Below are positions 1 through 64,000 of a stretch of 64,000 bases of DNA, one piece after another (position 1 is the stretch's first letter; each line of letters starts with the position of its first letter). The stretch lies in the NCBI RefSeq assembly GCF_002215035.1, contig NZ_NKFP01000001.1, positions 1,051,501 through 1,115,500 of the forward strand. Direction: 5' to 3'. The translations under genes and the position numbers were made by a program. The notes beneath the pieces were generated by a model that saw only the letters and a program-made list of their open reading frames with translations, did not search any database and was not told the origin of the DNA. Source of the DNA: Leptolyngbya ohadii IS1 (GTDB taxonomy: Bacteria > Cyanobacteriota > Cyanobacteriia > Elainellales > Elainellaceae).

Positions 1-1
1 C

Positions 2-1159
2 AATCTCAAGACCCTGAACGACCAGATTATGCCCGCTGCCGGGGTCGATATTCCGCTGGTACAGCTCATCAACAATACGGGTACGCCCTACGATTTCAGA
101 GTCAGCGGAGACTCGCGCACCTACATCGACCTGATCGCGCCCGCAGGATTGGAAGAAATTGCCACCTACGCCGCCGGAATCGGTCCCTCGAAGCGGCTAA
201 TTATTCCTGCCCAAACGGTGGATGCTGATGGTAACGGTCAGCCCGATGACCTGAACGGAGACGGAGTAATTAGCGATGCCGATCGCCGCCTGGGAACACC
301 CACCAATCTAATCAGCGTGGCTCACAGTGAAGGGTTACAGGTGCATCCTTTTACCATCCGCGACGATCGATTCTTCCAGTCCCCGGACTACAGCACTCCA
401 GAAGCGGAGTACGAGCAGCTTATTAGACTCGGTGCCGATGCGTTCTTTACCGACTTCCCGGCAACCGGCGATCGGGTACGCGATCGCATTGTGGCTGACG
501 ACGTTCGATCGCCTGATAATCCGGCAGTGCTAGCAGGAGAAGTGTTATCAAATCTGCCCCGATCGCGTGGGTTTGAAGGGTTAGCAATCAGTCCAGACGG
601 AAAAACGCTCTACCCGATGCTGGAAGGCACGGTGACGGGCGATCCGCCAGGGGCACTGCGAATCCATGAGTTCGATCTGGAGCAGAACCGATACGAGGGA
701 TTAAAAGGCTACTATCAGCTCGACAATCCCAGCTATGCGATCGGAGACTTTACCGCAGTCAACGAAAATGAATATTTGGTGATTGAGCGGGATAACAATC
801 AGGGAAGTCAGGCAGCCTTCAAGAAAATCTTCAAAATTGATCTCTCGGAGGTCGATGAGAACGGTTTTGTTGAGAAAGATGAACTGGTGAACCTGCTGCA
901 AGTTGGCGATCCGGGAGACTTGAGCGGTGACGACAGCGATACGTTTACCTTCCCCTTCCAGACGATCGAGGATCTGCTGGTGATTGATGCCAAGACGCTG
1001 CTGATTGCCAACGATAATAACTATCCGTTCTCGGTGGGTCGTCCTCCCGCGATCGACAATAACGAGATAATTCTGGTGAATCTGCCTCAGCCGCTAACCC
1101 TGGCTCCCGGAGTGGGAGTCCCTGAGCTGAACAGCAATTCCTCTCTAGCCGCAGTCTAG
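2..1159 (+). CDS. Glycerophosphodiester phosphodiesterase / phytase-like esterase, C-terminal part
   Basis: The frame is open to the left edge (codon phase from base 2), so the 5' end lies outside the window. The first part (to about residue 155) resembles the end of a GDPD TIM barrel: a segment with HPFTIRDD, then GADAFFTDFPATGDRVRD, the usual last strand of that family. It is followed by a phytase-like esterase domain (PF13449 type) with SRGFEGLAISPDGKTLY and IEDLLVIDAKTLLIANDNN. A calcium-loop-like stretch, DADGNGQPDDLNGDGVISDAD, sits near the start. Such proteins are normally exported and release glycerol phosphate or phosphate from phosphodiesters. It ends in TAG. Domain assignment is by recognition only. 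The extra EF-hand-like loop inside the GDPD part is uncommon but seen in large cyanobacterial versions. Confidence 0.8.
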   Translation, partial: NLKTLNDQIMPAAGVDIPLVQLINNTGTPYDFRVSGDSRTYIDLIAPAGLEEIATYAAGIGPSKRLIIPAQTVDADGNGQPDDLNGDGVISDADRRLGTPTNLISVAHSEGLQVHPFTIRDDRFFQSPDYSTPEAEYEQLIRLGADAFFTDFPATGDRVRDRIVADDVRSPDNPAVLAGEVLSNLPRSRGFEGLAISPDGKTLYPMLEGTVTGDPPGALRIHEFDLEQNRYEGLKGYYQLDNPSYAIGDFTAVNENEYLVIERDNNQGSQAAFKKIFKIDLSEVDENGFVEKDELVNLLQVGDPGDLSGDDSDTFTFPFQTIEDLLVIDAKTLLIANDNNYPFSVGRPPAIDNNEIILVNLPQPLTLAPGVGVPELNSNSSLAAV

Positions 1160-1548
1160 TAAACCAGGATTCAGGCTAGGAAAAACACGGCAGACGGGCT
1201 GAAGATGTCAAATTTTCAGTCCTTCTGCTTATTTTGGATTTGATACAGCCCAAATAGCGCGACGTTCAGCGGCAGACAGAAAAGAATCGAACTAACACAG
1301 AAATATTACAGTCCCGTTTGTCACTGGCTCCTGATCCTAGGCTGCTCTAAAACCGATATCTCTCTAAAGTAGTCGCTAAGGTTAATCACGCTTTAACTCT
1401 TCTTAGACTCTTCTTAACCTGAAAGCGTTAGGTTGTAAAAATGACAAATCTAGTTCTCGTACAGAGGGTCGATCGACGGTAGAATGGTCCGTTCGTTAAT
1501 CGCTTCTAAAAGAGCAAGTTTGTATGATTTAGAAGAGCTATAAAATTC
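1160..1548. other. Intergenic region without a recognisable gene
   Basis: This stretch carries no convincing reading frame. It holds short direct repeats of the type ACTCTTCTTAGA/CTCTTCTTAA around 1396-1420 and AT-rich sequence just before the IS1 left end. Nothing could be assigned. Confidence 0.5.
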
Positions 1549-2450
1549 GGTAGTGCGTTAAATTAATGTGGGATAGGTGGCGATGTCGTGCCAAGTCCAG
1601 GATCTCGTTGTCAATCTTGCGCGTTGAGCAGCGGTGGTTTTGAAGCGGCTGTGCTGCCAAATCCAGTTGAAATAACTCACGACTAACCGTGTCGTTACCT
1701 TTGTTTGTTCCCAGACTTTGCCAAACTTATTCTGTCGCCGATGCCATCTTCCCGTTTGTTGCCGAACTGTTCCATTCGTCCGTTCCAATCGCTGTGTTTT
1801 ATCTTTGCCAATGTGATGTTCGATCTCTGGCGGCAACACTCGCTCATATCCCCCCAGTCATCGGTGTTGAATTGCTTGCAATCGGTCTTTCCTTCGGTGT
1901 TCACGACTAATTGCTCAATGAACACATCGGTGTGTTTGCCCACGCAGGCGGCGAGAATCAAGCCACTGAGGCGAGCCAGACTCAACCCAATCCAACAGTC
2001 CCCCCGATTCAATTCCTCCTGGGTGCATTGCTTTTGTTTTTTGCGACGAATGACCACATCTCGTCAGCACAAACTTCCTCGGTCTTGACGGATTGAACCT
2101 CTCCGTTATGCACCAATTGTGCTTTTTGACTGGCAGAGCGCACAATGCTCACAACCGTATTGTAGGCAAGTCCCCTGGTCCGACTGATACCCCGTAAGCT
2201 GCTGCCTTCGCTATGCGCTTGCAGCACTTGGCGAATTTGCTCAGGACTGACATGGCGACGATAATAAAGGCTATCGAATGACTCACAAAAGGTTTGACGG
2301 CAAGCCGGACAGAGATAGCGTTGATGACCATTGGGCATCTTGCCATGCTTATGCGCTTTGCTGTGACCGCACAGAGGGCATTCCATCGCTTTGCTTCCAG
2401 ACGAGGTTCCTCTCTACTCTACCAGCCCCACATTAATCTGACGCACTATC
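1549..2450 (-). mobile_element. IS1-family insertion sequence
   Basis: The ends are inverted repeats. The left end from 1551 reads TAGTGCGTTAAATTAATGTG. The right end read inward on the minus strand from 2448 reads TAGTGCGTCAGATTAATGTG, which differs at only two positions. The element holds one IS1-type transposase on the minus strand. No clear target duplication is visible. Confidence 0.8.
1558..2386 (-). pseudogene. IS1-family transposase (InsA-InsB) with one programmed and one apparently inactivating frameshift
   Basis: The N-terminal frame (2386-2009) has the InsA zinc finger CPLCGHSKAHKHGKMPNGHQ and a CPAC pair, then an HTH. It reaches DEMWSFVAKN at an A-AAA-AAC heptamer on the minus strand (about 2042-2048), the classical IS1 -1 slippage signal. 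A -1 slip continues as KQKQC...GDCWIGLSLARLSG, the InsB catalytic region. A second break occurs in a G-run (C6 on the plus strand, 1850-1855). One extra G would give DDWGGYERVLPPEIEHHIGK and continue to RLERTNG with the catalytic E and on to the end. The first shift is probably functional. The second looks like a 1-bp deletion or a homopolymer sequencing error. Confidence 0.75.
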
Positions 2451-2517
2451 GGATTTTCTCCCTAAACCGTTGCTGTAACTCTTCTAAAGAAATACGCTGA
2501 ATTGCTTTAGAAGTTAG

Positions 2518-2649
2518 TTAAGAGATATCCACTTGGCATTTCCACTCGTGTAAAAGCTCTAAATCATCCTCCTGGATTAAAGTTAAGCGGACACGAGAAC
2601 CATCCGGAATCTGCCACTTGAAATAATTGATTATTTCTGGGGAAATCAT
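2518..2649 (-). CDS. Small hypothetical protein, 43 residues
   Basis: An ATG-started minus-strand frame of 43 codons plus stop, beginning MISPEIINYFKWQIPDG and ending HEWKCQVDIS. The composition (mixed acidic and hydrophobic, WQIP and LIQEDDLELL segments) looks like genuine protein rather than a shadow. It lies in a gap between the IS1 element and a GNAT gene, and no strong ribosome binding site is visible. No family was recognised. It may be the remnant of a longer gene cut by the IS1 insertion, because its end lies only about 70 bp from the IS1 end. Confidence 0.35.
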   Translation of the reverse strand: MISPEIINYFKWQIPDGSRVRLTLIQEDDLELLHEWKCQVDIS

Positions 2650-2850
2650 ACTGCTCACTCCGCCAGTCCTTAAAATCCTTTGCGTTGCCCTGACTTCATC
2701 TTCAACACCAACAGATAAGATTCCGGTTACATCCCCAAGAAGAACTTGAGCATAGTGGTTTTAGTCAACGGTTGGCAAGCACTTCGCGATTTTACAGGCG
2801 ACTTCAGTCAGTCCGCTGCAACAGAACTGCTGTTATGCCACACATGAAGC

Positions 2851-3417
2851 TTATAAATATATCCAGTACCTTGAAATCATTACCCCCGATACGTTCGATA
2901 TTAATTGGTTTTCTAGTACTCCTCCATTCTTTCCAATCACACGCACTGAAGGAATATTGTCAGTATCACAAGTGATTAGGATGCGAGATAGTCCTAAATC
3001 ACGTGCTTTACCCAGAGTCAATTTAAGTAGACGGGTTCCATAGCCTCTGCCACGCTCTGATGGACGGACTATATAACCAATATGTCCACCATGGTGTTTA
3101 AGGGTTGGCGTTAACTGATGACGCAAATGGCTTTTTCCGATTAAATAGGTATTGTCTCTCACAAGCCAGAGTGTTGTTTGGGGAACCATCCCTTTTGACA
3201 GCCCTACGCCTGCTTCCATAGCTAATAGGCGCTGAGTGTACACATCAAAATCATTGTGAATTTGTTCTAAATCAGACTGAAACCGATACTCTCCTGCGGA
3301 ATGGAAGTCTTCCACAAGCGATAGAAGTGACTGCTTGTGCTCTGAAGCAAGTTTAATTAACGAAAGATTGGTCAGTACCAATGAATCAAGTCTCCTTACT
3401 CTACGATTGTCTATCAC
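2851..3417 (-). CDS. GNAT-family N-acetyltransferase
   Basis: A 188-residue protein of normal GNAT size. The acetyl-CoA pyrophosphate loop is the R-x-x-G-x-G type motif RPSERGRGYGTRLLKLTLGK near residues 118-137. It is preceded by the beta-strand GHIGYIVRPSE and followed by GLSRILITCDTDNIPSVRVI, the usual motif B with an Asn/Ser near the thiol exit. The N-terminal 60 residues are helical and not diagnostic. The acceptor substrate is unknown. It stands alone between IS remnants on both sides, so it may be a passenger gene. A start at the first ATG is assumed, with no clear Shine-Dalgarno sequence. Confidence 0.8.
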   Translation of the reverse strand: MIDNRRVRRLDSLVLTNLSLIKLASEHKQSLLSLVEDFHSAGEYRFQSDLEQIHNDFDVYTQRLLAMEAGVGLSKGMVPQTTLWLVRDNTYLIGKSHLRHQLTPTLKHHGGHIGYIVRPSERGRGYGTRLLKLTLGKARDLGLSRILITCDTDNIPSVRVIGKNGGVLENQLISNVSGVMISRYWIYL

Positions 3418-3553
3418 AATTTTAAATAAGGCTTCTCGTCAGCTTCCCTTTACTTAAACTTTTGACACCAACAAATAAGATTTCGGTTTCACTTCTACCA
3501 AAGACTTGCGGCATAACGGTATGCTTGAGCGGTTGCTGAAACAAATGAAACTA

Positions 3554-3726
3554 AGAGCTTATCCGAAATCCGAATTGCCCAGTCAGTATTGCAAGCATAG
3601 GGGAAATGCAAAAATGCCAAGTAGTTCTCTGGCTTCTTTTCCCAAAGGATCAATAGACGACGAAATCGGTTTATCCACGGGTGTGTCCGCTTAATGACCC
3701 ATCGTCTTGCGGGTAGTTCAAAACAT
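3554..3726 (-). pseudogene. IS5-family transposase, C-terminal remnant
   Basis: Minus-strand translation gives FELPARRWVIKRTHPWINRF and then RRLLILWEKKPENYLAFLHF, followed by WAIRISDKLL. This is the conserved C-terminal block of IS5-type DDE transposases (RRWVVERT...WLNRFRRL...EKK.ENY), and the catalytic E position has become K (VIKRT instead of VVERT). A TGA stop lies just upstream at about 3730, so only the last ~55 residues survive. Confidence 0.7.
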
Positions 3727-3742
3727 CATCACACGAGCGAAT

Positions 3743-3760
3743 AGTACCCGCAGGGGTACT
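3743..3760. repeat. Short perfect hairpin AGTACCC-GCAG-GGGTACT
   Basis: A 7-bp perfect stem with a 4-base loop lies between the IS5 remnant and the peptidase gene. There is no U-tract, so it is not a typical terminator. It could be an IS end or a small palindromic repeat. Confidence 0.4.
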
Positions 3761-3925
3761 GCCAGAGGCATCGGTAGAATTTCATACTTAATAAATAAAA
3801 CCCAATAAGCCCTAACCTAACGCAATGAGTGGTGTCTCCCAAAGTAGAACTTAAAAGTCCTTTAGAAATACAAATTGACCCATTGCTGTGCCAGGACAAA
3901 ACCTAGACCTGCAAGGAAAAAATTT

Positions 3926-5341
3926 ATGCGTTTATGGATGAGATTCAAGCAGTTGATATTCACCTTTGCAGTAGCAGCAATAATGATGCTAGTTACTACC
4001 GCTCCTGCACATGCGCTAGAGCTATCAAGGGGCGTCTATCGTATTCCCTATGACGATGGAACTGAAGTTCGGGTAGGCAGTGATCACAATGATCACTCTC
4101 CCATCGGTCGAATTGATATGTCAGGTAGAGGTAGTTCTACCTATAAGATTGTAGCTGCCGCTGGTGGTTGGATTCGATTTATTGAAGATAGTTTTAGCCA
4201 AGCACAACCTACGAGCACACGAAAACCAGGAGATGCTTGCAACAATAACTATGTGTGGATTGAGCACCCCAATGGCGAGTGGACAAAATACTCACATATG
4301 TCTAAAGACTCAGCAACTAGGAAGGCTGGGCTTTCCGTTGGTCAATGGGTAAATGCAGGTACATATCTGGGCGACGAAGACGATGTTGGTTGTGCCAACG
4401 GCAATCATTTGCACTTTGAAGTGGCTGTTCCTCGTGACACCAATCCAATCAATCCCGTCGGTGGTTTCGTCAATGATAATGGGGGCAGTGAGCGCAACCG
4501 CATTCCTCGCATTTGTGGCATTTCTAATGGTGTCTTCAAAACTGGCACAAGCTATACTGCCGCATGGATGCCGGAAAACTACCGCAGGGGACTACCGGAA
4601 ATCGCGCGTCATGGATTGAGTATTGAGCATTATCAGTGTCAGTTTAACCAAATGGTTGATGCTGGTTATGAACCTAGCTGGCTCGATATGTTTGATGACA
4701 ACGGTAAGACTTACGTCAACGTGATTGGGCAACGAGCTTCAGGTCAAGGAAATGCTTTCCACAATCTCACTGGAGAACAATATCAGCAAAGATTTGAAGA
4801 CCTGAAAAAAGCAGGCTACAAACCTGTGATTGTGGATAGCTATCTTTTGAATGGCCAGGTTCGATACGCTGGTTTTTTCAAGAAGGGTTTCGGTCCTGAT
4901 TATGCTGGTTACCATGGCATTTCAGCAGCAGAGCATCAGGCTAAGCTAGATGACTGGACGGAGAAAGGATTTTTCCCAACAAGCATTTCGGTGGTTTCCG
5001 TCAATGGACAGCGCCAATACACAGGGATCTATGAGAAGGCAAGTTTGGGCTCCTGGCAACTCAAATCCCAGCTAAAAACAAGCCAGTATCAGGAGACTTA
5101 CGATGACAATAAAGAGGCAGGTCGGCACGTAGCTTATCTCAATGGTTACAAGCATGCTGGTGAGTCCTACCTAGTTGCAATTTTTAGCTCAAACGTACCT
5201 CAAGGTGGTAAGTATCGTCATGGGCTTAATGGTTCGCAATACCAGAGCGAATATGAAAGTGCTCGCAGTGCTAATCTGCTGACGAGAATTGTTACAGGAT
5301 ATAGCGAAGGGGGTCGCAAATATGCTGCTGCCTGGCGGTAA
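3926..5341 (+). CDS. Secreted M23-family peptidase with C-terminal polyglycine-hydrolase-like repeats
   Basis: The start at 3926 is preferred over an ATG 51 bp upstream, because AAGGA precedes it and it begins a clear signal peptide: MRLWMRFKQLIFTFAVAAIM, then ...APAHA with cleavage near residue 30. The M23 (LysM-less lysostaphin type) domain spans about 35-190. The zinc and catalytic set is visible: H57/D64 in HSPIGRID, H124 in KYSHM, and H163 in NHLHFEVAV. Residues about 200-471 form four to five repeats of ~50 residues with G(L/I)S..(E/Q)YQ...(D/E) and the edge strand (Y/F)(A/T)G(I/F)(F/Y), the structural repeat of BTRD1/polyglycine hydrolases. The protein probably acts outside the cytoplasmic membrane on peptidoglycan or another peptide. 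It is flanked on both sides by IS remnants, which suggests mobility. Confidence 0.85.
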   Translation: MRLWMRFKQLIFTFAVAAIMMLVTTAPAHALELSRGVYRIPYDDGTEVRVGSDHNDHSPIGRIDMSGRGSSTYKIVAAAGGWIRFIEDSFSQAQPTSTRKPGDACNNNYVWIEHPNGEWTKYSHMSKDSATRKAGLSVGQWVNAGTYLGDEDDVGCANGNHLHFEVAVPRDTNPINPVGGFVNDNGGSERNRIPRICGISNGVFKTGTSYTAAWMPENYRRGLPEIARHGLSIEHYQCQFNQMVDAGYEPSWLDMFDDNGKTYVNVIGQRASGQGNAFHNLTGEQYQQRFEDLKKAGYKPVIVDSYLLNGQVRYAGFFKKGFGPDYAGYHGISAAEHQAKLDDWTEKGFFPTSISVVSVNGQRQYTGIYEKASLGSWQLKSQLKTSQYQETYDDNKEAGRHVAYLNGYKHAGESYLVAIFSSNVPQGGKYRHGLNGSQYQSEYESARSANLLTRIVTGYSEGGRKYAAAWR

Positions 5342-5397
5342 AAAATATGGCAGGTTACTTGGTTGTGTGGCAAAAACGGATGAGTGGTAATGTAAAT

Positions 5398-5690
5398 AGA
5401 CCTATCCTTGCCTTCTCCTCCGATGTCTACTGCTGCTCTTTTTAAGTAGCAGCACTTTCTGCCTGAAATCATCCTGCTGAACGTCCGGTGGTACTGCCCT
5501 TCAGGTTCGCCAGTTCCCTATGGTGGAAGACCCGCCCGCAGGACTGGACTCACCGCTATTCCCTCAGCTACCAGAATTTGGAAGAGATGATATAGGAACG
5601 GGAGATGAAGGTAGATCATTCGACAATCAACCGATGGGTGCTCAAGTACGCTTCGGAACTGGACAATCGATTTTATACCAACAGAGTAGG
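5398..5690 (+). pseudogene. IS6-family transposase, N-terminal remnant
   Basis: The DNA resembles the start of the IS6 transposases at 8385 and 14519: ATGTCTACTGCTGCTCTTTT, then CTGCCTGAAATCATCCTGCT, and later ACTCGACAATCAACCG-like bases coding VDHSTINRWVLKYASELDN. It contains stops and frame changes and ends where the IS701 element begins. It keeps only the N-terminal quarter. Confidence 0.7.
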
Positions 5691-5698
5691 ACATCTAA

Positions 5699-7092
5699 CC
5701 CTCTTCCATCATATTGGAGAGGAAAAATTAGACTAGAAGGGTGGTTCTTGCAGACGTGGAGGCGGTGATGGTAGAACCTCGTGCGGCTCGTCCTACCCTG
5801 CGCTTTGTCGATGAATATTGTGAATGGTATGCCCCGTTGTTTCCCGAAGTGCGAAGCTTTGAAGCCTTCAAATACCTGCATGTGGGCATGATCTCAGAAC
5901 TAAAACGCAAAACGCTACCAGCCATTGCGAAAGCAGTGGGCTTAGACAATGAGCAAGGCTTACACCACCTATTGACGAAATCGCCCTGGTCGGTGACGCG
6001 ATTGCGACAGATTCGCTTAAAGCTCATCCTCAAGCTCCTAGACGGGCAAGCCGTGATTCTGTTGATTGACGAAACGGGCGACTGTAAAAAGGGGAAGCAC
6101 ACCGATTACGTCAAGCGACAATACATCGGCAATGTGGGTAAGAAGGAAAATGGCATCGTGGCAGTGACCGCTTATGCCCTATTTCGTGGCATGATATTGC
6201 CCCTATCGTTTGAGGTTTACAAGCCCAAAGAGCGGCTCAAAGCGGGTGATGAGTACAAAACGAAACCGCAGATTGCTGCGGAGATGATCCGTGAACTGCT
6301 ATCGCTGGGATTTCGGTTTGAATTAGTGCTTGCCGATAGTCTGTACGGCGAAAGTAAAGTCAACTTTATCCGTGTATTGGAGTCGTTGAATCTGCCCTAC
6401 ATCGTGGCGATCCGGTCGAACCACGGGATGTGGTTGCCCCAAGACCAAGAGGTAACCTGTGAACCCTGGCAAGCCTTTCGGCGGACCTTTAGCAATGGCA
6501 AAACCGAAGTTCGCTATCGCAGCGAGATTATTTATGGGAAACGTCGAACGGTTCGCTACTGGTTGTTAACGACTAACCCACAAACGTTACCGGACAACTC
6601 AACCACTTATGTAATGAGCAATGCGCCGGAGGTCAAACTCGATGAGATTGGGGATCGCTACGGCGAACGAACCTGGATTGAGTATGGACTCAAGCAGAGT
6701 AAAGATGCTCTGGGATGGGCGGATTTTCGCGTGACCCATTACAAGCAGATTGAGCGATGGTGGGAGATTGTCATGAGTGCTTTCACGATGGTGAGTTTGT
6801 TCGCTGATGCCTTCAATCGGGAATGCCCTTTGTCTCACCAGATATTTGCCCAACACTCTTGGTGGAATAGCCAACGGGGTTGGAAACACCTGCTGAACAA
6901 CCTGCGCTTAGTGATTGAGCCCTGGATTGCTTTAAACCGACTCAAACCCTGGCTTGAGGTGTTTGAAATCCCATCCTTCATCCAGGGATTTATCCAATTA
7001 ATCCAGCGGATGCAGCAGTTTTATTGCCCCATCATGCATGACCTTTTGCTACGGCGCGTCCTCTTTAACTCTGCTTAAATGATGGAAGAGGG
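5699..7092 (+). mobile_element. IS701-family insertion sequence, copy 1
   Basis: A 1394-bp element with inverted ends CCCTCTTCCATCAT and ATGATGGAAGAGGG. It is flanked by a 4-bp duplication CTAA at 5695-5698 and 7093-7096, which fits the YTAR-type target of IS701. A second copy of the same length, encoding an identical transposase, lies at 44512-45905. Confidence 0.92.
5741..7078 (+). CDS. IS701-family DDE transposase
   Basis: A 445-residue full-length transposase, identical in sequence to the one encoded by the copy at 44526-45863. DDE features include ILLIDETGDCKKGKHTDYVK (first Asp), ELVLADSLYGES (second Asp) and the YGERTWIEYGLKQSKDALGW region, with the late Glu of the W-x-E type before LKQSK. 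It starts near the left end of the element and stops inside the right inverted repeat region. No frameshift is present, so this copy appears intact and able to supply transposase. The choice of start is uncertain by a few codons, because a second Met occurs at residue 10. Confidence 0.9.
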   Translation: MVLADVEAVMVEPRAARPTLRFVDEYCEWYAPLFPEVRSFEAFKYLHVGMISELKRKTLPAIAKAVGLDNEQGLHHLLTKSPWSVTRLRQIRLKLILKLLDGQAVILLIDETGDCKKGKHTDYVKRQYIGNVGKKENGIVAVTAYALFRGMILPLSFEVYKPKERLKAGDEYKTKPQIAAEMIRELLSLGFRFELVLADSLYGESKVNFIRVLESLNLPYIVAIRSNHGMWLPQDQEVTCEPWQAFRRTFSNGKTEVRYRSEIIYGKRRTVRYWLLTTNPQTLPDNSTTYVMSNAPEVKLDEIGDRYGERTWIEYGLKQSKDALGWADFRVTHYKQIERWWEIVMSAFTMVSLFADAFNRECPLSHQIFAQHSWWNSQRGWKHLLNNLRLVIEPWIALNRLKPWLEVFEIPSFIQGFIQLIQRMQQFYCPIMHDLLLRRVLFNSA

Positions 7093-7139
7093 CTAAGCAG
7101 AGTGAGGGTGGGGAGAACTGTTGGGAATTATTTGCAATC

Positions 7140-7427
7140 TCAAAGCCATTTAGGAATATCAGGCTGTTGAACAAGTTCTAATTTCTTTTGGCGGGACAAT
7201 TGCTTAATGCGATATTCGATCTGCAAGGCTTGTCGTTTCGTTTGAAAGCTCCACGAAGCAAGCAGCTCGACAGGACGATATGCTTTCGTGTATCGTCCGC
7301 CCTTCCCATCGTTATGAGCAGCAATTCGCGATTCGATGTTCTTGGTGTACCCCGTGTACAGAGAACCATTGGCACAACGCACAATATACACATAATGGGT
7401 ATCAGATTCAGCTCGCTCGACCATCAA
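7140..7427 (-). CDS. GIY-YIG nuclease domain protein
   Basis: A 95-residue single-domain protein of the UvrC N-terminal/YhbQ-like GIY-YIG type. The GIY half is YVYIVRCANGSLYTGYTKNIESR, and the following R-x-x-x-H appears as SRIAAHNDGKGGRYT. The K/RPVELL strand and a Q-A-L-Q-I-E-Y-R-I-K metal Glu follow, as in the family. These are small DNA-structure nucleases of unsettled function. Start is at the first or second of two adjacent ATGs. The gene lies between an IS701 and an IS6 element, in a zone otherwise made only of mobile DNA. Confidence 0.85.
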   Translation of the reverse strand: MMVERAESDTHYVYIVRCANGSLYTGYTKNIESRIAAHNDGKGGRYTKAYRPVELLASWSFQTKRQALQIEYRIKQLSRQKKLELVQQPDIPKWL

Positions 7428-7479
7428 AACTTCCGAAACTTACGTCAACTTACATATTGCAGGAAAGGAAGATCGCTTA

Positions 7480-8450
7480 GGTTGTGTCGCAAATAATCCT
7501 TAAGAACCAATACTTCTCCCACGGAGAACGAGACTATACCACCACTCCAAAAAATTGACACACGCATGCTGCCTGAGCCAGCAATTCTCAGTATGAGAAC
7601 CATTCTCATTTTTAGATCTTTGCTAGTGGCTGAAACGCTCATTCTCTCGTTCGAGTCAAACGCTTCAGAACGCATAAATTCGTACAAAAGTACCAAAATG
7701 AGAATTGCTGTGCCTGAGCAGATACATCTCCTCGTTCTACCTCTTTGACTTGTCCTTTACGCATCATGTTCATTGCCTCGATTCCACTCAAGGTGCGTCT
7801 CGCGCTGTTAAACGACTTGAACCCCATCATCGGTTTCACAATGCGCTTGATATGCCGATGATCCTGCTCAATGACATTATTCAAATATTTACTCTGCCTT
7901 AATTCGGTCTCCTGATCGATCATCTCATCCCCTTTCAACGTCTCGATTGCGACGGGATAAGCCGCATTTTTATCAACGGTAATGACCCGTGGAGCATGAG
8001 TGTGCTGACCTTTCAGAACTTTGCGAAAGAATCGTGCCGCTGCCCTGCTATCCCGCTTTGCGCTCAGTAGAAAGTCCAGCGTATTCCCCTCTGAGTCAAC
8101 CGCTCGGTACAAATACTTCCACACCCCCTTGACTTTGATATACGTCTCGTCCACCCGCCACGAGTCGTTCGTCGGTTTCAGGTGCCGTCGAATCCGTTTG
8201 TCCAATTCCGGGGCATACCTTAAAACCCAACGGTTAATGGTTGAGTGATCCACCTCCACCCCCCGCTCCTGCATCATCTCCTCCAAATCTCGGTAGCTGA
8301 GCGAATAGCGACAATACCAGCGAACGTTCAGCAGGATGATTTCGGGCAAGAAGTGCCGCCACTTGAATAGGGAAGCAGTAAACATGGGGGAGCAGGAAGG
8401 AGAGCGTAGTCCTGCCTGCCTTACCATTTGCTGGTTTTTGCAACACAACC
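7480..8450 (-). mobile_element. IS6-family insertion sequence nested in an older IS6
   Basis: The left end GGTTGTGTCGCAAATAATCC (7480) and the right end TTTTTGCAACACAACC (to 8450) form inverted repeats about 17 bp long. The transposase is on the minus strand. The base after the right end begins the C-terminal third of another IS6 transposase in the opposite orientation. No 8-bp target duplication is evident. Confidence 0.75.
7639..8385 (-). CDS. IS6-family transposase
   Basis: The start at 8385 (MFTASLFKWRHFLPEIILLN) matches the start of the copy at 14519. The DDE core is present: WRVDETYIKVKG (Asp), VITVDKNAAYP (Asp) and NVIEQDHRHIKR (Glu). The zinc-finger-less N-terminus with RYSLSYRDLEEMM is typical of the cyanobacterial IS6 group. 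The last ~35 residues (VKEVERGDVSAQAQQF...LTRTRE) are unlike the other copy, which ends QTKFIEALFGIAV. The catalytic region is about 85 percent identical to the other copy by eye, so this is a separate member rather than a duplicate. Confidence 0.85.
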   Translation of the reverse strand: MFTASLFKWRHFLPEIILLNVRWYCRYSLSYRDLEEMMQERGVEVDHSTINRWVLRYAPELDKRIRRHLKPTNDSWRVDETYIKVKGVWKYLYRAVDSEGNTLDFLLSAKRDSRAAARFFRKVLKGQHTHAPRVITVDKNAAYPVAIETLKGDEMIDQETELRQSKYLNNVIEQDHRHIKRIVKPMMGFKSFNSARRTLSGIEAMNMMRKGQVKEVERGDVSAQAQQFSFWYFCTNLCVLKRLTRTRE

Positions 8451-8629
8451 AGAAGAACGTTGAGCGGGATTGAAGCGATGAATATGATGAGAAAAGGACA
8501 AGTCAAAGGAGTCCAACAAGGGGACAGTTTGTCCCAAGTAAAATTCATCGAAGCACTCTTTGGAATTGTTGCTTAAGGGAGTGCAAACAATACCGATTGT
8601 TTGTCCTTAAAAAATTTTTTGACACAACC
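8451..8629 (+). pseudogene. IS6-family transposase C-terminal fragment with right end
   Basis: A plus-strand frame from 8451 to the TAA at 8574-8576 encodes RRTLSGIEAMNMMRKGQVKG and then QQGDSLSQVKFIEALFGIVA, the C-terminus of the copy at 14519 (FIEALFGIAV). It is followed by a terminal repeat ending TTTTTTGACACAACC at 8629. The upstream two thirds are missing because a second IS6 starts at the preceding base. Confidence 0.8.
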
Positions 8630-8671
8630 GGTTTACATCAGCCATTATCAAAAACCTTGAAACAGTCATCA

Positions 8672-10654
8672 CTACAGCCCAGGTCGGAGAATCTTTTCGA
8701 CTAACGTAGGAAGCCATCGCTGTAGCACTAACAGCAGTTTTACTTTGCCAATGGGTATCTCATAATAATGCTGCAAGTTAGGGTGACACCAGGCATGGCA
8801 AAAATCCCCCCAAAACTCATCCACTAAAGCATCCGGGGTAATCTTGCCTTTTCCTCGTCCAGCGGTCATGGGCGTATCTACCAAAGGCGCAATTACCTCA
8901 AAGACTTTGACTGAAGTGGCTTCTAACTGCCAGCGTAATGCTTTTGTGGCAATATGCAGTCCGGCTTTACTGCCGCAATAAACCGGGGCAGTCTGCTTAG
9001 GAACCAGTCCTAACCCAGAAGATACGTTGACGATCGCCGCTTTGGGCTTTATCAATAACTGCGGTAGCATCAACTTTATCAACTGCAACGGTGCAATCAA
9101 ATTGGTTTTTAATTCTGTTTCGATGAACTCAACGGGAACGGTTTGATCAACAAAATCATAGTTGTATTGAATGCCTGCGTTGTTGATCATAATATTCACA
9201 TCGGAATAGCGATCCACTAATTTTTGTAATGCTTCCAGATCTGCCATATCCGCAACTTCGGCGATCATTTCTGGATAATCAGCCTGCACGTTTGCGAGTT
9301 TTTCGGCATTGCGTCCAGTAATGATGACCCGATTTCCTGTTTGTAAGAACCGTTTGGCAAATGCGAGTCCAATCCCAGATGATCCTCCGGTAATTAAAAC
9401 GGTGTTGCCACTGATGAGACGTTTTGGCAGTGTTTTCGAGACGTGTTGTACGGCAAAACCTGCTAATAGCATTGCGATCGCCCCAAATCCATAGGGAGTA
9501 ATGGGATGAACGCTTTGATAGAGCCACCCTGCGAACAACGAAGCGATCACCCGCGCCAATGCCTGGATCGTTTGCAGACTGCTGTTAATGCGTCCTTGCA
9601 AACTTACACCCACACTGGTCGAAATTAATCCAGTGAGTGCTGTTTCAGCGATCGGTTGCCCCAACCCGACCAGTACACTACCGACATAGAGAAACACAGC
9701 AGAACCGGACAGGGGAAACAGGCTATAAGCTACAAAAGCAAGACTTGCCAACTCAGTTCCCATCACAGCCAAACGAATTTCACCGAATTGGGGAATCAGT
9801 TTTGGAATGACGATCGCTTGAGTGAACACACTCACGAGACCAAACAGGGCAAACAGCGGCGCAATTTGTTCCGGTGTCCAGCCGAATCGTTCACTCGCAA
9901 GGGCAGGCAGATTTGAGATCAGAGCAAACATCGCGAGATTCACCAGAAAAAAGCTGGCAACCAGTCGCCGCAACTGGGGCAGTGTCAGACTGAGCCGCAA
10001 CTGGGTGAAGGGATTGAGGTGTCGCCAGTGGGGGAGGTGCGATCGCTGCGTGCCCGGTAAGGTTTCTGGCATGGCAACGTAGCCCCACACCAACGCCATC
10101 AGAAACGCGATCGCAACAAAATACACCGGGGCAACAGGACTCAACCGAGACAAAATACCGCTCACGATCGGACCCACGATCAGCCCCAACGCGATCGCCG
10201 CACTCACCCAGGAGAAGGCACGAGTTCGCTGCTGGGGTGTTGTTGTGTCGGCAATGGTGGCAAAAACGGTACTGGCAACCCCATCGCTTAATCCCACGAT
10301 CGCCCATCCGAGAATCATGATTCCCAGCGTTGCCCCTGATGCAAATAAGAAATAGCCCAGCGTGGCTCCCAGTAAGCTGATCAGCATCATGGTTCGCCGC
10401 CCGCGAGCATCGCTGAGTGCGCCAATGCCGGGTAAGGTCAGGAACTGCGAGAAAGAGAACGTTGCATAGAGCAATCCCACTTCCCAGGCGGTTCCACCGT
10501 ATTGTCTAACCAGGGTGGGTAAAAGCGGATTGAGGACTCCAAACCCTAAGAATGCGAGAAACCCACAGTACAGGATAAACGGACTTAACCGAATCAAGGC
10601 GCGATCGCCCTGCAAACCGCTAGAGGGCTGAGATGACCAATGTTTCTGAACCAT
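8672..10654 (-). CDS. MFS transporter fused to a short-chain dehydrogenase/reductase
   Basis: One uninterrupted 660-codon frame. Residues ~20-405 are a 12-helix major facilitator of the TetA/MdtG drug-efflux type, with the loop motif GALSDARGRRTMM between helices 2 and 3. Residues ~412-660 are a complete classical SDR of the DltE-like group: TGGSSGIG cofactor loop at 422, NNAG, catalytic Ser in VNVSSGLG, and YxxxK at Y559/K563. The SDR normally starts with its own Met about eight residues before TGG. Here the linker LPKRLISGNTVLI joins it directly to the last transmembrane segment. The upstream gene for a Crp-type regulator ends 64 bp away on the same strand. An efflux pump coupled to a redox step on its substrate is an inference. 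Confidence 0.85.
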   Translation of the reverse strand: MVQKHWSSQPSSGLQGDRALIRLSPFILYCGFLAFLGFGVLNPLLPTLVRQYGGTAWEVGLLYATFSFSQFLTLPGIGALSDARGRRTMMLISLLGATLGYFLFASGATLGIMILGWAIVGLSDGVASTVFATIADTTTPQQRTRAFSWVSAAIALGLIVGPIVSGILSRLSPVAPVYFVAIAFLMALVWGYVAMPETLPGTQRSHLPHWRHLNPFTQLRLSLTLPQLRRLVASFFLVNLAMFALISNLPALASERFGWTPEQIAPLFALFGLVSVFTQAIVIPKLIPQFGEIRLAVMGTELASLAFVAYSLFPLSGSAVFLYVGSVLVGLGQPIAETALTGLISTSVGVSLQGRINSSLQTIQALARVIASLFAGWLYQSVHPITPYGFGAIAMLLAGFAVQHVSKTLPKRLISGNTVLITGGSSGIGLAFAKRFLQTGNRVIITGRNAEKLANVQADYPEMIAEVADMADLEALQKLVDRYSDVNIMINNAGIQYNYDFVDQTVPVEFIETELKTNLIAPLQLIKLMLPQLLIKPKAAIVNVSSGLGLVPKQTAPVYCGSKAGLHIATKALRWQLEATSVKVFEVIAPLVDTPMTAGRGKGKITPDALVDEFWGDFCHAWCHPNLQHYYEIPIGKVKLLLVLQRWLPTLVEKILRPGL

Positions 10655-10718
10655 GAGAATTGATGATGCTGACTAATTTCTTTGTATCGTCAGGCGATCG
10701 CACCGTCATTAACATAGG

Positions 10719-11309
10719 TTAATCTGCGTTAAGAGACTTGCGAATGCGGCTCAGGGACACTGGAGAAATGCCAAGATAGGATGCAATGTGATACTGCTTA
10801 ACGCGATTTTCTAAATCAGGATATTCCGCCAGAAACGTTTGATACCTCGTCGTCGCATCGTCCAGCAGCAATTCTGCTTCCCGCTTCTCTTTTTTGATAA
10901 ATAACCCTTCTACCAGGCGATGGCTGATCGTTTGCCAGCAAGCGTGTTCTGCACAAAGCTGCTGGTATGCTTGATAATCCACCACCAAAAGAAACGTATC
11001 CTCCAAGGCTTCAATAAAAAAACGCGCAGGTTGGTTCAACAGCAGGGCACTATACGCGGCAACAAAATGATTTTCCGGACAGAAGGCTTTAGTGAATTCA
11101 ACGCCTGCCGAGTTGACATAGTAAAGCCGTATCAGCCCTGAAACCACAAATCCAATTTGAGTTGGTCTTTCACCCGCCTGAATGAAAAACTGCCCCGCAG
11201 ACAAACTGGAAGGACGAAAAATCTCTGACAGCTTCTCCATTTGATGATCAGGAAGAGCCGTGATTGATTGTAGAACGCCGATGAGTTGATGATAGAAGGG
11301 GTTTACCAT
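10719..11309 (-). CDS. Crp/Fnr-family transcriptional regulator
   Basis: A 196-residue protein with an N-terminal cyclic-nucleotide-binding fold (about 25-120), seen in LSAGQFFIQAGERPTQIGFV followed by SGLIRLYYVNSAGVEFTKAF. A C-terminal HTH lies in IASYLGISPVSLSRIRKSL. The arginine that contacts cAMP phosphate in Crp is not evident, so the ligand is unknown. Proteins of this compact type often control a neighbouring efflux or oxidoreductase gene. Here the MFS-SDR gene lies immediately downstream on the same strand, probably in one operon. No operator could be defined. Confidence 0.82.
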   Translation of the reverse strand: MVNPFYHQLIGVLQSITALPDHQMEKLSEIFRPSSLSAGQFFIQAGERPTQIGFVVSGLIRLYYVNSAGVEFTKAFCPENHFVAAYSALLLNQPARFFIEALEDTFLLVVDYQAYQQLCAEHACWQTISHRLVEGLFIKKEKREAELLLDDATTRYQTFLAEYPDLENRVKQYHIASYLGISPVSLSRIRKSLNAD

Positions 11310-11334
11310 GAAAAACTGAGACGACGAACCTGAA

Positions 11335-11628
11335 TCAGAAATTCCCAGTCAATATTTTACGGAATACGACCTTATCCTCGCTGGCTGCATAAAAGTCACG
11401 AATTCGTGCCTCTTCCTCATAACCATACTTCTTGTAGAATGCTTGCGCCAGGTCAAAGCTTGCTAACGTTTCCACCAGTAGCATTCGTCCACCGCACGCC
11501 TTCAACGTTTCTTCGACGTAGTGCAATAGCTCGCCACCCTGTCCCTGCCCCTGATAATCGGGCTGAATCGCGATCAGTTGCAGATTCCAGGTCTGATCCG
11601 TCATCCGTTCGGGTTCACAGTAAGCCAC
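11335..11628 (-). pseudogene. GNAT acetyltransferase lacking its N-terminal part
   Basis: The frame encodes the second half of a GNAT fold: WNLQLIAIQPDYQGQGQGGE with the Q-x-x-G-x-G acetyl-CoA loop, then LLVETLASFDLAQAFYKKYG, the typical C-terminal block. About 50 residues that should precede it are absent. Upstream, the same frame continues only to PLSWQPPEPIGVAY before a TGA that lies inside the first CRISPR repeat. A GTG at 11628 could allow a 97-residue product, but this would lack the first strands. The gene therefore appears to have been cut at the CRISPR boundary. Confidence 0.7.
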
Positions 11629-11661
11629 TCCAATCGGCTCAGGCGGTTGCCAGGAGAGGGG

Positions 11662-12811
11662 GTTTCAATCCCTGAAAGGGTTTGGTAATGATCGTCGCCG
11701 CGATCGGATGCCTGCAAGCTCACGGCTACACCTCCGGTTTCAATCCCTGAAAGGGTTTGGTAATGATCGCCGCCAATTACGGTGGATGCCGCGCCCGCGC
11801 CGCTGGGTTTCAATCCCTGAAAGGGTTTGGTAATGAACGTCGCCGCGGGGTAGCTTCAAGCGAGCCGGGAAAGCCTTCGACGTTTTAATCCCTGAAAGGG
11901 TTTGGTAATGATCGTCGCCCAGAATCGCTCCCAACTTCTCATAAGAATCAATCCGGTTTCAATCCCTGAAAGGGTTTGGTAATGTTCGTCGCCACGTGGT
12001 CGATTCAAGCCAACCGGGAAAGACTTCAACGTTTCAATCCCTGAAAGGGTTTGGTAATGATCGTGGCCGTGAGGTTGTAGGCACCTTGCCCCCCACTTCC
12101 CCCGGTTTCAATCCCTGAAAGGGTTTGGTAATGCTCGTCGCCTTTCGCATCCTTCGATCCATGCTTCGCAGTCACCCAAGTTTCAACCCCTGAAAGGGTT
12201 TGGTAATGATCGTCGCCCGCCGTCTAACTCATCCTCGTCAATTTGGCGAATCACACGTTTCAATCCCTGAAAGGGTTTGGTAATGATCATCGCCTTGGAA
12301 TACTCTTTGTCGTTCAGCCATCGCTGGATGTTTCAATCCCTGAAAGGGTTTGGTAATGGTCGTCGCCCTGGTCAAAAATCGCCCGTGTCAATTCCTCGAT
12401 CGTGTTTCAATCCCTGAAAGGGGTTGGTAATGATCGTCGCCGTGGAGCCTGTAGCAGTGAATGCCGGGGTGTCGATCGTTTCAATCCCTGAAAGGGTTTG
12501 TTAATGATCGTCGCCCGCTAAATTGAACCAGCTTACTGTTTTCGCCTCCCGTTTCAATCCCTGAAAGTGTTTGGTAATGATCGTCGCCAAAACTGTCAAA
12601 GGCGATGCGTGACAACGGGTGGGTTTCAATCCCTGAAAGGGTTTGGGAATGATCGTCGCCGCTTGAGAGATTTCGAAGGTTCGTGCCTGGCAGTCATCCA
12701 AGTTTCAATCCCTGAAAGGGTTTGGTAATGATCGTCGCCGCCAAATCTTGACGTTATAGCGTTATAGTGTGTAGTTTCAATCCCTGAAAGGGTTTGGTAA
12801 TGATCGTCGCC
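11662..12811 (-). CRISPR. CRISPR array, 16 repeats of 38 bp and 15 spacers, no cas genes in the window
   Basis: On the plus strand each repeat begins GTTTCAATCCCTGAAAGGG and ends GATCGTCGCC. Read on the minus strand the repeat ends ATTGAAAC, the usual 8-base 5' handle, so transcription is probably from right to left with the leader beyond 12811. Repeat starts are 11662, 11737, 11807, 11882, 11956, 12031, 12105, 12180, 12257, 12330, 12404, 12478, 12551, 12623, 12702 and 12774. Spacers are 32-41 bp, mostly 34-37. The stem is CCCT/AGGG. Repeats 1, 15 and 16 are identical. Each of the other thirteen differs from these by exactly one base. The repeat style (ATTGAAAC end) is common to type I and III systems. 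The subtype cannot be set without cas genes. Confidence 0.97.
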
Positions 12812-13168
12812 GGCGGGAGCCTGAAATTATTGCTATATGTAGTTTTCGAGGTTCAGTTGCGCGGATTAATCTAAATCTTAGCATTTGGGGTTGTGGGAGT
12901 GGCAACATTTTCTTGAACGAAGGGTAGATAAGACAGGCGGAGCAAGCTTTCCAGGCGTTGCGCGGATCACATTTCCTATCGATCCTCTGAAATCCCTGTG
13001 CTATCAGTTATGCCAGCCATTCTCAACCGCGATAGCTAAAACACCTACCCCTCCGCGCATTAAACAAAGCAAACAGGCGCATTCTGGCAAATCTTCCTTC
13101 AGTCCGTTTACTATAGCAAGCTCTCCAGAACAAGGCTTGCTGGAGAGCAAGTGAGGACGGTTATGAAG
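12812..13168 (-). promoter_or_regulatory. Probable CRISPR leader and flanking non-coding region
   Basis: If the array is transcribed on the minus strand, this side holds the leader. Bases 12812-12900 are moderately AT-rich (AAATTATTGCTATATGTAG and GGATTAATCTAAATCTTAGC) and lack coding character. Beyond 12900 the sequence up to the IS3 element holds no supported gene. Confidence 0.45.
13120..13148. repeat. Hairpin GCTCTCCAG / CTGGAGAGC
   Basis: A perfect 9-bp stem with an 11-base spacer lies 20 bp before the IS3 left end. There is no U-tract on either strand. It could be a transcriptional or insertion-target structure. Confidence 0.45.
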
Positions 13169-13231
13169 TGGTCCCCAAAAACTGGACAGGTAGCTAAGCT
13201 CTGAACGTCCTACTTATGCTAGAGGTAGTTT

Positions 13232-13549
13232 ATGGCAAATAAACGCAAACAATACAGTGCCCAATTCAAGGCTAAAGTCGCTCTTGCTGCAATTCGAGGT
13301 GAGAAGACGGTTGCAGAGTTAGCAAGCCAGTATGAAGTTCATCCGACGATGATCAACAACTGGAAACGGCAACTGCTGGAAGGAGCGAGCAACGTCTTCG
13401 AGTCTGGTAGTGCTACTCCCCCTGCACTGGGCGACCAGCAGGCGCAGATTGATGAACTGTACCAGCAGATTGGACAACTCAAGGTGGAACGAGATTTTTT
13501 AGCCAACAGGTCAGCACAGTTGGGCTTGAAGCTCGAAAAGCCCTGGTGA
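13232..13549 (+). CDS. IS3-family transposase OrfA
   Basis: A 105-residue HTH protein. RKQYSAQFKAKVALAAIRGE and ELASQYEVHPTMINNWKRQL form the winged helix, and a leucine-zipper-like segment is in IDELYQQIGQLKVERDFL. A TTTTTT run at 13495-13500 within the slippery string A-TTT-TTT-A lies near the end. A -1 slip there leads into the orfB frame through FSQQVSTVGLEARKALVIAD without a stop, giving an OrfAB fusion as in other IS3 elements. Without slippage it ends 4 bp into orfB. Confidence 0.9.
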   Translation: MANKRKQYSAQFKAKVALAAIRGEKTVAELASQYEVHPTMINNWKRQLLEGASNVFESGSATPPALGDQQAQIDELYQQIGQLKVERDFLANRSAQLGLKLEKPW

Positions 13550-14373
13550 TAGCTGACCATCCTGACCTCAGTATTGTGCAGCAATGTCGATTGCTCCAAC
13601 TTGCCCGTTCCAGCCTGTATTATCAGCCGAAAACCCCGTCAGATGAGGAGTTAGAGTTACTGCGCCTGATTGACCAGCAGTATTTAGAAACCCCCTTCTA
13701 TGGCAGTCGCAAGATGACAGTTTTCCTGCAACAACAGGGCTATCGCATTAATCGCAAACGAACGCAGCGATTAATGCGACAGCTTGGACTCCAGGTGATC
13801 TATCCCAAGCCAAACTTGAGCAAGCCCCACCCAGAACATCGGGTTTATCCCTATCTGCTACGAGACTTGGCGGTAACAACACCGAATCAAGTTTGGTGTA
13901 CCGACATCACTTATTTGCCTGTACTCAAAGGACACTTTTATCTGGTTGCCATCATGGATTGGTATAGCCGCAAAGTGCTGACATGGCGCATCTCAAACAC
14001 AATGGACGTAGGGTTCTGCCTGGATGCTCTCCAACAGGCACTATCAGACTATGACAAGCCGGAGATTTTTAATTCTGATCAAGGCAGCCAGTTCACAGCG
14101 AATGCGTTCACAGGTTGCCTCAAAGCGGCTGAGGTAAACATTAGCATGGATGGACGAGGGCGATGTCATGACAATATCTTTATTGAACGGTTGTGGCGGT
14201 CGATAAAGTACGAGTTAATTTACCTGAAGGCATTTGAGGATGGAAGACATCTATATCAGGAGGTTGGGCAATGGTTTGAATGGTACAACCAGGAGAGATT
14301 CCATCAAGCACTGGAATACAAAACACCAAATCAGGTGTATTATCAAGACAACGATATTGAGAACGTAAGTTAG
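13546..14373 (+). CDS. IS3-family transposase OrfB (integrase domain)
   Basis: 275 residues. The N-terminal HTH_21-like part YGSRKMTVFLQQQGYRINRK precedes the rve integrase core. The DDE residues are visible as VWCTDITYLPVLKG, EIFNSDQGSQFTANAF and NIFIERLWRSIKYELIYLKA. It begins at a GTG overlapping the end of orfA and can also be produced as the OrfAB fusion by -1 frameshifting. The reading frame is intact. Confidence 0.92.
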   Translation: MIADHPDLSIVQQCRLLQLARSSLYYQPKTPSDEELELLRLIDQQYLETPFYGSRKMTVFLQQQGYRINRKRTQRLMRQLGLQVIYPKPNLSKPHPEHRVYPYLLRDLAVTTPNQVWCTDITYLPVLKGHFYLVAIMDWYSRKVLTWRISNTMDVGFCLDALQQALSDYDKPEIFNSDQGSQFTANAFTGCLKAAEVNISMDGRGRCHDNIFIERLWRSIKYELIYLKAFEDGRHLYQEVGQWFEWYNQERFHQALEYKTPNQVYYQDNDIENVS

Positions 14374-14456
14374 AACGATACAGAGAATGAAAGTAACCCC
14401 TAGTTCTAGAGCTTAGCCTAGCTCCAAAGTTGTCCAGTCGATGGGGTCCACCTTAT

Positions 14457-15300
14457 TATGTCGCAAAAATGGGCCAATGGTAGGGTAGGTAAGCCCAACC
14501 TTGCCTTTTCCTCCTCCGATGTCTACTGCTTCTCTGTTCAAATGGCGGCACTTTCTGCCCGAAATCATCCTGCTCAATGTGCGGTGGTATTGCCGTTACT
14601 CCTTGAGCTATCGAGATTTAGAGGAAATGATGCAGGAGCGAGGGGTGGCGGTAGACCACTCGACGATCAACCGTTGGGTGTTGAAGTATGCTCCGAAACT
14701 GGACAAACGCATTCGCCCCCATCTTAAGCCTACCAATGACTCGTGGCGCGTGGACGAAACTTACATCAAGGTCAAGGGCGTGTGGAAGTATCTCTATCGC
14801 GCCGTGGATTTCCAGGGCAATACCCTGGACTTTATGCTTAGCGCCAAGCGGGATGCGAAAGCTGCCGCCCGATTCTTTCGCAAAGTCCTGAAAGCTCAGC
14901 ACACTCAAACTCCACGAGTCATTACCGTTGATAAAAATGCGGCTTATCCGATCGCGGTCGAGACGTTGAAAGGGGATAAGATAATCGACAAGGAGACCCA
15001 ACTGAGGCAGAGCAAGTATCTCAACAACACTGTTGAGCAGGATCATCGACACATCAAGCGCATTGTGAAGCCGATGATGGGGTTTAAGTCGTTCAATAGT
15101 GCAAGAAGAACGTTGAGCGGGATTGAAGTGATGAATATAATCCGCAAAGGGCAGGTGAATGGAATTGCTCAGGGGGATAGTGTCTCTCAAACTAAATTTA
15201 TTGAAGCACTCTTTGGAATTGCTGTTTAAGGAAATGCAAATGATACCGATCGTTTCTCCTTAAACCGTTTTTGCGACACAACCGTTTTTGCGACACAACC
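14457..15300 (+). mobile_element. IS6-family insertion sequence, second member
   Basis: The left end is a damaged repeat (TTATGTCGCAAAAATGG) directly abutting the IS3 element. The right end CGTTTTTGCGACACAAC occurs twice in tandem (15266-15282 and 15283-15299). The transposase between them is on the plus strand and intact. Confidence 0.8.
14519..15229 (+). CDS. IS6-family transposase
   Basis: The start at 14519 (MSTASLFKWRHFLPEIILLN) fits the family and the other copies. An ATG 18 bp upstream is less likely. The DDE set is WRVDETYIKVKG, VITVDKNAAYP and TVEQDHRHIKR. The protein is ~236 residues, normal for IS6. The C-terminus FIEALFGIAV matches the orphan fragment ending at 8576, which defines what the C-terminus of this group should look like. 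Confidence 0.9.
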   Translation: MSTASLFKWRHFLPEIILLNVRWYCRYSLSYRDLEEMMQERGVAVDHSTINRWVLKYAPKLDKRIRPHLKPTNDSWRVDETYIKVKGVWKYLYRAVDFQGNTLDFMLSAKRDAKAAARFFRKVLKAQHTQTPRVITVDKNAAYPIAVETLKGDKIIDKETQLRQSKYLNNTVEQDHRHIKRIVKPMMGFKSFNSARRTLSGIEVMNIIRKGQVNGIAQGDSVSQTKFIEALFGIAV

Positions 15301-15310
15301 GCCAAACAAC

Positions 15311-17680
15311 CTAATTTACTACTTCTATAGGTTGTTCCAATACAGCCTGTAACGTTCCTAGTAAATCCTGAATGGTATAAGGCTTAGCAATAAAGCCCTT
15401 AACTTCGCTAGCTTCTCTCAATTTATCGTTAGCCATAAACCCACTCATGGCAATCACATTGATCCTTGGATTGATTCTTCGAAGGTACTGAATCGTTGTT
15501 GGACCATCCATAGATGGCATCATCATATCCACTAAAACAACGCTAATTTTATGTTTATTTTGAGCAAAAAGCGAAATTGCTTCAATTCCATCATTCGCTA
15601 TCAGCACATGATAATTATAGGCTTCTAATGAAGCTTTCGTTATTTCTAAAATTTCTGTTTCGTCATCTATGATAAGAACCCATTGTGCATCCCCATTTAA
15701 CTCATTAGAAGGTTCTTCTTTGGGAAAAACAGATGCTTCTACACTCGGTAGAAATACTCTAAACTCGGTTCCTTCGCCAACATCAGTATGAACATCGATG
15801 AATCCTCCATGGCTTTTAACAATACCTCTCACCGTAGAAAGCCCAAGCCCTGTCCCTTTACCAATTTCTTTCGTTGTAAAAAACGGTTCAAAAATTCTAT
15901 TTAAAATTTCAGATGGCATTCCAGTTCCTGTGTCCTTAATAAGGATTTCGATATAGGAACCGACGGATGCATCAAGATTCATACGGGCATGGTATTCATC
16001 TACAAACTGGTTTTTAGCAGAAATAGTGAGTGTGCCGCCATCAGGCATTGCATCACGAGCATTAACAATTAGATTCATCAACACTTGATGCAGATGGGTT
16101 GCATCTCCAGACACTGAATAAAGATACCGCTCTATATTAATCAGCAGCTTAATGGATTTAGGAAGCGTTTTCTCAGCAATTTGCTTGACTTCGTGAATTA
16201 AATCTTCTACTTGTACAATCGCCTGTTTACCCTCCACCCCACGTGCAAATTGAAGCACTTGCTTCACAAGCGAAGCTCCACGTTTCGTATTTGCTTCAAC
16301 GATTCTAAGCAAATGATGGCTTTGCTCGTCAGTATTGGGAAGCTTTAACTGTAATAGTTGTACTGTGCATAGAACAGGGGTCAGAATATTGTTGAGGTCA
16401 TGAGCAATGCCGCCTGCCAGGGTACCTAAACTTTCGAGCCGCTGTGCTCGCAAAAATTGGCTTTCGAGCTGTTTCTTTTCAGTAATGTCTGTATTGACTG
16501 TTAAGAAGGACTTCGGTTTTCCCTGTGCATCCCGCATTAAAGTCCAACGGCTGGCAACAATGATTTCTTTGCCCTGTTTATTGATTTGATGCAATTCACC
16601 TTGCCATGCACCCTGCTCGATCAAAGTGCTTTGAGAAATTTCAAGCTGCTTAAGCAAGTTTGGTCGGTATAAAAGTTGACTCGCATCTTGGTCGATCGCT
16701 TCTTCAGCGCTCCATCCGTAGATCAGTTCTGCTCCTTTATTCCAATACTGAATTTTGTTGTCTAAATTTCGCACGAGAATAGCATCTGTGGTGATGTTGA
16801 GTAAGGCTGCCTGTTCCCGAATCTTGTCTTCTGCCTGCTTGTGTTGAGTTAGGTTAAGGACAAAACCAACGATTGCCTGAGATTCATCGAGTAAAGCTCC
16901 GCCAAGCATGACAGGAATGCGGTGTCCGTCCTTGTGAAAATATTCTTTCTCAAAGGCACTAAATGCTCCAGTCTTAGCTAATTCTGCGATTGCGGCTTCA
17001 TGGAGGTGGATATATTCCGGAGGTGTCATTGCGTGCCAATTTAACTTCCCAGCTTTCAAGTCAGCGCGATCGTATCCAACAGTTTGGAGGAAGGCATCAT
17101 TGGCGTCTGTAATACTGCCATCTGCCAGGCTAAAAATAATGCCAATCACATTGGCTTCAATTAAACGCCTGAATCGGGCTTCGCTGCGTTGCAGTGCTCT
17201 GAATGCTTGTTCTCGCTCTGCTTCTAGCTGCTGGCGCTGCCGAATTTCTTTTTCTAACTGCTGATTCTGTTGAGTTAATCGCTTAGTTAGATTTTGCAGC
17301 CGAACGTGAGTATTGACTCGCGCTAAAACTTCTTCATGATGGAGCGGCTTAGTGATATAGTCAACTGCCCCAAGATTTAAGCCTTTGACTTTATTAACAT
17401 TGTCGCTAACAGCTGTGAGAAAAATGACTGGAATCTCTTGGGTTACCGCATTTGCTTTCAAGCGACGGCATGTTTCAAATCCGTCAATTCCAGGCATGAG
17501 AATATCTAGCAAAATTAGATCGGGTGGAGCGTATTCTGCTAGGGCGAGCGCTCTTTGCCCGTCTTCAGCCACGACCACCTTAAAACCAGCAGCCTCAAGT
17601 AAGTCGAGCAGCATCTCTAAATTCGTAGGTGAGTCGTCTACGATTAAAATTAAGCCTTTTTCCGTACTGTCTGTACTCAT
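15311..17680 (-). CDS. Hybrid sensor histidine kinase: REC-PAS-PAS-HisKA-HATPase-REC
   Basis: Start 17680 is chosen because AGGAG lies 6 bases upstream. The ATG two codons earlier would have no spacing. Order: receiver 1 (phospho-Asp D59 in LILLDILMPG), a coiled coil, PAS 1 (RLIEANVIGIIFSLADGSIT), PAS 2 (AILVRNLDNKIQYWNKGAEL), HisKA with H427 in GGIAHDLNNILTPV, HATPase with N (IVNARDAM), G1 (DTGTGMP) and G2 (GKGTGLGLS) boxes, and receiver 2 (D718 in VVLVDMMMPS). There is no membrane segment, so it is cytosolic. It starts 10 bp after the stop of the preceding kinase gene and is almost certainly cotranscribed with it. It may receive phosphate from, or act in parallel with, that kinase. Confidence 0.92.
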   Translation of the reverse strand: MSTDSTEKGLILIVDDSPTNLEMLLDLLEAAGFKVVVAEDGQRALALAEYAPPDLILLDILMPGIDGFETCRRLKANAVTQEIPVIFLTAVSDNVNKVKGLNLGAVDYITKPLHHEEVLARVNTHVRLQNLTKRLTQQNQQLEKEIRQRQQLEAEREQAFRALQRSEARFRRLIEANVIGIIFSLADGSITDANDAFLQTVGYDRADLKAGKLNWHAMTPPEYIHLHEAAIAELAKTGAFSAFEKEYFHKDGHRIPVMLGGALLDESQAIVGFVLNLTQHKQAEDKIREQAALLNITTDAILVRNLDNKIQYWNKGAELIYGWSAEEAIDQDASQLLYRPNLLKQLEISQSTLIEQGAWQGELHQINKQGKEIIVASRWTLMRDAQGKPKSFLTVNTDITEKKQLESQFLRAQRLESLGTLAGGIAHDLNNILTPVLCTVQLLQLKLPNTDEQSHHLLRIVEANTKRGASLVKQVLQFARGVEGKQAIVQVEDLIHEVKQIAEKTLPKSIKLLINIERYLYSVSGDATHLHQVLMNLIVNARDAMPDGGTLTISAKNQFVDEYHARMNLDASVGSYIEILIKDTGTGMPSEILNRIFEPFFTTKEIGKGTGLGLSTVRGIVKSHGGFIDVHTDVGEGTEFRVFLPSVEASVFPKEEPSNELNGDAQWVLIIDDETEILEITKASLEAYNYHVLIANDGIEAISLFAQNKHKISVVLVDMMMPSMDGPTTIQYLRRINPRINVIAMSGFMANDKLREASEVKGFIAKPYTIQDLLGTLQAVLEQPIEVVN

Positions 17681-17689
17681 AAACATCTC

Positions 17690-20104
17690 CTAAATCTGCT
17701 GCAAAAATTCCAAAATTTGCCGTCCCTTAAATTCTTTGGCAAGCTGCCATAGGTGGATGGCAAAAGGGCTCCACTGCTGATTCAATTCCTCTAATTGCGT
17801 TGCTCGTTTCGCAATAGCCCGTAAATCTCCTCGCATTGCTAAATCCCAAAAAATAGCAATCTCTTCTGCAGGCGGAACTGAAAAGGTAGGAGAAGCTGGC
17901 GAAAAACTCACTTGGCTGTTATTCTGCTTTTCCCTCTCCTGAAGAGGTTTCCCAGTTTTACTCTCACTCTCATAAATCCACTCCAGCTTCAAGTGTTCCT
18001 GCAATTTTTGAAGGAGATTGGCTTCTTGAATAGGTTTCGACAGAAAATCGTTGCAACCAACCTGAAGACTTTGCTGCTGATCAAATTCAAAAACGCTAGC
18101 CGAAACCGCAATCACAATCGTGTCTTTCAGCTCAGGCATTGATCTCAACCGACGGGTTGTCTCAAAACCATCAAGATTGGGCATCACTAAGTCCATCAAG
18201 ATAGCATCCGGCTGAAATATCTTCGCTTTATCCAGTGCATCTTGACCATCCACTGCGTCTAACACGTCAAATCCAATCGGTTCTAGAAGATTGACGAGGA
18301 CAGAACGATTTGTTGGCTTATCGTCTACGACTAAAATTTTCCGCGCTCTCCCTTTTACTCCCGCGATCGTGTCCTCTAAAACATGAGCAGTGTCTGTCGA
18401 TGAATGAGTGGTTGGCAGATCTAAATCAAACCAGAAGGTGCTGCCTGCTTCCAGAGTACTCTCGACCTGAAGCATGCCTTCCATCATTTCAACCAGTTGA
18501 CGGCTAATGGCTAGTCCTAACCCTGTTCCTTCTGGCTTGCGGCTATTTTCACCTACTTGCTGAAACGGCTTGAAAATCTCATCAAGCTGATGTGAGGCAA
18601 TGCCGATACCAGAGTCTTCAACTTGAAAGCGAATCTTCTGCTCGTGATACCCCACTCGAAAAATGATGGTTCCCGTTTCGGTAAATTTGACAGCATTGCC
18701 CAGCAGATTCAGCAAAACTTGGCGCAGGCGTTTGTCATCCGCATAAATTATCGCGGGGAGCGGAGACAGCATTTCATGAATTAACGAAATCCCTTTCTGT
18801 TCGGCTTTAATTTTGCAAATCTCGACAATACTTTGTAGGAATTCAGCAAAATGAAACTCTCTTGGATACAGTTCCATCCTCCGAGCTTCGATTTTAGACA
18901 AATCTAAAACGTCATTGATAAGCGTTAGCAGATGTTCTCCGCAGTGATGAATAGTTGCAATGCGGCTCTTTTGCTGTTTGGACAGAGTTGGGTCCTTTTG
19001 ACAAATTTGGGTATATCCTAGTATGCCATTAAGCGGTGTACGGAGTTCGTGGCTCATATTTGCTAAAAATTCGCTCTTAGCTTGATTGGCAGACTGGGCT
19101 ACTTCCTCTGCCCGTTGGCGATCGCGCACCTCTTGCTGAAGCTGTACGGTTCGTTCTTCCACTTTCGCTTCCAGGGTTTTACTGTAGTCCTCTAACTGTT
19201 CATGCGATCGTTTCAAATCAGTGTTAGCAACTGCCAAATCTTGATAAAGACGAGCATTCTCAATTGAGATCGCTGCCTGGGAAGATAAAAGCTGTAAAAC
19301 CTCTACTCGTTCTGCTGTAAAAGCACCCGTTGTTAAATTGTTTTCCAAATAGAGAATGCCAATCAGCTTGCCTTGATGTACGATCGGCACACATAAAACG
19401 GATTTAGGCTGGTGATCCAGAATATAGTCATCCGTTGTGAAAATTCCCTCACGGGTCGCATCATTCAGTACTATATTTCCCTGCGTTTGCCGCACATAAT
19501 TGATGATGGATAGCGGTAGCTGGCTGGCTTCTACAGGAATAGACTGTTGAACGATGATCTGATCTTGATTAACCTGTCCAGTCGCTTCAATAAAGAGTTT
19601 CGAGTCTTTTTCTAGAATTAAGATCCCTGTCTCTGCACCTGCATTTTCAAGCAAGATTTGCATCAACGTAGTTAACAAATTGCTCAAAACAATTTCACCT
19701 GAAAGAGCCTGTGCAGCTTTCATGACAGTGGCTAAATCCAGGTTGTAATTAGCTTCAGGATGATCGGTCGTTCTTGGAGAAATTGTTGTTTTTGTTCCGC
19801 TCCTGGCTAAAGTTCTGGGTAAAAATTGAGGAAATTTTTCTTCTAAATGCTCAACTTTAGCGTGAGCACCCCAAATTTGATAAGCATAATGTGCCTTTTG
19901 GAGATAAAGCTGGGCGATCGCATCTCTCCCCCATTCTAAATAACACTTACCTGCCAGCTCATACGCCAGTGCTTCTTCGTTCAAATATTCGTTTTCTTTA
20001 GCCAGAGCGATGGCTCTGTCATACAACTCCATTGCTTCTACTTTTTCATCTAAAACTCGATGCTTTTCTGCCTCTACTAGATAGAATTTATGCAAATGAT
20101 TCAT
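17690..20104 (-). CDS. GAF-histidine kinase-receiver; C-terminal half of a giant kinase split by an amber codon
   Basis: The N-terminal 110 residues are helical TPR-like repeats (AEKHRVLDEKVEAMELYDRA) that continue those of the upstream protein. Then come GAF (about 130-290), coiled coil, HisKA with H352 in FLANMSHELRTPLNG, HATPase (LLNLLGNAVKFTETG; DSGIGIA; GTGLGLAIS) and receiver with D638 in ILMDLVMPNLDG, plus ~90 extra residues. The frame is continuous with the gene ending at 20126: seven codons (KWAYHAP) separate the TAG from this ATG. Family members have these parts in one ~1800-2000-residue chain. Reinitiation at 20104 could still give a GAF-HK-REC protein, because no domain is lost. 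Whether it is made is unknown. Confidence 0.85.
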   Translation of the reverse strand: MNHLHKFYLVEAEKHRVLDEKVEAMELYDRAIALAKENEYLNEEALAYELAGKCYLEWGRDAIAQLYLQKAHYAYQIWGAHAKVEHLEEKFPQFLPRTLARSGTKTTISPRTTDHPEANYNLDLATVMKAAQALSGEIVLSNLLTTLMQILLENAGAETGILILEKDSKLFIEATGQVNQDQIIVQQSIPVEASQLPLSIINYVRQTQGNIVLNDATREGIFTTDDYILDHQPKSVLCVPIVHQGKLIGILYLENNLTTGAFTAERVEVLQLLSSQAAISIENARLYQDLAVANTDLKRSHEQLEDYSKTLEAKVEERTVQLQQEVRDRQRAEEVAQSANQAKSEFLANMSHELRTPLNGILGYTQICQKDPTLSKQQKSRIATIHHCGEHLLTLINDVLDLSKIEARRMELYPREFHFAEFLQSIVEICKIKAEQKGISLIHEMLSPLPAIIYADDKRLRQVLLNLLGNAVKFTETGTIIFRVGYHEQKIRFQVEDSGIGIASHQLDEIFKPFQQVGENSRKPEGTGLGLAISRQLVEMMEGMLQVESTLEAGSTFWFDLDLPTTHSSTDTAHVLEDTIAGVKGRARKILVVDDKPTNRSVLVNLLEPIGFDVLDAVDGQDALDKAKIFQPDAILMDLVMPNLDGFETTRRLRSMPELKDTIVIAVSASVFEFDQQQSLQVGCNDFLSKPIQEANLLQKLQEHLKLEWIYESESKTGKPLQEREKQNNSQVSFSPASPTFSVPPAEEIAIFWDLAMRGDLRAIAKRATQLEELNQQWSPFAIHLWQLAKEFKGRQILEFLQQI

Positions 20105-20125
20105 TGGGGCATGATACGCCCATTT

Positions 20126-23100
20126 CTATATTTTTTCTTGATTCGCTTGCACTTTGCCAAGAATATCCTGCTGCTCAAACTGTGCAGTCTCGGAATATAC
20201 AGCTAACCGTACTAGAGAATCATAGAAATAGAAGATAACAACCGTTAGCTGCCCTATAGATGCGCCGAAAGAACTTTCGATTTGAGGGATATGTTTCAAG
20301 GCTTCTGGGTGATTTTCAAACGCATAACAAAGCGCAAGTTTATGCAAGTATGAGTAATGAATCGCCAGTTGATCGTTGGTTTGCTGATGTAGCGACAGCA
20401 TTTGCTCTTCGTCGTAGGCTCCTCCCTTTAACTGGCATAGATTCTGGCTTCTGCCCATCATGTTTAAGACAGCTTGCCAACAAATTTTTGTATTATTAAG
20501 GGCTGTCTCTTGGCTGATTTGCTGAATGGCATCTATGTAAGTTGCTATTTCTCGTTCAAGTTGCATTAGTGGTTTGCCAACAAAAAACGAGTAATGGCTC
20601 CGCACCATGATGGCATAGCCAGCATATTCTAAGTCTCCGGTTTCCAGCCCGCTCGAAAAAACTGGCAGGAACGATTCTACAGTGTTTCTGGCATGTTCCT
20701 TCCAATGTTGAACGCCAGCATGCACCAAGTGGCGCGTCTTGGTTTCAATTTCTTTGGCATTTAACTTTGACACTAGATGTAGAGCTAATTGACCAAACTC
20801 ATAGCCCCGTTCAATATCTTCTACAGCCCCACACAGAAGAAGACTATATACGGCATACGCAAAGGGAGACACAGAAGCATTGCCATATTGCACAGATAAA
20901 TTGACCTGTTTGCATACCGTTAGAGGCACCAAAGAGGGCATCGCAGAATAGCAAGGAGAAAATGTACTCGACAGAATCCTTATCGCAGCTAGTTGATGAG
21001 GATCAGTCATTTCAGGGAGATCGATCAAGTCTCCAGTTCGCGTTCCGCTCAAAATTGCCGCAGTTTCCCCTAGTGCCTGCCCAATATCAAATGGACTTAG
21101 CGAGTTAGGAAACTCTATCCCCAACTGCTTCAAGACTTGCAACCCCGTATTCAACGCCTCCAGCAGCTTGTTCTGTCCCATATAAGCTTGAATCTGGACT
21201 TCATGTACTTTCACTATGTCCAATAGCGTTTTGGCAGAGTTTTGCACTATTTCAGCCAATCTCTGCATTTCTTCAAAATCACCCCTCAGAAATGCTGCTT
21301 CCGCTGCTTCGGTATGCAGTGATAATGTCAGTTCATATTCAGTATCCCAACTGAAATCCACTAATAGTTCCAAACCAGTTCGCAGATATTTAGTCGCGGC
21401 AGCGTAAGCCGTTGCTGCTTTTGCTTTCTGTCCAACAATTAAGTTAAGTTTAGCAATTTCAGTTCGTTCTACTTCACTCGCAACTAACTCAATTCCTAAG
21501 TTGAGGTGATCGACAATTCCAAATATCTTTTCTGATAATGTTTCTGGTGGCGTGTTTTGCCAGAGTAAACGACCAATTTGCAAATGAGTTGCCTGCTTAG
21601 AACCATCATCAATTAGTGCATACGCAGCTTGTTGCACTCGGTCATGAAGGAACCTCGCTTCTAGGCTTACTAAATGCGTCTTAACCAGGTCTTCAGATGC
21701 AAGCGTTAATTCAGAGGTTGGTAAGACTAAGCCTTCTTCAATCGTTGGCAACAGATCTTGATAGGTGTCAATTGGCGATCGCTTATAGATAATTGAAAGC
21801 GTCTGCAAGTCAAACCTGTTACCCATACAAGCCGCTAACTGCAATACCTGCTGAGTGGATTCAGGTGATTTCCGCAACTTCTGAATCATCAACTCAACAA
21901 CATTATCAGTAATATCAAGTGCCTCAATCTGGGCGATATCCCATTGCCAGCAAGGTTTATCTTCATTCAACGGAGTTGTGAAAGTTAACAGACCTTCTTG
22001 ATAGAGCGTCTTGAGAAATTGATTGACAAAGAAGGGATTGCCAGATGTTTTGCGGATGACTAATTCAGCCAACGGTTGAACGGCAATGGAGTCACTATGC
22101 AGCGTGTCAGCAATGAGATGGCTAATATCTGCGAGGGCTAAGGGAGCTAAGGTAATTTCATGAATAACAACGGCTTTAGAGCGTAGTGAATTAAGCGCCA
22201 TCATCAAGGAATGGTTTGGGCTGACTTCATTATCTCGGTATGCTCCAATTAAAAACAAATAGCCTGTTTCTGCATCGGTCAGAATCACATCCAGCAGTTT
22301 AAGCGTGGCAGAATCAGCCCATTGCAAATCGTCTAGAAACAGCACGAACGGGTGCTCTGGTGAGCAGAAAACACGGGTAAAGTTTTGAAAAACAAGATTA
22401 AATCGGTTTTGTGCTTCCGTTGGTGCCAGCTCTACAACAGCGGGTTGCTTACCAACAATCAGTTCTACGTCTGGAACAACATCAATAATGACTTGCGCAT
22501 TGTTACCCAGAACATCTAAAAGTTTAGTTCGCCATTTTGTGAGTTGTGTTTCGCTTTCAGTCAGCAGTTGTTTCACTAATGATTGAAAGGCAGTAATAAT
22601 CGCAGAGTAAGGAACATTGCGTTGAAATTGGTCAAATTTACCGGAGATAAAGTATCCTCTCGCGCCAACGATCGGTCTGCGGATTTCGCTCACCAACGAC
22701 GATTTACCAATGCCAGAGTAACCCTTGACCAGCATGGCTTCGGCTTTACCGGTACTAACGCGATTGTCCCGTGGACGCGCTATGCGAGCGAAGGTGCTCA
22801 TTAACAAACCCACTTCCCGATCGCGCCCATACAGCTTTTCTGGAATTGAGAATTGGCTAAATAAATCAAACTCTCCCACTTTGAGGTAGGAAATTGCACC
22901 GGAGACTTCCAGCATTTTTAGACAAATCTCTAAGTCAGCCTTTAGTCCAAGTGCACTTTGGTAACGGTCTTCTGCTGTTTTGGCGAGTAACTTCATGACA
23001 ATATTGGACACTGCCTCTGGAATATCCGAATTGACAAGATGAGGCGGAATTGGCGTTTTAGCAATGTGACAGTGAATGATCTCCAAGGTATCCGTCGCTG

Positions 23101-23743
23101 GGAACGGCAACTGCCCTGTCAACATCTCATAGAAGGTAACGCCTAGAGAATAAAAGTCAGTGCGATAGTCAATTGATCGGTTCATTCTCCCAGTCTGTTC
23201 TGGAGACATATAGGAGAGCGTACCCTCGAGAACGTTGACGTGGCTAATCGTTGAATTTTCTCTTGTTAAATGTGTAGCAGTACCAAAATCAATCAGCCTA
23301 ACTGCACCTGTTGTTGTGTTAACCAGAATATTGTCAGCTTTAATATCTTTGTGAATAATATGCTGCAAATGAATCTGTGCCAAAACTAAGGATAAGTGAA
23401 TTGCAATTTGTAAAGAAATATTTAAGTTGAGTTGTCGTGTGGCGATCGCTTTAGCTAACGATTCGCCATCAAAATCAGACAGAATTAGGGCTAGCCCACA
23501 ACCATTATTTTCTAACGCTAAAGGCTTAATAATTTCTTCAGATTCTAGGTCTTTCAGAATTTGGTATTCATGTCTCAATCGAGTCAGTTGCTCAACTGTT
23601 GGATACTCAGCTCTCAGTGTTTTTATAATGACAGAGGTAAGTTCTAGATCGCTCTTAGACGCTGTCTTAGCTCGGTAAACGCGGCTAATTTCTCCTTCAT
23701 ATAAAACTTCGAGCAAGTCATAGCCAGCGATCGTAGTACTCAT
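20126..23743 (-). CDS. Ser/Thr protein kinase-AAA ATPase; N-terminal half of the split giant kinase
   Basis: 1205 residues. Protein kinase domain ~10-270: glycine loop LYEGEISRVYRA, catalytic loop HIIHKDIKADNILV, and LIDFGTA. Then a PknK/MalT-like AAA module with Walker A in VKGYSGIGKSSLVSEI and Walker B in FVLFLDDLQWADSATLKLLD, and a long helical TPR region to the end. It stops at TAG (20126-20128) directly before codons for KWAYHAPMNHLHKF. In this family the text here reads close to MQKWA.HAPMN.LHKFYLVEAE, so the stop occupies a conserved Gln position (CAG to TAG). The promoter region is 23744-23944. Members integrate Ser/Thr and His kinase signalling, and heterocyst and stress roles are known for some. 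Confidence 0.9.
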   Translation of the reverse strand: MSTTIAGYDLLEVLYEGEISRVYRAKTASKSDLELTSVIIKTLRAEYPTVEQLTRLRHEYQILKDLESEEIIKPLALENNGCGLALILSDFDGESLAKAIATRQLNLNISLQIAIHLSLVLAQIHLQHIIHKDIKADNILVNTTTGAVRLIDFGTATHLTRENSTISHVNVLEGTLSYMSPEQTGRMNRSIDYRTDFYSLGVTFYEMLTGQLPFPATDTLEIIHCHIAKTPIPPHLVNSDIPEAVSNIVMKLLAKTAEDRYQSALGLKADLEICLKMLEVSGAISYLKVGEFDLFSQFSIPEKLYGRDREVGLLMSTFARIARPRDNRVSTGKAEAMLVKGYSGIGKSSLVSEIRRPIVGARGYFISGKFDQFQRNVPYSAIITAFQSLVKQLLTESETQLTKWRTKLLDVLGNNAQVIIDVVPDVELIVGKQPAVVELAPTEAQNRFNLVFQNFTRVFCSPEHPFVLFLDDLQWADSATLKLLDVILTDAETGYLFLIGAYRDNEVSPNHSLMMALNSLRSKAVVIHEITLAPLALADISHLIADTLHSDSIAVQPLAELVIRKTSGNPFFVNQFLKTLYQEGLLTFTTPLNEDKPCWQWDIAQIEALDITDNVVELMIQKLRKSPESTQQVLQLAACMGNRFDLQTLSIIYKRSPIDTYQDLLPTIEEGLVLPTSELTLASEDLVKTHLVSLEARFLHDRVQQAAYALIDDGSKQATHLQIGRLLWQNTPPETLSEKIFGIVDHLNLGIELVASEVERTEIAKLNLIVGQKAKAATAYAAATKYLRTGLELLVDFSWDTEYELTLSLHTEAAEAAFLRGDFEEMQRLAEIVQNSAKTLLDIVKVHEVQIQAYMGQNKLLEALNTGLQVLKQLGIEFPNSLSPFDIGQALGETAAILSGTRTGDLIDLPEMTDPHQLAAIRILSSTFSPCYSAMPSLVPLTVCKQVNLSVQYGNASVSPFAYAVYSLLLCGAVEDIERGYEFGQLALHLVSKLNAKEIETKTRHLVHAGVQHWKEHARNTVESFLPVFSSGLETGDLEYAGYAIMVRSHYSFFVGKPLMQLEREIATYIDAIQQISQETALNNTKICWQAVLNMMGRSQNLCQLKGGAYDEEQMLSLHQQTNDQLAIHYSYLHKLALCYAFENHPEALKHIPQIESSFGASIGQLTVVIFYFYDSLVRLAVYSETAQFEQQDILGKVQANQEKI

Positions 23744-23944
23744 CTTCTTCTTTGTACTGATAGTACGAGTAAATGATTAGTGTTCGAGTTTCATCTATAT
23801 TTAGCGCAACAAAGATAGTTTGATTAGCCTTCAGACACAATGAAATTAGTTGGAGAGCGGTCATTTCTACTCCTACGATAGATGGCATACTTTGGAGCTG
23901 TAGTGAGAGCAATAATACTTTACTTGTTAATACTTAATACAGAG

Positions 23945-24575
23945 TCAGACACCCCCAGCGAAGCTGGTAGACTGATGAGTGTGACCGCCCCAAGGTCAGG
24001 TAAAGTTTGCTAGAGGGTCTGAGCTTAGTTAAAAGCGCCCGCTTTGGTCAGCGGCTTCCTGCTCATGAATATAACGACATACCACCTCCTCTTCAAATCC
24101 GACTGTTGACACGGCATAGCCTCGCGCCCAGAAATTCTCACCTTCAAAGTTGCGTTGCTTGCCTCGAAATTGGCGCACAATCGCAATTGCACTTTTGCCC
24201 TTGAGGAATCCAATCACAGAGGCAACTGATTGTTTGGGCAGAATTTCGATGCACCTGTGTACAGGCTTAGGCAGCAGATGCCCTTCCACAATCCGGCACT
24301 CCTTTTGACGCACCAGTTCATGGAAAATTGGTTCCTAATATTGGCGAATCTCTAAAAACATTGCTTTGCGACGGTATTTAGGTACAAATACGACATGGTA
24401 CTTGCAGTCCCACTTGCTGTGAGAAAGGCTTTGATAGAATTCAGACACGTTGTTTTCCTCCTACGGTTTTGCTCATCAACCACCGTGGGAGTTACTCTAC
24501 GCCCGGAACGCTCAAAGCTATGCGAGTCGCACTGGTAGAACCAGTGGCTTACCCCAAAGGCTCAGCTACATCAGA
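23945..24575 (-). mobile_element. IS200/IS605-family element, tnpA only, degenerate
   Basis: The element carries subterminal hairpins in place of inverted repeats, as expected for this family. CCAGC-GAA-GCTGG (23955-23967) is at the transposase 3' side. CACTGGT-AGA-ACCAGTG (24530-24546) is at the 5' side. No tnpB is present. Exact ends are uncertain. Confidence 0.7.
24029..24448 (-). pseudogene. IS200-family TnpA (Y1 transposase), inactivated
   Basis: An excellent ribosome site AGGAGG precedes GTG at 24448. The frame starts VSEFYQSLSHSKWDCKYHVV and FVPKYRRKAMFLEIRQY, then meets TAG at 24335-24337 (codon 38), then continues EPIFHELVRQKECRIVEGHLLP. The HUH metal motif, expected as D-H-V-H, reads KPVHRC, so the first His is lost. 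Later conserved parts remain (SVIGFLKGKSAIAI and GYAVSTVG). Both the stop and the lost His indicate a dead gene. Hairpins that would serve a related TnpA in trans remain. Confidence 0.85.
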
Positions 24576-24664
24576 TTTCAGTTAAATTGCTAATGTAAGA
24601 TGTGACGGTAAATATAAGAACATTTGCATCACGAGATATTAGTTCATGAATCACTTCGTATTCT

Positions 24665-25540
24665 GGGTAGTGTCTTAGATTTGTTGACGGTATAAACTAG
24701 AGGCAGCTGCAAGCTCTCCATTTCCCCTATCTGCGCTATGGCACTCATTCCAGTCACTTGTCCCCATTGTCAGAATGAACAGTTCGTCGTCAAAAACGGC
24801 AAAACAGCCCAAGGCAAACAGCGATTCCTCTGTCGCTCTCAAAGCTGCCAAGGACGCACCTTTATGCTCAACCCGTCTTACCCAGGACGGACTCCTGCTG
24901 TCAAAGCGCAAATTGTGGCGATGAGCCTTAATGGCAGTGGGATTCGAGACATTGCCAGAGTGCTACAGGTGAGTACGCGAACCGTGATGGGAGAACTTAA
25001 AAAAACAGGAAGTGCTGAAAACGGTCAATGAACCGCTATTACAGCAGATTAAACCTGAGCAAGTGGAGGTCGAGATTGTCTGAGTTGGGTTTTTAGCCGA
25101 GGATGAAGCAGTAGAGAGCGAGCTAGACGAAATGTGGAGTTTCGTCCAGGAGAAGGCGAATCAACGATGGCTATGGTGGGCAATTGACCATCAAAGTCGA
25201 AAAGTATTAGCGTATGTATTTGGGAATCATAGTGATGCAGTGTTCAAGAAGCTGCAAGCTCTGTTAGAGCCATTTGGGATTCAGAAGTTTTACACCGATG
25301 GATGGGGAGCTTATGAACGATGTTTAGAAGCTAAACAGCATCAAGTTGGAAAAGCAAATACCCAAAGAATAGAACGTAAGCATTTAACGTTAAGAACAAG
25401 GATCAAGAGATTAGCCAGAGAGACAATCTGCTTTTCTAAGTCTGAGCAGATGCACGACACAGTGATTGGGCTGTATATCAATCGTTACGAGTTCGGGCTT
25501 CAGATTTAATTGAAGTATCAACAAATGTAAAACACTACCC
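24665..25540 (+). mobile_element. IS1-family insertion sequence, second type
   Basis: Terminal repeats: left GGTAGTGTCTTAGATTTGTT and right (minus strand) GGTAGTGTTTTACATTTGTT, 2 differences in 20. It belongs to the same family as the element at 1549 but is a different member. Its right end overlaps the truncated 3' end of the amidohydrolase gene. Confidence 0.85.
24738..25509 (+). pseudogene. IS1-family transposase with frameshift and internal stop
   Basis: The InsA part has a CPHC finger (VTCPHCQNEQFVVKNGKTAQ) and HTH (GIRDIARVLQVSTRTV). At an A7 run (about 24998-25004) the frame leaves the family sequence. Shifting by one base restores KKQEVLKTVNEPLLQQIKPE and then EQVEVEIV, followed by a TGA, then VGFLAEDEAVESELDEMWSF. 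The catalytic DDE region from 25132 is intact: LDEMWSFV, FYTDGWGAYE and RIERKHLTLR. One A-run frameshift could be programmed, but the TGA at about 25079 is an additional block. The element is probably inactive. Confidence 0.8.
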
Positions 25541-26248
25541 CTGAAAATACTCTACTGTGACCCGCTGCGGTGCCGAGCAGGACAGAGCCGCCCCCAGTCG
25601 TCCCCCGTAGCTGCCGTGCCAGCGATCGATCAAATGGTGATAAAGCTGCATCAATTCCGCGCTGGATTGCCGGGGAGCTGCCTGCATCTGCTGACGAATT
25701 TCGTCGGGCAACAGGGATTTGAGAAAGGGAAACTTGTCGTACTCCACCACGTTTGGCTGATCCAGCGTAACGATCGCCCGCATTCCGCTCTCGCCATACG
25801 CCTGCATCACAGAATCGATCGCCTCCAGGCTGGCAACGGGAACGAAGAAAGCATCATCATGGACGCTCGTAATTCCCAGCTTCAGCATCTCGATCGCCCC
25901 CAGCATCGTTCGCACATAGTTCAGGCGTGGGGTCGGCAGGGCATCGCTCAGCGGCGGCACTTCGTAGAGCATAAAAATCTCCAGCGGGGAGCCGTCTAAC
26001 GCCCCTTTCATCAAATTGCCGGGTGAGTGTAGATGCCCATTGATCAGACCGGGCATGGCGAGCAACCCTGTTGCCTCAATGATTCGCAGGTCAGGATCGG
26101 GGGGAACTGCCAGTCCGGGGGCGATCGCTGTGATTTGCGCTCCTTCAATCAGAATATCGGCTTGCAGATACTCCGTATCCTGGTCGTCCATCGTCAGGAC
26201 TCTGGCGTTGCGAATCAAAATAGACATATTGAATTGATGGTCGGACAA
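25535..26248 (-). pseudogene. Amidohydrolase (TrzN/SsnA-like), 3' truncated
   Basis: 237 residues of an enzyme that should be about 450. The N-terminal composite barrel strands are followed by the HxH metal pair in GLINGHLHSPGNLMKG (H72, H74), then GITSVHDDAFFVP. The later metal His and the Asp are missing. The frame is cut by the end of the IS1 element, and the TAG stop is supplied by the IS terminal bases. Start may be 26248 or the better-aligned Met at 26227. Four bases upstream of 26248 begins a MITE-like element carrying an IS630, so the native promoter is also displaced. The remaining amidohydrolase part was not found on the other side of the IS1. Confidence 0.85.
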
Positions 26249-26270
26249 AAAACTTCAGGATGTTGCGCTA

Positions 26271-27559
26271 GTACTTGGCGGCAGAAGTAAACCTATTATT
26301 GAGGGGTAGGGTTTAGAGAATGCTGTATGCCTGGACGCCGCCCGCAATCGTTGAGTTTGACCGAGAGTGAAAAAGCCAGCCTCGAACAGATCGTCAAACG
26401 TCCGAGTACGCCGCAGCAGATCGCGCAACGGGGACGCATCGTGCTGAAAGCCAATGAAGGCAAGAATCATGCTCAGATCGCGCGTGAGTTAGATATCAGT
26501 CTGGATATGGCAAGGCTATGGCGACACCGCTGGTTAGAGTTAGCCGAGAGCAACTTGCCGATAGCAGAGCGATTATCCGATGCTGAACGTCCGGGCGCAC
26601 CAGCGAAATTTACACTGGAACAACAGGTGCAATTAATGGCAATCGCTTGTGAAGACCCAGGGTTAAGCGGACGACCGATTAGCCATTGGACGGGGCGGGA
26701 GCTGGCGGATGAGTTAGTCAAACGGGGCATTGTCGAAAGTATTAGTCCGCGTCATGTGGAACGGTTGCTGGAGCAAGCCGAAATCAAACCGCACAAAAGC
26801 CGTTACTGGCTTCACCCCCCCCTACGACCCAGAATTTGAGACGAAAGTGGCTGAAGTCTCGCAACTGTACCTGGACGCGCCAACGCTGTTGCAGCAAGGA
26901 GAACGGGTGATATCAATCGACGAGATGACGGGGATTCAAGCCTTGCAACGCCAGTACACTGATGCACCAACTCGTCCGGGGCAGGTCCAGAAACGCGAGT
27001 TTGAGTACATTCGGCATGGCACGCAATGTTTGATTGCCAACTTTGATGTCGCCACTGGCAGCATTGTCAGTCCCACGATTGGTGAGCGTCGCACTGAAGC
27101 CGATTTTGCCGCTCATGTGCAACAACTCCTGACAAGTGACAAGAGTGTGCAACGCTGGCATTTGGTAAGTGATTGTCTCAACACTCATCAGTCTGAGAGC
27201 TTAGTGCGTCTAGTGGCACAGTGGGAAGGCATCGACACTGACTTGGGCATCAAAGGCAAGTGTGGGATTCTGCAATCGATGCACTCCCGTGCTGCGTTCT
27301 TATCCGACCCCACGCATCGCATTGTCTTCCACTACACGCCTAAACATTGCTCCTGGCTGAATCAAATTGAGGTGTGGTTCAGTATTTTGACGCGAAAACT
27401 GTTGAGGCGTGGCAACTTCTGCTCGAAAGCCGACTTGAAGGGGCAACTTTTAGCGTTCATTGACTACTTCAACCAGACGATGGCAAAGCCCCTGCAATGG
27501 ACGTTTAAGGGTAAATTGTTGGTAATCTAATTCGTTGGCTTACTTGTGCCGCCAAGTAC
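26271..27559 (+). mobile_element. IS630-family insertion sequence
   Basis: The ends are GTACTTGGCGGCAGAAGTAA and, on the minus strand, GTACTTGGCGGCACAAGTAA. They are flanked by TA dinucleotides (26269-26270 and 27560-27561), as for IS630/Tc1 elements. It sits inside the left terminal repeat of the MITE-like element. Confidence 0.88.
26327..27530 (+). pseudogene. IS630-family transposase in two overlapping frames
   Basis: The first frame (26327-26839) holds the HTH_29/32 part (NHAQIARELDISLDMARLWR) and runs to KPHKSRYWL. It is broken at a C8 run (26815-26822). The second frame takes over as [20 protein letters not shown] and continues to 27530 with the DDE residues in [21 protein letters not shown] and [13 protein letters not shown]. 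All catalytic residues are present. Because many IS630 elements make transposase by frameshifting between two frames, this may be programmed slippage on the C-run rather than damage. The sequence alone does not decide. Confidence 0.75.
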
Positions 27560-28064
27560 TAGTGCCTCAGCACTTTCCTAAAAGCTTTAGCCACGCCAAG
27601 CTAAGCCGTATTGGATAAAGGTTATACAGTCTGATTGCTATTCAATGTATCCAACAGAATAGTTCTAGTCAAGCGATCGTTGCTTGATAACAAACTCTAC
27701 TGCGGGCGATCATCGGCTGTTTTCCCCATTCTCGGATTAGTTAAGAACCACGACAGCTGTATCGTTGAATATTATTATTTTGATTGAAAAATATTTTAAA
27801 GAAATAGTAATTTATGGGGAAGCAGCTAATCCTAATCAGTAGTTTTTATACTCGTTTTATCAATTTGTTTTTGGTGATGTAACGTCTTTAAAGATTAGAT
27901 GTTTTGAGATATTTACTACATTGAATGGGGAGATTAACTTTTTGTATCGCAAGACACTTTCTTTTAGGAAAGAAGCTGATTAACTTATGTTCTATGGCTT
28001 AGCTTGGCGTGGCTGAAGCCTTTAGGAGAGGTGCTTTTAAGGCACTAGCGCAATACCCTGAAGT

Positions 28065-28369
28065 CTCGAATAATCGCCTGCTTGAGCCACTATGAAAACT
28101 ATCTTTTCATTGCTTAAAGCTTCGCAATATCAATCTAGACAAAGCTTTGTATCGCATTTTTTTAGGACGGTACAGGTATGTCGCTCAGGCTGTTTGTCCT
28201 GCTTTTTCCGACGGTCTAATTTCATTCATCGCGATCGAATCAATCTTGGTGTGGCTTCATGCTTCACGAGTCTGCGATCGACTCCAATTTAGGTCAATGA
28301 GCTTCCGTATAGGGCAAGTTTATTTGCTTTCAGCGTTCTCTTGTTTTTCATTTAAATGGTTAGTTTGCT
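28065..28369 (+). promoter_or_regulatory. Upstream region of the amidohydrolase-ABC cluster
   Basis: About 305 bases between the MITE right end and the amidohydrolase start. Frames in it look like chance. It should hold the promoter of the downstream cluster, but no clear -10/-35 or operator is recognised. Confidence 0.4.
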
Positions 28370-29914
28370 ATGCCATCTTCTCTGATTCGCGGTAAGTACG
28401 TTATTTGTAAGGCGATCGATCGATATCAGGTCGAAATGATCGAGGACGGAGCCGTTTTTCAGCAGGACGGAAAGATTGTTGAAATTGGCAGCTATGCGGA
28501 TTTATCTGCTAAATATCAGCCCGATCTGCTGCTGGGTTCCGCCAATCATGTTGTTCTGCCGGGGTTTGTCAATTCCCATCACCACGTTGGTCTAACTCCC
28601 CTCCAGCTTGGCTCCCTCGACTATCCGCTGGAACTCTGGTTTGCCACTCGCTTTGCGGCACGCAACGTCAATCTTTATCTGGATACGCTCTACTCTGCTT
28701 TTGAAATGGTGGAGTCCGGCATTACGACCGTACAGCATATTCACGGGTGGCGATCGGGTCCGTCATCAAGCTGGTCAGGCGTTGCGGAGCAGATATTAAC
28801 GGCGTATAAAGACCTTGGAATGCGCGTCTCCTACTGCTTTGCCCTGCGCGACCAGAATCATTTTGTCTACGAGTCCAACGACGAATTTGCCAAGCGACTG
28901 CCGCCGGATATTGCTCCTGCGATGCTGGAAATTCTCAAATCTTACGAGATGCCCGCTCAGGATTACCTCGATTTGTTTGTGGAACTATGGCAAAACTGGG
29001 ATCGAAACGAGGGAGGCAGAACCCGCATTCAGCTTGCGCCCGCTAATTTGCACTGGTGTTCTGATGACGCTCTGGAGTCGCTGCAAACCTACTCGCAGAA
29101 GTACGGTGTCGGGATGCACATGCACCTGCTGGAAACGATTTATCAGAAAGTGTACGCCGAAAAGCGCACCGGAAAGACAGCCGTTCGGCACCTCTACGAC
29201 CTGGGAATGCTGGGACCGCACCTGACGCTGGGACACGGGGTTTGGCTTACCGAAGAGGATATTGATATCGTTGCCGAAACCGGGACGATGATTTGCCATA
29301 ACGCCAGCTCAAACCTGCGGCTCCAAAGCGGCATTGCCCCCCTGAACTACTATGCGAAAAAGGGTGTGACCGTCGGCATGGGGTTAGACGAAGCCGGAAT
29401 TAATGACGATCGCGATATGCTTCAGGAGATGCGGATGGTGCTGAAACTGCATCGCGTTCCTGGTATGGATTCCCTGGTGCCGACTGCCGCGCAGGTGTTC
29501 CAGATGGCAACGGAGCATGGGGCAAAAACAACGGGATTCGCGCAGGAAGTTGGGTCGCTGGAGGTCGGCAAGGCGGCGGATATCGTGCTGATGGACTGGC
29601 ATCATATTGCCTATCCCTATCTCGATCAGGATATTCCGGTGATTGAGGCAGTTCTGCACCGCAGCAAAACGTCGGGCGTTGATACGGTGATGGTGGAAGG
29701 GGAGGTAATTCTGAAGGAAGGGAAGTTTACGCGAGTGGACAAGGAAGCCATGCTAGCGGAATTGGCTGCGTCTCTGAGCGTTCCCCGCACGCCTGAGGAA
29801 GAACAGCGGCGCGATCTCTCCCAAAAGGTTTTCCCGCACGTTAAAAAGTTCTATGACGGTTGGCTGAATCAGTGTACCTGTCAATCTTTCTACTGCCAAA
29901 ATTCCCGTCATTGA
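28370..29914 (+). CDS. Amidohydrolase-superfamily enzyme (AtzA/TrzN/guanine-deaminase-like)
   Basis: 514 residues. Metal ligands of the subtype III amidohydrolases: H70/H72 in FVNSHHHVGLTP, a His in MHMHLLETIYQK, a His in LGHGVWLTEEDID and an Asp in GMGLDEAGINDD. The N-terminal and C-terminal strands (VEVGKAADIVLMDW) form the composite domain. It deaminates or hydrolyses a cyclic or chain C-N bond, and the precise substrate cannot be read. It is the first gene of a plus-strand group with an ABC transporter that probably imports its substrate or a precursor. It resembles the truncated amidohydrolase at 25535-26248 in kind, though the two are not close copies. Confidence 0.88.
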   Translation: MPSSLIRGKYVICKAIDRYQVEMIEDGAVFQQDGKIVEIGSYADLSAKYQPDLLLGSANHVVLPGFVNSHHHVGLTPLQLGSLDYPLELWFATRFAARNVNLYLDTLYSAFEMVESGITTVQHIHGWRSGPSSSWSGVAEQILTAYKDLGMRVSYCFALRDQNHFVYESNDEFAKRLPPDIAPAMLEILKSYEMPAQDYLDLFVELWQNWDRNEGGRTRIQLAPANLHWCSDDALESLQTYSQKYGVGMHMHLLETIYQKVYAEKRTGKTAVRHLYDLGMLGPHLTLGHGVWLTEEDIDIVAETGTMICHNASSNLRLQSGIAPLNYYAKKGVTVGMGLDEAGINDDRDMLQEMRMVLKLHRVPGMDSLVPTAAQVFQMATEHGAKTTGFAQEVGSLEVGKAADIVLMDWHHIAYPYLDQDIPVIEAVLHRSKTSGVDTVMVEGEVILKEGKFTRVDKEAMLAELAASLSVPRTPEEEQRRDLSQKVFPHVKKFYDGWLNQCTCQSFYCQNSRH

Positions 29915-29929
29915 TCCTGTTATTTGTAT

Positions 29930-30060
29930 TTGTCGTTCGTCGTTATCGTTCGTTGTTGATCGTTCGCGATCTGGCTTTCGTGATTTGTCTTTCGTGATTT
30001 GTCTTTTGTCGTTCATTCTTGATCGTTCATTCTTGATCGTTCTTTGTTAGTAGTCGATCG
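29930..30060. repeat. Low-complexity repeat tract
   Basis: A stretch built from TTTCGTGATTTGTC (twice), GTTCATTCTTGATC (twice) and related CGTTCGT..GATCGTTC words. It lies between the amidohydrolase and the substrate-binding protein genes. It is probably a slippage-born spacer with no coding capacity. Confidence 0.7.
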
Positions 30061-30120
30061 TCCATAATCGCTCACTGAATCTCATCATCCCATTGAATTT
30101 TACGGAAAGGAGTTGGTTGA

Positions 30121-31188
30121 ATGTTTAGAGGATTTGGATTGTCCCACAGTCGTCGTCGTTTTCTGGGAATGGGAATTGCCGCAGCCCTGACCCCTACGCT
30201 ATTAAATGCCTGTGCGAATAGTCAGCAGGCAAGTACGTCCAGCAGTCCCGGAGCAGGCAGTTCGGGCGGCACCCGTGCCATCAAGTTTTCCCACGGCAGC
30301 GGTCTTTGCAATATGCCCCTGTTTTATGCCTCTGAAAAAAAGCTGTTTGAAAAATACGGCTTCAGTGGCTCAACGGCACTCACGCCCCTCAACGCAGATA
30401 TTGCGGCACAGCTCGCGACCGGACAGGTGGAAATGGCAGTGATTCCCTTTACGAATGCGATCGCCGCCTATACTCAGGGTGCCTCGTTCCAGGTGGTTGC
30501 CGGGAGTGGGGTGCAGGGTTTGATTGTGGTGGCAAAGCCAGAGATCAAGAGCTTCCAGGATCTTCGGGGCAAGAAGGTCGGCACCTTCCAGGCGGATACG
30601 CTGGACATCATCGTGTACGACTACCTGAAGAAGAACAACATGGAGTACAAAGATGTCAACATGGTGTACTTTGGCGACTCCACGGAAATGCTAAATGCCT
30701 ATCTGGCAGGACAGGTGGACGCGATTAGCAGCATCGAACCCTACGCGACGAAGGCAAAAACCTCCACAAACGGCAACATCCTGGGTGACGGGGTGGATCT
30801 CTACGGCGCAAACTATCCCGACTGTGTGGTGGCTGCGCGCAATGAGTGGATTGAGAAAGAGCCAGAACTCGTGAAGAATGTGATTCGCACTTTCTTTGAG
30901 TCACAGTACGAAATCGAGAACAACTTCAAGACTGCCGCAGAAACGACGGTGGGCAAATATTACAAGACCGATCTGGAAAGCCTGCTCAAAGCAGCCCAGG
31001 CACAGCCTCCCGGTGTGGATATTCGCGACAAAAAGGACTTTATGTTCTCGCGGGCGGATAGTATGCTGGCATTGAACTACATCAACAAAAAGCCCGATGA
31101 AAACTTTGTCAACTTTACCCTCCTGGATGAGGTGATTAAGGAAAGCCCTGAGCTGTGGAATCGGGTCAAGGTGAAGGCAACGGTTTAG
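30121..31188 (+). CDS. ABC transporter substrate-binding lipoprotein, NMT1/THI5-SsuA type
   Basis: 355 residues. The N-terminus combines a twin-arginine signal (SHSRRRFLGMGIAAALTP) with a lipobox ending LLNAC (Cys31), so the protein is exported folded and lipid-anchored. The mature part has the two-lobe NMT1 pattern: IKFSHGSGLCNMPLFYASEK, AQLATGQVEMAVIPFT, DLRGKKVGTFQADTLDIIVY and YLAGQVDAISSIEPYATKAK. Such proteins bind taurine, sulfonates, pyrimidine precursors or related small molecules. An AAGGAG site precedes the ATG. Permease and ATPase genes follow on the same strand, after a MITE-like insert. The amidohydrolase upstream suggests a nitrogenous ligand (inference). Confidence 0.9.
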   Translation: MFRGFGLSHSRRRFLGMGIAAALTPTLLNACANSQQASTSSSPGAGSSGGTRAIKFSHGSGLCNMPLFYASEKKLFEKYGFSGSTALTPLNADIAAQLATGQVEMAVIPFTNAIAAYTQGASFQVVAGSGVQGLIVVAKPEIKSFQDLRGKKVGTFQADTLDIIVYDYLKKNNMEYKDVNMVYFGDSTEMLNAYLAGQVDAISSIEPYATKAKTSTNGNILGDGVDLYGANYPDCVVAARNEWIEKEPELVKNVIRTFFESQYEIENNFKTAAETTVGKYYKTDLESLLKAAQAQPPGVDIRDKKDFMFSRADSMLALNYINKKPDENFVNFTLLDEVIKESPELWNRVKVKATV

Positions 31189-31232
31189 GATTTGTGGGGC
31201 GATCGATAGGTCTTACTGGCTCTGGGTTCTGG

Positions 31233-31493
31233 GCTACTATGTACACCAAAATTTTGTGATAAGTTGCACAACTTCTGCGCCCCCTAAATCCCCCAAGCTT
31301 GGGGGACTTTGAACTCCCTAGTTTAATCTTCATGAAAGGATCGCCTGCTATTTGTTTCATGCCTCGATCGCTTCACGCAACCGCCAAAAGCAAATTGCTT
31401 ACTTCACACGGATCGGAGTCTCCCAAAATTGGGGGATTTAGGGGGCTTCAAGAGTTGCGCTACCCAACCAAGAGTTAATGTGTACGCAGTAGC
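31233..31493. repeat. MITE-like palindromic element with CCCCCTAAATCCCCC arms
   Basis: Outer ends GCTACTATGTACACC and (minus strand from 31493) GCTACTGCGTACACA. Inside them are arms GCGCCCCCTAAATCCCCCAA (31278-31297) and its inverted partner TTGGGGGATTTAGGGGGC (about 31429-31446). It has no reading frame and is about 260 bp long. It separates the substrate-binding protein gene from the permease gene. A 15-base copy of its right tip (TGTGTACGCAGTAGC) recurs near 60963. Confidence 0.75.
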
Positions 31494-31673
31494 AATTTTC
31501 AAAGAAACTGAGCTATTTTCCTTCATACATTCTTCTAGCAGGTTCGGCAGTTTTCTACCAAGAGTACTCCATGCGCTCATGCCCGATCGCTTTCCCTTTG
31601 ATTGAACTGTAGATTATCTCCCCACCCGATCGCTTTCTTCCATCAACAAAATCCTTTCCCGTTGAAAATTCCT

Positions 31674-32561
31674 ATGCTTCCTACCCAAGCTAGCGTTAAT
31701 GGCTCGAAACCTACCACTGAAAAGCAGAGCCGTCCCAAAAGTCGGCAAACCTGGCTGAAAACGGCAGCGATTAACGTGGGATGGTGGGCTTTGTCGATCG
31801 GCTTATTTGTGGGTATCTGGGAACTGCTGGCGGCAGTGGGTAAGGTGAATACGCTGATTTTGCCGCCGCCCCATCAATTTTTGTCGGAGATCGCGAACCA
31901 GCAGCAGTTTTTGATGCCGAAGATTGGTGTGGAGCGAACGGGGGCAAATTTTGTTGCATTAACGGCGATCGTCGCTACGCTGAAACGGGTGTTAATTGGA
32001 CTGTTTCTTGGGTTTATTGCGGCTCTGGTGTTTGGTTCCCTTGCCGCCTACTTCAAGATTTTTGGGAAACTGACGCTGCCAGTTGTGACGCTGCTGGCTC
32101 CCATTGCTCCGGTTGCCTGGATTCCGCTGGCAATTCTGGCGTTTGGCATTGGGGACGGTGCGGCAATCTTTGTGGTGTTCATCGGCATCTTCTTTATTTT
32201 GAGTCTGGCGACGGTCAACAGCATTCAGAAAGTGGATCAAACCTATATCAATACGGCAAGGGTGTTGGGGGCAAGTCGCTTCCAGGTGATGCGTCACATT
32301 ATTATTCCTGCGATAATTCCCGATCTGTTTGTCATTCTGCGAATGAATCTGTTTGGTGCATGGATGGCGGTGCTGGCGGCGGAAATGGTGGGCGTGAATA
32401 CGGGACTGGGGGCGATCGTCATGGTGGGACGGCAGATGTTTAATGCCCGGTTGATGTTCCTGGGAATGGCAATGATCGGGATTATTGGCTACTTGCTGGA
32501 TGCGGGATTTGCCCAGGTTCAGAAGCGGGTTTTGTGGTGGAAGAGTAGCGCCCAGATCTAA
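31674..32561 (+). CDS. ABC transporter permease, SsuC/TauC type
   Basis: Start 31674 (MLPTQASVNGSKPTTEKQ) is preferred. An upstream TTG in frame would add 24 non-homologous residues. Six membrane helices are visible, beginning with VGWWALSIGLFVGIWELLA. The BPD_transp_1 EAA-type loop is NTARVLGASRFQVMRHIIIP, which contacts the ATPase. This is the transmembrane partner of the Tat lipoprotein upstream and the ATPase downstream. The ribosome site is weak. The gene is separated from the ATPase by a tandem 14-bp repeat. Confidence 0.9.
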   Translation: MLPTQASVNGSKPTTEKQSRPKSRQTWLKTAAINVGWWALSIGLFVGIWELLAAVGKVNTLILPPPHQFLSEIANQQQFLMPKIGVERTGANFVALTAIVATLKRVLIGLFLGFIAALVFGSLAAYFKIFGKLTLPVVTLLAPIAPVAWIPLAILAFGIGDGAAIFVVFIGIFFILSLATVNSIQKVDQTYINTARVLGASRFQVMRHIIIPAIIPDLFVILRMNLFGAWMAVLAAEMVGVNTGLGAIVMVGRQMFNARLMFLGMAMIGIIGYLLDAGFAQVQKRVLWWKSSAQI

Positions 32562-32562
32562 A

Positions 32563-32618
32563 AAATTGAATTTAAGAAATTGAATTTAAGAAATTGAATT
32601 TAAGAAGTTGAATTGGAG
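32563..32618 (+). repeat. Tandem 14-bp repeat AAATTGAATTTAAG
   Basis: Three exact units (32563-32604) and a fourth, altered one that supplies the GGAG ribosome site of the ATPase gene. Copy number changes would alter the spacing between permease and ATPase genes. Confidence 0.85.
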
Positions 32619-32626
32619 AAGATGCC

Positions 32627-33433
32627 GTGATCGCGATCGAATGCAGAAACGTAACCAAGGTCTGGGAAGACGGAACAGCCCAGGAACTTCTGGCACTGGA
32701 CGACATTAGTTTCTCGGTGAAGTCCGGCGAATTTGTCGTGATTATTGGTCCAAGCGGCTGCGGCAAAAGTACCCTGTTGGGCATGATTGCGGGACTGGAA
32801 CAGCCCACCTCCGGCGAAATTCTGCACAACGGCAAACCCATTACTGCCCCCGATCCCGATCGCTCTTTGATCTTTCAGCAGCCTTCCCTGTTGCCCTGGC
32901 TGTCGCTGATTGATAACGTGGCGCTGGGCTTGACCTTTAAGGGAATCAGCAAACAGGAGCGATATCGGCGGGCGGAGCAGTTTTTATCTGAGGTCGGTCT
33001 GCGTGCCTTTGCCCAGAAGTATCCACATCAGCTATCGGGAGGGATGCAGCAGCGAGCCTGTATTGCCCGTGCCCTCTGCCTGGGAGCGGAGATTATTTTG
33101 ATGGACGAACCCTTTGCCGCTCTGGATGTACAAACTCGCTACAACATGCAGAAATTTCTGCTGGATCTCTGGAAGGGCACCGGGAAGACCGTCATTTTTG
33201 TCACCCACCATATTGACGAAGCCGTATTCCTTGCCGATTGCGTCATTATCCTTTCTGCCCGTCCGGGTCGTTTGCTAGACAGTGTAGAAATCACCATGCC
33301 TCGCCCCCGCGAAGTGATTAGCCCGGAGTTTGAGCAGCATCGCACCATGTTTGTGAAGTATCTGCGCTCTGAGGTAAACCGTGCCTTTGAGGAGCAGGAA
33401 CTTGCCGAAATGCTGGACACGCGGATTAAGTGA
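32627..33433 (+). CDS. ABC transporter ATP-binding protein, SsuB/TauB type
   Basis: 268 residues with Walker A GPSGCGKST, Q-loop LIFQQPSLLPWLS, signature LSGGMQQR, Walker B IILMDEPFAALD and the switch His in VTHHIDEAVFLADC. It starts at GTG 32627, with GGAG 8 bases upstream. The next gene overlaps its last 4 bases, so the two are translationally coupled. It powers the permease encoded upstream. Confidence 0.93.
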   Translation: MIAIECRNVTKVWEDGTAQELLALDDISFSVKSGEFVVIIGPSGCGKSTLLGMIAGLEQPTSGEILHNGKPITAPDPDRSLIFQQPSLLPWLSLIDNVALGLTFKGISKQERYRRAEQFLSEVGLRAFAQKYPHQLSGGMQQRACIARALCLGAEIILMDEPFAALDVQTRYNMQKFLLDLWKGTGKTVIFVTHHIDEAVFLADCVIILSARPGRLLDSVEITMPRPREVISPEFEQHRTMFVKYLRSEVNRAFEEQELAEMLDTRIK

Positions 33434-33921
33434 GGAATATGCTAAGACCCCTGAACCTGCTAAAAAACTTTGCCGACGCGCTCCTGAAACCTGCCGCCCC
33501 TGAATCCGAGGACGCTCCGGCGATCGATATCTGGGTCTATGCGGAACCTGCGGGCGAAGAACCCGATCCGCTAAAGCGCAATGTTCTCCAGTGGCGGCGG
33601 GTCATTTCATCGGTTCGCGCACCGTTGGATGAGTTTCCGGGACAGCCTGTGGATGTGGTGGGTTTTGTCCATTGCACGCCCAACGACGATCGCAATCAGT
33701 TTACCGTGGCGCGTCATATTATTCGCTGCTGCCTTGCCGATACCGTGCCGCTCGGTTTGGCGGTGCAGTGGGAAGGCTCCTTTGTGCCAGAAAGCTGGGT
33801 GCGGGTGCGGGGAAAATTTGCGCGGGTTGCGGGCAGTGCGGGAGAAAAGTTAGTAATTGTTCCCACGTCTGTTAAGGTCATCCCCCAACCGCAGAAGCTT
33901 TACATTAACGGAGTGTTTTAA
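33430..33921 (+). CDS. TIGR03943/YcgQ-like (DUF1980) domain protein
   Basis: 163 residues overlapping the ATPase stop by a GTGA. The C-terminal part shows the conserved DVVGFVHCTPNDDRNQFTVA, RHIIRCCLADTVPLGLAVQW and ESWVRVRGKFA pattern of the DUF1980 domain found at the end of YcgQ-type proteins, which work with YcgR-type permeases. The N-terminal transmembrane part of YcgQ is absent. Its presence as a coupled last gene of an SsuABC-like operon is unusual and suggests an accessory role for that transporter, perhaps in metal or oxyanion handling. The true function is unknown. An alternative start is ATG 33439. Confidence 0.7.
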   Translation: MRNMLRPLNLLKNFADALLKPAAPESEDAPAIDIWVYAEPAGEEPDPLKRNVLQWRRVISSVRAPLDEFPGQPVDVVGFVHCTPNDDRNQFTVARHIIRCCLADTVPLGLAVQWEGSFVPESWVRVRGKFARVAGSAGEKLVIVPTSVKVIPQPQKLYINGVF

Positions 33922-33976
33922 GTCACTGATTCTCCTTGCCCTGGTTTTACATCAGGTTGCGGCTATGAAAGGAATT

Positions 33977-34846
33977 TCAGTCACAGCAATCCACGATCGC
34001 CGCATCCTTTAACTCCGGTTTTTGAATAAACTCCAGAACGCCGTTCCAGTGCTGCTGATAGGTTGAATTACCCCGATCGTTGGCGTATCGCGATGCGAGA
34101 TCCGTCACCAGATCAAACCAGATTCCCTGTTCCGCATAAACTGAATAGTCAGCAGCAGACTGAAGAGATGTTTCTAGCTGTGCCGTTTTTTCGACCCGCT
34201 GAATCCAGCCCCGCACGCCAGAATTTCTGGACGGTTTGGTTTCATCGCAAATAACTGAGAAATACCAGTTGTAGAGGCGATCGATTTCTAGCGCATAGGA
34301 ATTAGGTAAGCGAAACTGGATAATGCCGGGGGTGTTAGAGAAAGAGATAGAAATGGGTTTTGGGAAAACCGGATGTTTGTCCTCATCCAGCAGCATAAAA
34401 CTTGCCCGATTCAGGGTTTCGGTTGCTGCGTAGGGCACATAAAACCAGAATGTTGGGTTTGCTTCCGTTGTTTTGCCGAAGACGGTTTCTAGCTTGGCGA
34501 GATCGGTTAATCGATCGGCTAAATCTCCGGCTGATGTTGCTTGAATGGAAGGCACGATCGCGATCGCCGGAACTGGAGTGGTCGGACAAAATTTGCCCCG
34601 TCCTGCGCCCCCCCTTGACCGTCCTGCGGGAACTGCCCGCCCCTGGCGATTGGTTCGTGCCGGATTGGTGAGTGCCCGAACGCGACGCACCAGCTCACTA
34701 AAAAAATTGCCATTGCTGCTTTGAGCCACCAGACTGGGCATCACTGGAACGAAGGCTGGTGTTGCTTCTGCAATCGGAACCCCTGTTAGCCACAGGAAAC
34801 TGATGAGGGCGAGGGCGAGCATCCCGCGAATGATTCTTCGACCCAT
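33977..34846 (-). CDS. DUF928 secreted protein
   Basis: Start 34846 (MGRRIIRGMLALALISFLWL) is chosen because it begins a signal peptide ending near ..GVPIAEATPA. The upstream in-frame 48 bases (from a GTG at 34894) are a repeated unit (GTGATAGGTCAAACTGTAAT type) and look non-native. The mature protein carries the DUF928 pattern: a basic, glycine-rich segment (RSRGGAGRGKFCP), NPTFWFYVPYAATETLNRA, and YNWYFSVICDETKPSRNSGV ending with a WIQRVE. DUF928 genes are usually found next to CHAT and CHASE2 genes in cyanobacteria, as here (third gene of the operon). The function is not established. It is presumably periplasmic. Confidence 0.82.
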   Translation of the reverse strand: MGRRIIRGMLALALISFLWLTGVPIAEATPAFVPVMPSLVAQSSNGNFFSELVRRVRALTNPARTNRQGRAVPAGRSRGGAGRGKFCPTTPVPAIAIVPSIQATSAGDLADRLTDLAKLETVFGKTTEANPTFWFYVPYAATETLNRASFMLLDEDKHPVFPKPISISFSNTPGIIQFRLPNSYALEIDRLYNWYFSVICDETKPSRNSGVRGWIQRVEKTAQLETSLQSAADYSVYAEQGIWFDLVTDLASRYANDRGNSTYQQHWNGVLEFIQKPELKDAAIVDCCD

Positions 34847-34938
34847 TACAGTTTGACCTATCACAGTTTGATCCATTACAGCTTGACCTATCACAACAGA
34901 ATCTCAGCGCATTTTTTCCCAATAACTCTTTAATTGGC

Positions 34939-37209
34939 TTAATCCGAATCGGAGACAGAACGGAGACTCGAATTTAAATTGAGCCACCAGATAATTCCAC
35001 CCGCAATCCATACGCCCAGGATGCAGGGCATGTAAGGTATCCAGCCGCTACTAGTTTGAAAAATGACCCAGCAAACGACATACAATCCAACGGTGACTGT
35101 GACGATCGCAATTGCCACCACCCTCGGCGATCGAAACCACCAGCCTAATCCACCCCCAACGCCGCACCACAGCAAAATCCAGAGCCACTCCCCCCACTGA
35201 GGCAGCACCCATACCGGAGCGCGATCGCCCAAAACGCCTCCCAGAATGCCGCTGATCATATTTGCTTGCACGACGACTCCCGGCATCTGCGATTCTTCGC
35301 TGTGGCTAAAAGGCGTGTGCCAGTGGTCTAAATTGGTGTTCCGGTGTTCAATGCCAATCAGAATAATCCGCTCCCGGTGGTTGGGATCAACCGGATCGTT
35401 CAACATTTTGGTCAGGGTGAGGGTATCTGCGACATCCGTATCGAGATGCCCCCGGTAGTTGATTAACACCTGACAGCCCAGCGTTTGCAAGACATCGATG
35501 CCCTGATAGCCTCCCGTGTAGGGCAGAAAATTGGGGAATACGACCCTGCGATCGCCCTGTTCAAACGTGACGTCTTGACAGCCTTTATCCGCAGTAATGG
35601 GATTGTTGAGTGTCCAGTTTTTGGATTTCAAATAGTGATTTGCCAGGGCTAAACCAAAAGAAATTTCCGAAGTACAGGGAGATGTAGGTTCCTGTTGAGC
35701 TGCCAGCAGGTAACGACGCAGCACATTATCGGGATCGGAGGCAAAATCACTGAATCCGACTCGCTCTGGCGGTACGTTGGGCGGCGGCGCAATGCCTGAC
35801 ATCTGCACTGAATCTGCTCTGCCTTTGCAAATCGTGAATAGATTGGGCTGGGTGCTAAACCGCTTTGCTAATTCCTGATATTTTGGCGGAATTTTCTGTT
35901 CTCGATAAACGTCAAAGCCGATTGCTACAGGGTTATATTCCTCCAGCTTTTTGAGCAGTTCCGTTAAGGTCTGATTGGAAAAAGAGCCAATTACTTCACC
36001 GGACGATCGTTTTTGCTGCTCCGCTTCCAGATCCTCCTGAGTAACTTTGACGATCAGCAGGCGAGAATCGGGTTCTGAGCTTCGCAGTCGCATCAGGCTA
36101 TCGTAAACGGCAAGCTCCATTGGCTGCATTAATCCGAGAAAGCGAAGTCCGCCCAGCGCCAGGGCAATTCCTAGACTGGTAAGGGCAGCCGTGCGGGGTT
36201 TACAGCGATTGGGCAGCAGCCGAAATTTTTCCTGCCGTTTATCTTGACTAGGTGTAGGAATTGGGTGGGAGCGGTAGTCAGCCAGGATCATGTCTCCCAG
36301 TCCTTCCGATCGCACCGTCGGTTCCTGAATCAGTCCCTTATGCTGGATGCTCCATCGCCGCAGGTTATCCAGCACGTAGGTCTGAAGATCGTTGACCGTC
36401 ACAAAGGCGCGATCGCCCCGGACTGCCTTGCCGCTGAGTCCTTCGAGCAGGTAATAGGTGAATACGCCATGCCGAACTGACCGCCATTCCTGAGCGACCT
36501 GCTGGGCTGTGCTGGCGGCAATCAAAACAAAGCCCTCTGCCAGTTCGTGAGCATTGCGGATAAATTCTGGGTCAGAGACATCCCGCCCCATTTCTGCGCC
36601 CGTATGACAGGCATCCAGGGTGAGGATGAGCCGACTGGCGGCACTGCTTCGCATCTGGGATTCAACCTCTGCCAGCGGGAGTCCCTGCTTTGCAATATTG
36701 ATGTGGCGCGTCTGCTGGGTGATCAGAAACGGCTGGCGATCGATCAGCACACCATGACAGGCAAAATGAACGAGCAGCAGATCATCTTTGCGGACGGACT
36801 GGCAGAGCTTGGTGAGTTCAGCTTCAATGTTGTCGCGGGTGGGGAAACGGGGATCATCGCGATCGAGATTATCGTGTAGACAAACAACCGTGTAGCCAAG
36901 CTGTTTCAGCAGTTTCTCCAGTGCCAGCACATCGTTGACGCAGAAATTGAGCGTGGCAAAGGCAGGATCAACGTAGCGATTAATTCCAACCAGCAGTGCC
37001 CAGCGATTTTGTGTCGGGGTGGGCAGTCCGGACTGGGGGCTATCCTGTGCTGATAGATCTGAATCCAGCACAAACGCACGACTGGAATGATCCTCGGAAT
37101 CCGGATCGGAATGCTCACCAGAATGTTTGCCAGAACGCTTGCCAGAATCCTTGCTGAACGGTTGTCCAAACGCTTGTCCGAATGATGGTCTGAACGTCAT
37201 AGAACTCAT
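34939..37209 (-). CDS. Caspase (orthocaspase)-CHASE2 membrane protein
   Basis: Start 37209 is chosen because its ATG overlaps the TGA of the CHAT gene (ATGA), giving translational coupling. Domain order: ~60 polar residues, then a C14 caspase fold (LLVGINRYVDPAFATLNFCV) with H152 in VHFACHGVL and C201 in LTLDACHTGAE, a membrane helix (~ALTSLGIALALGGLRFLGLM), an extracytoplasmic CHASE2 sensor (MELAVYDSLMRLRSSEPDSR ... RIILIGIEHR), then three membrane segments. The layout puts a cysteine protease of Arg/Lys type in the cytoplasm behind an outside sensor. With the upstream CHAT-TPR protease and downstream DUF928, it forms a recurring cyanobacterial group of unknown function. Confidence 0.9.
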   Translation of the reverse strand: MSSMTFRPSFGQAFGQPFSKDSGKRSGKHSGEHSDPDSEDHSSRAFVLDSDLSAQDSPQSGLPTPTQNRWALLVGINRYVDPAFATLNFCVNDVLALEKLLKQLGYTVVCLHDNLDRDDPRFPTRDNIEAELTKLCQSVRKDDLLLVHFACHGVLIDRQPFLITQQTRHINIAKQGLPLAEVESQMRSSAASRLILTLDACHTGAEMGRDVSDPEFIRNAHELAEGFVLIAASTAQQVAQEWRSVRHGVFTYYLLEGLSGKAVRGDRAFVTVNDLQTYVLDNLRRWSIQHKGLIQEPTVRSEGLGDMILADYRSHPIPTPSQDKRQEKFRLLPNRCKPRTAALTSLGIALALGGLRFLGLMQPMELAVYDSLMRLRSSEPDSRLLIVKVTQEDLEAEQQKRSSGEVIGSFSNQTLTELLKKLEEYNPVAIGFDVYREQKIPPKYQELAKRFSTQPNLFTICKGRADSVQMSGIAPPPNVPPERVGFSDFASDPDNVLRRYLLAAQQEPTSPCTSEISFGLALANHYLKSKNWTLNNPITADKGCQDVTFEQGDRRVVFPNFLPYTGGYQGIDVLQTLGCQVLINYRGHLDTDVADTLTLTKMLNDPVDPNHRERIILIGIEHRNTNLDHWHTPFSHSEESQMPGVVVQANMISGILGGVLGDRAPVWVLPQWGEWLWILLWCGVGGGLGWWFRSPRVVAIAIVTVTVGLYVVCWVIFQTSSGWIPYMPCILGVWIAGGIIWWLNLNSSLRSVSDSD

Positions 37210-39893
37210 AGCCAGTTCCCCACTAGCACATAGGTTGCCCAATAGCGGGGATGTTCAAACTGGGGGTTGGACAGTAAATCGAGCTGTGCCTGACGCAGGG
37301 CTTGTGCCTTGGTGATCGGGGATTGGGTGAACTGCTGATAGAATCTGCGGGTTAGCTCGGCGCTAGACGTATCATCCAATGTCCAAAGGGATGCCAGCAC
37401 ACTCCTTGCCCCTGCCCGAAACGCTGCCCCTGCAATTCCCAGTGCCGCAAGCGGGTCGCCCGCCGCCGTTTCACAGGCATTCAATACCAGTAGCTCGATC
37501 GCATCCGATCGAATCTCGGTGCGGGTCTTAAACAGGTCACTTAACTGATCCACGCCAATCACGCCATTTGCGGTAAGGAGGAAGGTATTTTTTGCATCGG
37601 AGCTAAACTGTCCGTGGGTCGCCATGTGGACGATCGGGAAACGGGATTCATTGATTCTCTGATTAAATTTGCCGCCTGTGAAGTCCTGATCCCGGATTGC
37701 TGTAACTGAAACTCCCGCTGCGGCGATCGAATCAATTTCCAGATTGACGTTGTTCAGCTTCGCAAAGTTCGCGCTCACATCCACCGAATTCACGATCAGA
37801 TTCTTGGGCGGATCGGTCAATCCCACTGCCAGAACCTTAAGATGTTTGCGATCGATTGGACTGGGAGAGGGTAAATCTAGTCCTGGCGTTACGGCGATCG
37901 CATAATTTTCAATTAAATATTGAGTGCCGTCGTGTAGCACACTCATCGGAATACTTCGCAGAAACCCATCTAACGCGAATACCAGCATGTCTACATTTTT
38001 ATCTTTTAATTGTTGCCGTACAGGTTTAATAATCCATTCATACAGCAGTTTCGCATTTGTTTTAATGGCATCAAACGTATATTCTTCTTCTAAGTCAATC
38101 TGAAGTTCTCTTGTAACTTCCTGAAGCCTTTCCAGTGAAACATCGCTGTCAAAATACGCCAGTTCTGCTTCCTGGGGCAATTTAACGATAACTTCTAAAC
38201 GATCGCTGAGGACGATCGGATAAATGACGGCTGTGGTTGCCGCAACGCGATCGACCGTCCTATCGACCTGTTCGAGATTGGTGGGAATACAGGGTCGGCG
38301 CAGGAAGTTTTCCAGTTCTGCCACCTGGAGCGAGGTTGCCACTTTTCGCGCCTGATCAAGGTTGGTCTGACTCGGTTTGTCTGGAGCCAGCAGCAGTTCA
38401 ATATACTCCCGGTAAAGCGGCGCTTCGGATTCCTGCTGAAAGGCAAGCTGGTAATTGCGATTCGTCGTGACCACATCCTGACGCAGCCCCCGCAGAGTTT
38501 CATAGGCGGTTTGATAGGCGTCGATCGCTTTTTGAGTCTGCTGTTCGGACTGATAAATGCGCCCAAGCTGCCACTGCCAGCGATAGCTGATTTCGTTTTG
38601 CCGAATCGATTGGGAAAGCTGAAGTGCCTGTTGAGTGAATGCCTCAGCTCTGCGAAGCCCCTCTCCTCCAGCGGAATTGGACGCCTGCTGACTGATTTCG
38701 TACACCCTGCCCAATGTGCCTGCCGCATAGGATTCTGCCTGCCGATCGCCGATCGCCTCTGCCTGCTGACGAGCCATTTCCATCCGCTGTTCTGCTTCTT
38801 GTAATAGGGACGGAGCCGGAAGGAAAGTGGGACTGGCAGCAAGGTGAATCAAACTCTGGGCGTAGTTGATTTGGGCGTAGAGGGTCGATCGATTCTGGAG
38901 CAGGCGATCCCGCAGGGCTGCGGGCAACGGTGCCCGATCGAGCTGGGCGTTAATCTGGGGCAGAAGGGGAGCAATGTCTGTCCATTGCTGCTGGTCGATC
39001 AACAGACTGAGGCGGTTAATCTGTGCCTGGGTTCCGGTCAGGCTGGAAACGGTTGCCGCTTGCTTGTAAAACTCCAGCGCCTTTTCCCATTCCCCGTCCG
39101 TTCGACTGAGATTGCCGAGACTAAGCCAAGCCGCCGCGATCGATTCAGAATCATTAATTCGTTGGGCGATCGTCAGGCTTTCCTCCAGGGTATTTCGTGC
39201 ATCCGCCAAACTATCTACAATTGCCAGAGCATCCCCCAGGCTTCGCAGTCCGGCAGCTTTGAGGGTGGAATCCGGCAACGCTTGCAGCTGGGGACGCAGG
39301 GCGGTCAGCAAATCCGCTGCGCGACGATACAGCCCGATCGTTTGAAGTGCCTGAGCCTGATTAATCTGGCTGCGAATCTGTCCCGTCTGGTTGCCTACCT
39401 GTTCATGGATCACAGCAGACCGTTCCCAGGTTTCTAGTGCCTGTTCTGCCCGTCCTCGCGCCAGAGAAAGCGTTCCCTGCGTATCCAGCACCTGGGCAAG
39501 CACCCGGAGCCGCTGACTTTCGGAGGAATTGCTTGTGTCGTTTTGTAACTGCGTAAGGAGGGCAAGACTGCGATCGATCGCCGCTGCTGCCTCTGTCCAC
39601 TGGCTTAACTGCTGATAGGCGAGGGCAAGGTTTCCCAGGACGATCGACTGTCGGAGAAAATCGTTTTGCGCTGCATACTGCTGGCTTGCCTGTTGCAGAG
39701 TTGAAACTGCTTCGGTAAACTGTCCCGCATCGTAGAAGGCTTTGCCCTGTTGTTCTAGAGATTGGGACGTGCTGATTTGGGTGGGGGGCGTTTGGGCGAT
39801 CGATGCCCTGGTTGAACTCAGCAAAATTGGGGCAATCACCAGAAGGGTTGCCAATACACCGAGCAGAATATATCGTCTGTAACGTTTTCCCAT
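37206..39893 (-). CDS. CHAT-domain TPR protein, exported or membrane-anchored
   Basis: 895 residues. The N-terminus RYILLGVLATLLVIAPILLS is a signal or anchor. Residues ~40-480 are TPR repeats (EQQGKAFYDAGQFTEAVSTL and others), and the CHAT peptidase domain (PF12770) is in the last 300 residues. The catalytic dyad is H760 in MATHGQFSSD and C807 in LNACETAAGD, and the C-terminus ...YWATYVLVGNWL is typical. CHAT proteases are separase-like and cut or tag specific partners. The domain fits a partner close to the caspase-CHASE2 protein encoded immediately downstream, with which it overlaps. Around 38907-38941 a 35-bp palindromic repeat is incorporated in frame in the TPR region. Confidence 0.9.
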   Translation of the reverse strand: MGKRYRRYILLGVLATLLVIAPILLSSTRASIAQTPPTQISTSQSLEQQGKAFYDAGQFTEAVSTLQQASQQYAAQNDFLRQSIVLGNLALAYQQLSQWTEAAAAIDRSLALLTQLQNDTSNSSESQRLRVLAQVLDTQGTLSLARGRAEQALETWERSAVIHEQVGNQTGQIRSQINQAQALQTIGLYRRAADLLTALRPQLQALPDSTLKAAGLRSLGDALAIVDSLADARNTLEESLTIAQRINDSESIAAAWLSLGNLSRTDGEWEKALEFYKQAATVSSLTGTQAQINRLSLLIDQQQWTDIAPLLPQINAQLDRAPLPAALRDRLLQNRSTLYAQINYAQSLIHLAASPTFLPAPSLLQEAEQRMEMARQQAEAIGDRQAESYAAGTLGRVYEISQQASNSAGGEGLRRAEAFTQQALQLSQSIRQNEISYRWQWQLGRIYQSEQQTQKAIDAYQTAYETLRGLRQDVVTTNRNYQLAFQQESEAPLYREYIELLLAPDKPSQTNLDQARKVATSLQVAELENFLRRPCIPTNLEQVDRTVDRVAATTAVIYPIVLSDRLEVIVKLPQEAELAYFDSDVSLERLQEVTRELQIDLEEEYTFDAIKTNAKLLYEWIIKPVRQQLKDKNVDMLVFALDGFLRSIPMSVLHDGTQYLIENYAIAVTPGLDLPSPSPIDRKHLKVLAVGLTDPPKNLIVNSVDVSANFAKLNNVNLEIDSIAAAGVSVTAIRDQDFTGGKFNQRINESRFPIVHMATHGQFSSDAKNTFLLTANGVIGVDQLSDLFKTRTEIRSDAIELLVLNACETAAGDPLAALGIAGAAFRAGARSVLASLWTLDDTSSAELTRRFYQQFTQSPITKAQALRQAQLDLLSNPQFEHPRYWATYVLVGNWL
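38907..38941. repeat. 35-bp REP-like double palindrome, copy in the CHAT gene
   Basis: It contains CCCGCA-GGGC-TGCGGG followed by GGGCA-ACGG-TGCCC. It is identical to 55326-55360 over all 35 bases. Inside the CHAT gene it encodes DRAPLPAALRDR on the minus strand, in frame with TPR sequence. Confidence 0.85.
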
Positions 39894-39969
39894 ACCCTGT
39901 CCCGTTCGCCTATCTTCCGAGTTTTAGTGCTGTGGGTAACCCCTCAGCAGAGCTGGGGGACTGCTTCAT

Positions 39970-40093
39970 CATGAGATGTGATGAGTGTACTGATGAAAAT
40001 TATTACTTGTTATAGAATAAAAACGTTAAAACATGAGATGTGATGAGTGTACTAATGAAAATTATTACTTGTTATGGAATAAAAACGTTAAAA
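39970..40093. repeat. Tandem duplication of a 62-bp unit
   Basis: Copies 39970-40031 and 40032-40093 differ at two positions. The unit starts CATGAGATGTGATGAGTGTA and ends ACGTTAAAA. It lies in the region shared by the divergent CHAT and RTX/PPC-like genes, so it may carry regulatory sites. Confidence 0.92.
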
Positions 40094-40164
40094 CTGTTCT
40101 GATTAATCTCAAGTTGCTAACAAGAATAAGTCTAATTTGACCTAAGCCCCCTCGAAATTCACTT

Positions 40165-41994
40165 ATGTCAACTTCGGATAATCGTCTCAGTGGGATCCAG
40201 AGTTCACGGAAATTCAACCTCGGTATTTTGACAAAGCGTAGCTGGAGCGATCGGGTCGGCGGTACAGACCGTGAGGATCTGCGACGCTTTGAATTAAAGC
40301 AATCTAGCCAATTGAGCGTTGACCTTTCAGGCAATATAACGTTTAAACTTTACACACTTGCAGATCGTTGGAAGGAGCAGGAGAGGGAAGTCCTTAAAAA
40401 AATCGGTAATCGAGATTTCAAACTTATTCCTAGAAAGATACGCAATACTTACCTGCGTCCTGTTACTCCTGCTGAGTACAGTAACCTACAACCGAGCGTT
40501 TACTTTTCCTCTGTCTTACCACGACGGGGGAACGTTCCTTACCGGATCACGCTTAGCGCTAGTCCAGTTCCTCCAGCACCGCTTCCTCCAACGCCACCCA
40601 GTGATACTCAGGCTCCAACAGCGACACTAAATCCCATTCCCCTACCTCCTGGGGGTGCAACGCTTGAATTCTCTGTTACTTATTCTGACGATCGCAGTCT
40701 TAACCCAACAACTTTTGATGACAACGATATTGTCGTCATCGCCCCAAACAATTCAACGCTTCAGGCAACACGTAAAACCGTAAATGACAGCACCGTAACT
40801 TACAGCATCATTGCACCAGGCGGCACCTGGGATAGCGTAGACAATGGCATTTATACCGTTAATCTACAGACTGGTCAGGTAAGCGATACGGGTGGTAATT
40901 TTGCGGCAGCGGCTACGTTAGACAGGTTTCAGGTCAACATTGGCTCTTCTCAAGCGCAGGGAGTCAACATTGCAATCAGGAATACTCCCGCTCCCGGTTC
41001 CGCCCGGTACTATGAGTTCGATTTTTCACGCCTTCAAGAGGAAGGTGGAGTATTTAGGGGTGCTTTGGTGAAGTCTATTTTGGGAGGTTCAAGCATAACT
41101 TACTCTAAATCTGACAGTCCGTTGACCCTAGCTGATGGTACAACCATTCGACCAGGCGATTTAATCTCTTTCAGGCAGGGAAATTCCATTATATACCGGG
41201 GCATACTTGTGAGTGGGGAACCGAAAGTTCTGTACGTCGGCTTCAGAGTCACTTCGCCTGCTAGTTCTAATTCGTTAGAACCACTTAGAGAAGCAGCTTT
41301 AGTAGGACAAGTTGAGATACGTTCTGCTGAAAATACTTCTCTTCCAAGCCTTAGAAATAACCCATCATTGGATACTTATCTTTTCAGTCAATTGCCCTTC
41401 TACAGTCTCAGCTCAGAGGCAATAAGTTACTCCCTAGTAGAGGCGGCACCCGTTAACAACGTTTTAGGTAATTCCAGAGATAATACAATCATTGGCAATT
41501 CTTCGAGTAATGAGTTAGCAGGGTTGGAAGGAAACGATCGACTGGAGGGTGGGGCAGGAAATGACCGCCTGTATGGTGGTTTAGGAAACGATGTCCTACT
41601 GGGAGGGTCGGGCAATGATGTACTAGTGGGGTTTGCTAACAATAGTGATGATCCTGCTATGCAAGGCACAGGCGAAATTGATTTGTTGATTGGTGGTGCT
41701 GGTAACGATACTTTTGCCTTAAAAGTACGTTATCCCCCTGGCATTGCTACTTATGTAGAAACGTCAGGCGATGGATATGCGCTCATTCAGGACTTACAGC
41801 CTGGCGATAAGATTGAGCTAGAGCAATTTAATTCCTCCTTTCCATTAGAGATAGTTCCCGGAGTAAATGCAGGGGTAGGAAGCTCCGCTAAGCCAGATAC
41901 GGAGATTTATCTAGTCAGGAGTGGCATTAGAAACCGAATTGCGATTATCCAGGACGTGACGATTGAAACCCTTAGCAGTGATTACTTCATTTAG
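40165..41994 (+). CDS. Pre-peptidase-like/RTX calcium-binding extracellular protein
   Basis: 609 residues. The N-terminal part (DNRLSGIQSSRKFNLGILTK, then the DREDLRRFELKQSSQLSVDL strand pattern) resembles the PPC-type beta domain. Then comes a Pro-rich linker and a domain with (T/A)APTA..NP and GGTWDSVDNGIYTVNL, the same as in the paralogue at 46417. The C-terminal third has RTX nonapeptides (NELAGLEGNDRLEGGAGNDR, LYGGLGNDVLLGG) with calcium-binding GGxGxD units. There is no signal peptide, as expected for RTX export by a type I system, which is not in the window. It is paired with the TPS exoprotein gene 22 bp downstream, and the pair is duplicated downstream. Confidence 0.82.
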   Translation: MSTSDNRLSGIQSSRKFNLGILTKRSWSDRVGGTDREDLRRFELKQSSQLSVDLSGNITFKLYTLADRWKEQEREVLKKIGNRDFKLIPRKIRNTYLRPVTPAEYSNLQPSVYFSSVLPRRGNVPYRITLSASPVPPAPLPPTPPSDTQAPTATLNPIPLPPGGATLEFSVTYSDDRSLNPTTFDDNDIVVIAPNNSTLQATRKTVNDSTVTYSIIAPGGTWDSVDNGIYTVNLQTGQVSDTGGNFAAAATLDRFQVNIGSSQAQGVNIAIRNTPAPGSARYYEFDFSRLQEEGGVFRGALVKSILGGSSITYSKSDSPLTLADGTTIRPGDLISFRQGNSIIYRGILVSGEPKVLYVGFRVTSPASSNSLEPLREAALVGQVEIRSAENTSLPSLRNNPSLDTYLFSQLPFYSLSSEAISYSLVEAAPVNNVLGNSRDNTIIGNSSSNELAGLEGNDRLEGGAGNDRLYGGLGNDVLLGGSGNDVLVGFANNSDDPAMQGTGEIDLLIGGAGNDTFALKVRYPPGIATYVETSGDGYALIQDLQPGDKIELEQFNSSFPLEIVPGVNAGVGSSAKPDTEIYLVRSGIRNRIAIIQDVTIETLSSDYFI

Positions 41995-44511
41995 CCGTGC
42001 TTAGCAGTTAAAACCTGTGAAAACTATATCAACCCTTACAGGAGCAGTTTTTTGGAGTCTGTTCAGTAGTACCACAATTGCTCAGATTGTCCCGGATACT
42101 TCTCTGCCTAGTTCATCAGCGGTATCACCCGGCTGTGTCAACTGCATTATATCGGGCGGAACTCAGTCGGGGCGTAATCTGTTTCACAGCTTTGAGCGGT
42201 TTTCAGTTCCGGATGGGGGAAGGGCTTATTTCAACAACTCAGCATTGGTACAGAATATCTTTGCTAGAGTGACAGGGCGATTGCGCTCCAACATCAACGG
42301 TGAAATTCGAGCCAACGGTAGTGCCAATTTATTTCTGCTGAATCCCAACGGTATTATTTTTGGTCGCAATGCCTCGTTGAATATTGGTGGTTCATTCTAT
42401 GCTGCAACGGGTGATCGCATCCGGTTTCAAGACGGTTTTGAATTCTCTGCCAACCCAGTTTCTCCCTCATCACTCCTTACTGTCAGTGTCCCCATCGGCA
42501 TCCAGTTTGGGCAGAATCCAGGGCGGATCATTAATGGCTCTCAGGCAAGTCGGAATGGATTTGTCAACACACGGGGAGAACCTGCTGGCTTACAGGTGGG
42601 AACGGGACAAAATCTTGTTCTTTTAGGGAGGGGCGTCTATCTGGATAATGGCAATTTGACTGCGCGATCGGGAGGAATATCAATTATAGGCATTGCGCCT
42701 TTAAGCCAGGTTGAATTGACTCGTGACGGAGAGAGCAGATTTACACCAACCTACAGCAACCCATTAAACTTATCAGATATTGAGTTAACAAGCAGTCAGA
42801 TCGACACCAGCGGTTTTGAAAATAGTAGTTTTGAAAACACCAGTACGCTGCCTACATCAAATCAAAGCGGAGGTGCAATCCAACTTTGGGGAAGAAATAT
42901 CTCGCTGAGCAATGAATCCATTATTACCTCCAGTAGCTATGCATTAACGGGTGGCAATCTACAGGCGTTTGGATCAGAATCCATTGTGCTGTCCAATCAG
43001 TCTTCGCTAGGCACGTTTGCAGAGCGGGTAGGAAACGCAGGAGATGTGCTTGTTCGTACCAGGGACTCTATTACTCTCACAGACATTAGTTCCATTGCAT
43101 CCCAAGCCCGTGAAAATTCTTCAGGAAATGCAGGAAATCTCTCAATTCAAACCGGGCAATTGTTGGTTCGGAGCGGTTCTGCGATCGAGGCTTCTACTTT
43201 TGGTCAAGGGCGTGGAGGTAACATTCGCATTCAGGCAACAGCAATGGAAGTTACGGGAGCAAATCGGCGGGCTTTCGTAGACCTCTATGGCAACCACATT
43301 GCACCAGGCATGAGTCCGAGCAGTATTTCTTCTCAAGCTGATACGACCAGTGGAGAATTGGGCGCAGGGGATATCACGATCGATACTCAGCGTTTGCAAG
43401 TTACTGATGGAGGATTTATTTCTTCAGCCACTTTTTCTCCTGGAGATGGAGGTAATTTAACAATCAATGCGAGTGAATCGATCATGATTTCTGGAACGTC
43501 CCGCTTTCCAACTCGCAACGAGCGTCGTAGCGGTGTTTTTGTCTCCGCAGAACCCGAAGCAATGGGCAACGTTGGGGAACTGAATATTAATGTCGATCGC
43601 CTGGCGGTTGAGGATCGAGCAGAGATTTCTGCTAAAAATCGGGGTTCGGGTCAGCCAGGGTTGGCAACGCTTAATGTGGGTGATTTAACGGTGCAGGGGG
43701 GAGGCGAAATTAGCGCCAGCACATTAGACGGAACGGGCAACGGCGGAACGCTGCGAATCAACGCCGATCGAATTTTGGTTACGGGCAGCGGCATGATTGA
43801 GGCTGAGCAAATTCCAAGCGGCATCTCTGCCAGTTCAGTTTTTCTGGGCAACGCAGGGAACCTGAACATCAGTGCATCCCGTATCATTGTTGAAGATGGC
43901 GCAGAGATTTCTGTAAGTGGTGATAATTTGGGCGCGGCAGGGAATATGACGATCGCCGCAGAGCAAATTCTATTAAATCGGGGCAGACTTTCAGCCTCAA
44001 TTCAAAATGGGAGCGGTGCAAATATCAGCCTCCGAGACTCAGATATATTACTGTTGCAGGGAGAGAGCCGTATTTCAGCCAGTGCTTCTGATGATGCGGT
44101 CGGTGGCAACGTGGATATTTTTACACCAAATGGTACGGTTGTAGCGACAAACAGCAATAATGATATTCTGGCGAACGCGGTTAGGAGCCGGGGCGGCAAT
44201 ATTACGATCGAAGCCCAAACTATTCTTGGATTGGAAGAACGTCGATCGCTTCCGGTAAACACGACAAACGATATTGATGCCAGCTCCCAGTTTGGTGCCC
44301 CTGGTACTGTTACCTTTATTACGCCGGACGTTGATCCCAGCCGAGGCACTGCCGCACTGCCGATCGAAATTGTCGATGCTTCTCAGCTCATTGCGGGAAA
44401 CTGTCTGACAACGGGTAACACTGCTAGAGCCAGAGGCGAGTTTACGATTACCGGACGGAGCGGTTTACCTGCCAGCCCGATCGATGTTTTGAGAGCGGAA
44501 ATGCTGCTTAC

Positions 44512-45905
44512 CCCTCTTCCATCATTTAAGCAGAGTTAAAGAGGACGCGCCGTAGCAAAAGGTCATGCATGATGGGGCAATAAAACTGCTGCATCCGCTG
44601 GATTAATTGGATAAATCCCTGGATGAAGGATGGGATTTCAAACACCTCAAGCCAGGGTTTGAGTCGGTTTAAAGCAATCCAGGGCTCAATCACTAAGCGC
44701 AGGTTGTTCAGCAGGTGTTTCCAACCCCGTTGGCTATTCCACCAAGAGTGTTGGGCAAATATCTGGTGAGACAAAGGGCATTCCCGATTGAAGGCATCAG
44801 CGAACAAACTCACCATCGTGAAAGCACTCATGACAATCTCCCACCATCGCTCAATCTGCTTGTAATGGGTCACGCGAAAATCCGCCCATCCCAGAGCATC
44901 TTTACTCTGCTTGAGTCCATACTCAATCCAGGTTCGTTCGCCGTAGCGATCCCCAATCTCATCGAGTTTGACCTCCGGCGCATTGCTCATTACATAAGTG
45001 GTTGAGTTGTCCGGTAACGTTTGTGGGTTAGTCGTTAACAACCAGTAGCGAACCGTTCGACGTTTCCCATAAATAATCTCGCTGCGATAGCGAACTTCGG
45101 TTTTGCCATTGCTAAAGGTCCGCCGAAAGGCTTGCCAGGGTTCACAGGTTACCTCTTGGTCTTGGGGCAACCACATCCCGTGGTTCGACCGGATCGCCAC
45201 GATGTAGGGCAGATTCAACGACTCCAATACACGGATAAAGTTGACTTTACTTTCGCCGTACAGACTATCGGCAAGCACTAATTCAAACCGAAATCCCAGC
45301 GATAGCAGTTCACGGATCATCTCCGCAGCAATCTGCGGTTTCGTTTTGTACTCATCACCCGCTTTGAGCCGCTCTTTGGGCTTGTAAACCTCAAACGATA
45401 GGGGCAATATCATGCCACGAAATAGGGCATAAGCGGTCACTGCCACGATGCCATTTTCCTTCTTACCCACATTGCCGATGTATTGTCGCTTGACGTAATC
45501 GGTGTGCTTCCCCTTTTTACAGTCGCCCGTTTCGTCAATCAACAGAATCACGGCTTGCCCGTCTAGGAGCTTGAGGATGAGCTTTAAGCGAATCTGTCGC
45601 AATCGCGTCACCGACCAGGGCGATTTCGTCAATAGGTGGTGTAAGCCTTGCTCATTGTCTAAGCCCACTGCTTTCGCAATGGCTGGTAGCGTTTTGCGTT
45701 TTAGTTCTGAGATCATGCCCACATGCAGGTATTTGAAGGCTTCAAAGCTTCGCACTTCGGGAAACAACGGGGCATACCATTCACAATATTCATCGACAAA
45801 GCGCAGGGTAGGACGAGCCGCACGAGGTTCTACCATCACCGCCTCCACGTCTGCAAGAACCACCCTTCTAGTCTAATTTTTCCTCTCCAATATGATGGAA
45901 GAGGG
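44512..45905 (-). mobile_element. IS701-family insertion sequence, copy 2
   Basis: 1394 bp, the same length as the copy at 5699-7092 and in reverse orientation. It has inverted ends CCCTCTTCCATCAT/ATGATGGAAGAGGG. The target duplication is TTAC at 44508-44511 and 45906-45909. Confidence 0.92.
44526..45863 (-). CDS. IS701-family DDE transposase
   Basis: 445 residues, identical to the product encoded at 5741-7078. It is intact, with LIDETGDCKKGK and VLADSLYGES as the catalytic landmarks. Its position inside the TPS gene, and the identity of the two proteins, show a recent transposition. Confidence 0.92.
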   Translation of the reverse strand: MVLADVEAVMVEPRAARPTLRFVDEYCEWYAPLFPEVRSFEAFKYLHVGMISELKRKTLPAIAKAVGLDNEQGLHHLLTKSPWSVTRLRQIRLKLILKLLDGQAVILLIDETGDCKKGKHTDYVKRQYIGNVGKKENGIVAVTAYALFRGMILPLSFEVYKPKERLKAGDEYKTKPQIAAEMIRELLSLGFRFELVLADSLYGESKVNFIRVLESLNLPYIVAIRSNHGMWLPQDQEVTCEPWQAFRRTFSNGKTEVRYRSEIIYGKRRTVRYWLLTTNPQTLPDNSTTYVMSNAPEVKLDEIGDRYGERTWIEYGLKQSKDALGWADFRVTHYKQIERWWEIVMSAFTMVSLFADAFNRECPLSHQIFAQHSWWNSQRGWKHLLNNLRLVIEPWIALNRLKPWLEVFEIPSFIQGFIQLIQRMQQFYCPIMHDLLLRRVLFNSA

Positions 45906-46416
45906 TTACAGAATGGATTAGCCTGGAACCATTGGCAGCGCAATCTGGAAATGATTCAGCAGGTCAGAATAATCAGCAGTTTATTGAAGCAGCAGAACCC
46001 GAAGCCGATCGCCTTGTAGAAGCTCAGGGATGGATGCTGGGAGAGCAAGGAGAAGTGATCCTGATAGCGGAGGCTCCGACCCTGACTGCAAGCCCTGGCA
46101 TTCGGGTAAGCTGTGACCCCAATCTATCCGCTACCCGATAATTTACCTCTGCCGATCAAATGTTTTAACCTGTTTCTAAATCGCTGATGCCTGTTCCGTT
46201 TTCCATTCAGCAAGCAGGAATGCGATCGGTTACTGCTTCTATCAACTGGCTTAAGCTGATGGGTAAGAGCTAGGTTGCCAAGGACGATATTGAAGGTAAA
46301 CTTTCTTAAGGTAAATTTTCTTGTTGAAGCAGATTTATTAATAAGTTAATCAGGTATAGAAAGATAAGGGAATATAGCTAGACAAAGACCAATAGCTAGG
46401 TAGTCGAGGAAACTAT

Positions 46417-47862
46417 ATGGCGGGTGCAGATAACAGACTGAGAAGAGCTGTCAATCTAGGCACTCTCAGTGCGGCTCCAGTGAATCGATCCAGCAACATT
46501 GGCCGGTCTGATCTGGATGATCTGTATCGCTTTAGCCTGAGCCAGCGCAGCAGTTTGAATTTATCTTTATCTAGCCTGGCGAGAGGGGCAAATGCAGATT
46601 TAGAACTGTACAGGTTGAAACGCCCGCTAAATGATACGCTGCGTCAGATCGGCAACCTCGATTTCAGAAAACTGGGCAACAAACTTAAGACTTATTTACA
46701 GCGGGTCGCTGCGTCGAAACGAGGAAAGAATCAAAACGAGGCGATATCAGTATCGGACCTGGAAGCAGGGATTTATTTTCTGCGGGTGCTGCAACGCCAG
46801 GGCAACAGCCGTTATGTTCTACAGACTACTGCCACTTCCGAACAACCGCCAGATCCCGGTGGGAGATCAGTAGATACGATCGCCCCTACTGCTATTTTGG
46901 ATGCCCGTAACGCCTCTACTGTCGGTGGAACAACATACAACTTCACCGTAACCTACAGTGATGATACTGCCGCTGATTTGATCAAGGTTGCTAACAGCAA
47001 CGTTTTCGTGACCGGACCCAATGACTTTCGGGGGCAAGCTAACCGCTTGGCGGTTAACAGTAATAGTAATGGCACATCCTACACAGTGACCTATGAGATG
47101 GTGGCACCGGGCGGAACCTGGACCAGTCTTGATAACGGAATCTACAGCATTGCGCTGGAAGCCAATCAGGTAAAAAACTTGAACAACAGTGCTGCAACGA
47201 CTCACACGCTCGGCACCTTTGAAGCGCTGATTCCTGATCCGTCGGTTCCCAGATCGGGTGGTTCTGGCAACTCAAGTCCGCCAGGGATTGATGTCAAAAC
47301 TGAAATCGCCCTTTCCCGACAGGACTGGAATTTGGATCAGAACATTGGCAGTTTCAATGGGGCAGGTTCAAAAATTACCCTTCGGTTTCGGGAAGAAGCG
47401 AATGGACCTATCACTGAGATTACTTTGGCAAACGCCAATATTGAGGCAAGTGATTTGTGGGAGAGCGATATTCAGGCGATCGATAATTTACTAGCAAGAG
47501 AAGAAGTAATTGGTTCCAAGAGCTTGAAATTTAATGATTTAAGGCTTGGAAAAACGGTGGATGGGAAAGACGTAAACTTTGACTATAGTAATGGTGGTGT
47601 CAAGTATAAAGTGAGTTTTCTGAATCAGCCAGAGACTCTGTTGATGTTCTTTGTGCCCTTACCTGACAGAAAAGCTTCTACCCGTCTTACCTACATCAAC
47701 TCCCTGTCAGAGCTAAGTAAGCTATCTCAAATTCAGGGGGTCGTTGTGGGGCGAAATCCTCTCACCAACAATCTAGTCTCTGAACTCTACGGGATTGGGC
47801 GTCAGTCCATCACATTAACAACTATTCCTGATGATGCCATTAGAAATGATCTCCTGTACTAG
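46417..47862 (+). CDS. PPC-like protein, paralogue of the one at 40165 without RTX repeats
   Basis: 481 residues. It starts ADNRLRRAVNLGTLSAAPVN and RSDLDDLYRFSLSQRSSLNL, matching the N-terminal layout of the protein at 40165. It shares the linker-domain signature (APTA.LD..., MVAPGGTWTSLDNGIYSIAL). The last third is different: there are no GGxGxD repeats, and it ends ESLV-like text around SLSELSKLSQIQGVVVGRNP. A GAGG site precedes the ATG. It is followed after 67 bp by a TPS exoprotein gene, as in the first module. Confidence 0.8.
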   Translation: MAGADNRLRRAVNLGTLSAAPVNRSSNIGRSDLDDLYRFSLSQRSSLNLSLSSLARGANADLELYRLKRPLNDTLRQIGNLDFRKLGNKLKTYLQRVAASKRGKNQNEAISVSDLEAGIYFLRVLQRQGNSRYVLQTTATSEQPPDPGGRSVDTIAPTAILDARNASTVGGTTYNFTVTYSDDTAADLIKVANSNVFVTGPNDFRGQANRLAVNSNSNGTSYTVTYEMVAPGGTWTSLDNGIYSIALEANQVKNLNNSAATTHTLGTFEALIPDPSVPRSGGSGNSSPPGIDVKTEIALSRQDWNLDQNIGSFNGAGSKITLRFREEANGPITEITLANANIEASDLWESDIQAIDNLLAREEVIGSKSLKFNDLRLGKTVDGKDVNFDYSNGGVKYKVSFLNQPETLLMFFVPLPDRKASTRLTYINSLSELSKLSQIQGVVVGRNPLTNNLVSELYGIGRQSITLTTIPDDAIRNDLLY

Positions 47863-47929
47863 AATTGCTTCCAATTAAGAATCAACTTCAGGCAATCCCA
47901 TTAGAGAGATATTGGATTGGGGCTAATTC

Positions 47930-50545
47930 ATGTCACGTCTCCCATTGCTATACCGCCAGTTGCTTTTTGTGCAGACAGTCTTTGGGAGTATGGCAGTAAC
48001 TCTATGCCCCTGTTACCCTGCGACGGCAGAAATCGTTTCAGATGCAACCTTGCCACAAAACTCCAGAGTCGATCGCCAAAGGAACCTGCGAATCATTGAA
48101 GGCGGAACGCAGCGCGAGCGTAATTTATTCCATAGCTTTAGGGAGTTTTCAGTTCCAAGCAATGAAACCGCTTTTTTTAACAATGGAAGTGCGATCGACA
48201 ATATCTTTGTGCGCGTCACGGGTGAAAATCGTTCCCTCATCGATGGCAAGATTCAGGCAAACGGTACAGCAAATTTATTTCTGCTAAACCCTAATGGAAT
48301 TCTGTTTGGTCGCAATGCCTCGCTGAACATTGGCGGCTCGTTTCTGGCAACAACAGGCAATAGTATTAGCTTTGCCGATGGAACTGAATTTAGCGCAGCC
48401 AATCCTCAGTCCTCGCCGCTGTTGACCGTGAGTACGCCAGTTGGCTTACAGTTTGGCGCTAATCCGCAACCCATTACCAACCGCTCTCGATTTCCAACGA
48501 ATATTACGTTCCCCGTTGGATTGCAGGTCGCTACCGCTCAAACGCTGGCACTCATAGGAGGACAAATTCGGTTTGAGGGTGGAGCAGTGACGGCTGCAAG
48601 TGGGCGAGTTGAACTGGGAGCTGTCGGAGCCAGCAGTTCAGGCAGTCAAGTCAGCTTACTGTTGTCAGATGAAGGCTTCTCTTTAGGCTATGAGAACGTT
48701 CAAACCTTCCGCGATGTTCGGTTGCGCGATCGTGCCACTGTTAATGCAGGCGAAGAGGGTGGACGTGGAATTCAAATTTACGGCAGCACCATAGCACTTT
48801 CTGGACAGTCGTTAATTTTGTCCGATACTCAGGGGAGGGAATCGGGTGGCACAATTTCGATTAACGCTGCTCGCTCGGTTATTTTACGGGATGGTTCAAA
48901 CATTGCAACTTTTACAAATGGAGTGGGTCGCGCAGGAAACGTCTTCATCAATGCGGCTGATTCAATTCAAATTTTTGGCACAGCGCCTTCTAATCGGGCA
49001 GAGCGACCTTCTCCCAGTACTATTGGCTCTCAAGTTGGAGGATTAGGTGAAGAAAATTTAGATGCTATTACAGGTAGGGGAGGTAACGTCACGCTGAATA
49101 CGAATACGTTAACCATTGAGAATGGGGGCGCGATCGAAGCCTCTACTTTCGCCAGGGGGACAGCAGGCAACATTACGATAAGAGCCGCTAGCGCGATCGA
49201 ACTATCAGGTGTATCGGTTTTTGGTTCAGGGGTGAGAGGTGAACAGCCCAGCGGTATCTTTGCTCAGGTTGCATTAGGCGCGATCGACAATGCAGGAGAC
49301 GCAGGTAATATCACGATTCAAACCGGAGATTTAACGCTATTGGAAGGCGCACAAATTTCCTCAGCGGCTCGAACGGGTGGGCAAGGCGGCAGCATTAGAA
49401 TCAGTGCTAACAATTCTGTCCGACTCAGTGGACGATCGCCTAATGCAACTCCTGTGATCGGACGGAGCGGTATTTTTGTCTCTGCGGAAAGAAGTGCAGT
49501 CCGGGATGCGGGACAGCTCAACATTAGAACAAGACAACTTACGGTTGAAAATGGGGGAGAAATTTCCGCAAATAATTTTGGTCCCGGCGTGGGAGGAACG
49601 ATAACCCTCGATCTGGATAGGCTGACGGTGCGAAGCGGAGGCGATATCAGAGCCAGCTCCAATTTCGATCGAGATTTAGGCGCGGCAGGCAACTTAATTG
49701 TTCGTGCAAGAGAAGTTTTGTTGGATGACGGTCGATTAACTGTGGAAACAGGAGCCAGAGAAGGTGCAAATATTGTCTTTCGCAATCTTGAACTTCTGAG
49801 CCTGCTGAACCAAAGTCTAATCTCTGCTCAGGCTTTTAACGATGCCAATGGCGGTAATGTGCGTATTGATGCTCCCAATGGGTTTGTTGTTGCTTCCCTG
49901 GCAGAAAATAGTGACATTTTTGCGAAGGCTGTGCTGGGCGAGGGAGGTCGGATTGATATTACGGCAATCAACGTACTGGGTTTGGAGGAGCGTATCGCAA
50001 CGCCGTTAACAAATGATATTGACGCCAGTTCTGATTTTGGGATTGATGGGCAGGTAATTCTAAATACGCCGGATGTTGATCCCAGTCGGGGCACTGCCGA
50101 ACTGCCGATCGAAATTGTTGATGCTTCCCAGCTGATTGGGGCAAACTGTTTAACCACAGGTTCGATCGCCCGCACCAGAGGCGAGTTTACGATTACCGGA
50201 CGGAGTGGTTTACCTGCCAGCCCGATCGATCCGTTGAGAACAGAAGGTGCAATCTCACAGTGGATCGAACTGGAACTGTTCGGAGAGCGATCGGATAATC
50301 TGCCAGAGGATTTGCCAGGGGATCTGCCAGTGAATTTGCCAGGGGATTTGCCAGTGAATCAAAATAGTCCGCTCAGCGCCCAGAATTTGGAGAGCGATCG
50401 CATCCTGGAAGCCCAGGGATGGATTGTTGGGGCGCAGGGAGAAATTATGCTGGTGGCAGAGGCTCCTGTAGCGACTCCGGTTCCCGATGCGCGTATAGCT
50501 TGCGGCGGCAATGGGGTTGGAGTTGTTGAAGGACAGAAGGAGTAA
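47930..50545 (+). CDS. TPS-type filamentous haemagglutinin-like exoprotein
   Basis: 871 residues. The signal peptide region is LLFVQTVFGSMAVTLCPCYP, followed by the TPS domain with RNLFHSFREFSVPSNETAFF and FLLNPNGILFGRNASLNIGG. Beta-helix repeats fill the middle. The C-terminus has VDPSRGTAELPIEIVDASQL and RTRGEFTITGRSGLPASPID, conserved with the split paralogue. A tandem LP(E/G)D(L)P-type repeat (DNLPEDLPGDLPVNLPGDLP) lies near the end. The outer-membrane TpsB partner that would export it is not in the window. It probably forms a surface adhesin. Confidence 0.88.
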   Translation: MSRLPLLYRQLLFVQTVFGSMAVTLCPCYPATAEIVSDATLPQNSRVDRQRNLRIIEGGTQRERNLFHSFREFSVPSNETAFFNNGSAIDNIFVRVTGENRSLIDGKIQANGTANLFLLNPNGILFGRNASLNIGGSFLATTGNSISFADGTEFSAANPQSSPLLTVSTPVGLQFGANPQPITNRSRFPTNITFPVGLQVATAQTLALIGGQIRFEGGAVTAASGRVELGAVGASSSGSQVSLLLSDEGFSLGYENVQTFRDVRLRDRATVNAGEEGGRGIQIYGSTIALSGQSLILSDTQGRESGGTISINAARSVILRDGSNIATFTNGVGRAGNVFINAADSIQIFGTAPSNRAERPSPSTIGSQVGGLGEENLDAITGRGGNVTLNTNTLTIENGGAIEASTFARGTAGNITIRAASAIELSGVSVFGSGVRGEQPSGIFAQVALGAIDNAGDAGNITIQTGDLTLLEGAQISSAARTGGQGGSIRISANNSVRLSGRSPNATPVIGRSGIFVSAERSAVRDAGQLNIRTRQLTVENGGEISANNFGPGVGGTITLDLDRLTVRSGGDIRASSNFDRDLGAAGNLIVRAREVLLDDGRLTVETGAREGANIVFRNLELLSLLNQSLISAQAFNDANGGNVRIDAPNGFVVASLAENSDIFAKAVLGEGGRIDITAINVLGLEERIATPLTNDIDASSDFGIDGQVILNTPDVDPSRGTAELPIEIVDASQLIGANCLTTGSIARTRGEFTITGRSGLPASPIDPLRTEGAISQWIELELFGERSDNLPEDLPGDLPVNLPGDLPVNQNSPLSAQNLESDRILEAQGWIVGAQGEIMLVAEAPVATPVPDARIACGGNGVGVVEGQKE

Positions 50546-50743
50546 GAAGGTAATCCAGTCCAGGCTGAATCCGCTGAGTTTTCCATGCTTTTGCGTCCAA
50601 CCGGGAGACGCTGACGTTTATGCTGGAGGAGGGACAGTATTTGCCTGAGCCGATCGCTCAATCTATCCTGCAAACTATTCTGTGAACTATCCTGCGAAAT
50701 CATCCCGCGAAACAATCCTTCAAACCATTGCACACCCATAGCT

Positions 50744-51724
50744 ATGCAGTTTAACCAATCCAAAATTATCCTGGATACCGATCCGGGCGGCGATGATTCC
50801 TTTGCGCTGCTGTGGCTAATGAGTCTGGCGCGGCAGGGATTCGCTGAAATTGTGGCGGTTACTGCTTCCGCTGGTAATGTCAATGCCCGTGATACCTTTA
50901 TTGGGGCGAGGAAACTGCTGGCTCTGGGCGGCTTTAAGGCGGTCGAGGTAGGGCGGGGCGTGGGGCAGGCGAGTGCGGAAATTGAAGATGCTGTCCATAT
51001 TCACGGTGCCGACGGTATGGGCAACCTATCCCACACGCTGCCACAGGTTAGCCAATCCTACGAAGAGGCGCGTCCCTCCGATGAGGTTTTGATTGAGAAG
51101 CTGCAAGCGATGCCGGGAGAAATTACGCTCGTTGCGATCGCACCACTCACTAACCTGGCAGCCGCAGAGCGCAAATCGCCCGGAATTCTTAAGAACGCCA
51201 GGGAAATTGTGATTATGGGGGGAGCGTTCCAAATCGCGGGAAACGTCACACCGGAAGCCGAGTTTAATATTGCATTTGATCCAGAGGCAGCACAGGTCGT
51301 CTTTAACAGCCGCAGTGATTTAATCGTTATCCCGCTTGATGTGACGCACCCGCTCATCTTTACGCCGGAAATGGCAAAACAGGTGAGTCAGCTTAATCCT
51401 GGGCATCCGATCGCCCAATTTATAGTGCCGCTCTGCGAATTTATGACCACGACCGCTATGGCATTTCGGGAAACTCAGGGCATTGCTGGCTTTCTGGTGC
51501 ATGATGCGGCTACCCTTGCCTACCTGTTCTACCCGGAACTAATACGGTTTCAGCGGGCACAGGTCGAAATTGAAACCCAGGGCACCTGGACGCGCGGTAA
51601 AACCCTGTTCGATCGTCGCTATACGGCAAAGCGATCGGCAAATGCCTGGGCTGCGCTCCAAATTAACGCTACCGATCTGCTGGCTGTCCTGGTCGAAGAC
51701 CTGAAGCAGTTAGTTCGAGGCTAG
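50744..51724 (+). CDS. Nucleoside hydrolase (IunH-type)
   Basis: 326 residues. The N-terminal calcium and substrate motif is DTDPGGDDSFALL (residues 11-23). The active-site region is GNVTPEAEFNIAFDPEAAQV, and the C-terminal HDA motif is FLVHDAATLAY. It splits ribonucleosides (purine or pyrimidine) into base and ribose. This is consistent with other nitrogen-salvage genes later in the window. The start ATG is preceded by a run of imperfect short repeats and no strong ribosome site. Confidence 0.9.
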   Translation: MQFNQSKIILDTDPGGDDSFALLWLMSLARQGFAEIVAVTASAGNVNARDTFIGARKLLALGGFKAVEVGRGVGQASAEIEDAVHIHGADGMGNLSHTLPQVSQSYEEARPSDEVLIEKLQAMPGEITLVAIAPLTNLAAAERKSPGILKNAREIVIMGGAFQIAGNVTPEAEFNIAFDPEAAQVVFNSRSDLIVIPLDVTHPLIFTPEMAKQVSQLNPGHPIAQFIVPLCEFMTTTAMAFRETQGIAGFLVHDAATLAYLFYPELIRFQRAQVEIETQGTWTRGKTLFDRRYTAKRSANAWAALQINATDLLAVLVEDLKQLVRG

Positions 51725-52299
51725 GAAAAGGGCACGATAGAGTTCTCCAACCGACTGGGACTGGAAAAATTGATGCCTTCTTATAAAAAACCTACTATTT
51801 AACAATATATTAATCTTAAAGCCGAAGACCGTTACTATCAGCTTTGCTTAACGCTCATCGATCGGGTGTTCGGCAAGGTCATAGTTTACTACCCATCTAT
51901 TCTGTTGATTTATCCTTTCCATCAATCCATAATTCTATTGACCTGGGCTTCCTGTTGAGTTGTCAAAGTCATTATTTAATCAATTTTTTCAATTAGTTTC
52001 CCAATCATTTTTTCAATTAATTTGTTTGGTCAATACTGCGATTTTGCGCCAAAGGAGCTGTGTATTAAAACTGCTGGAGTTTCCTCTACCGAGTTAGACA
52101 GAAGGGAAACCGTTTAAGCCGTTAATGGGTCGGTTAATGGGTCAGTGGGCGATGAGCTGTCGATCGGCAGTCCTGATTTCTAGTCTTTAAAGACTAATGA
52201 TTGGACTGATGTTCAGGCTCATGATTCAGGATTGTGAGTCGTCGTAACAAGACAGTGTGTGTAATCGAATAACACTCAATCCACAATTCATCCAATTCA
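51725..52299. other. Intergenic region without a recognisable gene
   Basis: 575 bases, AT-rich. It holds a 13-bp tandem word (TTAATGGGTCGG/TTAATGGGTCAG near 52122-52146) and a palindrome AGTCTTTAAAGACT near 52181-52194. Neither has an assigned role, and no gene is supported. Confidence 0.5.
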
Positions 52300-52764
52300 A
52301 TGACTTTCCGAGAATCGCGAAACTTTCAAATCTTTTACAGAAATCGTTCGATTTCGCCCTCCACTTCCCAGCAAATTTTGTTGGTGAATGAAAGTGATGA
52401 GGATGATATTGAACAGGTTATCCGAGTTTGCTTAGAACACATTGCCAGATGGAATGTTGTTTCTATTGCGGCAACCGATGCAGGGCTGCTTCCACTGCCC
52501 CATGTTCAGCCTGATGCAATTCTGTTTAATGCTCGGCTGTCCCGTGGCTCCAACTTGAGCTTTATTCAGAAGCAAACCCTCCAACACCTTCGGCGATATG
52601 CGCTGACTCGGTTTATTCCAATTCTGCTGCTGATTGATACTGCCAGCTGGATCGCGGGAGATCAATTGCGATCGCTAGGGGTTGCAGGAGCGATCGCTAA
52701 ACCCTTCAATCCCGTGACGCTGCCTGAAAAAATCAGCGAGATTGTCGGCTGGAACAGATTTTGA
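52300..52764 (+). CDS. Degenerate receiver (pseudo-receiver) protein
   Basis: 154 residues with the receiver fold: QQILLVNESDEDDIEQVIRV, a strand DAILFNARLSRGSNLSF, FIPILLLIDTASW and GVAGAIAKPFNPVTLPEKI. The conserved phospho-Asp position is Asn (ILFNARL), while the Lys (AKPFNP) is kept. The protein therefore probably cannot be phosphorylated and may bind partners constitutively. It stands alone with no histidine kinase beside it. Confidence 0.75.
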   Translation: MTFRESRNFQIFYRNRSISPSTSQQILLVNESDEDDIEQVIRVCLEHIARWNVVSIAATDAGLLPLPHVQPDAILFNARLSRGSNLSFIQKQTLQHLRRYALTRFIPILLLIDTASWIAGDQLRSLGVAGAIAKPFNPVTLPEKISEIVGWNRF

Positions 52765-52777
52765 CTCGTTCTACTGG

Positions 52778-53227
52778 TTAGGATTGCGCTGTACAGACAT
52801 GGCGAACGACCTGAGCGGCACTGCTTCCCGGTGCGGGCTGCGTCAAGCTGCCATTGTCATCGTAATTAATGCGCTGGATAACCTGTCTGTCTTGATCAAA
52901 GATAACTAAACGGCGGGTACGTTCAGCACCAGAGGTACAGTCCACCGATCGATAAATCATGACCCCATACACGGGCTGTTCAACTTCAACGTCTAAAAAC
53001 GCATTGTTGGGCTGCTGAAACTGCCGATATTCCCAGTAGCGGACGGTGTCTTGCGATCGCTCAATCGAGTTTTGATTCACCAGAAACCGATCGCCAACCG
53101 CGTTGGTAGTAACTTCCACCCAGGCTTCCTGTGCCCGAACCTCTGATCTTCCCAGACACAGTCCGATCGTAGCCACCGTCATTGTGATTAGGAACAGGGG
53201 CACTCTCTGCTTAATCCATTGCTGCAT
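52778..53227 (-). CDS. Small exported protein, surface-adhesin-E-like
   Basis: Start 53227 (MQQWIKQRVPLFLITMTVAT) gives a proper signal peptide ending near VRAQ. The upstream in-frame Met would run through the previous gene. GAGG lies upstream. The mature domain, WVEVTTNAVGDRFLVNQNSI ... YWEYRQFQQPNN ... YGVMIYRSVDCTSGAERTRR, is typical of the short surface-adhesin-E-like proteins of cyanobacteria. It ends HVCTAQS with a Cys pair that may be disulfide bonded. The gene begins 5 bp after the stop of the TPR gene, so the two form an operon. Confidence 0.7.
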   Translation of the reverse strand: MQQWIKQRVPLFLITMTVATIGLCLGRSEVRAQEAWVEVTTNAVGDRFLVNQNSIERSQDTVRYWEYRQFQQPNNAFLDVEVEQPVYGVMIYRSVDCTSGAERTRRLVIFDQDRQVIQRINYDDNGSLTQPAPGSSAAQVVRHVCTAQS

Positions 53228-53231
53228 TGCT

Positions 53232-53945
53232 CTATTGTCCTCCTGTTTGACCCGACTGATAACGCTCCACATTTTCGATCGCCCGCTGGGCATAGGGATC
53301 ATTGGGACGTTCATCCAGCGCCCGCCGGAAGTTCAGCAGTGCGGATTCGTAATTTTTGGCTTGAACAGCAGCATATCCAGCCTGCATATAGCGATCGTAG
53401 GGGGTAGTTTGAGCAGGGGTTGCGCTGTTTTCAGGCGAATTATTCTCAGGGGGATTATTCTCAGGAGAACTATCCGGGGGATTGGCTACCTGCTGCTCAT
53501 AGAAACGAAGGACTCGCTGAGTGTAGGCTGCGGTTTCGCCAGAGTTATATCGGGACGAATCGCCCGTCATCCACCAGGCTGCGGCACGACGAACCGCGAT
53601 CGCTTCATTGCTGCTGCTATTGCGATATTCCTCCTGCAACACATCGCGCACTACACAGGCAAGGATGCTGCGTGCCGTGGCTGAATCCGCCTCAAACTGC
53701 TGGGGGGTGAGCCTTCTGCCAGTACAGGACTCTGACCAGCGGGGAATATTTTGGGCTTGAATTTGCCAGTCGCTATACAGCCCATCGTTGGAATTGCCCG
53801 TTTGAGGAGCCGCCAGCCGCAGGGCTTCCACGAGGGAGCGAACCTGCTGATCCGATTGCGCGTGGGCAGGCAATATGCCGATAGTCGTACCGATCGCGAT
53901 TGCCATGATTGCCCCTTCAAGCCATCGTTTGTCGAATAGCCGCAT
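53232..53945 (-). CDS. Exported TPR-containing protein
   Basis: 237 residues. A signal peptide MRLFDKRWLEGAIMAIAIGT ... ILPAHA is followed by a helical domain with CTGRRLTPQQFEADSATARS and a Cys-containing LACVVRDVLQEEY. Then comes a Ser/Pro/Asn-rich linker (PENNPPENNSPENSATPAQT) and a TPR pair (YMQAGYAAVQAKNYESALLN) at the end. No enzyme family was recognised. It is probably a periplasmic scaffold, encoded in an operon with the adhesin-E-like gene downstream. Confidence 0.75.
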   Translation of the reverse strand: MRLFDKRWLEGAIMAIAIGTTIGILPAHAQSDQQVRSLVEALRLAAPQTGNSNDGLYSDWQIQAQNIPRWSESCTGRRLTPQQFEADSATARSILACVVRDVLQEEYRNSSSNEAIAVRRAAAWWMTGDSSRYNSGETAAYTQRVLRFYEQQVANPPDSSPENNPPENNSPENSATPAQTTPYDRYMQAGYAAVQAKNYESALLNFRRALDERPNDPYAQRAIENVERYQSGQTGGQ

Positions 53946-54222
53946 CGATCGAAATCCGGAAACGTAACAACAACCGTTACTGACTTTACGCGAGAAATCG
54001 CAAATTTGCTTTGCCCCCTTGGGCAGGTTTTTGGGCTTTCTGTCCTGATTAATTTGTCCTTCTGAAAGGTTATGATTACCTACAGATTGGCAATCTGTCG
54101 CGGGTAAACTGGGGTGGTGAATGCTGCTTCAGTTTGCTCTGCTTAGATCTGATCAACTCTGATCAGATTTGTCAGTCAATTTTTTTAACAGCTTTTTTAG
54201 CGAATTCTTGTCAAGAGATTGA

Positions 54223-55026
54223 ATGACGGCGAACGACCAGGAAAAAACACAGCTATACGATCGCTTTAGCCAAACCCAGCGGCAGCGAGTGAGTGATGGG
54301 GCAATCGTGCCGATTTTGGAGGGCTGTGGGTCTGCCTCCCGGCAACTGGTGCTGCTGTGGTCGCAGTTAGGGGATTTTGACAATCTGGAATATGCCTGGT
54401 GGTTGCGGCGAGAGGCAGAATTGCTTCAGCAGGCGGGAATTGCAGTGCGGGCGGTGGGAATTGGCGATCGTCGTTCTGGGGAGCAGTTTTGTGCCTATAC
54501 GGGTTTTCCGGCGGATTGTCTGTTTGTTGATCCGGCAGCAGAACTGCATCAGCAGCTTGATCTCTACCGGGGATTGGCGCTCAAGCTCCCCCTGTTTTCC
54601 CCTGGGCAAAATGCCTGGCTGAACCTGCTGCTGATGTGTGCCGGAATCGGTAGTCCGGGTACGCTCTCGGAGGTGTTTCGCGGGTATCGGGGCGACAGGC
54701 GGGCACCGCAGCTGATTGGCGATGAGGAAACGGTCAAAGCTCCTCCACTTCCACCGCTTAAAGGTGCTTTCTTCAAGTGGGCAGGCGGCGAGGGGTTTCA
54801 GCGTCCGTTTGAACTGGCAACGCTGCGGCTGCGAAATATGGGGGAAGTCCTGAGCCACTGGAAGACCTACGTGCCGAATTCTGCGTATCTGACCCAGCGA
54901 GGCGCAACGTTTCTGTTTAATGCAGAGGGCGAGCTGCTGTATGAACACCGCGATCGAGCGATTCTGAGCTTTGCTGAGGATATGAGCAATCCGCTCTCGT
55001 TTGTGGCGAAAAGCAAATCTTATTGA
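54223..55026 (+). CDS. AhpC/TSA-like (PF13911) peroxiredoxin-like protein
   Basis: 267 residues. The fold is the AhpC/TSA_2 type of FAM213/PRXL2 proteins: LVLLWSQLGDFDNLEYAWWL at the first strand, IAVRAVGIGDRRSGEQFCAY, FPADCLFVDP, and NAEGELLYEHRDRAILSFAE at the C-terminus. The usual CxxC-like redox pair near the first strand is not evident, so antioxidant activity is uncertain. It is common and conserved in cyanobacteria, function unknown. The DNA just upstream has no strong promoter. Confidence 0.75.
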   Translation: MTANDQEKTQLYDRFSQTQRQRVSDGAIVPILEGCGSASRQLVLLWSQLGDFDNLEYAWWLRREAELLQQAGIAVRAVGIGDRRSGEQFCAYTGFPADCLFVDPAAELHQQLDLYRGLALKLPLFSPGQNAWLNLLLMCAGIGSPGTLSEVFRGYRGDRRAPQLIGDEETVKAPPLPPLKGAFFKWAGGEGFQRPFELATLRLRNMGEVLSHWKTYVPNSAYLTQRGATFLFNAEGELLYEHRDRAILSFAEDMSNPLSFVAKSKSY

Positions 55027-55191
55027 AATCATGCGGATTTGATGAGCGATCGGTTGAAGGGGTGATCCAGTTTGCAGAACTGCGGGTAGACTATACACCT
55101 AGTCATGACGCCGCGAGTCATTACGACTTATCGCTAGGGTCGTTAAGACGGAATGCCCCTCTGTTGGAAACTCTCACCTCTGGTTTGACCG

Positions 55192-56517
55192 ATGGCAGTA
55201 CGATCGCTTCTCCCAATCCTGACCCAAGGCTTTATTCCTCAGCGATGGCGAATTCAGCTTGCCTCCCGATTCAAGGCGGTTCGATCGCTTCTATCCGGGA
55301 TTCGCTGGGATCGATATCCAGGTCAATCCCGCAGGGCTGCGGGCAACGGTGCCCGATCGATGGTTCGGAAGGTGCCGATTCTGCTCTTCCTGGCGTCATT
55401 CCTGACCGTGCTGCTCATCAGTATGCCTACTCTGGCAACGATGCCCTCCCTGCGATCGGAGATTCGAGGGGTCTGGGTAACGGGTAACGATACGGTGGTG
55501 CTGCGCGATCGCCTCAAGGTGCGGGATGCGGTGGCACAGCTGCGACGGCTCAACTTCAATACGGTCTATCCGGTGGTGTGGAATGCGGGCTACACAATGT
55601 ATCCCAGTCGGGTGGCGCAGCAGGCGGGCATTCAGGATTTCATTTATCGCGGCTTACAGGGGCAGGATATCCTCGCGGATTTGATTGCCCAGGCGCACAG
55701 TCAGGGACTTCTGGTGATTCCCTGGTTTGAGTTTGGCTTTATGGCTCCGCCCACTTCAGAACTGGCACTCCAGCACCCCGACTGGCTAACGCAAAAGCGC
55801 AACGGCGAGCAAACCTCTGTCAGTGCGGCAGGGGAAGTCGTCTGGCTGAATCCGTTTCGCCCAGAAGTGCAGCAGTTTATTACCAATCTCGTTCTGGAGG
55901 TAATTACCCAATACAACGGGGACGGCATCCAGTTCGACGATCACATGAGCCTGCCCGCCGATTTTGGCTATGACGCCTATACGATCGCTCTTTACCAGAA
56001 GGAAACCAAGAAGGCACCGCCGGACAATCCGCAGGACGCCGCCTGGATTCGCTGGCGAGCCGACAAAATTACGGCATTTATGACCCAGCTGCAAAAAGCA
56101 GTCAAGGCACGCAACCCGCGGGCAGTTTTTTCTGTGTCGCCCAACTACTACGATTTTGCCTATCGGCTGCACTTGCAGGACTGGCTGGCTTGGGTGCGGC
56201 AGGGGCTTGTGGATGAGCTAATTATGCAGGTGTATCGTCCCGATCTTCAGAGCTTTGCGGAGCAGATCAACCGCCCCGAAATTCAGGAAACTCAGCAGAA
56301 GATTCCCACGGGTATCGGTATTCTGGCGGGGCTGAGAAATAATCCGGTTCCCATGCGGCTGATCCAGGCACAGACACGGGCAGCCAAGAGCCGTGGGTTA
56401 GGCGTCTCCTTTTTCTACTACGAAAGTTTGTGGGATGAATCCTCAGAACCGATCGCCGAACGGCAGTCTGGGTTTCAGGCACTCTTCCCCTATCCGGCGC
56501 TGCGCTCTGCTCTGTAA
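55192..56517 (+). CDS. GHL10-type glycosidase (DUF187 family), exported
   Basis: 441 residues from the first Met. A Met at 55360 (residue 57) begins a cleaner signal sequence, RKVPILLFLASFLTVLLISM, and coincides with the last base of a 35-bp palindromic repeat. The catalytic barrel shows EIRGVWVTGNDTVVLRDRLK, VVWNAGYTMYPSRVAQQA, the Asp pair in GIQFDDHMSLP, and FSVSPNYYDFAYRLHLQDWL. Members are glycosyl hydrolase-like proteins acting on surface polysaccharide or peptidoglycan. The start cannot be fixed, so both forms are kept in view. Confidence 0.85.
   Translation: MAVRSLLPILTQGFIPQRWRIQLASRFKAVRSLLSGIRWDRYPGQSRRAAGNGARSMVRKVPILLFLASFLTVLLISMPTLATMPSLRSEIRGVWVTGNDTVVLRDRLKVRDAVAQLRRLNFNTVYPVVWNAGYTMYPSRVAQQAGIQDFIYRGLQGQDILADLIAQAHSQGLLVIPWFEFGFMAPPTSELALQHPDWLTQKRNGEQTSVSAAGEVVWLNPFRPEVQQFITNLVLEVITQYNGDGIQFDDHMSLPADFGYDAYTIALYQKETKKAPPDNPQDAAWIRWRADKITAFMTQLQKAVKARNPRAVFSVSPNYYDFAYRLHLQDWLAWVRQGLVDELIMQVYRPDLQSFAEQINRPEIQETQQKIPTGIGILAGLRNNPVPMRLIQAQTRAAKSRGLGVSFFYYESLWDESSEPIAERQSGFQALFPYPALRSAL
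55326..55360. repeat. 35-bp REP-like double palindrome, copy upstream of the glycosidase
   Basis: Identical over 35 bases to 38907-38941. It holds two hairpins, and its last base is the first base of the candidate ATG at 55360. Confidence 0.85.
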
Positions 56518-56738
56518 TGAGTCCATCGGGTCTGAACGGAAAACAGATGACAAAGCAGATTCAAATGATGCCTAAAGAGTAGTGCCAGGACGAGATCGGG
56601 AGAAAAACAGGCTCCTACTGAAAACAAGCTAAAGAATTGGGGTTAAGTGCCGCTTTTGGGGGTAATAGTGAAGAGAAGCGATCTTTAGAACTATCTATCG
56701 AACCTTCTATCCCCCAGTCTACTCGCAGGAAAGTCACT

Positions 56739-58187
56739 ATGCCAGACAAAGCCCCTATGAAAGATATGGTCGTCATCCTTCCCGGCATTCTGGGAAGTGT
56801 GTTGCAAAAGGACGGCAAAGACCTATGGGCAGTTTCGGGGCAGGCAATCTGGCAGGTACTCACTCAATCGCAGAAAACGATCGACAAACTGAAGTTAATT
56901 CAGGATGACCCCGAAGCAGAAGATCTGGGGGATGGTATTCGTCCAACGGCGTTGATTCAAGATACACATCTCATTCCAGGTTTCTGGAAGATTGATGGAT
57001 ACACGAAAACGGCACGGCTCATTACCGATAACTTTGACGTTACGCCAGGCGATATTTACAACGATCCAGCGGATAAAGCTGCGAATTTCTATCAGTTTCC
57101 CTACGATTGGCGGCGAGACTGTCGGGCAAATGCGCGCATTCTCAAGAAGCTGATTGATCAGCGGCTAAAATGCTGGCGGCAAAAGAGCGGTGCTGCCGAT
57201 GCCAAGGTGATTTTGATGGCGCATAGTATGGGTGGGCTGGTGTCGCGCTATTACCTGGAAGTGCTGGAGGGCTGGCGAGACAGCCGGGCGCTGTTTACTT
57301 TTGGCACTCCCTATCGCGGTTCCCTCAAAGCGGCTAACTTTATGGCAAATGGCTACAAGCAGCTCTTTCTGGACTTAACGGAGGTAATGCGATCGCTCAC
57401 GTCGATCTACCAGCTTTTGCCGATCTACAAAGTCGTGAATATCAACGGGGAATTTCACCGGATTGCGGAAACGCAGGGTCTGCCCAACTTCGATCTGGTG
57501 AAGGCAAAAGATGCGCTGGCTTTCCATCGGGAAATTGAGGCGGCGGTGGAGCGGCATCGACAGGATGCAGACTATTTGCGATCGTTTTCGGTGGTGCCCA
57601 TTTCGGGGGTGCAGCAGCCAACGCTACAATCTGCCCGCTTTGCCCAGGGTCAATTAACGGTGAGCGAGGATTTGCCTGCGGCGCTGAAGGATCGACCGGA
57701 CCTGGGAGATGGGGATGGCACGGTGCCCAAGATTTCGGCAATTCCAATCGAGCGATCGCAGGAGCTAGACAATTTCTTTATTGCGGAGCAGCATGGCGGT
57801 TTGCAAAACCAGGCTCAGGTGCTGGACAACCTGCTGAATACGCTGCGGTTCAGTCAGTTTAACCTCTCGGATGTGCGGGCAAAGACACCCCAGGCGGCGA
57901 TCGGTCTGCGGCTAGAGGATCTGTATCTGGCAAACGAACCCGTTATCCTGCGTGCCCAACTGACGGGCATCTCGGATTTGTCCGGTCAACTAACGGCTGA
58001 AATTGAATCGGTGTCGCACGATCGTCCGACGCTGAGCCTCGATTTTGTGGAACAGGAAAACGACTGGATGCTGGCGATCGAGGATTTACCCGCCGGGCTG
58101 TATCGGGTGAGGGTGCAAACGGACAATTCGACAGGCAAGAATCCAACTCCCGTTCATGATGTGTTCGAGGTGGTCAGAAACGCATAG
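56739..58187 (+). CDS. LCAT-family (lecithin:cholesterol acyltransferase-like) lipase
   Basis: Start 56739 is chosen for an AGGAAAG site upstream. An earlier in-frame Met gives a non-homologous extension. LCAT features: VVILPGILGSVLQKDGK at the N-terminus, YDWRRDCRANARIL, the nucleophile S163 in AHSMGGLVSRYYLE, the FTFGTPYRGSLKAAN segment, and an Asp/His region near GDGDGTVPKISAIP and EQHGGL. A C-terminal beta domain follows (~400-483). It lacks a signal peptide. Substrates may be membrane lipids. Confidence 0.85.
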   Translation: MPDKAPMKDMVVILPGILGSVLQKDGKDLWAVSGQAIWQVLTQSQKTIDKLKLIQDDPEAEDLGDGIRPTALIQDTHLIPGFWKIDGYTKTARLITDNFDVTPGDIYNDPADKAANFYQFPYDWRRDCRANARILKKLIDQRLKCWRQKSGAADAKVILMAHSMGGLVSRYYLEVLEGWRDSRALFTFGTPYRGSLKAANFMANGYKQLFLDLTEVMRSLTSIYQLLPIYKVVNINGEFHRIAETQGLPNFDLVKAKDALAFHREIEAAVERHRQDADYLRSFSVVPISGVQQPTLQSARFAQGQLTVSEDLPAALKDRPDLGDGDGTVPKISAIPIERSQELDNFFIAEQHGGLQNQAQVLDNLLNTLRFSQFNLSDVRAKTPQAAIGLRLEDLYLANEPVILRAQLTGISDLSGQLTAEIESVSHDRPTLSLDFVEQENDWMLAIEDLPAGLYRVRVQTDNSTGKNPTPVHDVFEVVRNA

Positions 58188-58309
58188 TATTCGTTGCGAT
58201 ATATTAAAAGCCGTGCGGGCGATCGGATGAAGTTTTTGTGTAGTCTTCCTTCCTGATCGGGAGTTCTGCTGCCCGAATCAAGAAGCTGTTCTGCATCAAA
58301 AATGCTCCA

Positions 58310-59356
58310 ATGGACACAGCCCGGATGACACGGCTATTAGAGAACGCAATGAAGAATTTAATTCGGAAGCGGCGATCGATCGATCACCAGGCACGCCATC
58401 TCGCACATCTTGCGATCGTTTTGCCCGCAGCATCGCTGATCGTTGGTTGTGGAATCGGTAGCCCTCCCGCCTCTAAGGTGTCACCTGCCCCCAACTCGGC
58501 AACCGCCTCCGCGACTTCTGGCAAATCTGCTGGAGCGTCTTCAACGGTTCTGATTCCTGCCGGAACTTACGAAATTGGCTCCGATACCGCAGGCGATGCC
58601 CAACCCGCCCACCGAGTAGTGCTCAATGCCTTTCGGATCGATCGCTACGAAGTTACTAACGCCCAATATGCCGAGTTTCTAAACGCCTTAGACATTCAGC
58701 CGCTCCGGGATGCACCCGCAGGAGCCGTTCTTGCCAGCAATTTGCCGGAGGCAGCCGTTCCCCTGTTTATCGAAGGGGCAGCAGGCAACCCGCGACAAAC
58801 CCTGATCGCGCTTGATGATGAGCATAGTCGCATTGCAATCCGCAACGGACGATTTGCGGCTCAACCGGGCTACGAACAGCATCCCGTGACTGAAACCACC
58901 TGGCAGGGAGCGCAGCAATTCTGTGCATGGCGAGGGGCAAGGCTGCCAACGGAAATCGAGTGGGAAGCGGCAGCAAGAGGTACAGAAGGACGAATTTATC
59001 CCTGGGGGAACGAGGCACCAACCCCCTATCGCGCGGTTTATGGTCAGGATTCGGGGCAGACCTTGCCCGTGGGTTCCCTTGCCGCAGGCGCAACGCCCGA
59101 TGGAATTCACGATTTGGCTGGAAACGTTGCCGAGTGGACTAGCACGCTGTATCGTTCCTATCCCTACAGTTCCAGCGACGGACGGGAACAGCTCAGCAGT
59201 CGGGGAGAACGGGTGACGCGCGGCGGCGATCACGTTTATGACTCTTCTCCTGAAAAGCTAACAGCCTACTACCGCACCGGATTTTCACGCGCACCCGATC
59301 GCGGGCATCGGCATATTGGGTTTCGCTGTGTGCAAAGTGGATTGCCCCCGTCCTAA
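58310..59356 (+). CDS. Formylglycine-generating-enzyme-family (FGE-sulfatase) lipoprotein
   Basis: 348 residues. A membrane segment ends in a lipobox LIVGC (Cys47), so it is a lipoprotein. The alternative start is the Met at residue 14. The FGE-sulfatase fold is clear: IPAGTYEIGSDTAGDAQPAH, RIDRYEVTNAQYAEFLNAL, CAWRGARLPTEIEWEAAARG, NEAPTPYRAVYG, DLAGNVAEWTSTLY and a C-terminal HIGFRCVQSG. The two Cys that are required in authentic FGE are not evident, so the protein is probably a non-catalytic or different-function member, as are most in bacteria. Confidence 0.85.
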   Translation: MDTARMTRLLENAMKNLIRKRRSIDHQARHLAHLAIVLPAASLIVGCGIGSPPASKVSPAPNSATASATSGKSAGASSTVLIPAGTYEIGSDTAGDAQPAHRVVLNAFRIDRYEVTNAQYAEFLNALDIQPLRDAPAGAVLASNLPEAAVPLFIEGAAGNPRQTLIALDDEHSRIAIRNGRFAAQPGYEQHPVTETTWQGAQQFCAWRGARLPTEIEWEAAARGTEGRIYPWGNEAPTPYRAVYGQDSGQTLPVGSLAAGATPDGIHDLAGNVAEWTSTLYRSYPYSSSDGREQLSSRGERVTRGGDHVYDSSPEKLTAYYRTGFSRAPDRGHRHIGFRCVQSGLPPS

Positions 59357-59378
59357 TTTCTGTTCTATCGTTTTTGTC

Positions 59379-60686
59379 CTAACTGTTCTGCATCCCGTCC
59401 AATTTCAGGAGCGTATGCAGCAGCACATTTGCCCCGTTAACACAGTCTTCGGGGGAGGTGTATTCGGTTTCGGAGTGGCTAATTCCTGCCTGACTCGGCA
59501 CAAAAATCATGCCCATATTCGTCACCCGTCCAATTTCCAGCGAATCATGTCCGGCACGGCTGGGCAGTGAACAATGGCTTAGATTGAGCTGCTGACAAAC
59601 TGAGGCGATCGTCCGCTGAATGGGTTTTGCGGCAGGGGTGGGTTCCACGGTTAGGAGAGGAGCGGTCTCGATTGCGGTATCCGTATCCAGCGCGATGAAG
59701 TGCAGGTCTTGCTGAAGGCGATCGGTCATTTCCTCCAGGACATCCTTCGACAGATCGCGCATATCCACCGTAAGCTGTACCTCCTCGGCGATGGAGTTGA
59801 CGGAGTTGGGAGAAACGGTCAAATAACCGACGGTTGAAACAGGCTGGCTTTCCATCCGTCGAGCCGTATTTCGCACCGCAAGCACCACCTGAGCCGCTGC
59901 AACAAGGGCATCCTGCCGCAGGGTCATGGGCGTTGTTCCCGCATGATTTGCCTTTCCGGTGATGGTGATCAGCAGCCGACGAATCCCGACTACGCCCTGC
60001 ACGACCCCAATCTGGTTGCCCGTGGTTTCCAGAACGGCTCCCTGCTCTACATGAAGTTCAATAAAAGCGCCAATCTGGGTTCGATCGCGCCGGGCTGTGG
60101 CGAGAGCATTCCAATCTCCTCCAATGCGTTCCAGACAGTCCTGAATTGAGTCTCCGGGACTGGGCTGATAGCGTTCTGGCTCGTTGAGGAGGGCTGTACC
60201 TGCCATTGCCTGACTGCCGATCATCGTGCTTTCCTCATCGGTGAAGACAATCACTTCCAGCGGATGCTTCAGGCGGCGATTCTGCTCATGCAGCGTTTGC
60301 ACAACTTCAATTCCTGCCAGAACACCCAGCACTCCGTCATACTTGCCGCCAGAGGGAACGGTATCAATGTGGGAACCCGTTGCGAAGGCAGGAAGATCCG
60401 CTTCGGTGCCCGCATAGGAGCCGATTAAATTTCCGGCGGCATCGGTGCGAAGGGTCATTCCTGCTTCACTCATCCACTGCTGCACGAGATAGCGAGCCTG
60501 AATATCATCGGATGTAAAGGCTAACCGTTTAATGCATCCCGAAGGCTGTTTGCCAATTTTAGCCAGCTGTTCGATTCGACGATTGAGGCGATCGCCATTC
60601 ACGCCTACCTTCAGGTCAAATCGATCGGATATTGAATTAGAAATCAAATTTGGGATCATTTTTGGAATCGTCAAGTCAGCGGTCAT
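59379..60686 (-). CDS. Zn-dependent allantoate / N-carbamoyl-amino-acid amidohydrolase (M20 family)
   Basis: 435 residues. Metal ligands: H in FATGSHIDTVPSGG, D in GKYDGVLGVLAG, E-E in FTDEESTMIGSQ, H in ELHVEQGAVLE and the late H in AGISHSETEYTSPEDC. The dimerisation domain includes the substrate residues (KANHAGTTPM). It cleaves a carbamoyl or ureido C-N bond, for instance in allantoate or N-carbamoyl amino acids. A strong GAGGAG site precedes the ATG. It is divergent from the AtzF-C-like gene, and with the nucleoside hydrolase and GntR gene it suggests purine or ureide nitrogen use. Confidence 0.92.
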   Translation of the reverse strand: MTADLTIPKMIPNLISNSISDRFDLKVGVNGDRLNRRIEQLAKIGKQPSGCIKRLAFTSDDIQARYLVQQWMSEAGMTLRTDAAGNLIGSYAGTEADLPAFATGSHIDTVPSGGKYDGVLGVLAGIEVVQTLHEQNRRLKHPLEVIVFTDEESTMIGSQAMAGTALLNEPERYQPSPGDSIQDCLERIGGDWNALATARRDRTQIGAFIELHVEQGAVLETTGNQIGVVQGVVGIRRLLITITGKANHAGTTPMTLRQDALVAAAQVVLAVRNTARRMESQPVSTVGYLTVSPNSVNSIAEEVQLTVDMRDLSKDVLEEMTDRLQQDLHFIALDTDTAIETAPLLTVEPTPAAKPIQRTIASVCQQLNLSHCSLPSRAGHDSLEIGRVTNMGMIFVPSQAGISHSETEYTSPEDCVNGANVLLHTLLKLDGMQNS

Positions 60687-61231
60687 CAGGTTCTCCTCAC
60701 GAATGAATTAGGGATAAATTGAGAATTGAGTTAGTTCACTAGATAAAGAATAGGCAAATGGAAGTTATTGGCAATGAAAGCAAAAATATAGACAATAAAG
60801 AAATTTCTATGACAGCATTTCGATTACGATTCAGGAGATGGTTTGGAGGATATTTTTCTAACTCTCCTGGAATTAAACTCCTCGATTCGTCAAGTAATTT
60901 CAGGAGCAGTCGTCCTGATGGTTTGCATAAGCGGGTTATGTAAACGGGTTACTCAAAATTTCTGTGTACGCAGTAGCCCATAGGTGAGCAAGAGACTTTA
61001 GAAATGCAGAAATTTCTTTTATTCACAGTGGCTTCCTCCAGACTGGTTCCCCTTCGCCCCTGGGGAAAAGGGAGTGGGGAATAAGGGTTTGAACCCCTGA
61101 TCCATTGCTAAAACCTCGGAATTCAAGACTTTAAGTACAAGACTTCAAATAAATGGGGGAAGAGATTAATTCGTCAAAATATTGTATACAATCATAGTAT
61201 ACGAATTTTGTGTACAGCTCAAGAGGTGCCT
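60687..61231. promoter_or_regulatory. Divergent regulatory region with palindromic operators
   Basis: The space between two divergently transcribed genes. It contains a 15-base copy of the MITE tip (TGTGTACGCAGTAGC, about 60963-60977) and, close to the rightward gene, the operator cluster at 61182-61216. No other gene is supported here. Confidence 0.6.
61182..61216. promoter_or_regulatory. Operator cluster: TTGTATACAATC - GTATACG - TGTGTACA
   Basis: Perfect palindrome TTGTATACAA at 61182-61191, then GTATAC at 61197-61202 and TGTACA at 61211-61216. Centres are 13 and 14 bp apart. It lies just upstream of the AtzF-C-like gene. The same sequence and spacing recurs at 62799-62820. Confidence 0.75.
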
Positions 61232-61645
61232 ATGAATTCATCGTCTGGAACAACTCGACGGATTTTTATCTGTGGTTCTGCGCTGCGGGGACAGCCCGAT
61301 CACGGCAATCTGGGGAACGCTCAATTTATCAGAGAAGCGAAAACCCGCCCGATTTATCGCCTTCATGCTGCCCACGATGGCTGGCATCCCGCAATTTATC
61401 AAGCCAGCGAAAACGGCATTTCGATTCCCGGTGAGGTGTATGAACTCACGATCGAGGAATTTAACCATCTTGCCGCTAACGAACCCCCCCACATGTATCC
61501 GGCAGATGTGACGCTGGAGGATGGAGAAGTATTGACTGCGTTCCTCTACCCGCGTGAGCTAGTTGAGCAATACAGCTGGGCAGATATTTCCGAGTATGGG
61601 GGATGGGCAGCTTACAAGGCAGCAGGCAAGGCGATAGCTTCCTAA
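61232..61645 (+). CDS. AtzF C-terminal / gamma-glutamylcyclotransferase-like protein
   Basis: Start 61232 is chosen because AGAGGTG lies upstream. An earlier in-frame start lies only 24 bases before it. The ~137-residue single-domain protein has FICGSALRGQPDHGNLGNAQ and ISIPGEVYELTIEEFNHLAA, then PHMYPADVTLEDGEVLTAFL and WADISEYGGWAAYKA. These are the marks of the AtzF/allophanate hydrolase C-terminal domain, which belongs to the gamma-glutamylcyclotransferase fold. As a free-standing protein it may act on small amide intermediates. Operators directly upstream suggest control by the GntR protein encoded next to it. Confidence 0.8.
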   Translation: MNSSSGTTRRIFICGSALRGQPDHGNLGNAQFIREAKTRPIYRLHAAHDGWHPAIYQASENGISIPGEVYELTIEEFNHLAANEPPHMYPADVTLEDGEVLTAFLYPRELVEQYSWADISEYGGWAAYKAAGKAIAS

Positions 61646-61720
61646 ACCCTCTTCAGCCCAGTTTTCCATCACAGGACGATCGAACAAAGGCTTTCCGTGG
61701 GAGAACTGGGTAATGGCTGT

Positions 61721-62434
61721 TTATGAGGGGAAGGGCAGGCGAGAGTTGAGCAAATCCACCAGGCTGGTCGGTTTTCTAAAGGCAGCACGGGTATTGAGAG
61801 CCGCTTCGATGCCATCTAAATGACGCATGGCTGCATCTACGGCAGCTTCCTCGTTGCCCATCGCGATGTAGTCTAAAATCTCGCTATGCTCATCTTTGGT
61901 GCAAACGGGCATACTGCGCACTTCATAAAAGAAAGCCAGCGACGTTTGCGGCACGAGTTCCTTCAAATATCGACTCAGAATTTTATTGGAGCAAAGCTCT
62001 GCTAGCTGGATATGAAATTGAGCAGAAAGCCGCGTTAAACGGGGCAGGTCTTGCGTTTCACAGGCTTGTCGTTCCTCTGCAACCAGCTGGCGAAGGCTAT
62101 CAATCTGCTTGCGATTAATGGTTTGGGTGACATTTCGCACGATCGCCGCTTCCAGCAGTCGCCAGACCGCATAGATTTGTCGAGCTTCTTCCAGAGAAAG
62201 CGCTGCCACAAAAGCGCCCCGATTGGGTTCTAGCTTCACGAGACGATCGTGGGAAAGCCGCTGTAATACCTGTCGAATAATGGTTCGGCTCACTCCGTAA
62301 TGTTCAGCCAGAAGATTCTCGCCTAGCTTTGTGTCGGGCGGCAGTTTCCGTTCCAAAATAGCGTTGTACAAATCATCGTAGATGACATCCTCAGTGGGTT
62401 TGTTTTTAGACTCTGCTGGTCTTGCGGTTGTCAT
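61721..62434 (-). CDS. GntR-family regulator with FCD ligand domain
   Basis: 237 residues. Winged HTH at about 15-85 (LAEHYGVSRTIIRQVLQRLS, then KLEPNRGAFVAALSLEEARQ). The FCD domain is at 90-220 with the helical core VWRLLEAAIVRNVTQ and the metal-binding HIQLAEL/DEHSEIL/AAMRHLDG His residues. FCD regulators commonly sense carboxylates or ureides and repress their own gene. The palindromic repeats upstream of this gene and of both neighbours have the GTATAC/GTACAC type expected for such a dimer, and their positions suggest autoregulation plus control of flanking genes. Confidence 0.9.
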   Translation of the reverse strand: MTTARPAESKNKPTEDVIYDDLYNAILERKLPPDTKLGENLLAEHYGVSRTIIRQVLQRLSHDRLVKLEPNRGAFVAALSLEEARQIYAVWRLLEAAIVRNVTQTINRKQIDSLRQLVAEERQACETQDLPRLTRLSAQFHIQLAELCSNKILSRYLKELVPQTSLAFFYEVRSMPVCTKDEHSEILDYIAMGNEEAAVDAAMRHLDGIEAALNTRAAFRKPTSLVDLLNSRLPFPS

Positions 62435-62557
62435 AGAAGTTGTAATTGGCGCAGGGGTGAGCGATCGGGGCAGAGCTTATGAACCAATAAAAACTTGAAT
62501 CAGCGGAGACAGAACACACCCAGCAATGGAGTTCCCCGGACAAAACGTAAGGACATC

Positions 62558-62590
62558 GTACACAGTTCATCGTACACAATTTTTGTTCAC
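62558..62590. promoter_or_regulatory. Operator cluster upstream of the GntR gene
   Basis: Three spaced repeats GTACAC (62558-62563), GTACAC (62572-62577) and GTTCAC (62585-62590). Centres are 14 and 13 bp apart, with flanking TCGTACACA words. They resemble a TTGTGTACGA-type half of the operators at 61182 and 62799. Confidence 0.6.
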
Positions 62591-62798
62591 AGTTTATCCT
62601 TTAGCGAACTTGTCCCATGCAGGCTACAGGTTTCCTCAAAGAATGTTAAGGGACTTTGATAATGAGAGCTGATTATTGTGCCCTGATATACAAATTGCAA
62701 TTTAGAACTTCTGTAGGTTTTTATAGAGTACCGTAAGAAATAAATCGACAGAGAAGACGCCATAAGTCTAAATCTATCGATTTTTTTAAGACAACTTG

Positions 62799-62820
62799 TT
62801 GTATACAATCCTTGTATACA
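62799..62820. promoter_or_regulatory. Operator cluster: TTGTATACAATC - TTGTATACA
   Basis: Palindrome TTGTATACAA at 62799-62808 and a second GTATAC at 62814-62819. Centres are 13 bp apart, exactly as at 61182-61202. It lies about 150 bp upstream of the ABC ATPase start. Confidence 0.75.
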
Positions 62821-62972
62821 TATCCTCCGTGGTCCCGTTTAATTCTTGAGTTCCCAGACCCGTTCAGGAAGTCATTGCATCAGCAAAGCTTCCCTGTTGC
62901 AGATGTTCGATTGCGCTCTGTTTTCCCCTGTATCGAGTTACTGTCCCTAGTCACTGTTTTTGAGGCTGGCTT

Positions 62973-64000
62973 ATGAAAACGCTGTCCGGCTCTTCGTCTC
63001 CCCCGGTTGCTTCAGCCCAAGTTGCTTCCCCGGCTTCGGTATTGTCCTCAGGGCATCCTTTAACCATCGACCACGTTACCCATCAGTTTGGTAGTTTCGT
63101 AGCGCTGAAACAGATCAACCTGGAGATTCAGCCCGGTGAACTGGTCGCCCTGCTGGGTCCAAGCGGCTGCGGCAAAACAACCCTGCTGCGAGCGATCGCT
63201 GGATTTATTAAGCCTAGCAGCGGGCATATCCTGATTGACGGGCAGCGGGTTGAGCATGTCCCCACCAACAAGCGCGGGATCGGGGTTGTGTTCCAGAACT
63301 ATGCGCTATTTCCGCATATGACCGTACAGGACAACGTTGCCTATGGACTGCGAGCGCAGGGGTTTAACGGGGCACTGGTGAATGCCAAAGTCGAAGAGAT
63401 GCTGGCGCTGGTTAAACTGAGCCAAATGCGCGATCGGTTTCCCAGTCAGCTTTCGGGAGGTCAGCAGCAGCGAGTCGCGCTCGCAAGGGCACTGGCAGTC
63501 GAACCCAGAATTCTACTGCTGGATGAATCGTTTAGCGCTCTAGATAAAAATCTGCGTCTGGATATGCAGATTGAAGTTAAGCGATTGGTTAAGCAGCAGG
63601 GCATCACCACCATCTTTGTCACCCATGACCAGGAGGAAGCTCTGAGCATGGCGGATCGAATTGCAGTCATGTCTCAGGGGGTGGTGCAGCAGTTTGGAAC
63701 GCCGACCGAGATTTACGATCGTCCTGCCTCTGTCTTTGTCAGTCAGTTTGTGGGGACGTCTAATCTAATTCCGGCAACGCTGATGGGCTGGGACGAGGAC
63801 GGTATGGGCGTGATGGATATTGAGCCGGGGAGTTCGCTGCGGGTCGGACTGCAAATCGAACCCACGGTTGGCGAATCCCTGCATCTGTCAGTTCGTCCTG
63901 AAAACTTCTGCATCTTTGCTGAACCGGCTCCACATCGTTTGGCAGGGACGATCGAAGTCGTTTTGCCGCTCGGATCGACGACAGTTTACGACATTCGGAC
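62973..64000 (+). CDS. ABC transporter ATP-binding protein (PotA/spermidine-iron type), 3' incomplete
   Basis: The gene begins with ATG 62973 and runs off the right edge (342 codons seen). A Ser/Ala/Pro-rich leader of ~30 residues precedes the ATPase core: Walker A GPSGCGKTT, Q-loop VVFQNYALFPHM, signature LSGGQQQR, Walker B ILLLDESFSALD (Ser instead of the usual Pro) and FVTHDQEEALSMAD. A TOBE-like C-terminal domain follows (LSVRPENFCIF). This type usually drives uptake of polyamines, iron or other small solutes. The operator upstream and the GntR gene next door suggest that it belongs to the same regulon. Permease and binding-protein genes would lie to the right. Confidence 0.9.
   Translation, partial: MKTLSGSSSPPVASAQVASPASVLSSGHPLTIDHVTHQFGSFVALKQINLEIQPGELVALLGPSGCGKTTLLRAIAGFIKPSSGHILIDGQRVEHVPTNKRGIGVVFQNYALFPHMTVQDNVAYGLRAQGFNGALVNAKVEEMLALVKLSQMRDRFPSQLSGGQQQRVALARALAVEPRILLLDESFSALDKNLRLDMQIEVKRLVKQQGITTIFVTHDQEEALSMADRIAVMSQGVVQQFGTPTEIYDRPASVFVSQFVGTSNLIPATLMGWDEDGMGVMDIEPGSSLRVGLQIEPTVGESLHLSVRPENFCIFAEPAPHRLAGTIEVVLPLGSTTVYDIR

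What the first reader, a model, noticed from the sequence alone, without database searches (positions are those of the whole stretch)
20120..20140. One in-frame TAG splits a giant Ser/Thr kinase-histidine kinase into two complete-looking halves
The kinase-AAA frame ends at TAG (20126-20128). The same frame then continues through KWAYHAPMNHLHKF into the GAF-HisKA-REC gene. The two frames are in phase: the distance between the two start codons, 23743 to 20104, is 3639 nt, which is divisible by three. Family memory of this region is ...MQKWA.HAPMN.LHKF..., so the stop replaces a conserved Gln (CAG to TAG) with a single base change. An ATG lies eight codons after the stop, and every domain is intact on one side or the other. 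It may therefore be a functional two-protein split rather than a dead gene.
Basis: partly seen in the sequence, partly recalled or inferred. Interest (0 to 1): 0.72.

Follow-up and report, generated by a model that had tools for sequence, protein, structure and literature searches.

The report
Nonsense mutation in cyanobacterial dual kinase
In one cyanobacterial strain a single premature stop codon cuts a giant two-headed signalling kinase, whole in every close relative examined, into two reading frames; this is most likely an ordinary recent gene-breaking mutation and not a new kind of two-protein system.

Summary
On the minus strand a TAG at 20126-20128 ends a 1205-aa Ser/Thr kinase-AAA frame, and the same frame continues into an 804-aa GAF-HisKA-HATPase-REC ORF. 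Orthologues in the same genus and family, with the same operon partner downstream, are single ORFs of about 2020 aa and carry CAG or CAA (Gln) at this codon. Of the 64 places read codon by codon, this locus alone has a stop there. It belongs to the known HstK/cbSTKIII dual-kinase family.

The "two complete halves" reading is weaker. The ATG after the stop is a Met conserved as an amino acid in most homologues (APMN), not a new start. The stop lies inside a helix of one continuous, confidently predicted TPR-like solenoid, so it cuts a domain. TAG is an ordinary terminator in this window, and no amber-suppressor tRNA turned up among the tRNA genes recovered. dN/dS is low on both sides, so the stop is either recent or tolerated, and DNA alone cannot say which. 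The neighbourhood is full of insertion-sequence debris.

An unflagged feature: the gene is a recombinant mosaic, and the stop sits near the right edge of a swapped solenoid segment.

Most likely a recent nonsense mutation; functional split, sequencing error and readthrough are less likely.

The parts
20126..23743 (-). N-terminal ORF, 1205 aa: Ser/Thr kinase (residues 10-262), AAA_16 ATPase (303-499), then most of a TPR-like alpha-solenoid
20126..20128 (-). in-frame TAG at codon 1206, where orthologues carry CAG or CAA (Gln)
17690..20125 (-). frame after the stop: last ~5 solenoid helices, GAF, HisKA, HATPase_c, REC; natural end at TAG 17690-17692
20102..20104 (-). first in-frame ATG after the stop (Met1214); conserved as an amino acid (APMN) in intact homologues, weak Shine-Dalgarno pairing
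15311..17686 (-). operon partner, 791-aa REC-PAS-HisKA-HATPase-REC hybrid kinase; follows the kinase directly in G000, G001, G004 and G024
20144..21226 (-). recombinant (G004-type) part of the solenoid, about codons 840-1200; right edge diffuse, about codons 1200-1230, close to the stop
23741..23945 (-). upstream stretch kept at 90% identity with G001 (probable promoter region)

Best explanation
This is a single-copy HstK/cbSTKIII-type dual kinase (Ser/Thr kinase - AAA ATPase - TPR-like solenoid - GAF - histidine kinase - receiver) hit by one recent nonsense substitution (Gln codon to TAG) in this strain. Termination inside a solenoid helix should yield a truncated 1205-aa kinase-ATPase and uncouple it from the histidine kinase; the downstream ORF is then translated poorly or not at all. 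Shown: the stop, the intact orthologues, the conserved Gln, the helix position in a predicted model, purifying selection averaged over both sides, and no suppressor tRNA among the tRNA genes recovered. Inferred: that the base is real, that the stop is recent, and that the full-length function is lost.
For: The stop is present only in this genome. Orthologues with the same downstream partner gene are uninterrupted. TAG is a common normal terminator here (10 of 24 window genes). No tRNA with a CUA anticodon appears in the scanned loci covering the 68 tRNA matches. The stop falls in helix 489-512 of a 641-residue solenoid model, local pLDDT about 97. Pairwise dN/dS in the post-stop half (0.11-0.15 against G001, G004, FACHB-63 and Gloeocapsa) is like that between intact genes, as expected if the stop is recent. 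Surroundings are IS debris, including an IS200-like remnant with its own in-frame TAG. Nonsense pseudogenes are documented in another IS-rich cyanobacterium, Anabaena sp. 90, where three of 19 histidine kinases are pseudogenes (PMC3542288).
Against: No second disabling mutation in either ORF, the upstream ~200 bp is conserved, and all listed catalytic domains score normally, so a working two-piece state is not excluded. No reads were available.
Confidence: 0.64

Rival explanations
1. Functional two-protein split: terminating ribosomes reinitiate at ATG 20104 (or start there on their own), and the halves act separately or reassemble through the cut solenoid.
For: An in-frame ATG lies 21 nt after the stop, both ORFs are open and all catalytic domains are intact. 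The ATG falls at the start of the next solenoid helix. Several window ORFs taken as genes also lack strong Shine-Dalgarno pairing.
Against: The Met is conserved in intact homologues, so it is no adaptation. Shine-Dalgarno pairing is weak at -3.1 kcal/mol, against about -6 to -7 for the next gene of the operon. An out-of-frame ATG two bases after the stop competes. No promoter-like site in 19900-20700. No homologue among those listed is split here.
Confidence: 0.17
2. Sequencing or assembly error at a single base.
For: One substitution in one assembly, and the rest of the gene is intact.
Against: The assembly is contiguous (8 contigs, 100% complete) and the gene is single copy at this identity. 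An isolated C/T substitution is not the typical long-read error, which is an indel (general knowledge; the sequencing platform is not known).
Confidence: 0.13
3. Amber readthrough or suppression yields some full-length kinase.
For: The frame continues in phase, and some leaky readthrough is possible in any bacterium (general knowledge).
Against: No suppressor tRNA found (only 150 of 339 tRNA candidates were scored). TAG is an ordinary terminator here. No conserved signal, since relatives have no stop.
Confidence: 0.06

Closest known systems
HstK / cbSTKIII dual kinases of cyanobacteria (HstK, Phalip et al. 2001, known here only as cited in PMC2176072; cbSTKIII survey PMC2176072)
   Same: Ser/Thr kinase domain at the N-terminus, GAF plus HisKA at the C-terminus, several paralogues per filamentous genome
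   Different: A TAG interrupts the frame before the GAF-HisKA part; this member also ends in a receiver domain and is followed by a second hybrid kinase gene
Nonsense-mutation pseudogenes in IS-rich cyanobacteria (Anabaena sp. 90, PMC3542288)
   Same: One premature stop in an otherwise intact signalling gene, in a region full of IS elements
   Different: No reads or expression data here, so the pseudogene status is inferred

Membership tests
HstK / cbSTKIII dual kinase | Ser/Thr kinase catalytic domain at the N-terminus | tested here: met
   Pkinase E=7e-37, residues 10-262 of the first ORF
HstK / cbSTKIII dual kinase | GAF and histidine kinase domains in the C-terminal part | tested here: met
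   GAF, HisKA and HATPase_c in the second ORF
HstK / cbSTKIII dual kinase | both kinases on one polypeptide | tested here: not met
   TAG at codon 1206 in this genome; met in orthologues G001, G004 and G024. So it is a disrupted descendant of the family, not an intact member
Nonsense pseudogene | stop absent from orthologues and inside a conserved domain | tested here: met
Nonsense pseudogene | relaxed selection or further lesions after the stop | tested here: not met
   No further stop or frameshift; dN/dS 0.11-0.15 in 1260-2017. G000-lineage amino-acid excess is mostly not significant (51 vs 35, chi2 3.0; one of six comparisons reaches 6.9). Fits a recent stop or a still-used half
Nonsense pseudogene | loss of the product | not testable with these tools
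   needs transcript and protein data
Programmed stop readthrough or amber recoding | suppressor tRNA, or a stop conserved among relatives | tested here: not met

The most novel reading that the evidence does not exclude
The stop has produced a working two-protein Ser/Thr kinase and histidine kinase pair from a fused ancestor, by reinitiation at a pre-existing conserved Met at a helix boundary, possibly tolerated because recombination had replaced the adjoining solenoid segment: a natural fission of a dual kinase caught early.
Probability: 0.12. Interest if true: 0.45.

Novelty: new member of a known kind. Interest (0 to 1): 0.17.

Why it matters
If the base is real, this strain is a natural test of whether the Ser/Thr kinase and histidine kinase parts of an HstK-type protein must be on one chain. 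Otherwise it is an ordinary disrupted paralogue. The recombinant solenoid segment matches, at finer scale, the domain shuffling already proposed for this family (PMC2176072).

Tried and rejected
A second stop between the kinase and the next hybrid kinase gene: the genome search reports a ~2800-aa open frame in both G000 and G001, but direct ORF listing shows the kinase ending in both genomes (2023 aa in G001), so 17690 is the natural end. Other apparent in-frame stops in histidine kinases of this genome (L009, L015) are alignment run-on past normal gene ends. A stop in a G034 paralogue (L046) is real but roughly 90-120 codons upstream of this point, so it is not a shared split site. No close plasmid-borne copy. 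No Rfam element in the window.

Full report
The observation. The minus strand reads ...AAT CAA GAA AAA ATA TAG AAA TGG GCG TAT CAT GCC CCA ATG AAT CAT... The TAG is at 20126-20128, the frame opens at ATG 23743 (1205 aa), and the next in-frame ATG at 20104 opens an 804-aa ORF. With TAG read as a residue the frame is one 2017-residue protein. Pfam puts Pkinase and AAA_16 before the stop, and GAF, HisKA, HATPase_c and Response_reg after it. The gene directly downstream, 15311-17686, is a second hybrid histidine kinase.

What relatives show. The window lies in a 7.9-Mb cyanobacterial genome in 8 contigs. G004 and G024 do too, and in all three the same hybrid kinase gene follows. At codon 1206 the orthologues carry CAG or CAA. 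More distant homologues have Gln, Lys, Arg and a few other residues, and of the 64 places read only this locus (fetched twice, as L001 and L031) has a stop there. In 36 genomes of the family about 100 matches to a 266-aa junction piece were listed; the only other stop, in G034, is roughly 90-120 codons upstream. In 291 genomes of the class, every listed match to a 135-aa junction piece is open except the query locus. So the fused gene is the normal state and the stop is derived.

The signs of a functional split. The Met at 20104 belongs to the conserved motif APMN(H/Y/F)LHK(F/Y), present in most intact homologues, so it is kept as an amino acid. Pairing of the upstream 20 nt with an assumed anti-Shine-Dalgarno sequence is -3.1 kcal/mol, weaker than for the next gene of the operon (-6 to -7) but within the range of other window ORFs; this is inconclusive. 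An out-of-frame ATG two bases after the stop opens an 11-codon ORF across the candidate start. No promoter-like site was found in 19900-20700. An AlphaFold2 model of residues 700-1340 (mean pLDDT 91) is one continuous alpha-solenoid with TPR-like PDB matches at low TM-scores. Codon 1206 is model residue 507, inside helix 489-512, so the stop removes about five helices from the solenoid and leaves them on the second ORF.

Recoding. TAG ends 10 of 24 window genes counted. ARAGORN on loci covering the 68 tRNA matches found no CUA anticodon, although only 150 of 339 tRNA candidates were scored. Amber suppression is therefore unlikely.

Selection. Pairwise Nei-Gojobori dN/dS is 0.14-0.21 for residues 1-690 and 0.11-0.15 for 1260-2017 in comparisons with G000, like those between intact genes. 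Relative-rate counts show a slight excess on the G000 lineage on both sides, mostly not significant. The sequence after the stop has not evolved neutrally for long, so the stop is recent or that half is still used. DNA from one strain cannot separate these.

Mosaic structure (not in the finding). For residues 1-690 G000 groups with G001 (91-95% DNA identity per 100 codons, bootstrap 100). Over about 780-1200 G000 groups with G004 (bootstrap 100) and is only 51-76% identical to G001, which groups with FACHB-63. After about 1230 the DNA is again of the G001/FACHB-63/Gloeocapsa type. The left edge is diffuse (755-840), and so is the right (1200-1230); the stop lies in that right edge zone. Homologous recombination within the solenoid is the simplest reading. 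Its nearness to the stop may be coincidence.

Surroundings. The ~200 bp upstream of the kinase are 90% identical to G001. Beyond them lie an IS200-like transposase remnant with its own in-frame TAG and an IS1-like element. Many other transposase-like genes lie in the window (families named by eye, not by search).

Verdict. The family is known: HstK/cbSTKIII dual kinases (PMC2176072). In another cyanobacterium, Anabaena sp. 90, about 5% of genes are pseudogenes, about 10% of those by nonsense mutation, and three of 19 histidine kinases are broken (PMC3542288). A recent nonsense mutation is the best reading; functional split, sequencing error and readthrough follow. Interest is low to moderate.

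Noticed in passing
window 20144-21226 (codons ~840-1200), compare L016, L032, L066: Recombinant middle segment of the kinase gene: groups with G004 (bootstrap 100), while codons 1-690 group with same-genus G001 (bootstrap 100). The solenoid looks exchanged between two allele types in the family.
   Followed up: partly
window 24029-24445 (-): IS200-like transposase remnant (SEFYQSLSHSKWDCKYHVVFVPKYRRKAM...) with an in-frame TAG and an altered HUH-like motif (PVHR), about 300 bp upstream of the kinase start.
   Followed up: partly
window 24665-25540: IS1-like element bounded by GGGTAGTGTTTTAC.../...ACACTACCC, next to a truncated amidohydrolase (25535-26248); an IS630-like two-ORF transposase (26327-27530) lies on its other side.
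   Followed up: no
window 5741-7078 and 44526-45863: Two copies of a 445-aa IS4-like transposase with identical listed translations, in opposite orientation 38 kb apart; a possible recombination or inversion substrate.
   Followed up: no
L046 1573-1575 (G034:C14): A different HstK-type paralogue in another genome has its own in-frame TAG in the same solenoid, roughly 90-120 codons upstream of the point studied here.
   Followed up: partly
window 40165-50545: Two tandem pairs of a pre-peptidase/calcium-binding-like secreted protein gene followed by a filamentous-haemagglutinin-type secretion protein gene, with the IS4-like copy lying between the pairs. Identified by eye only.
   Followed up: no
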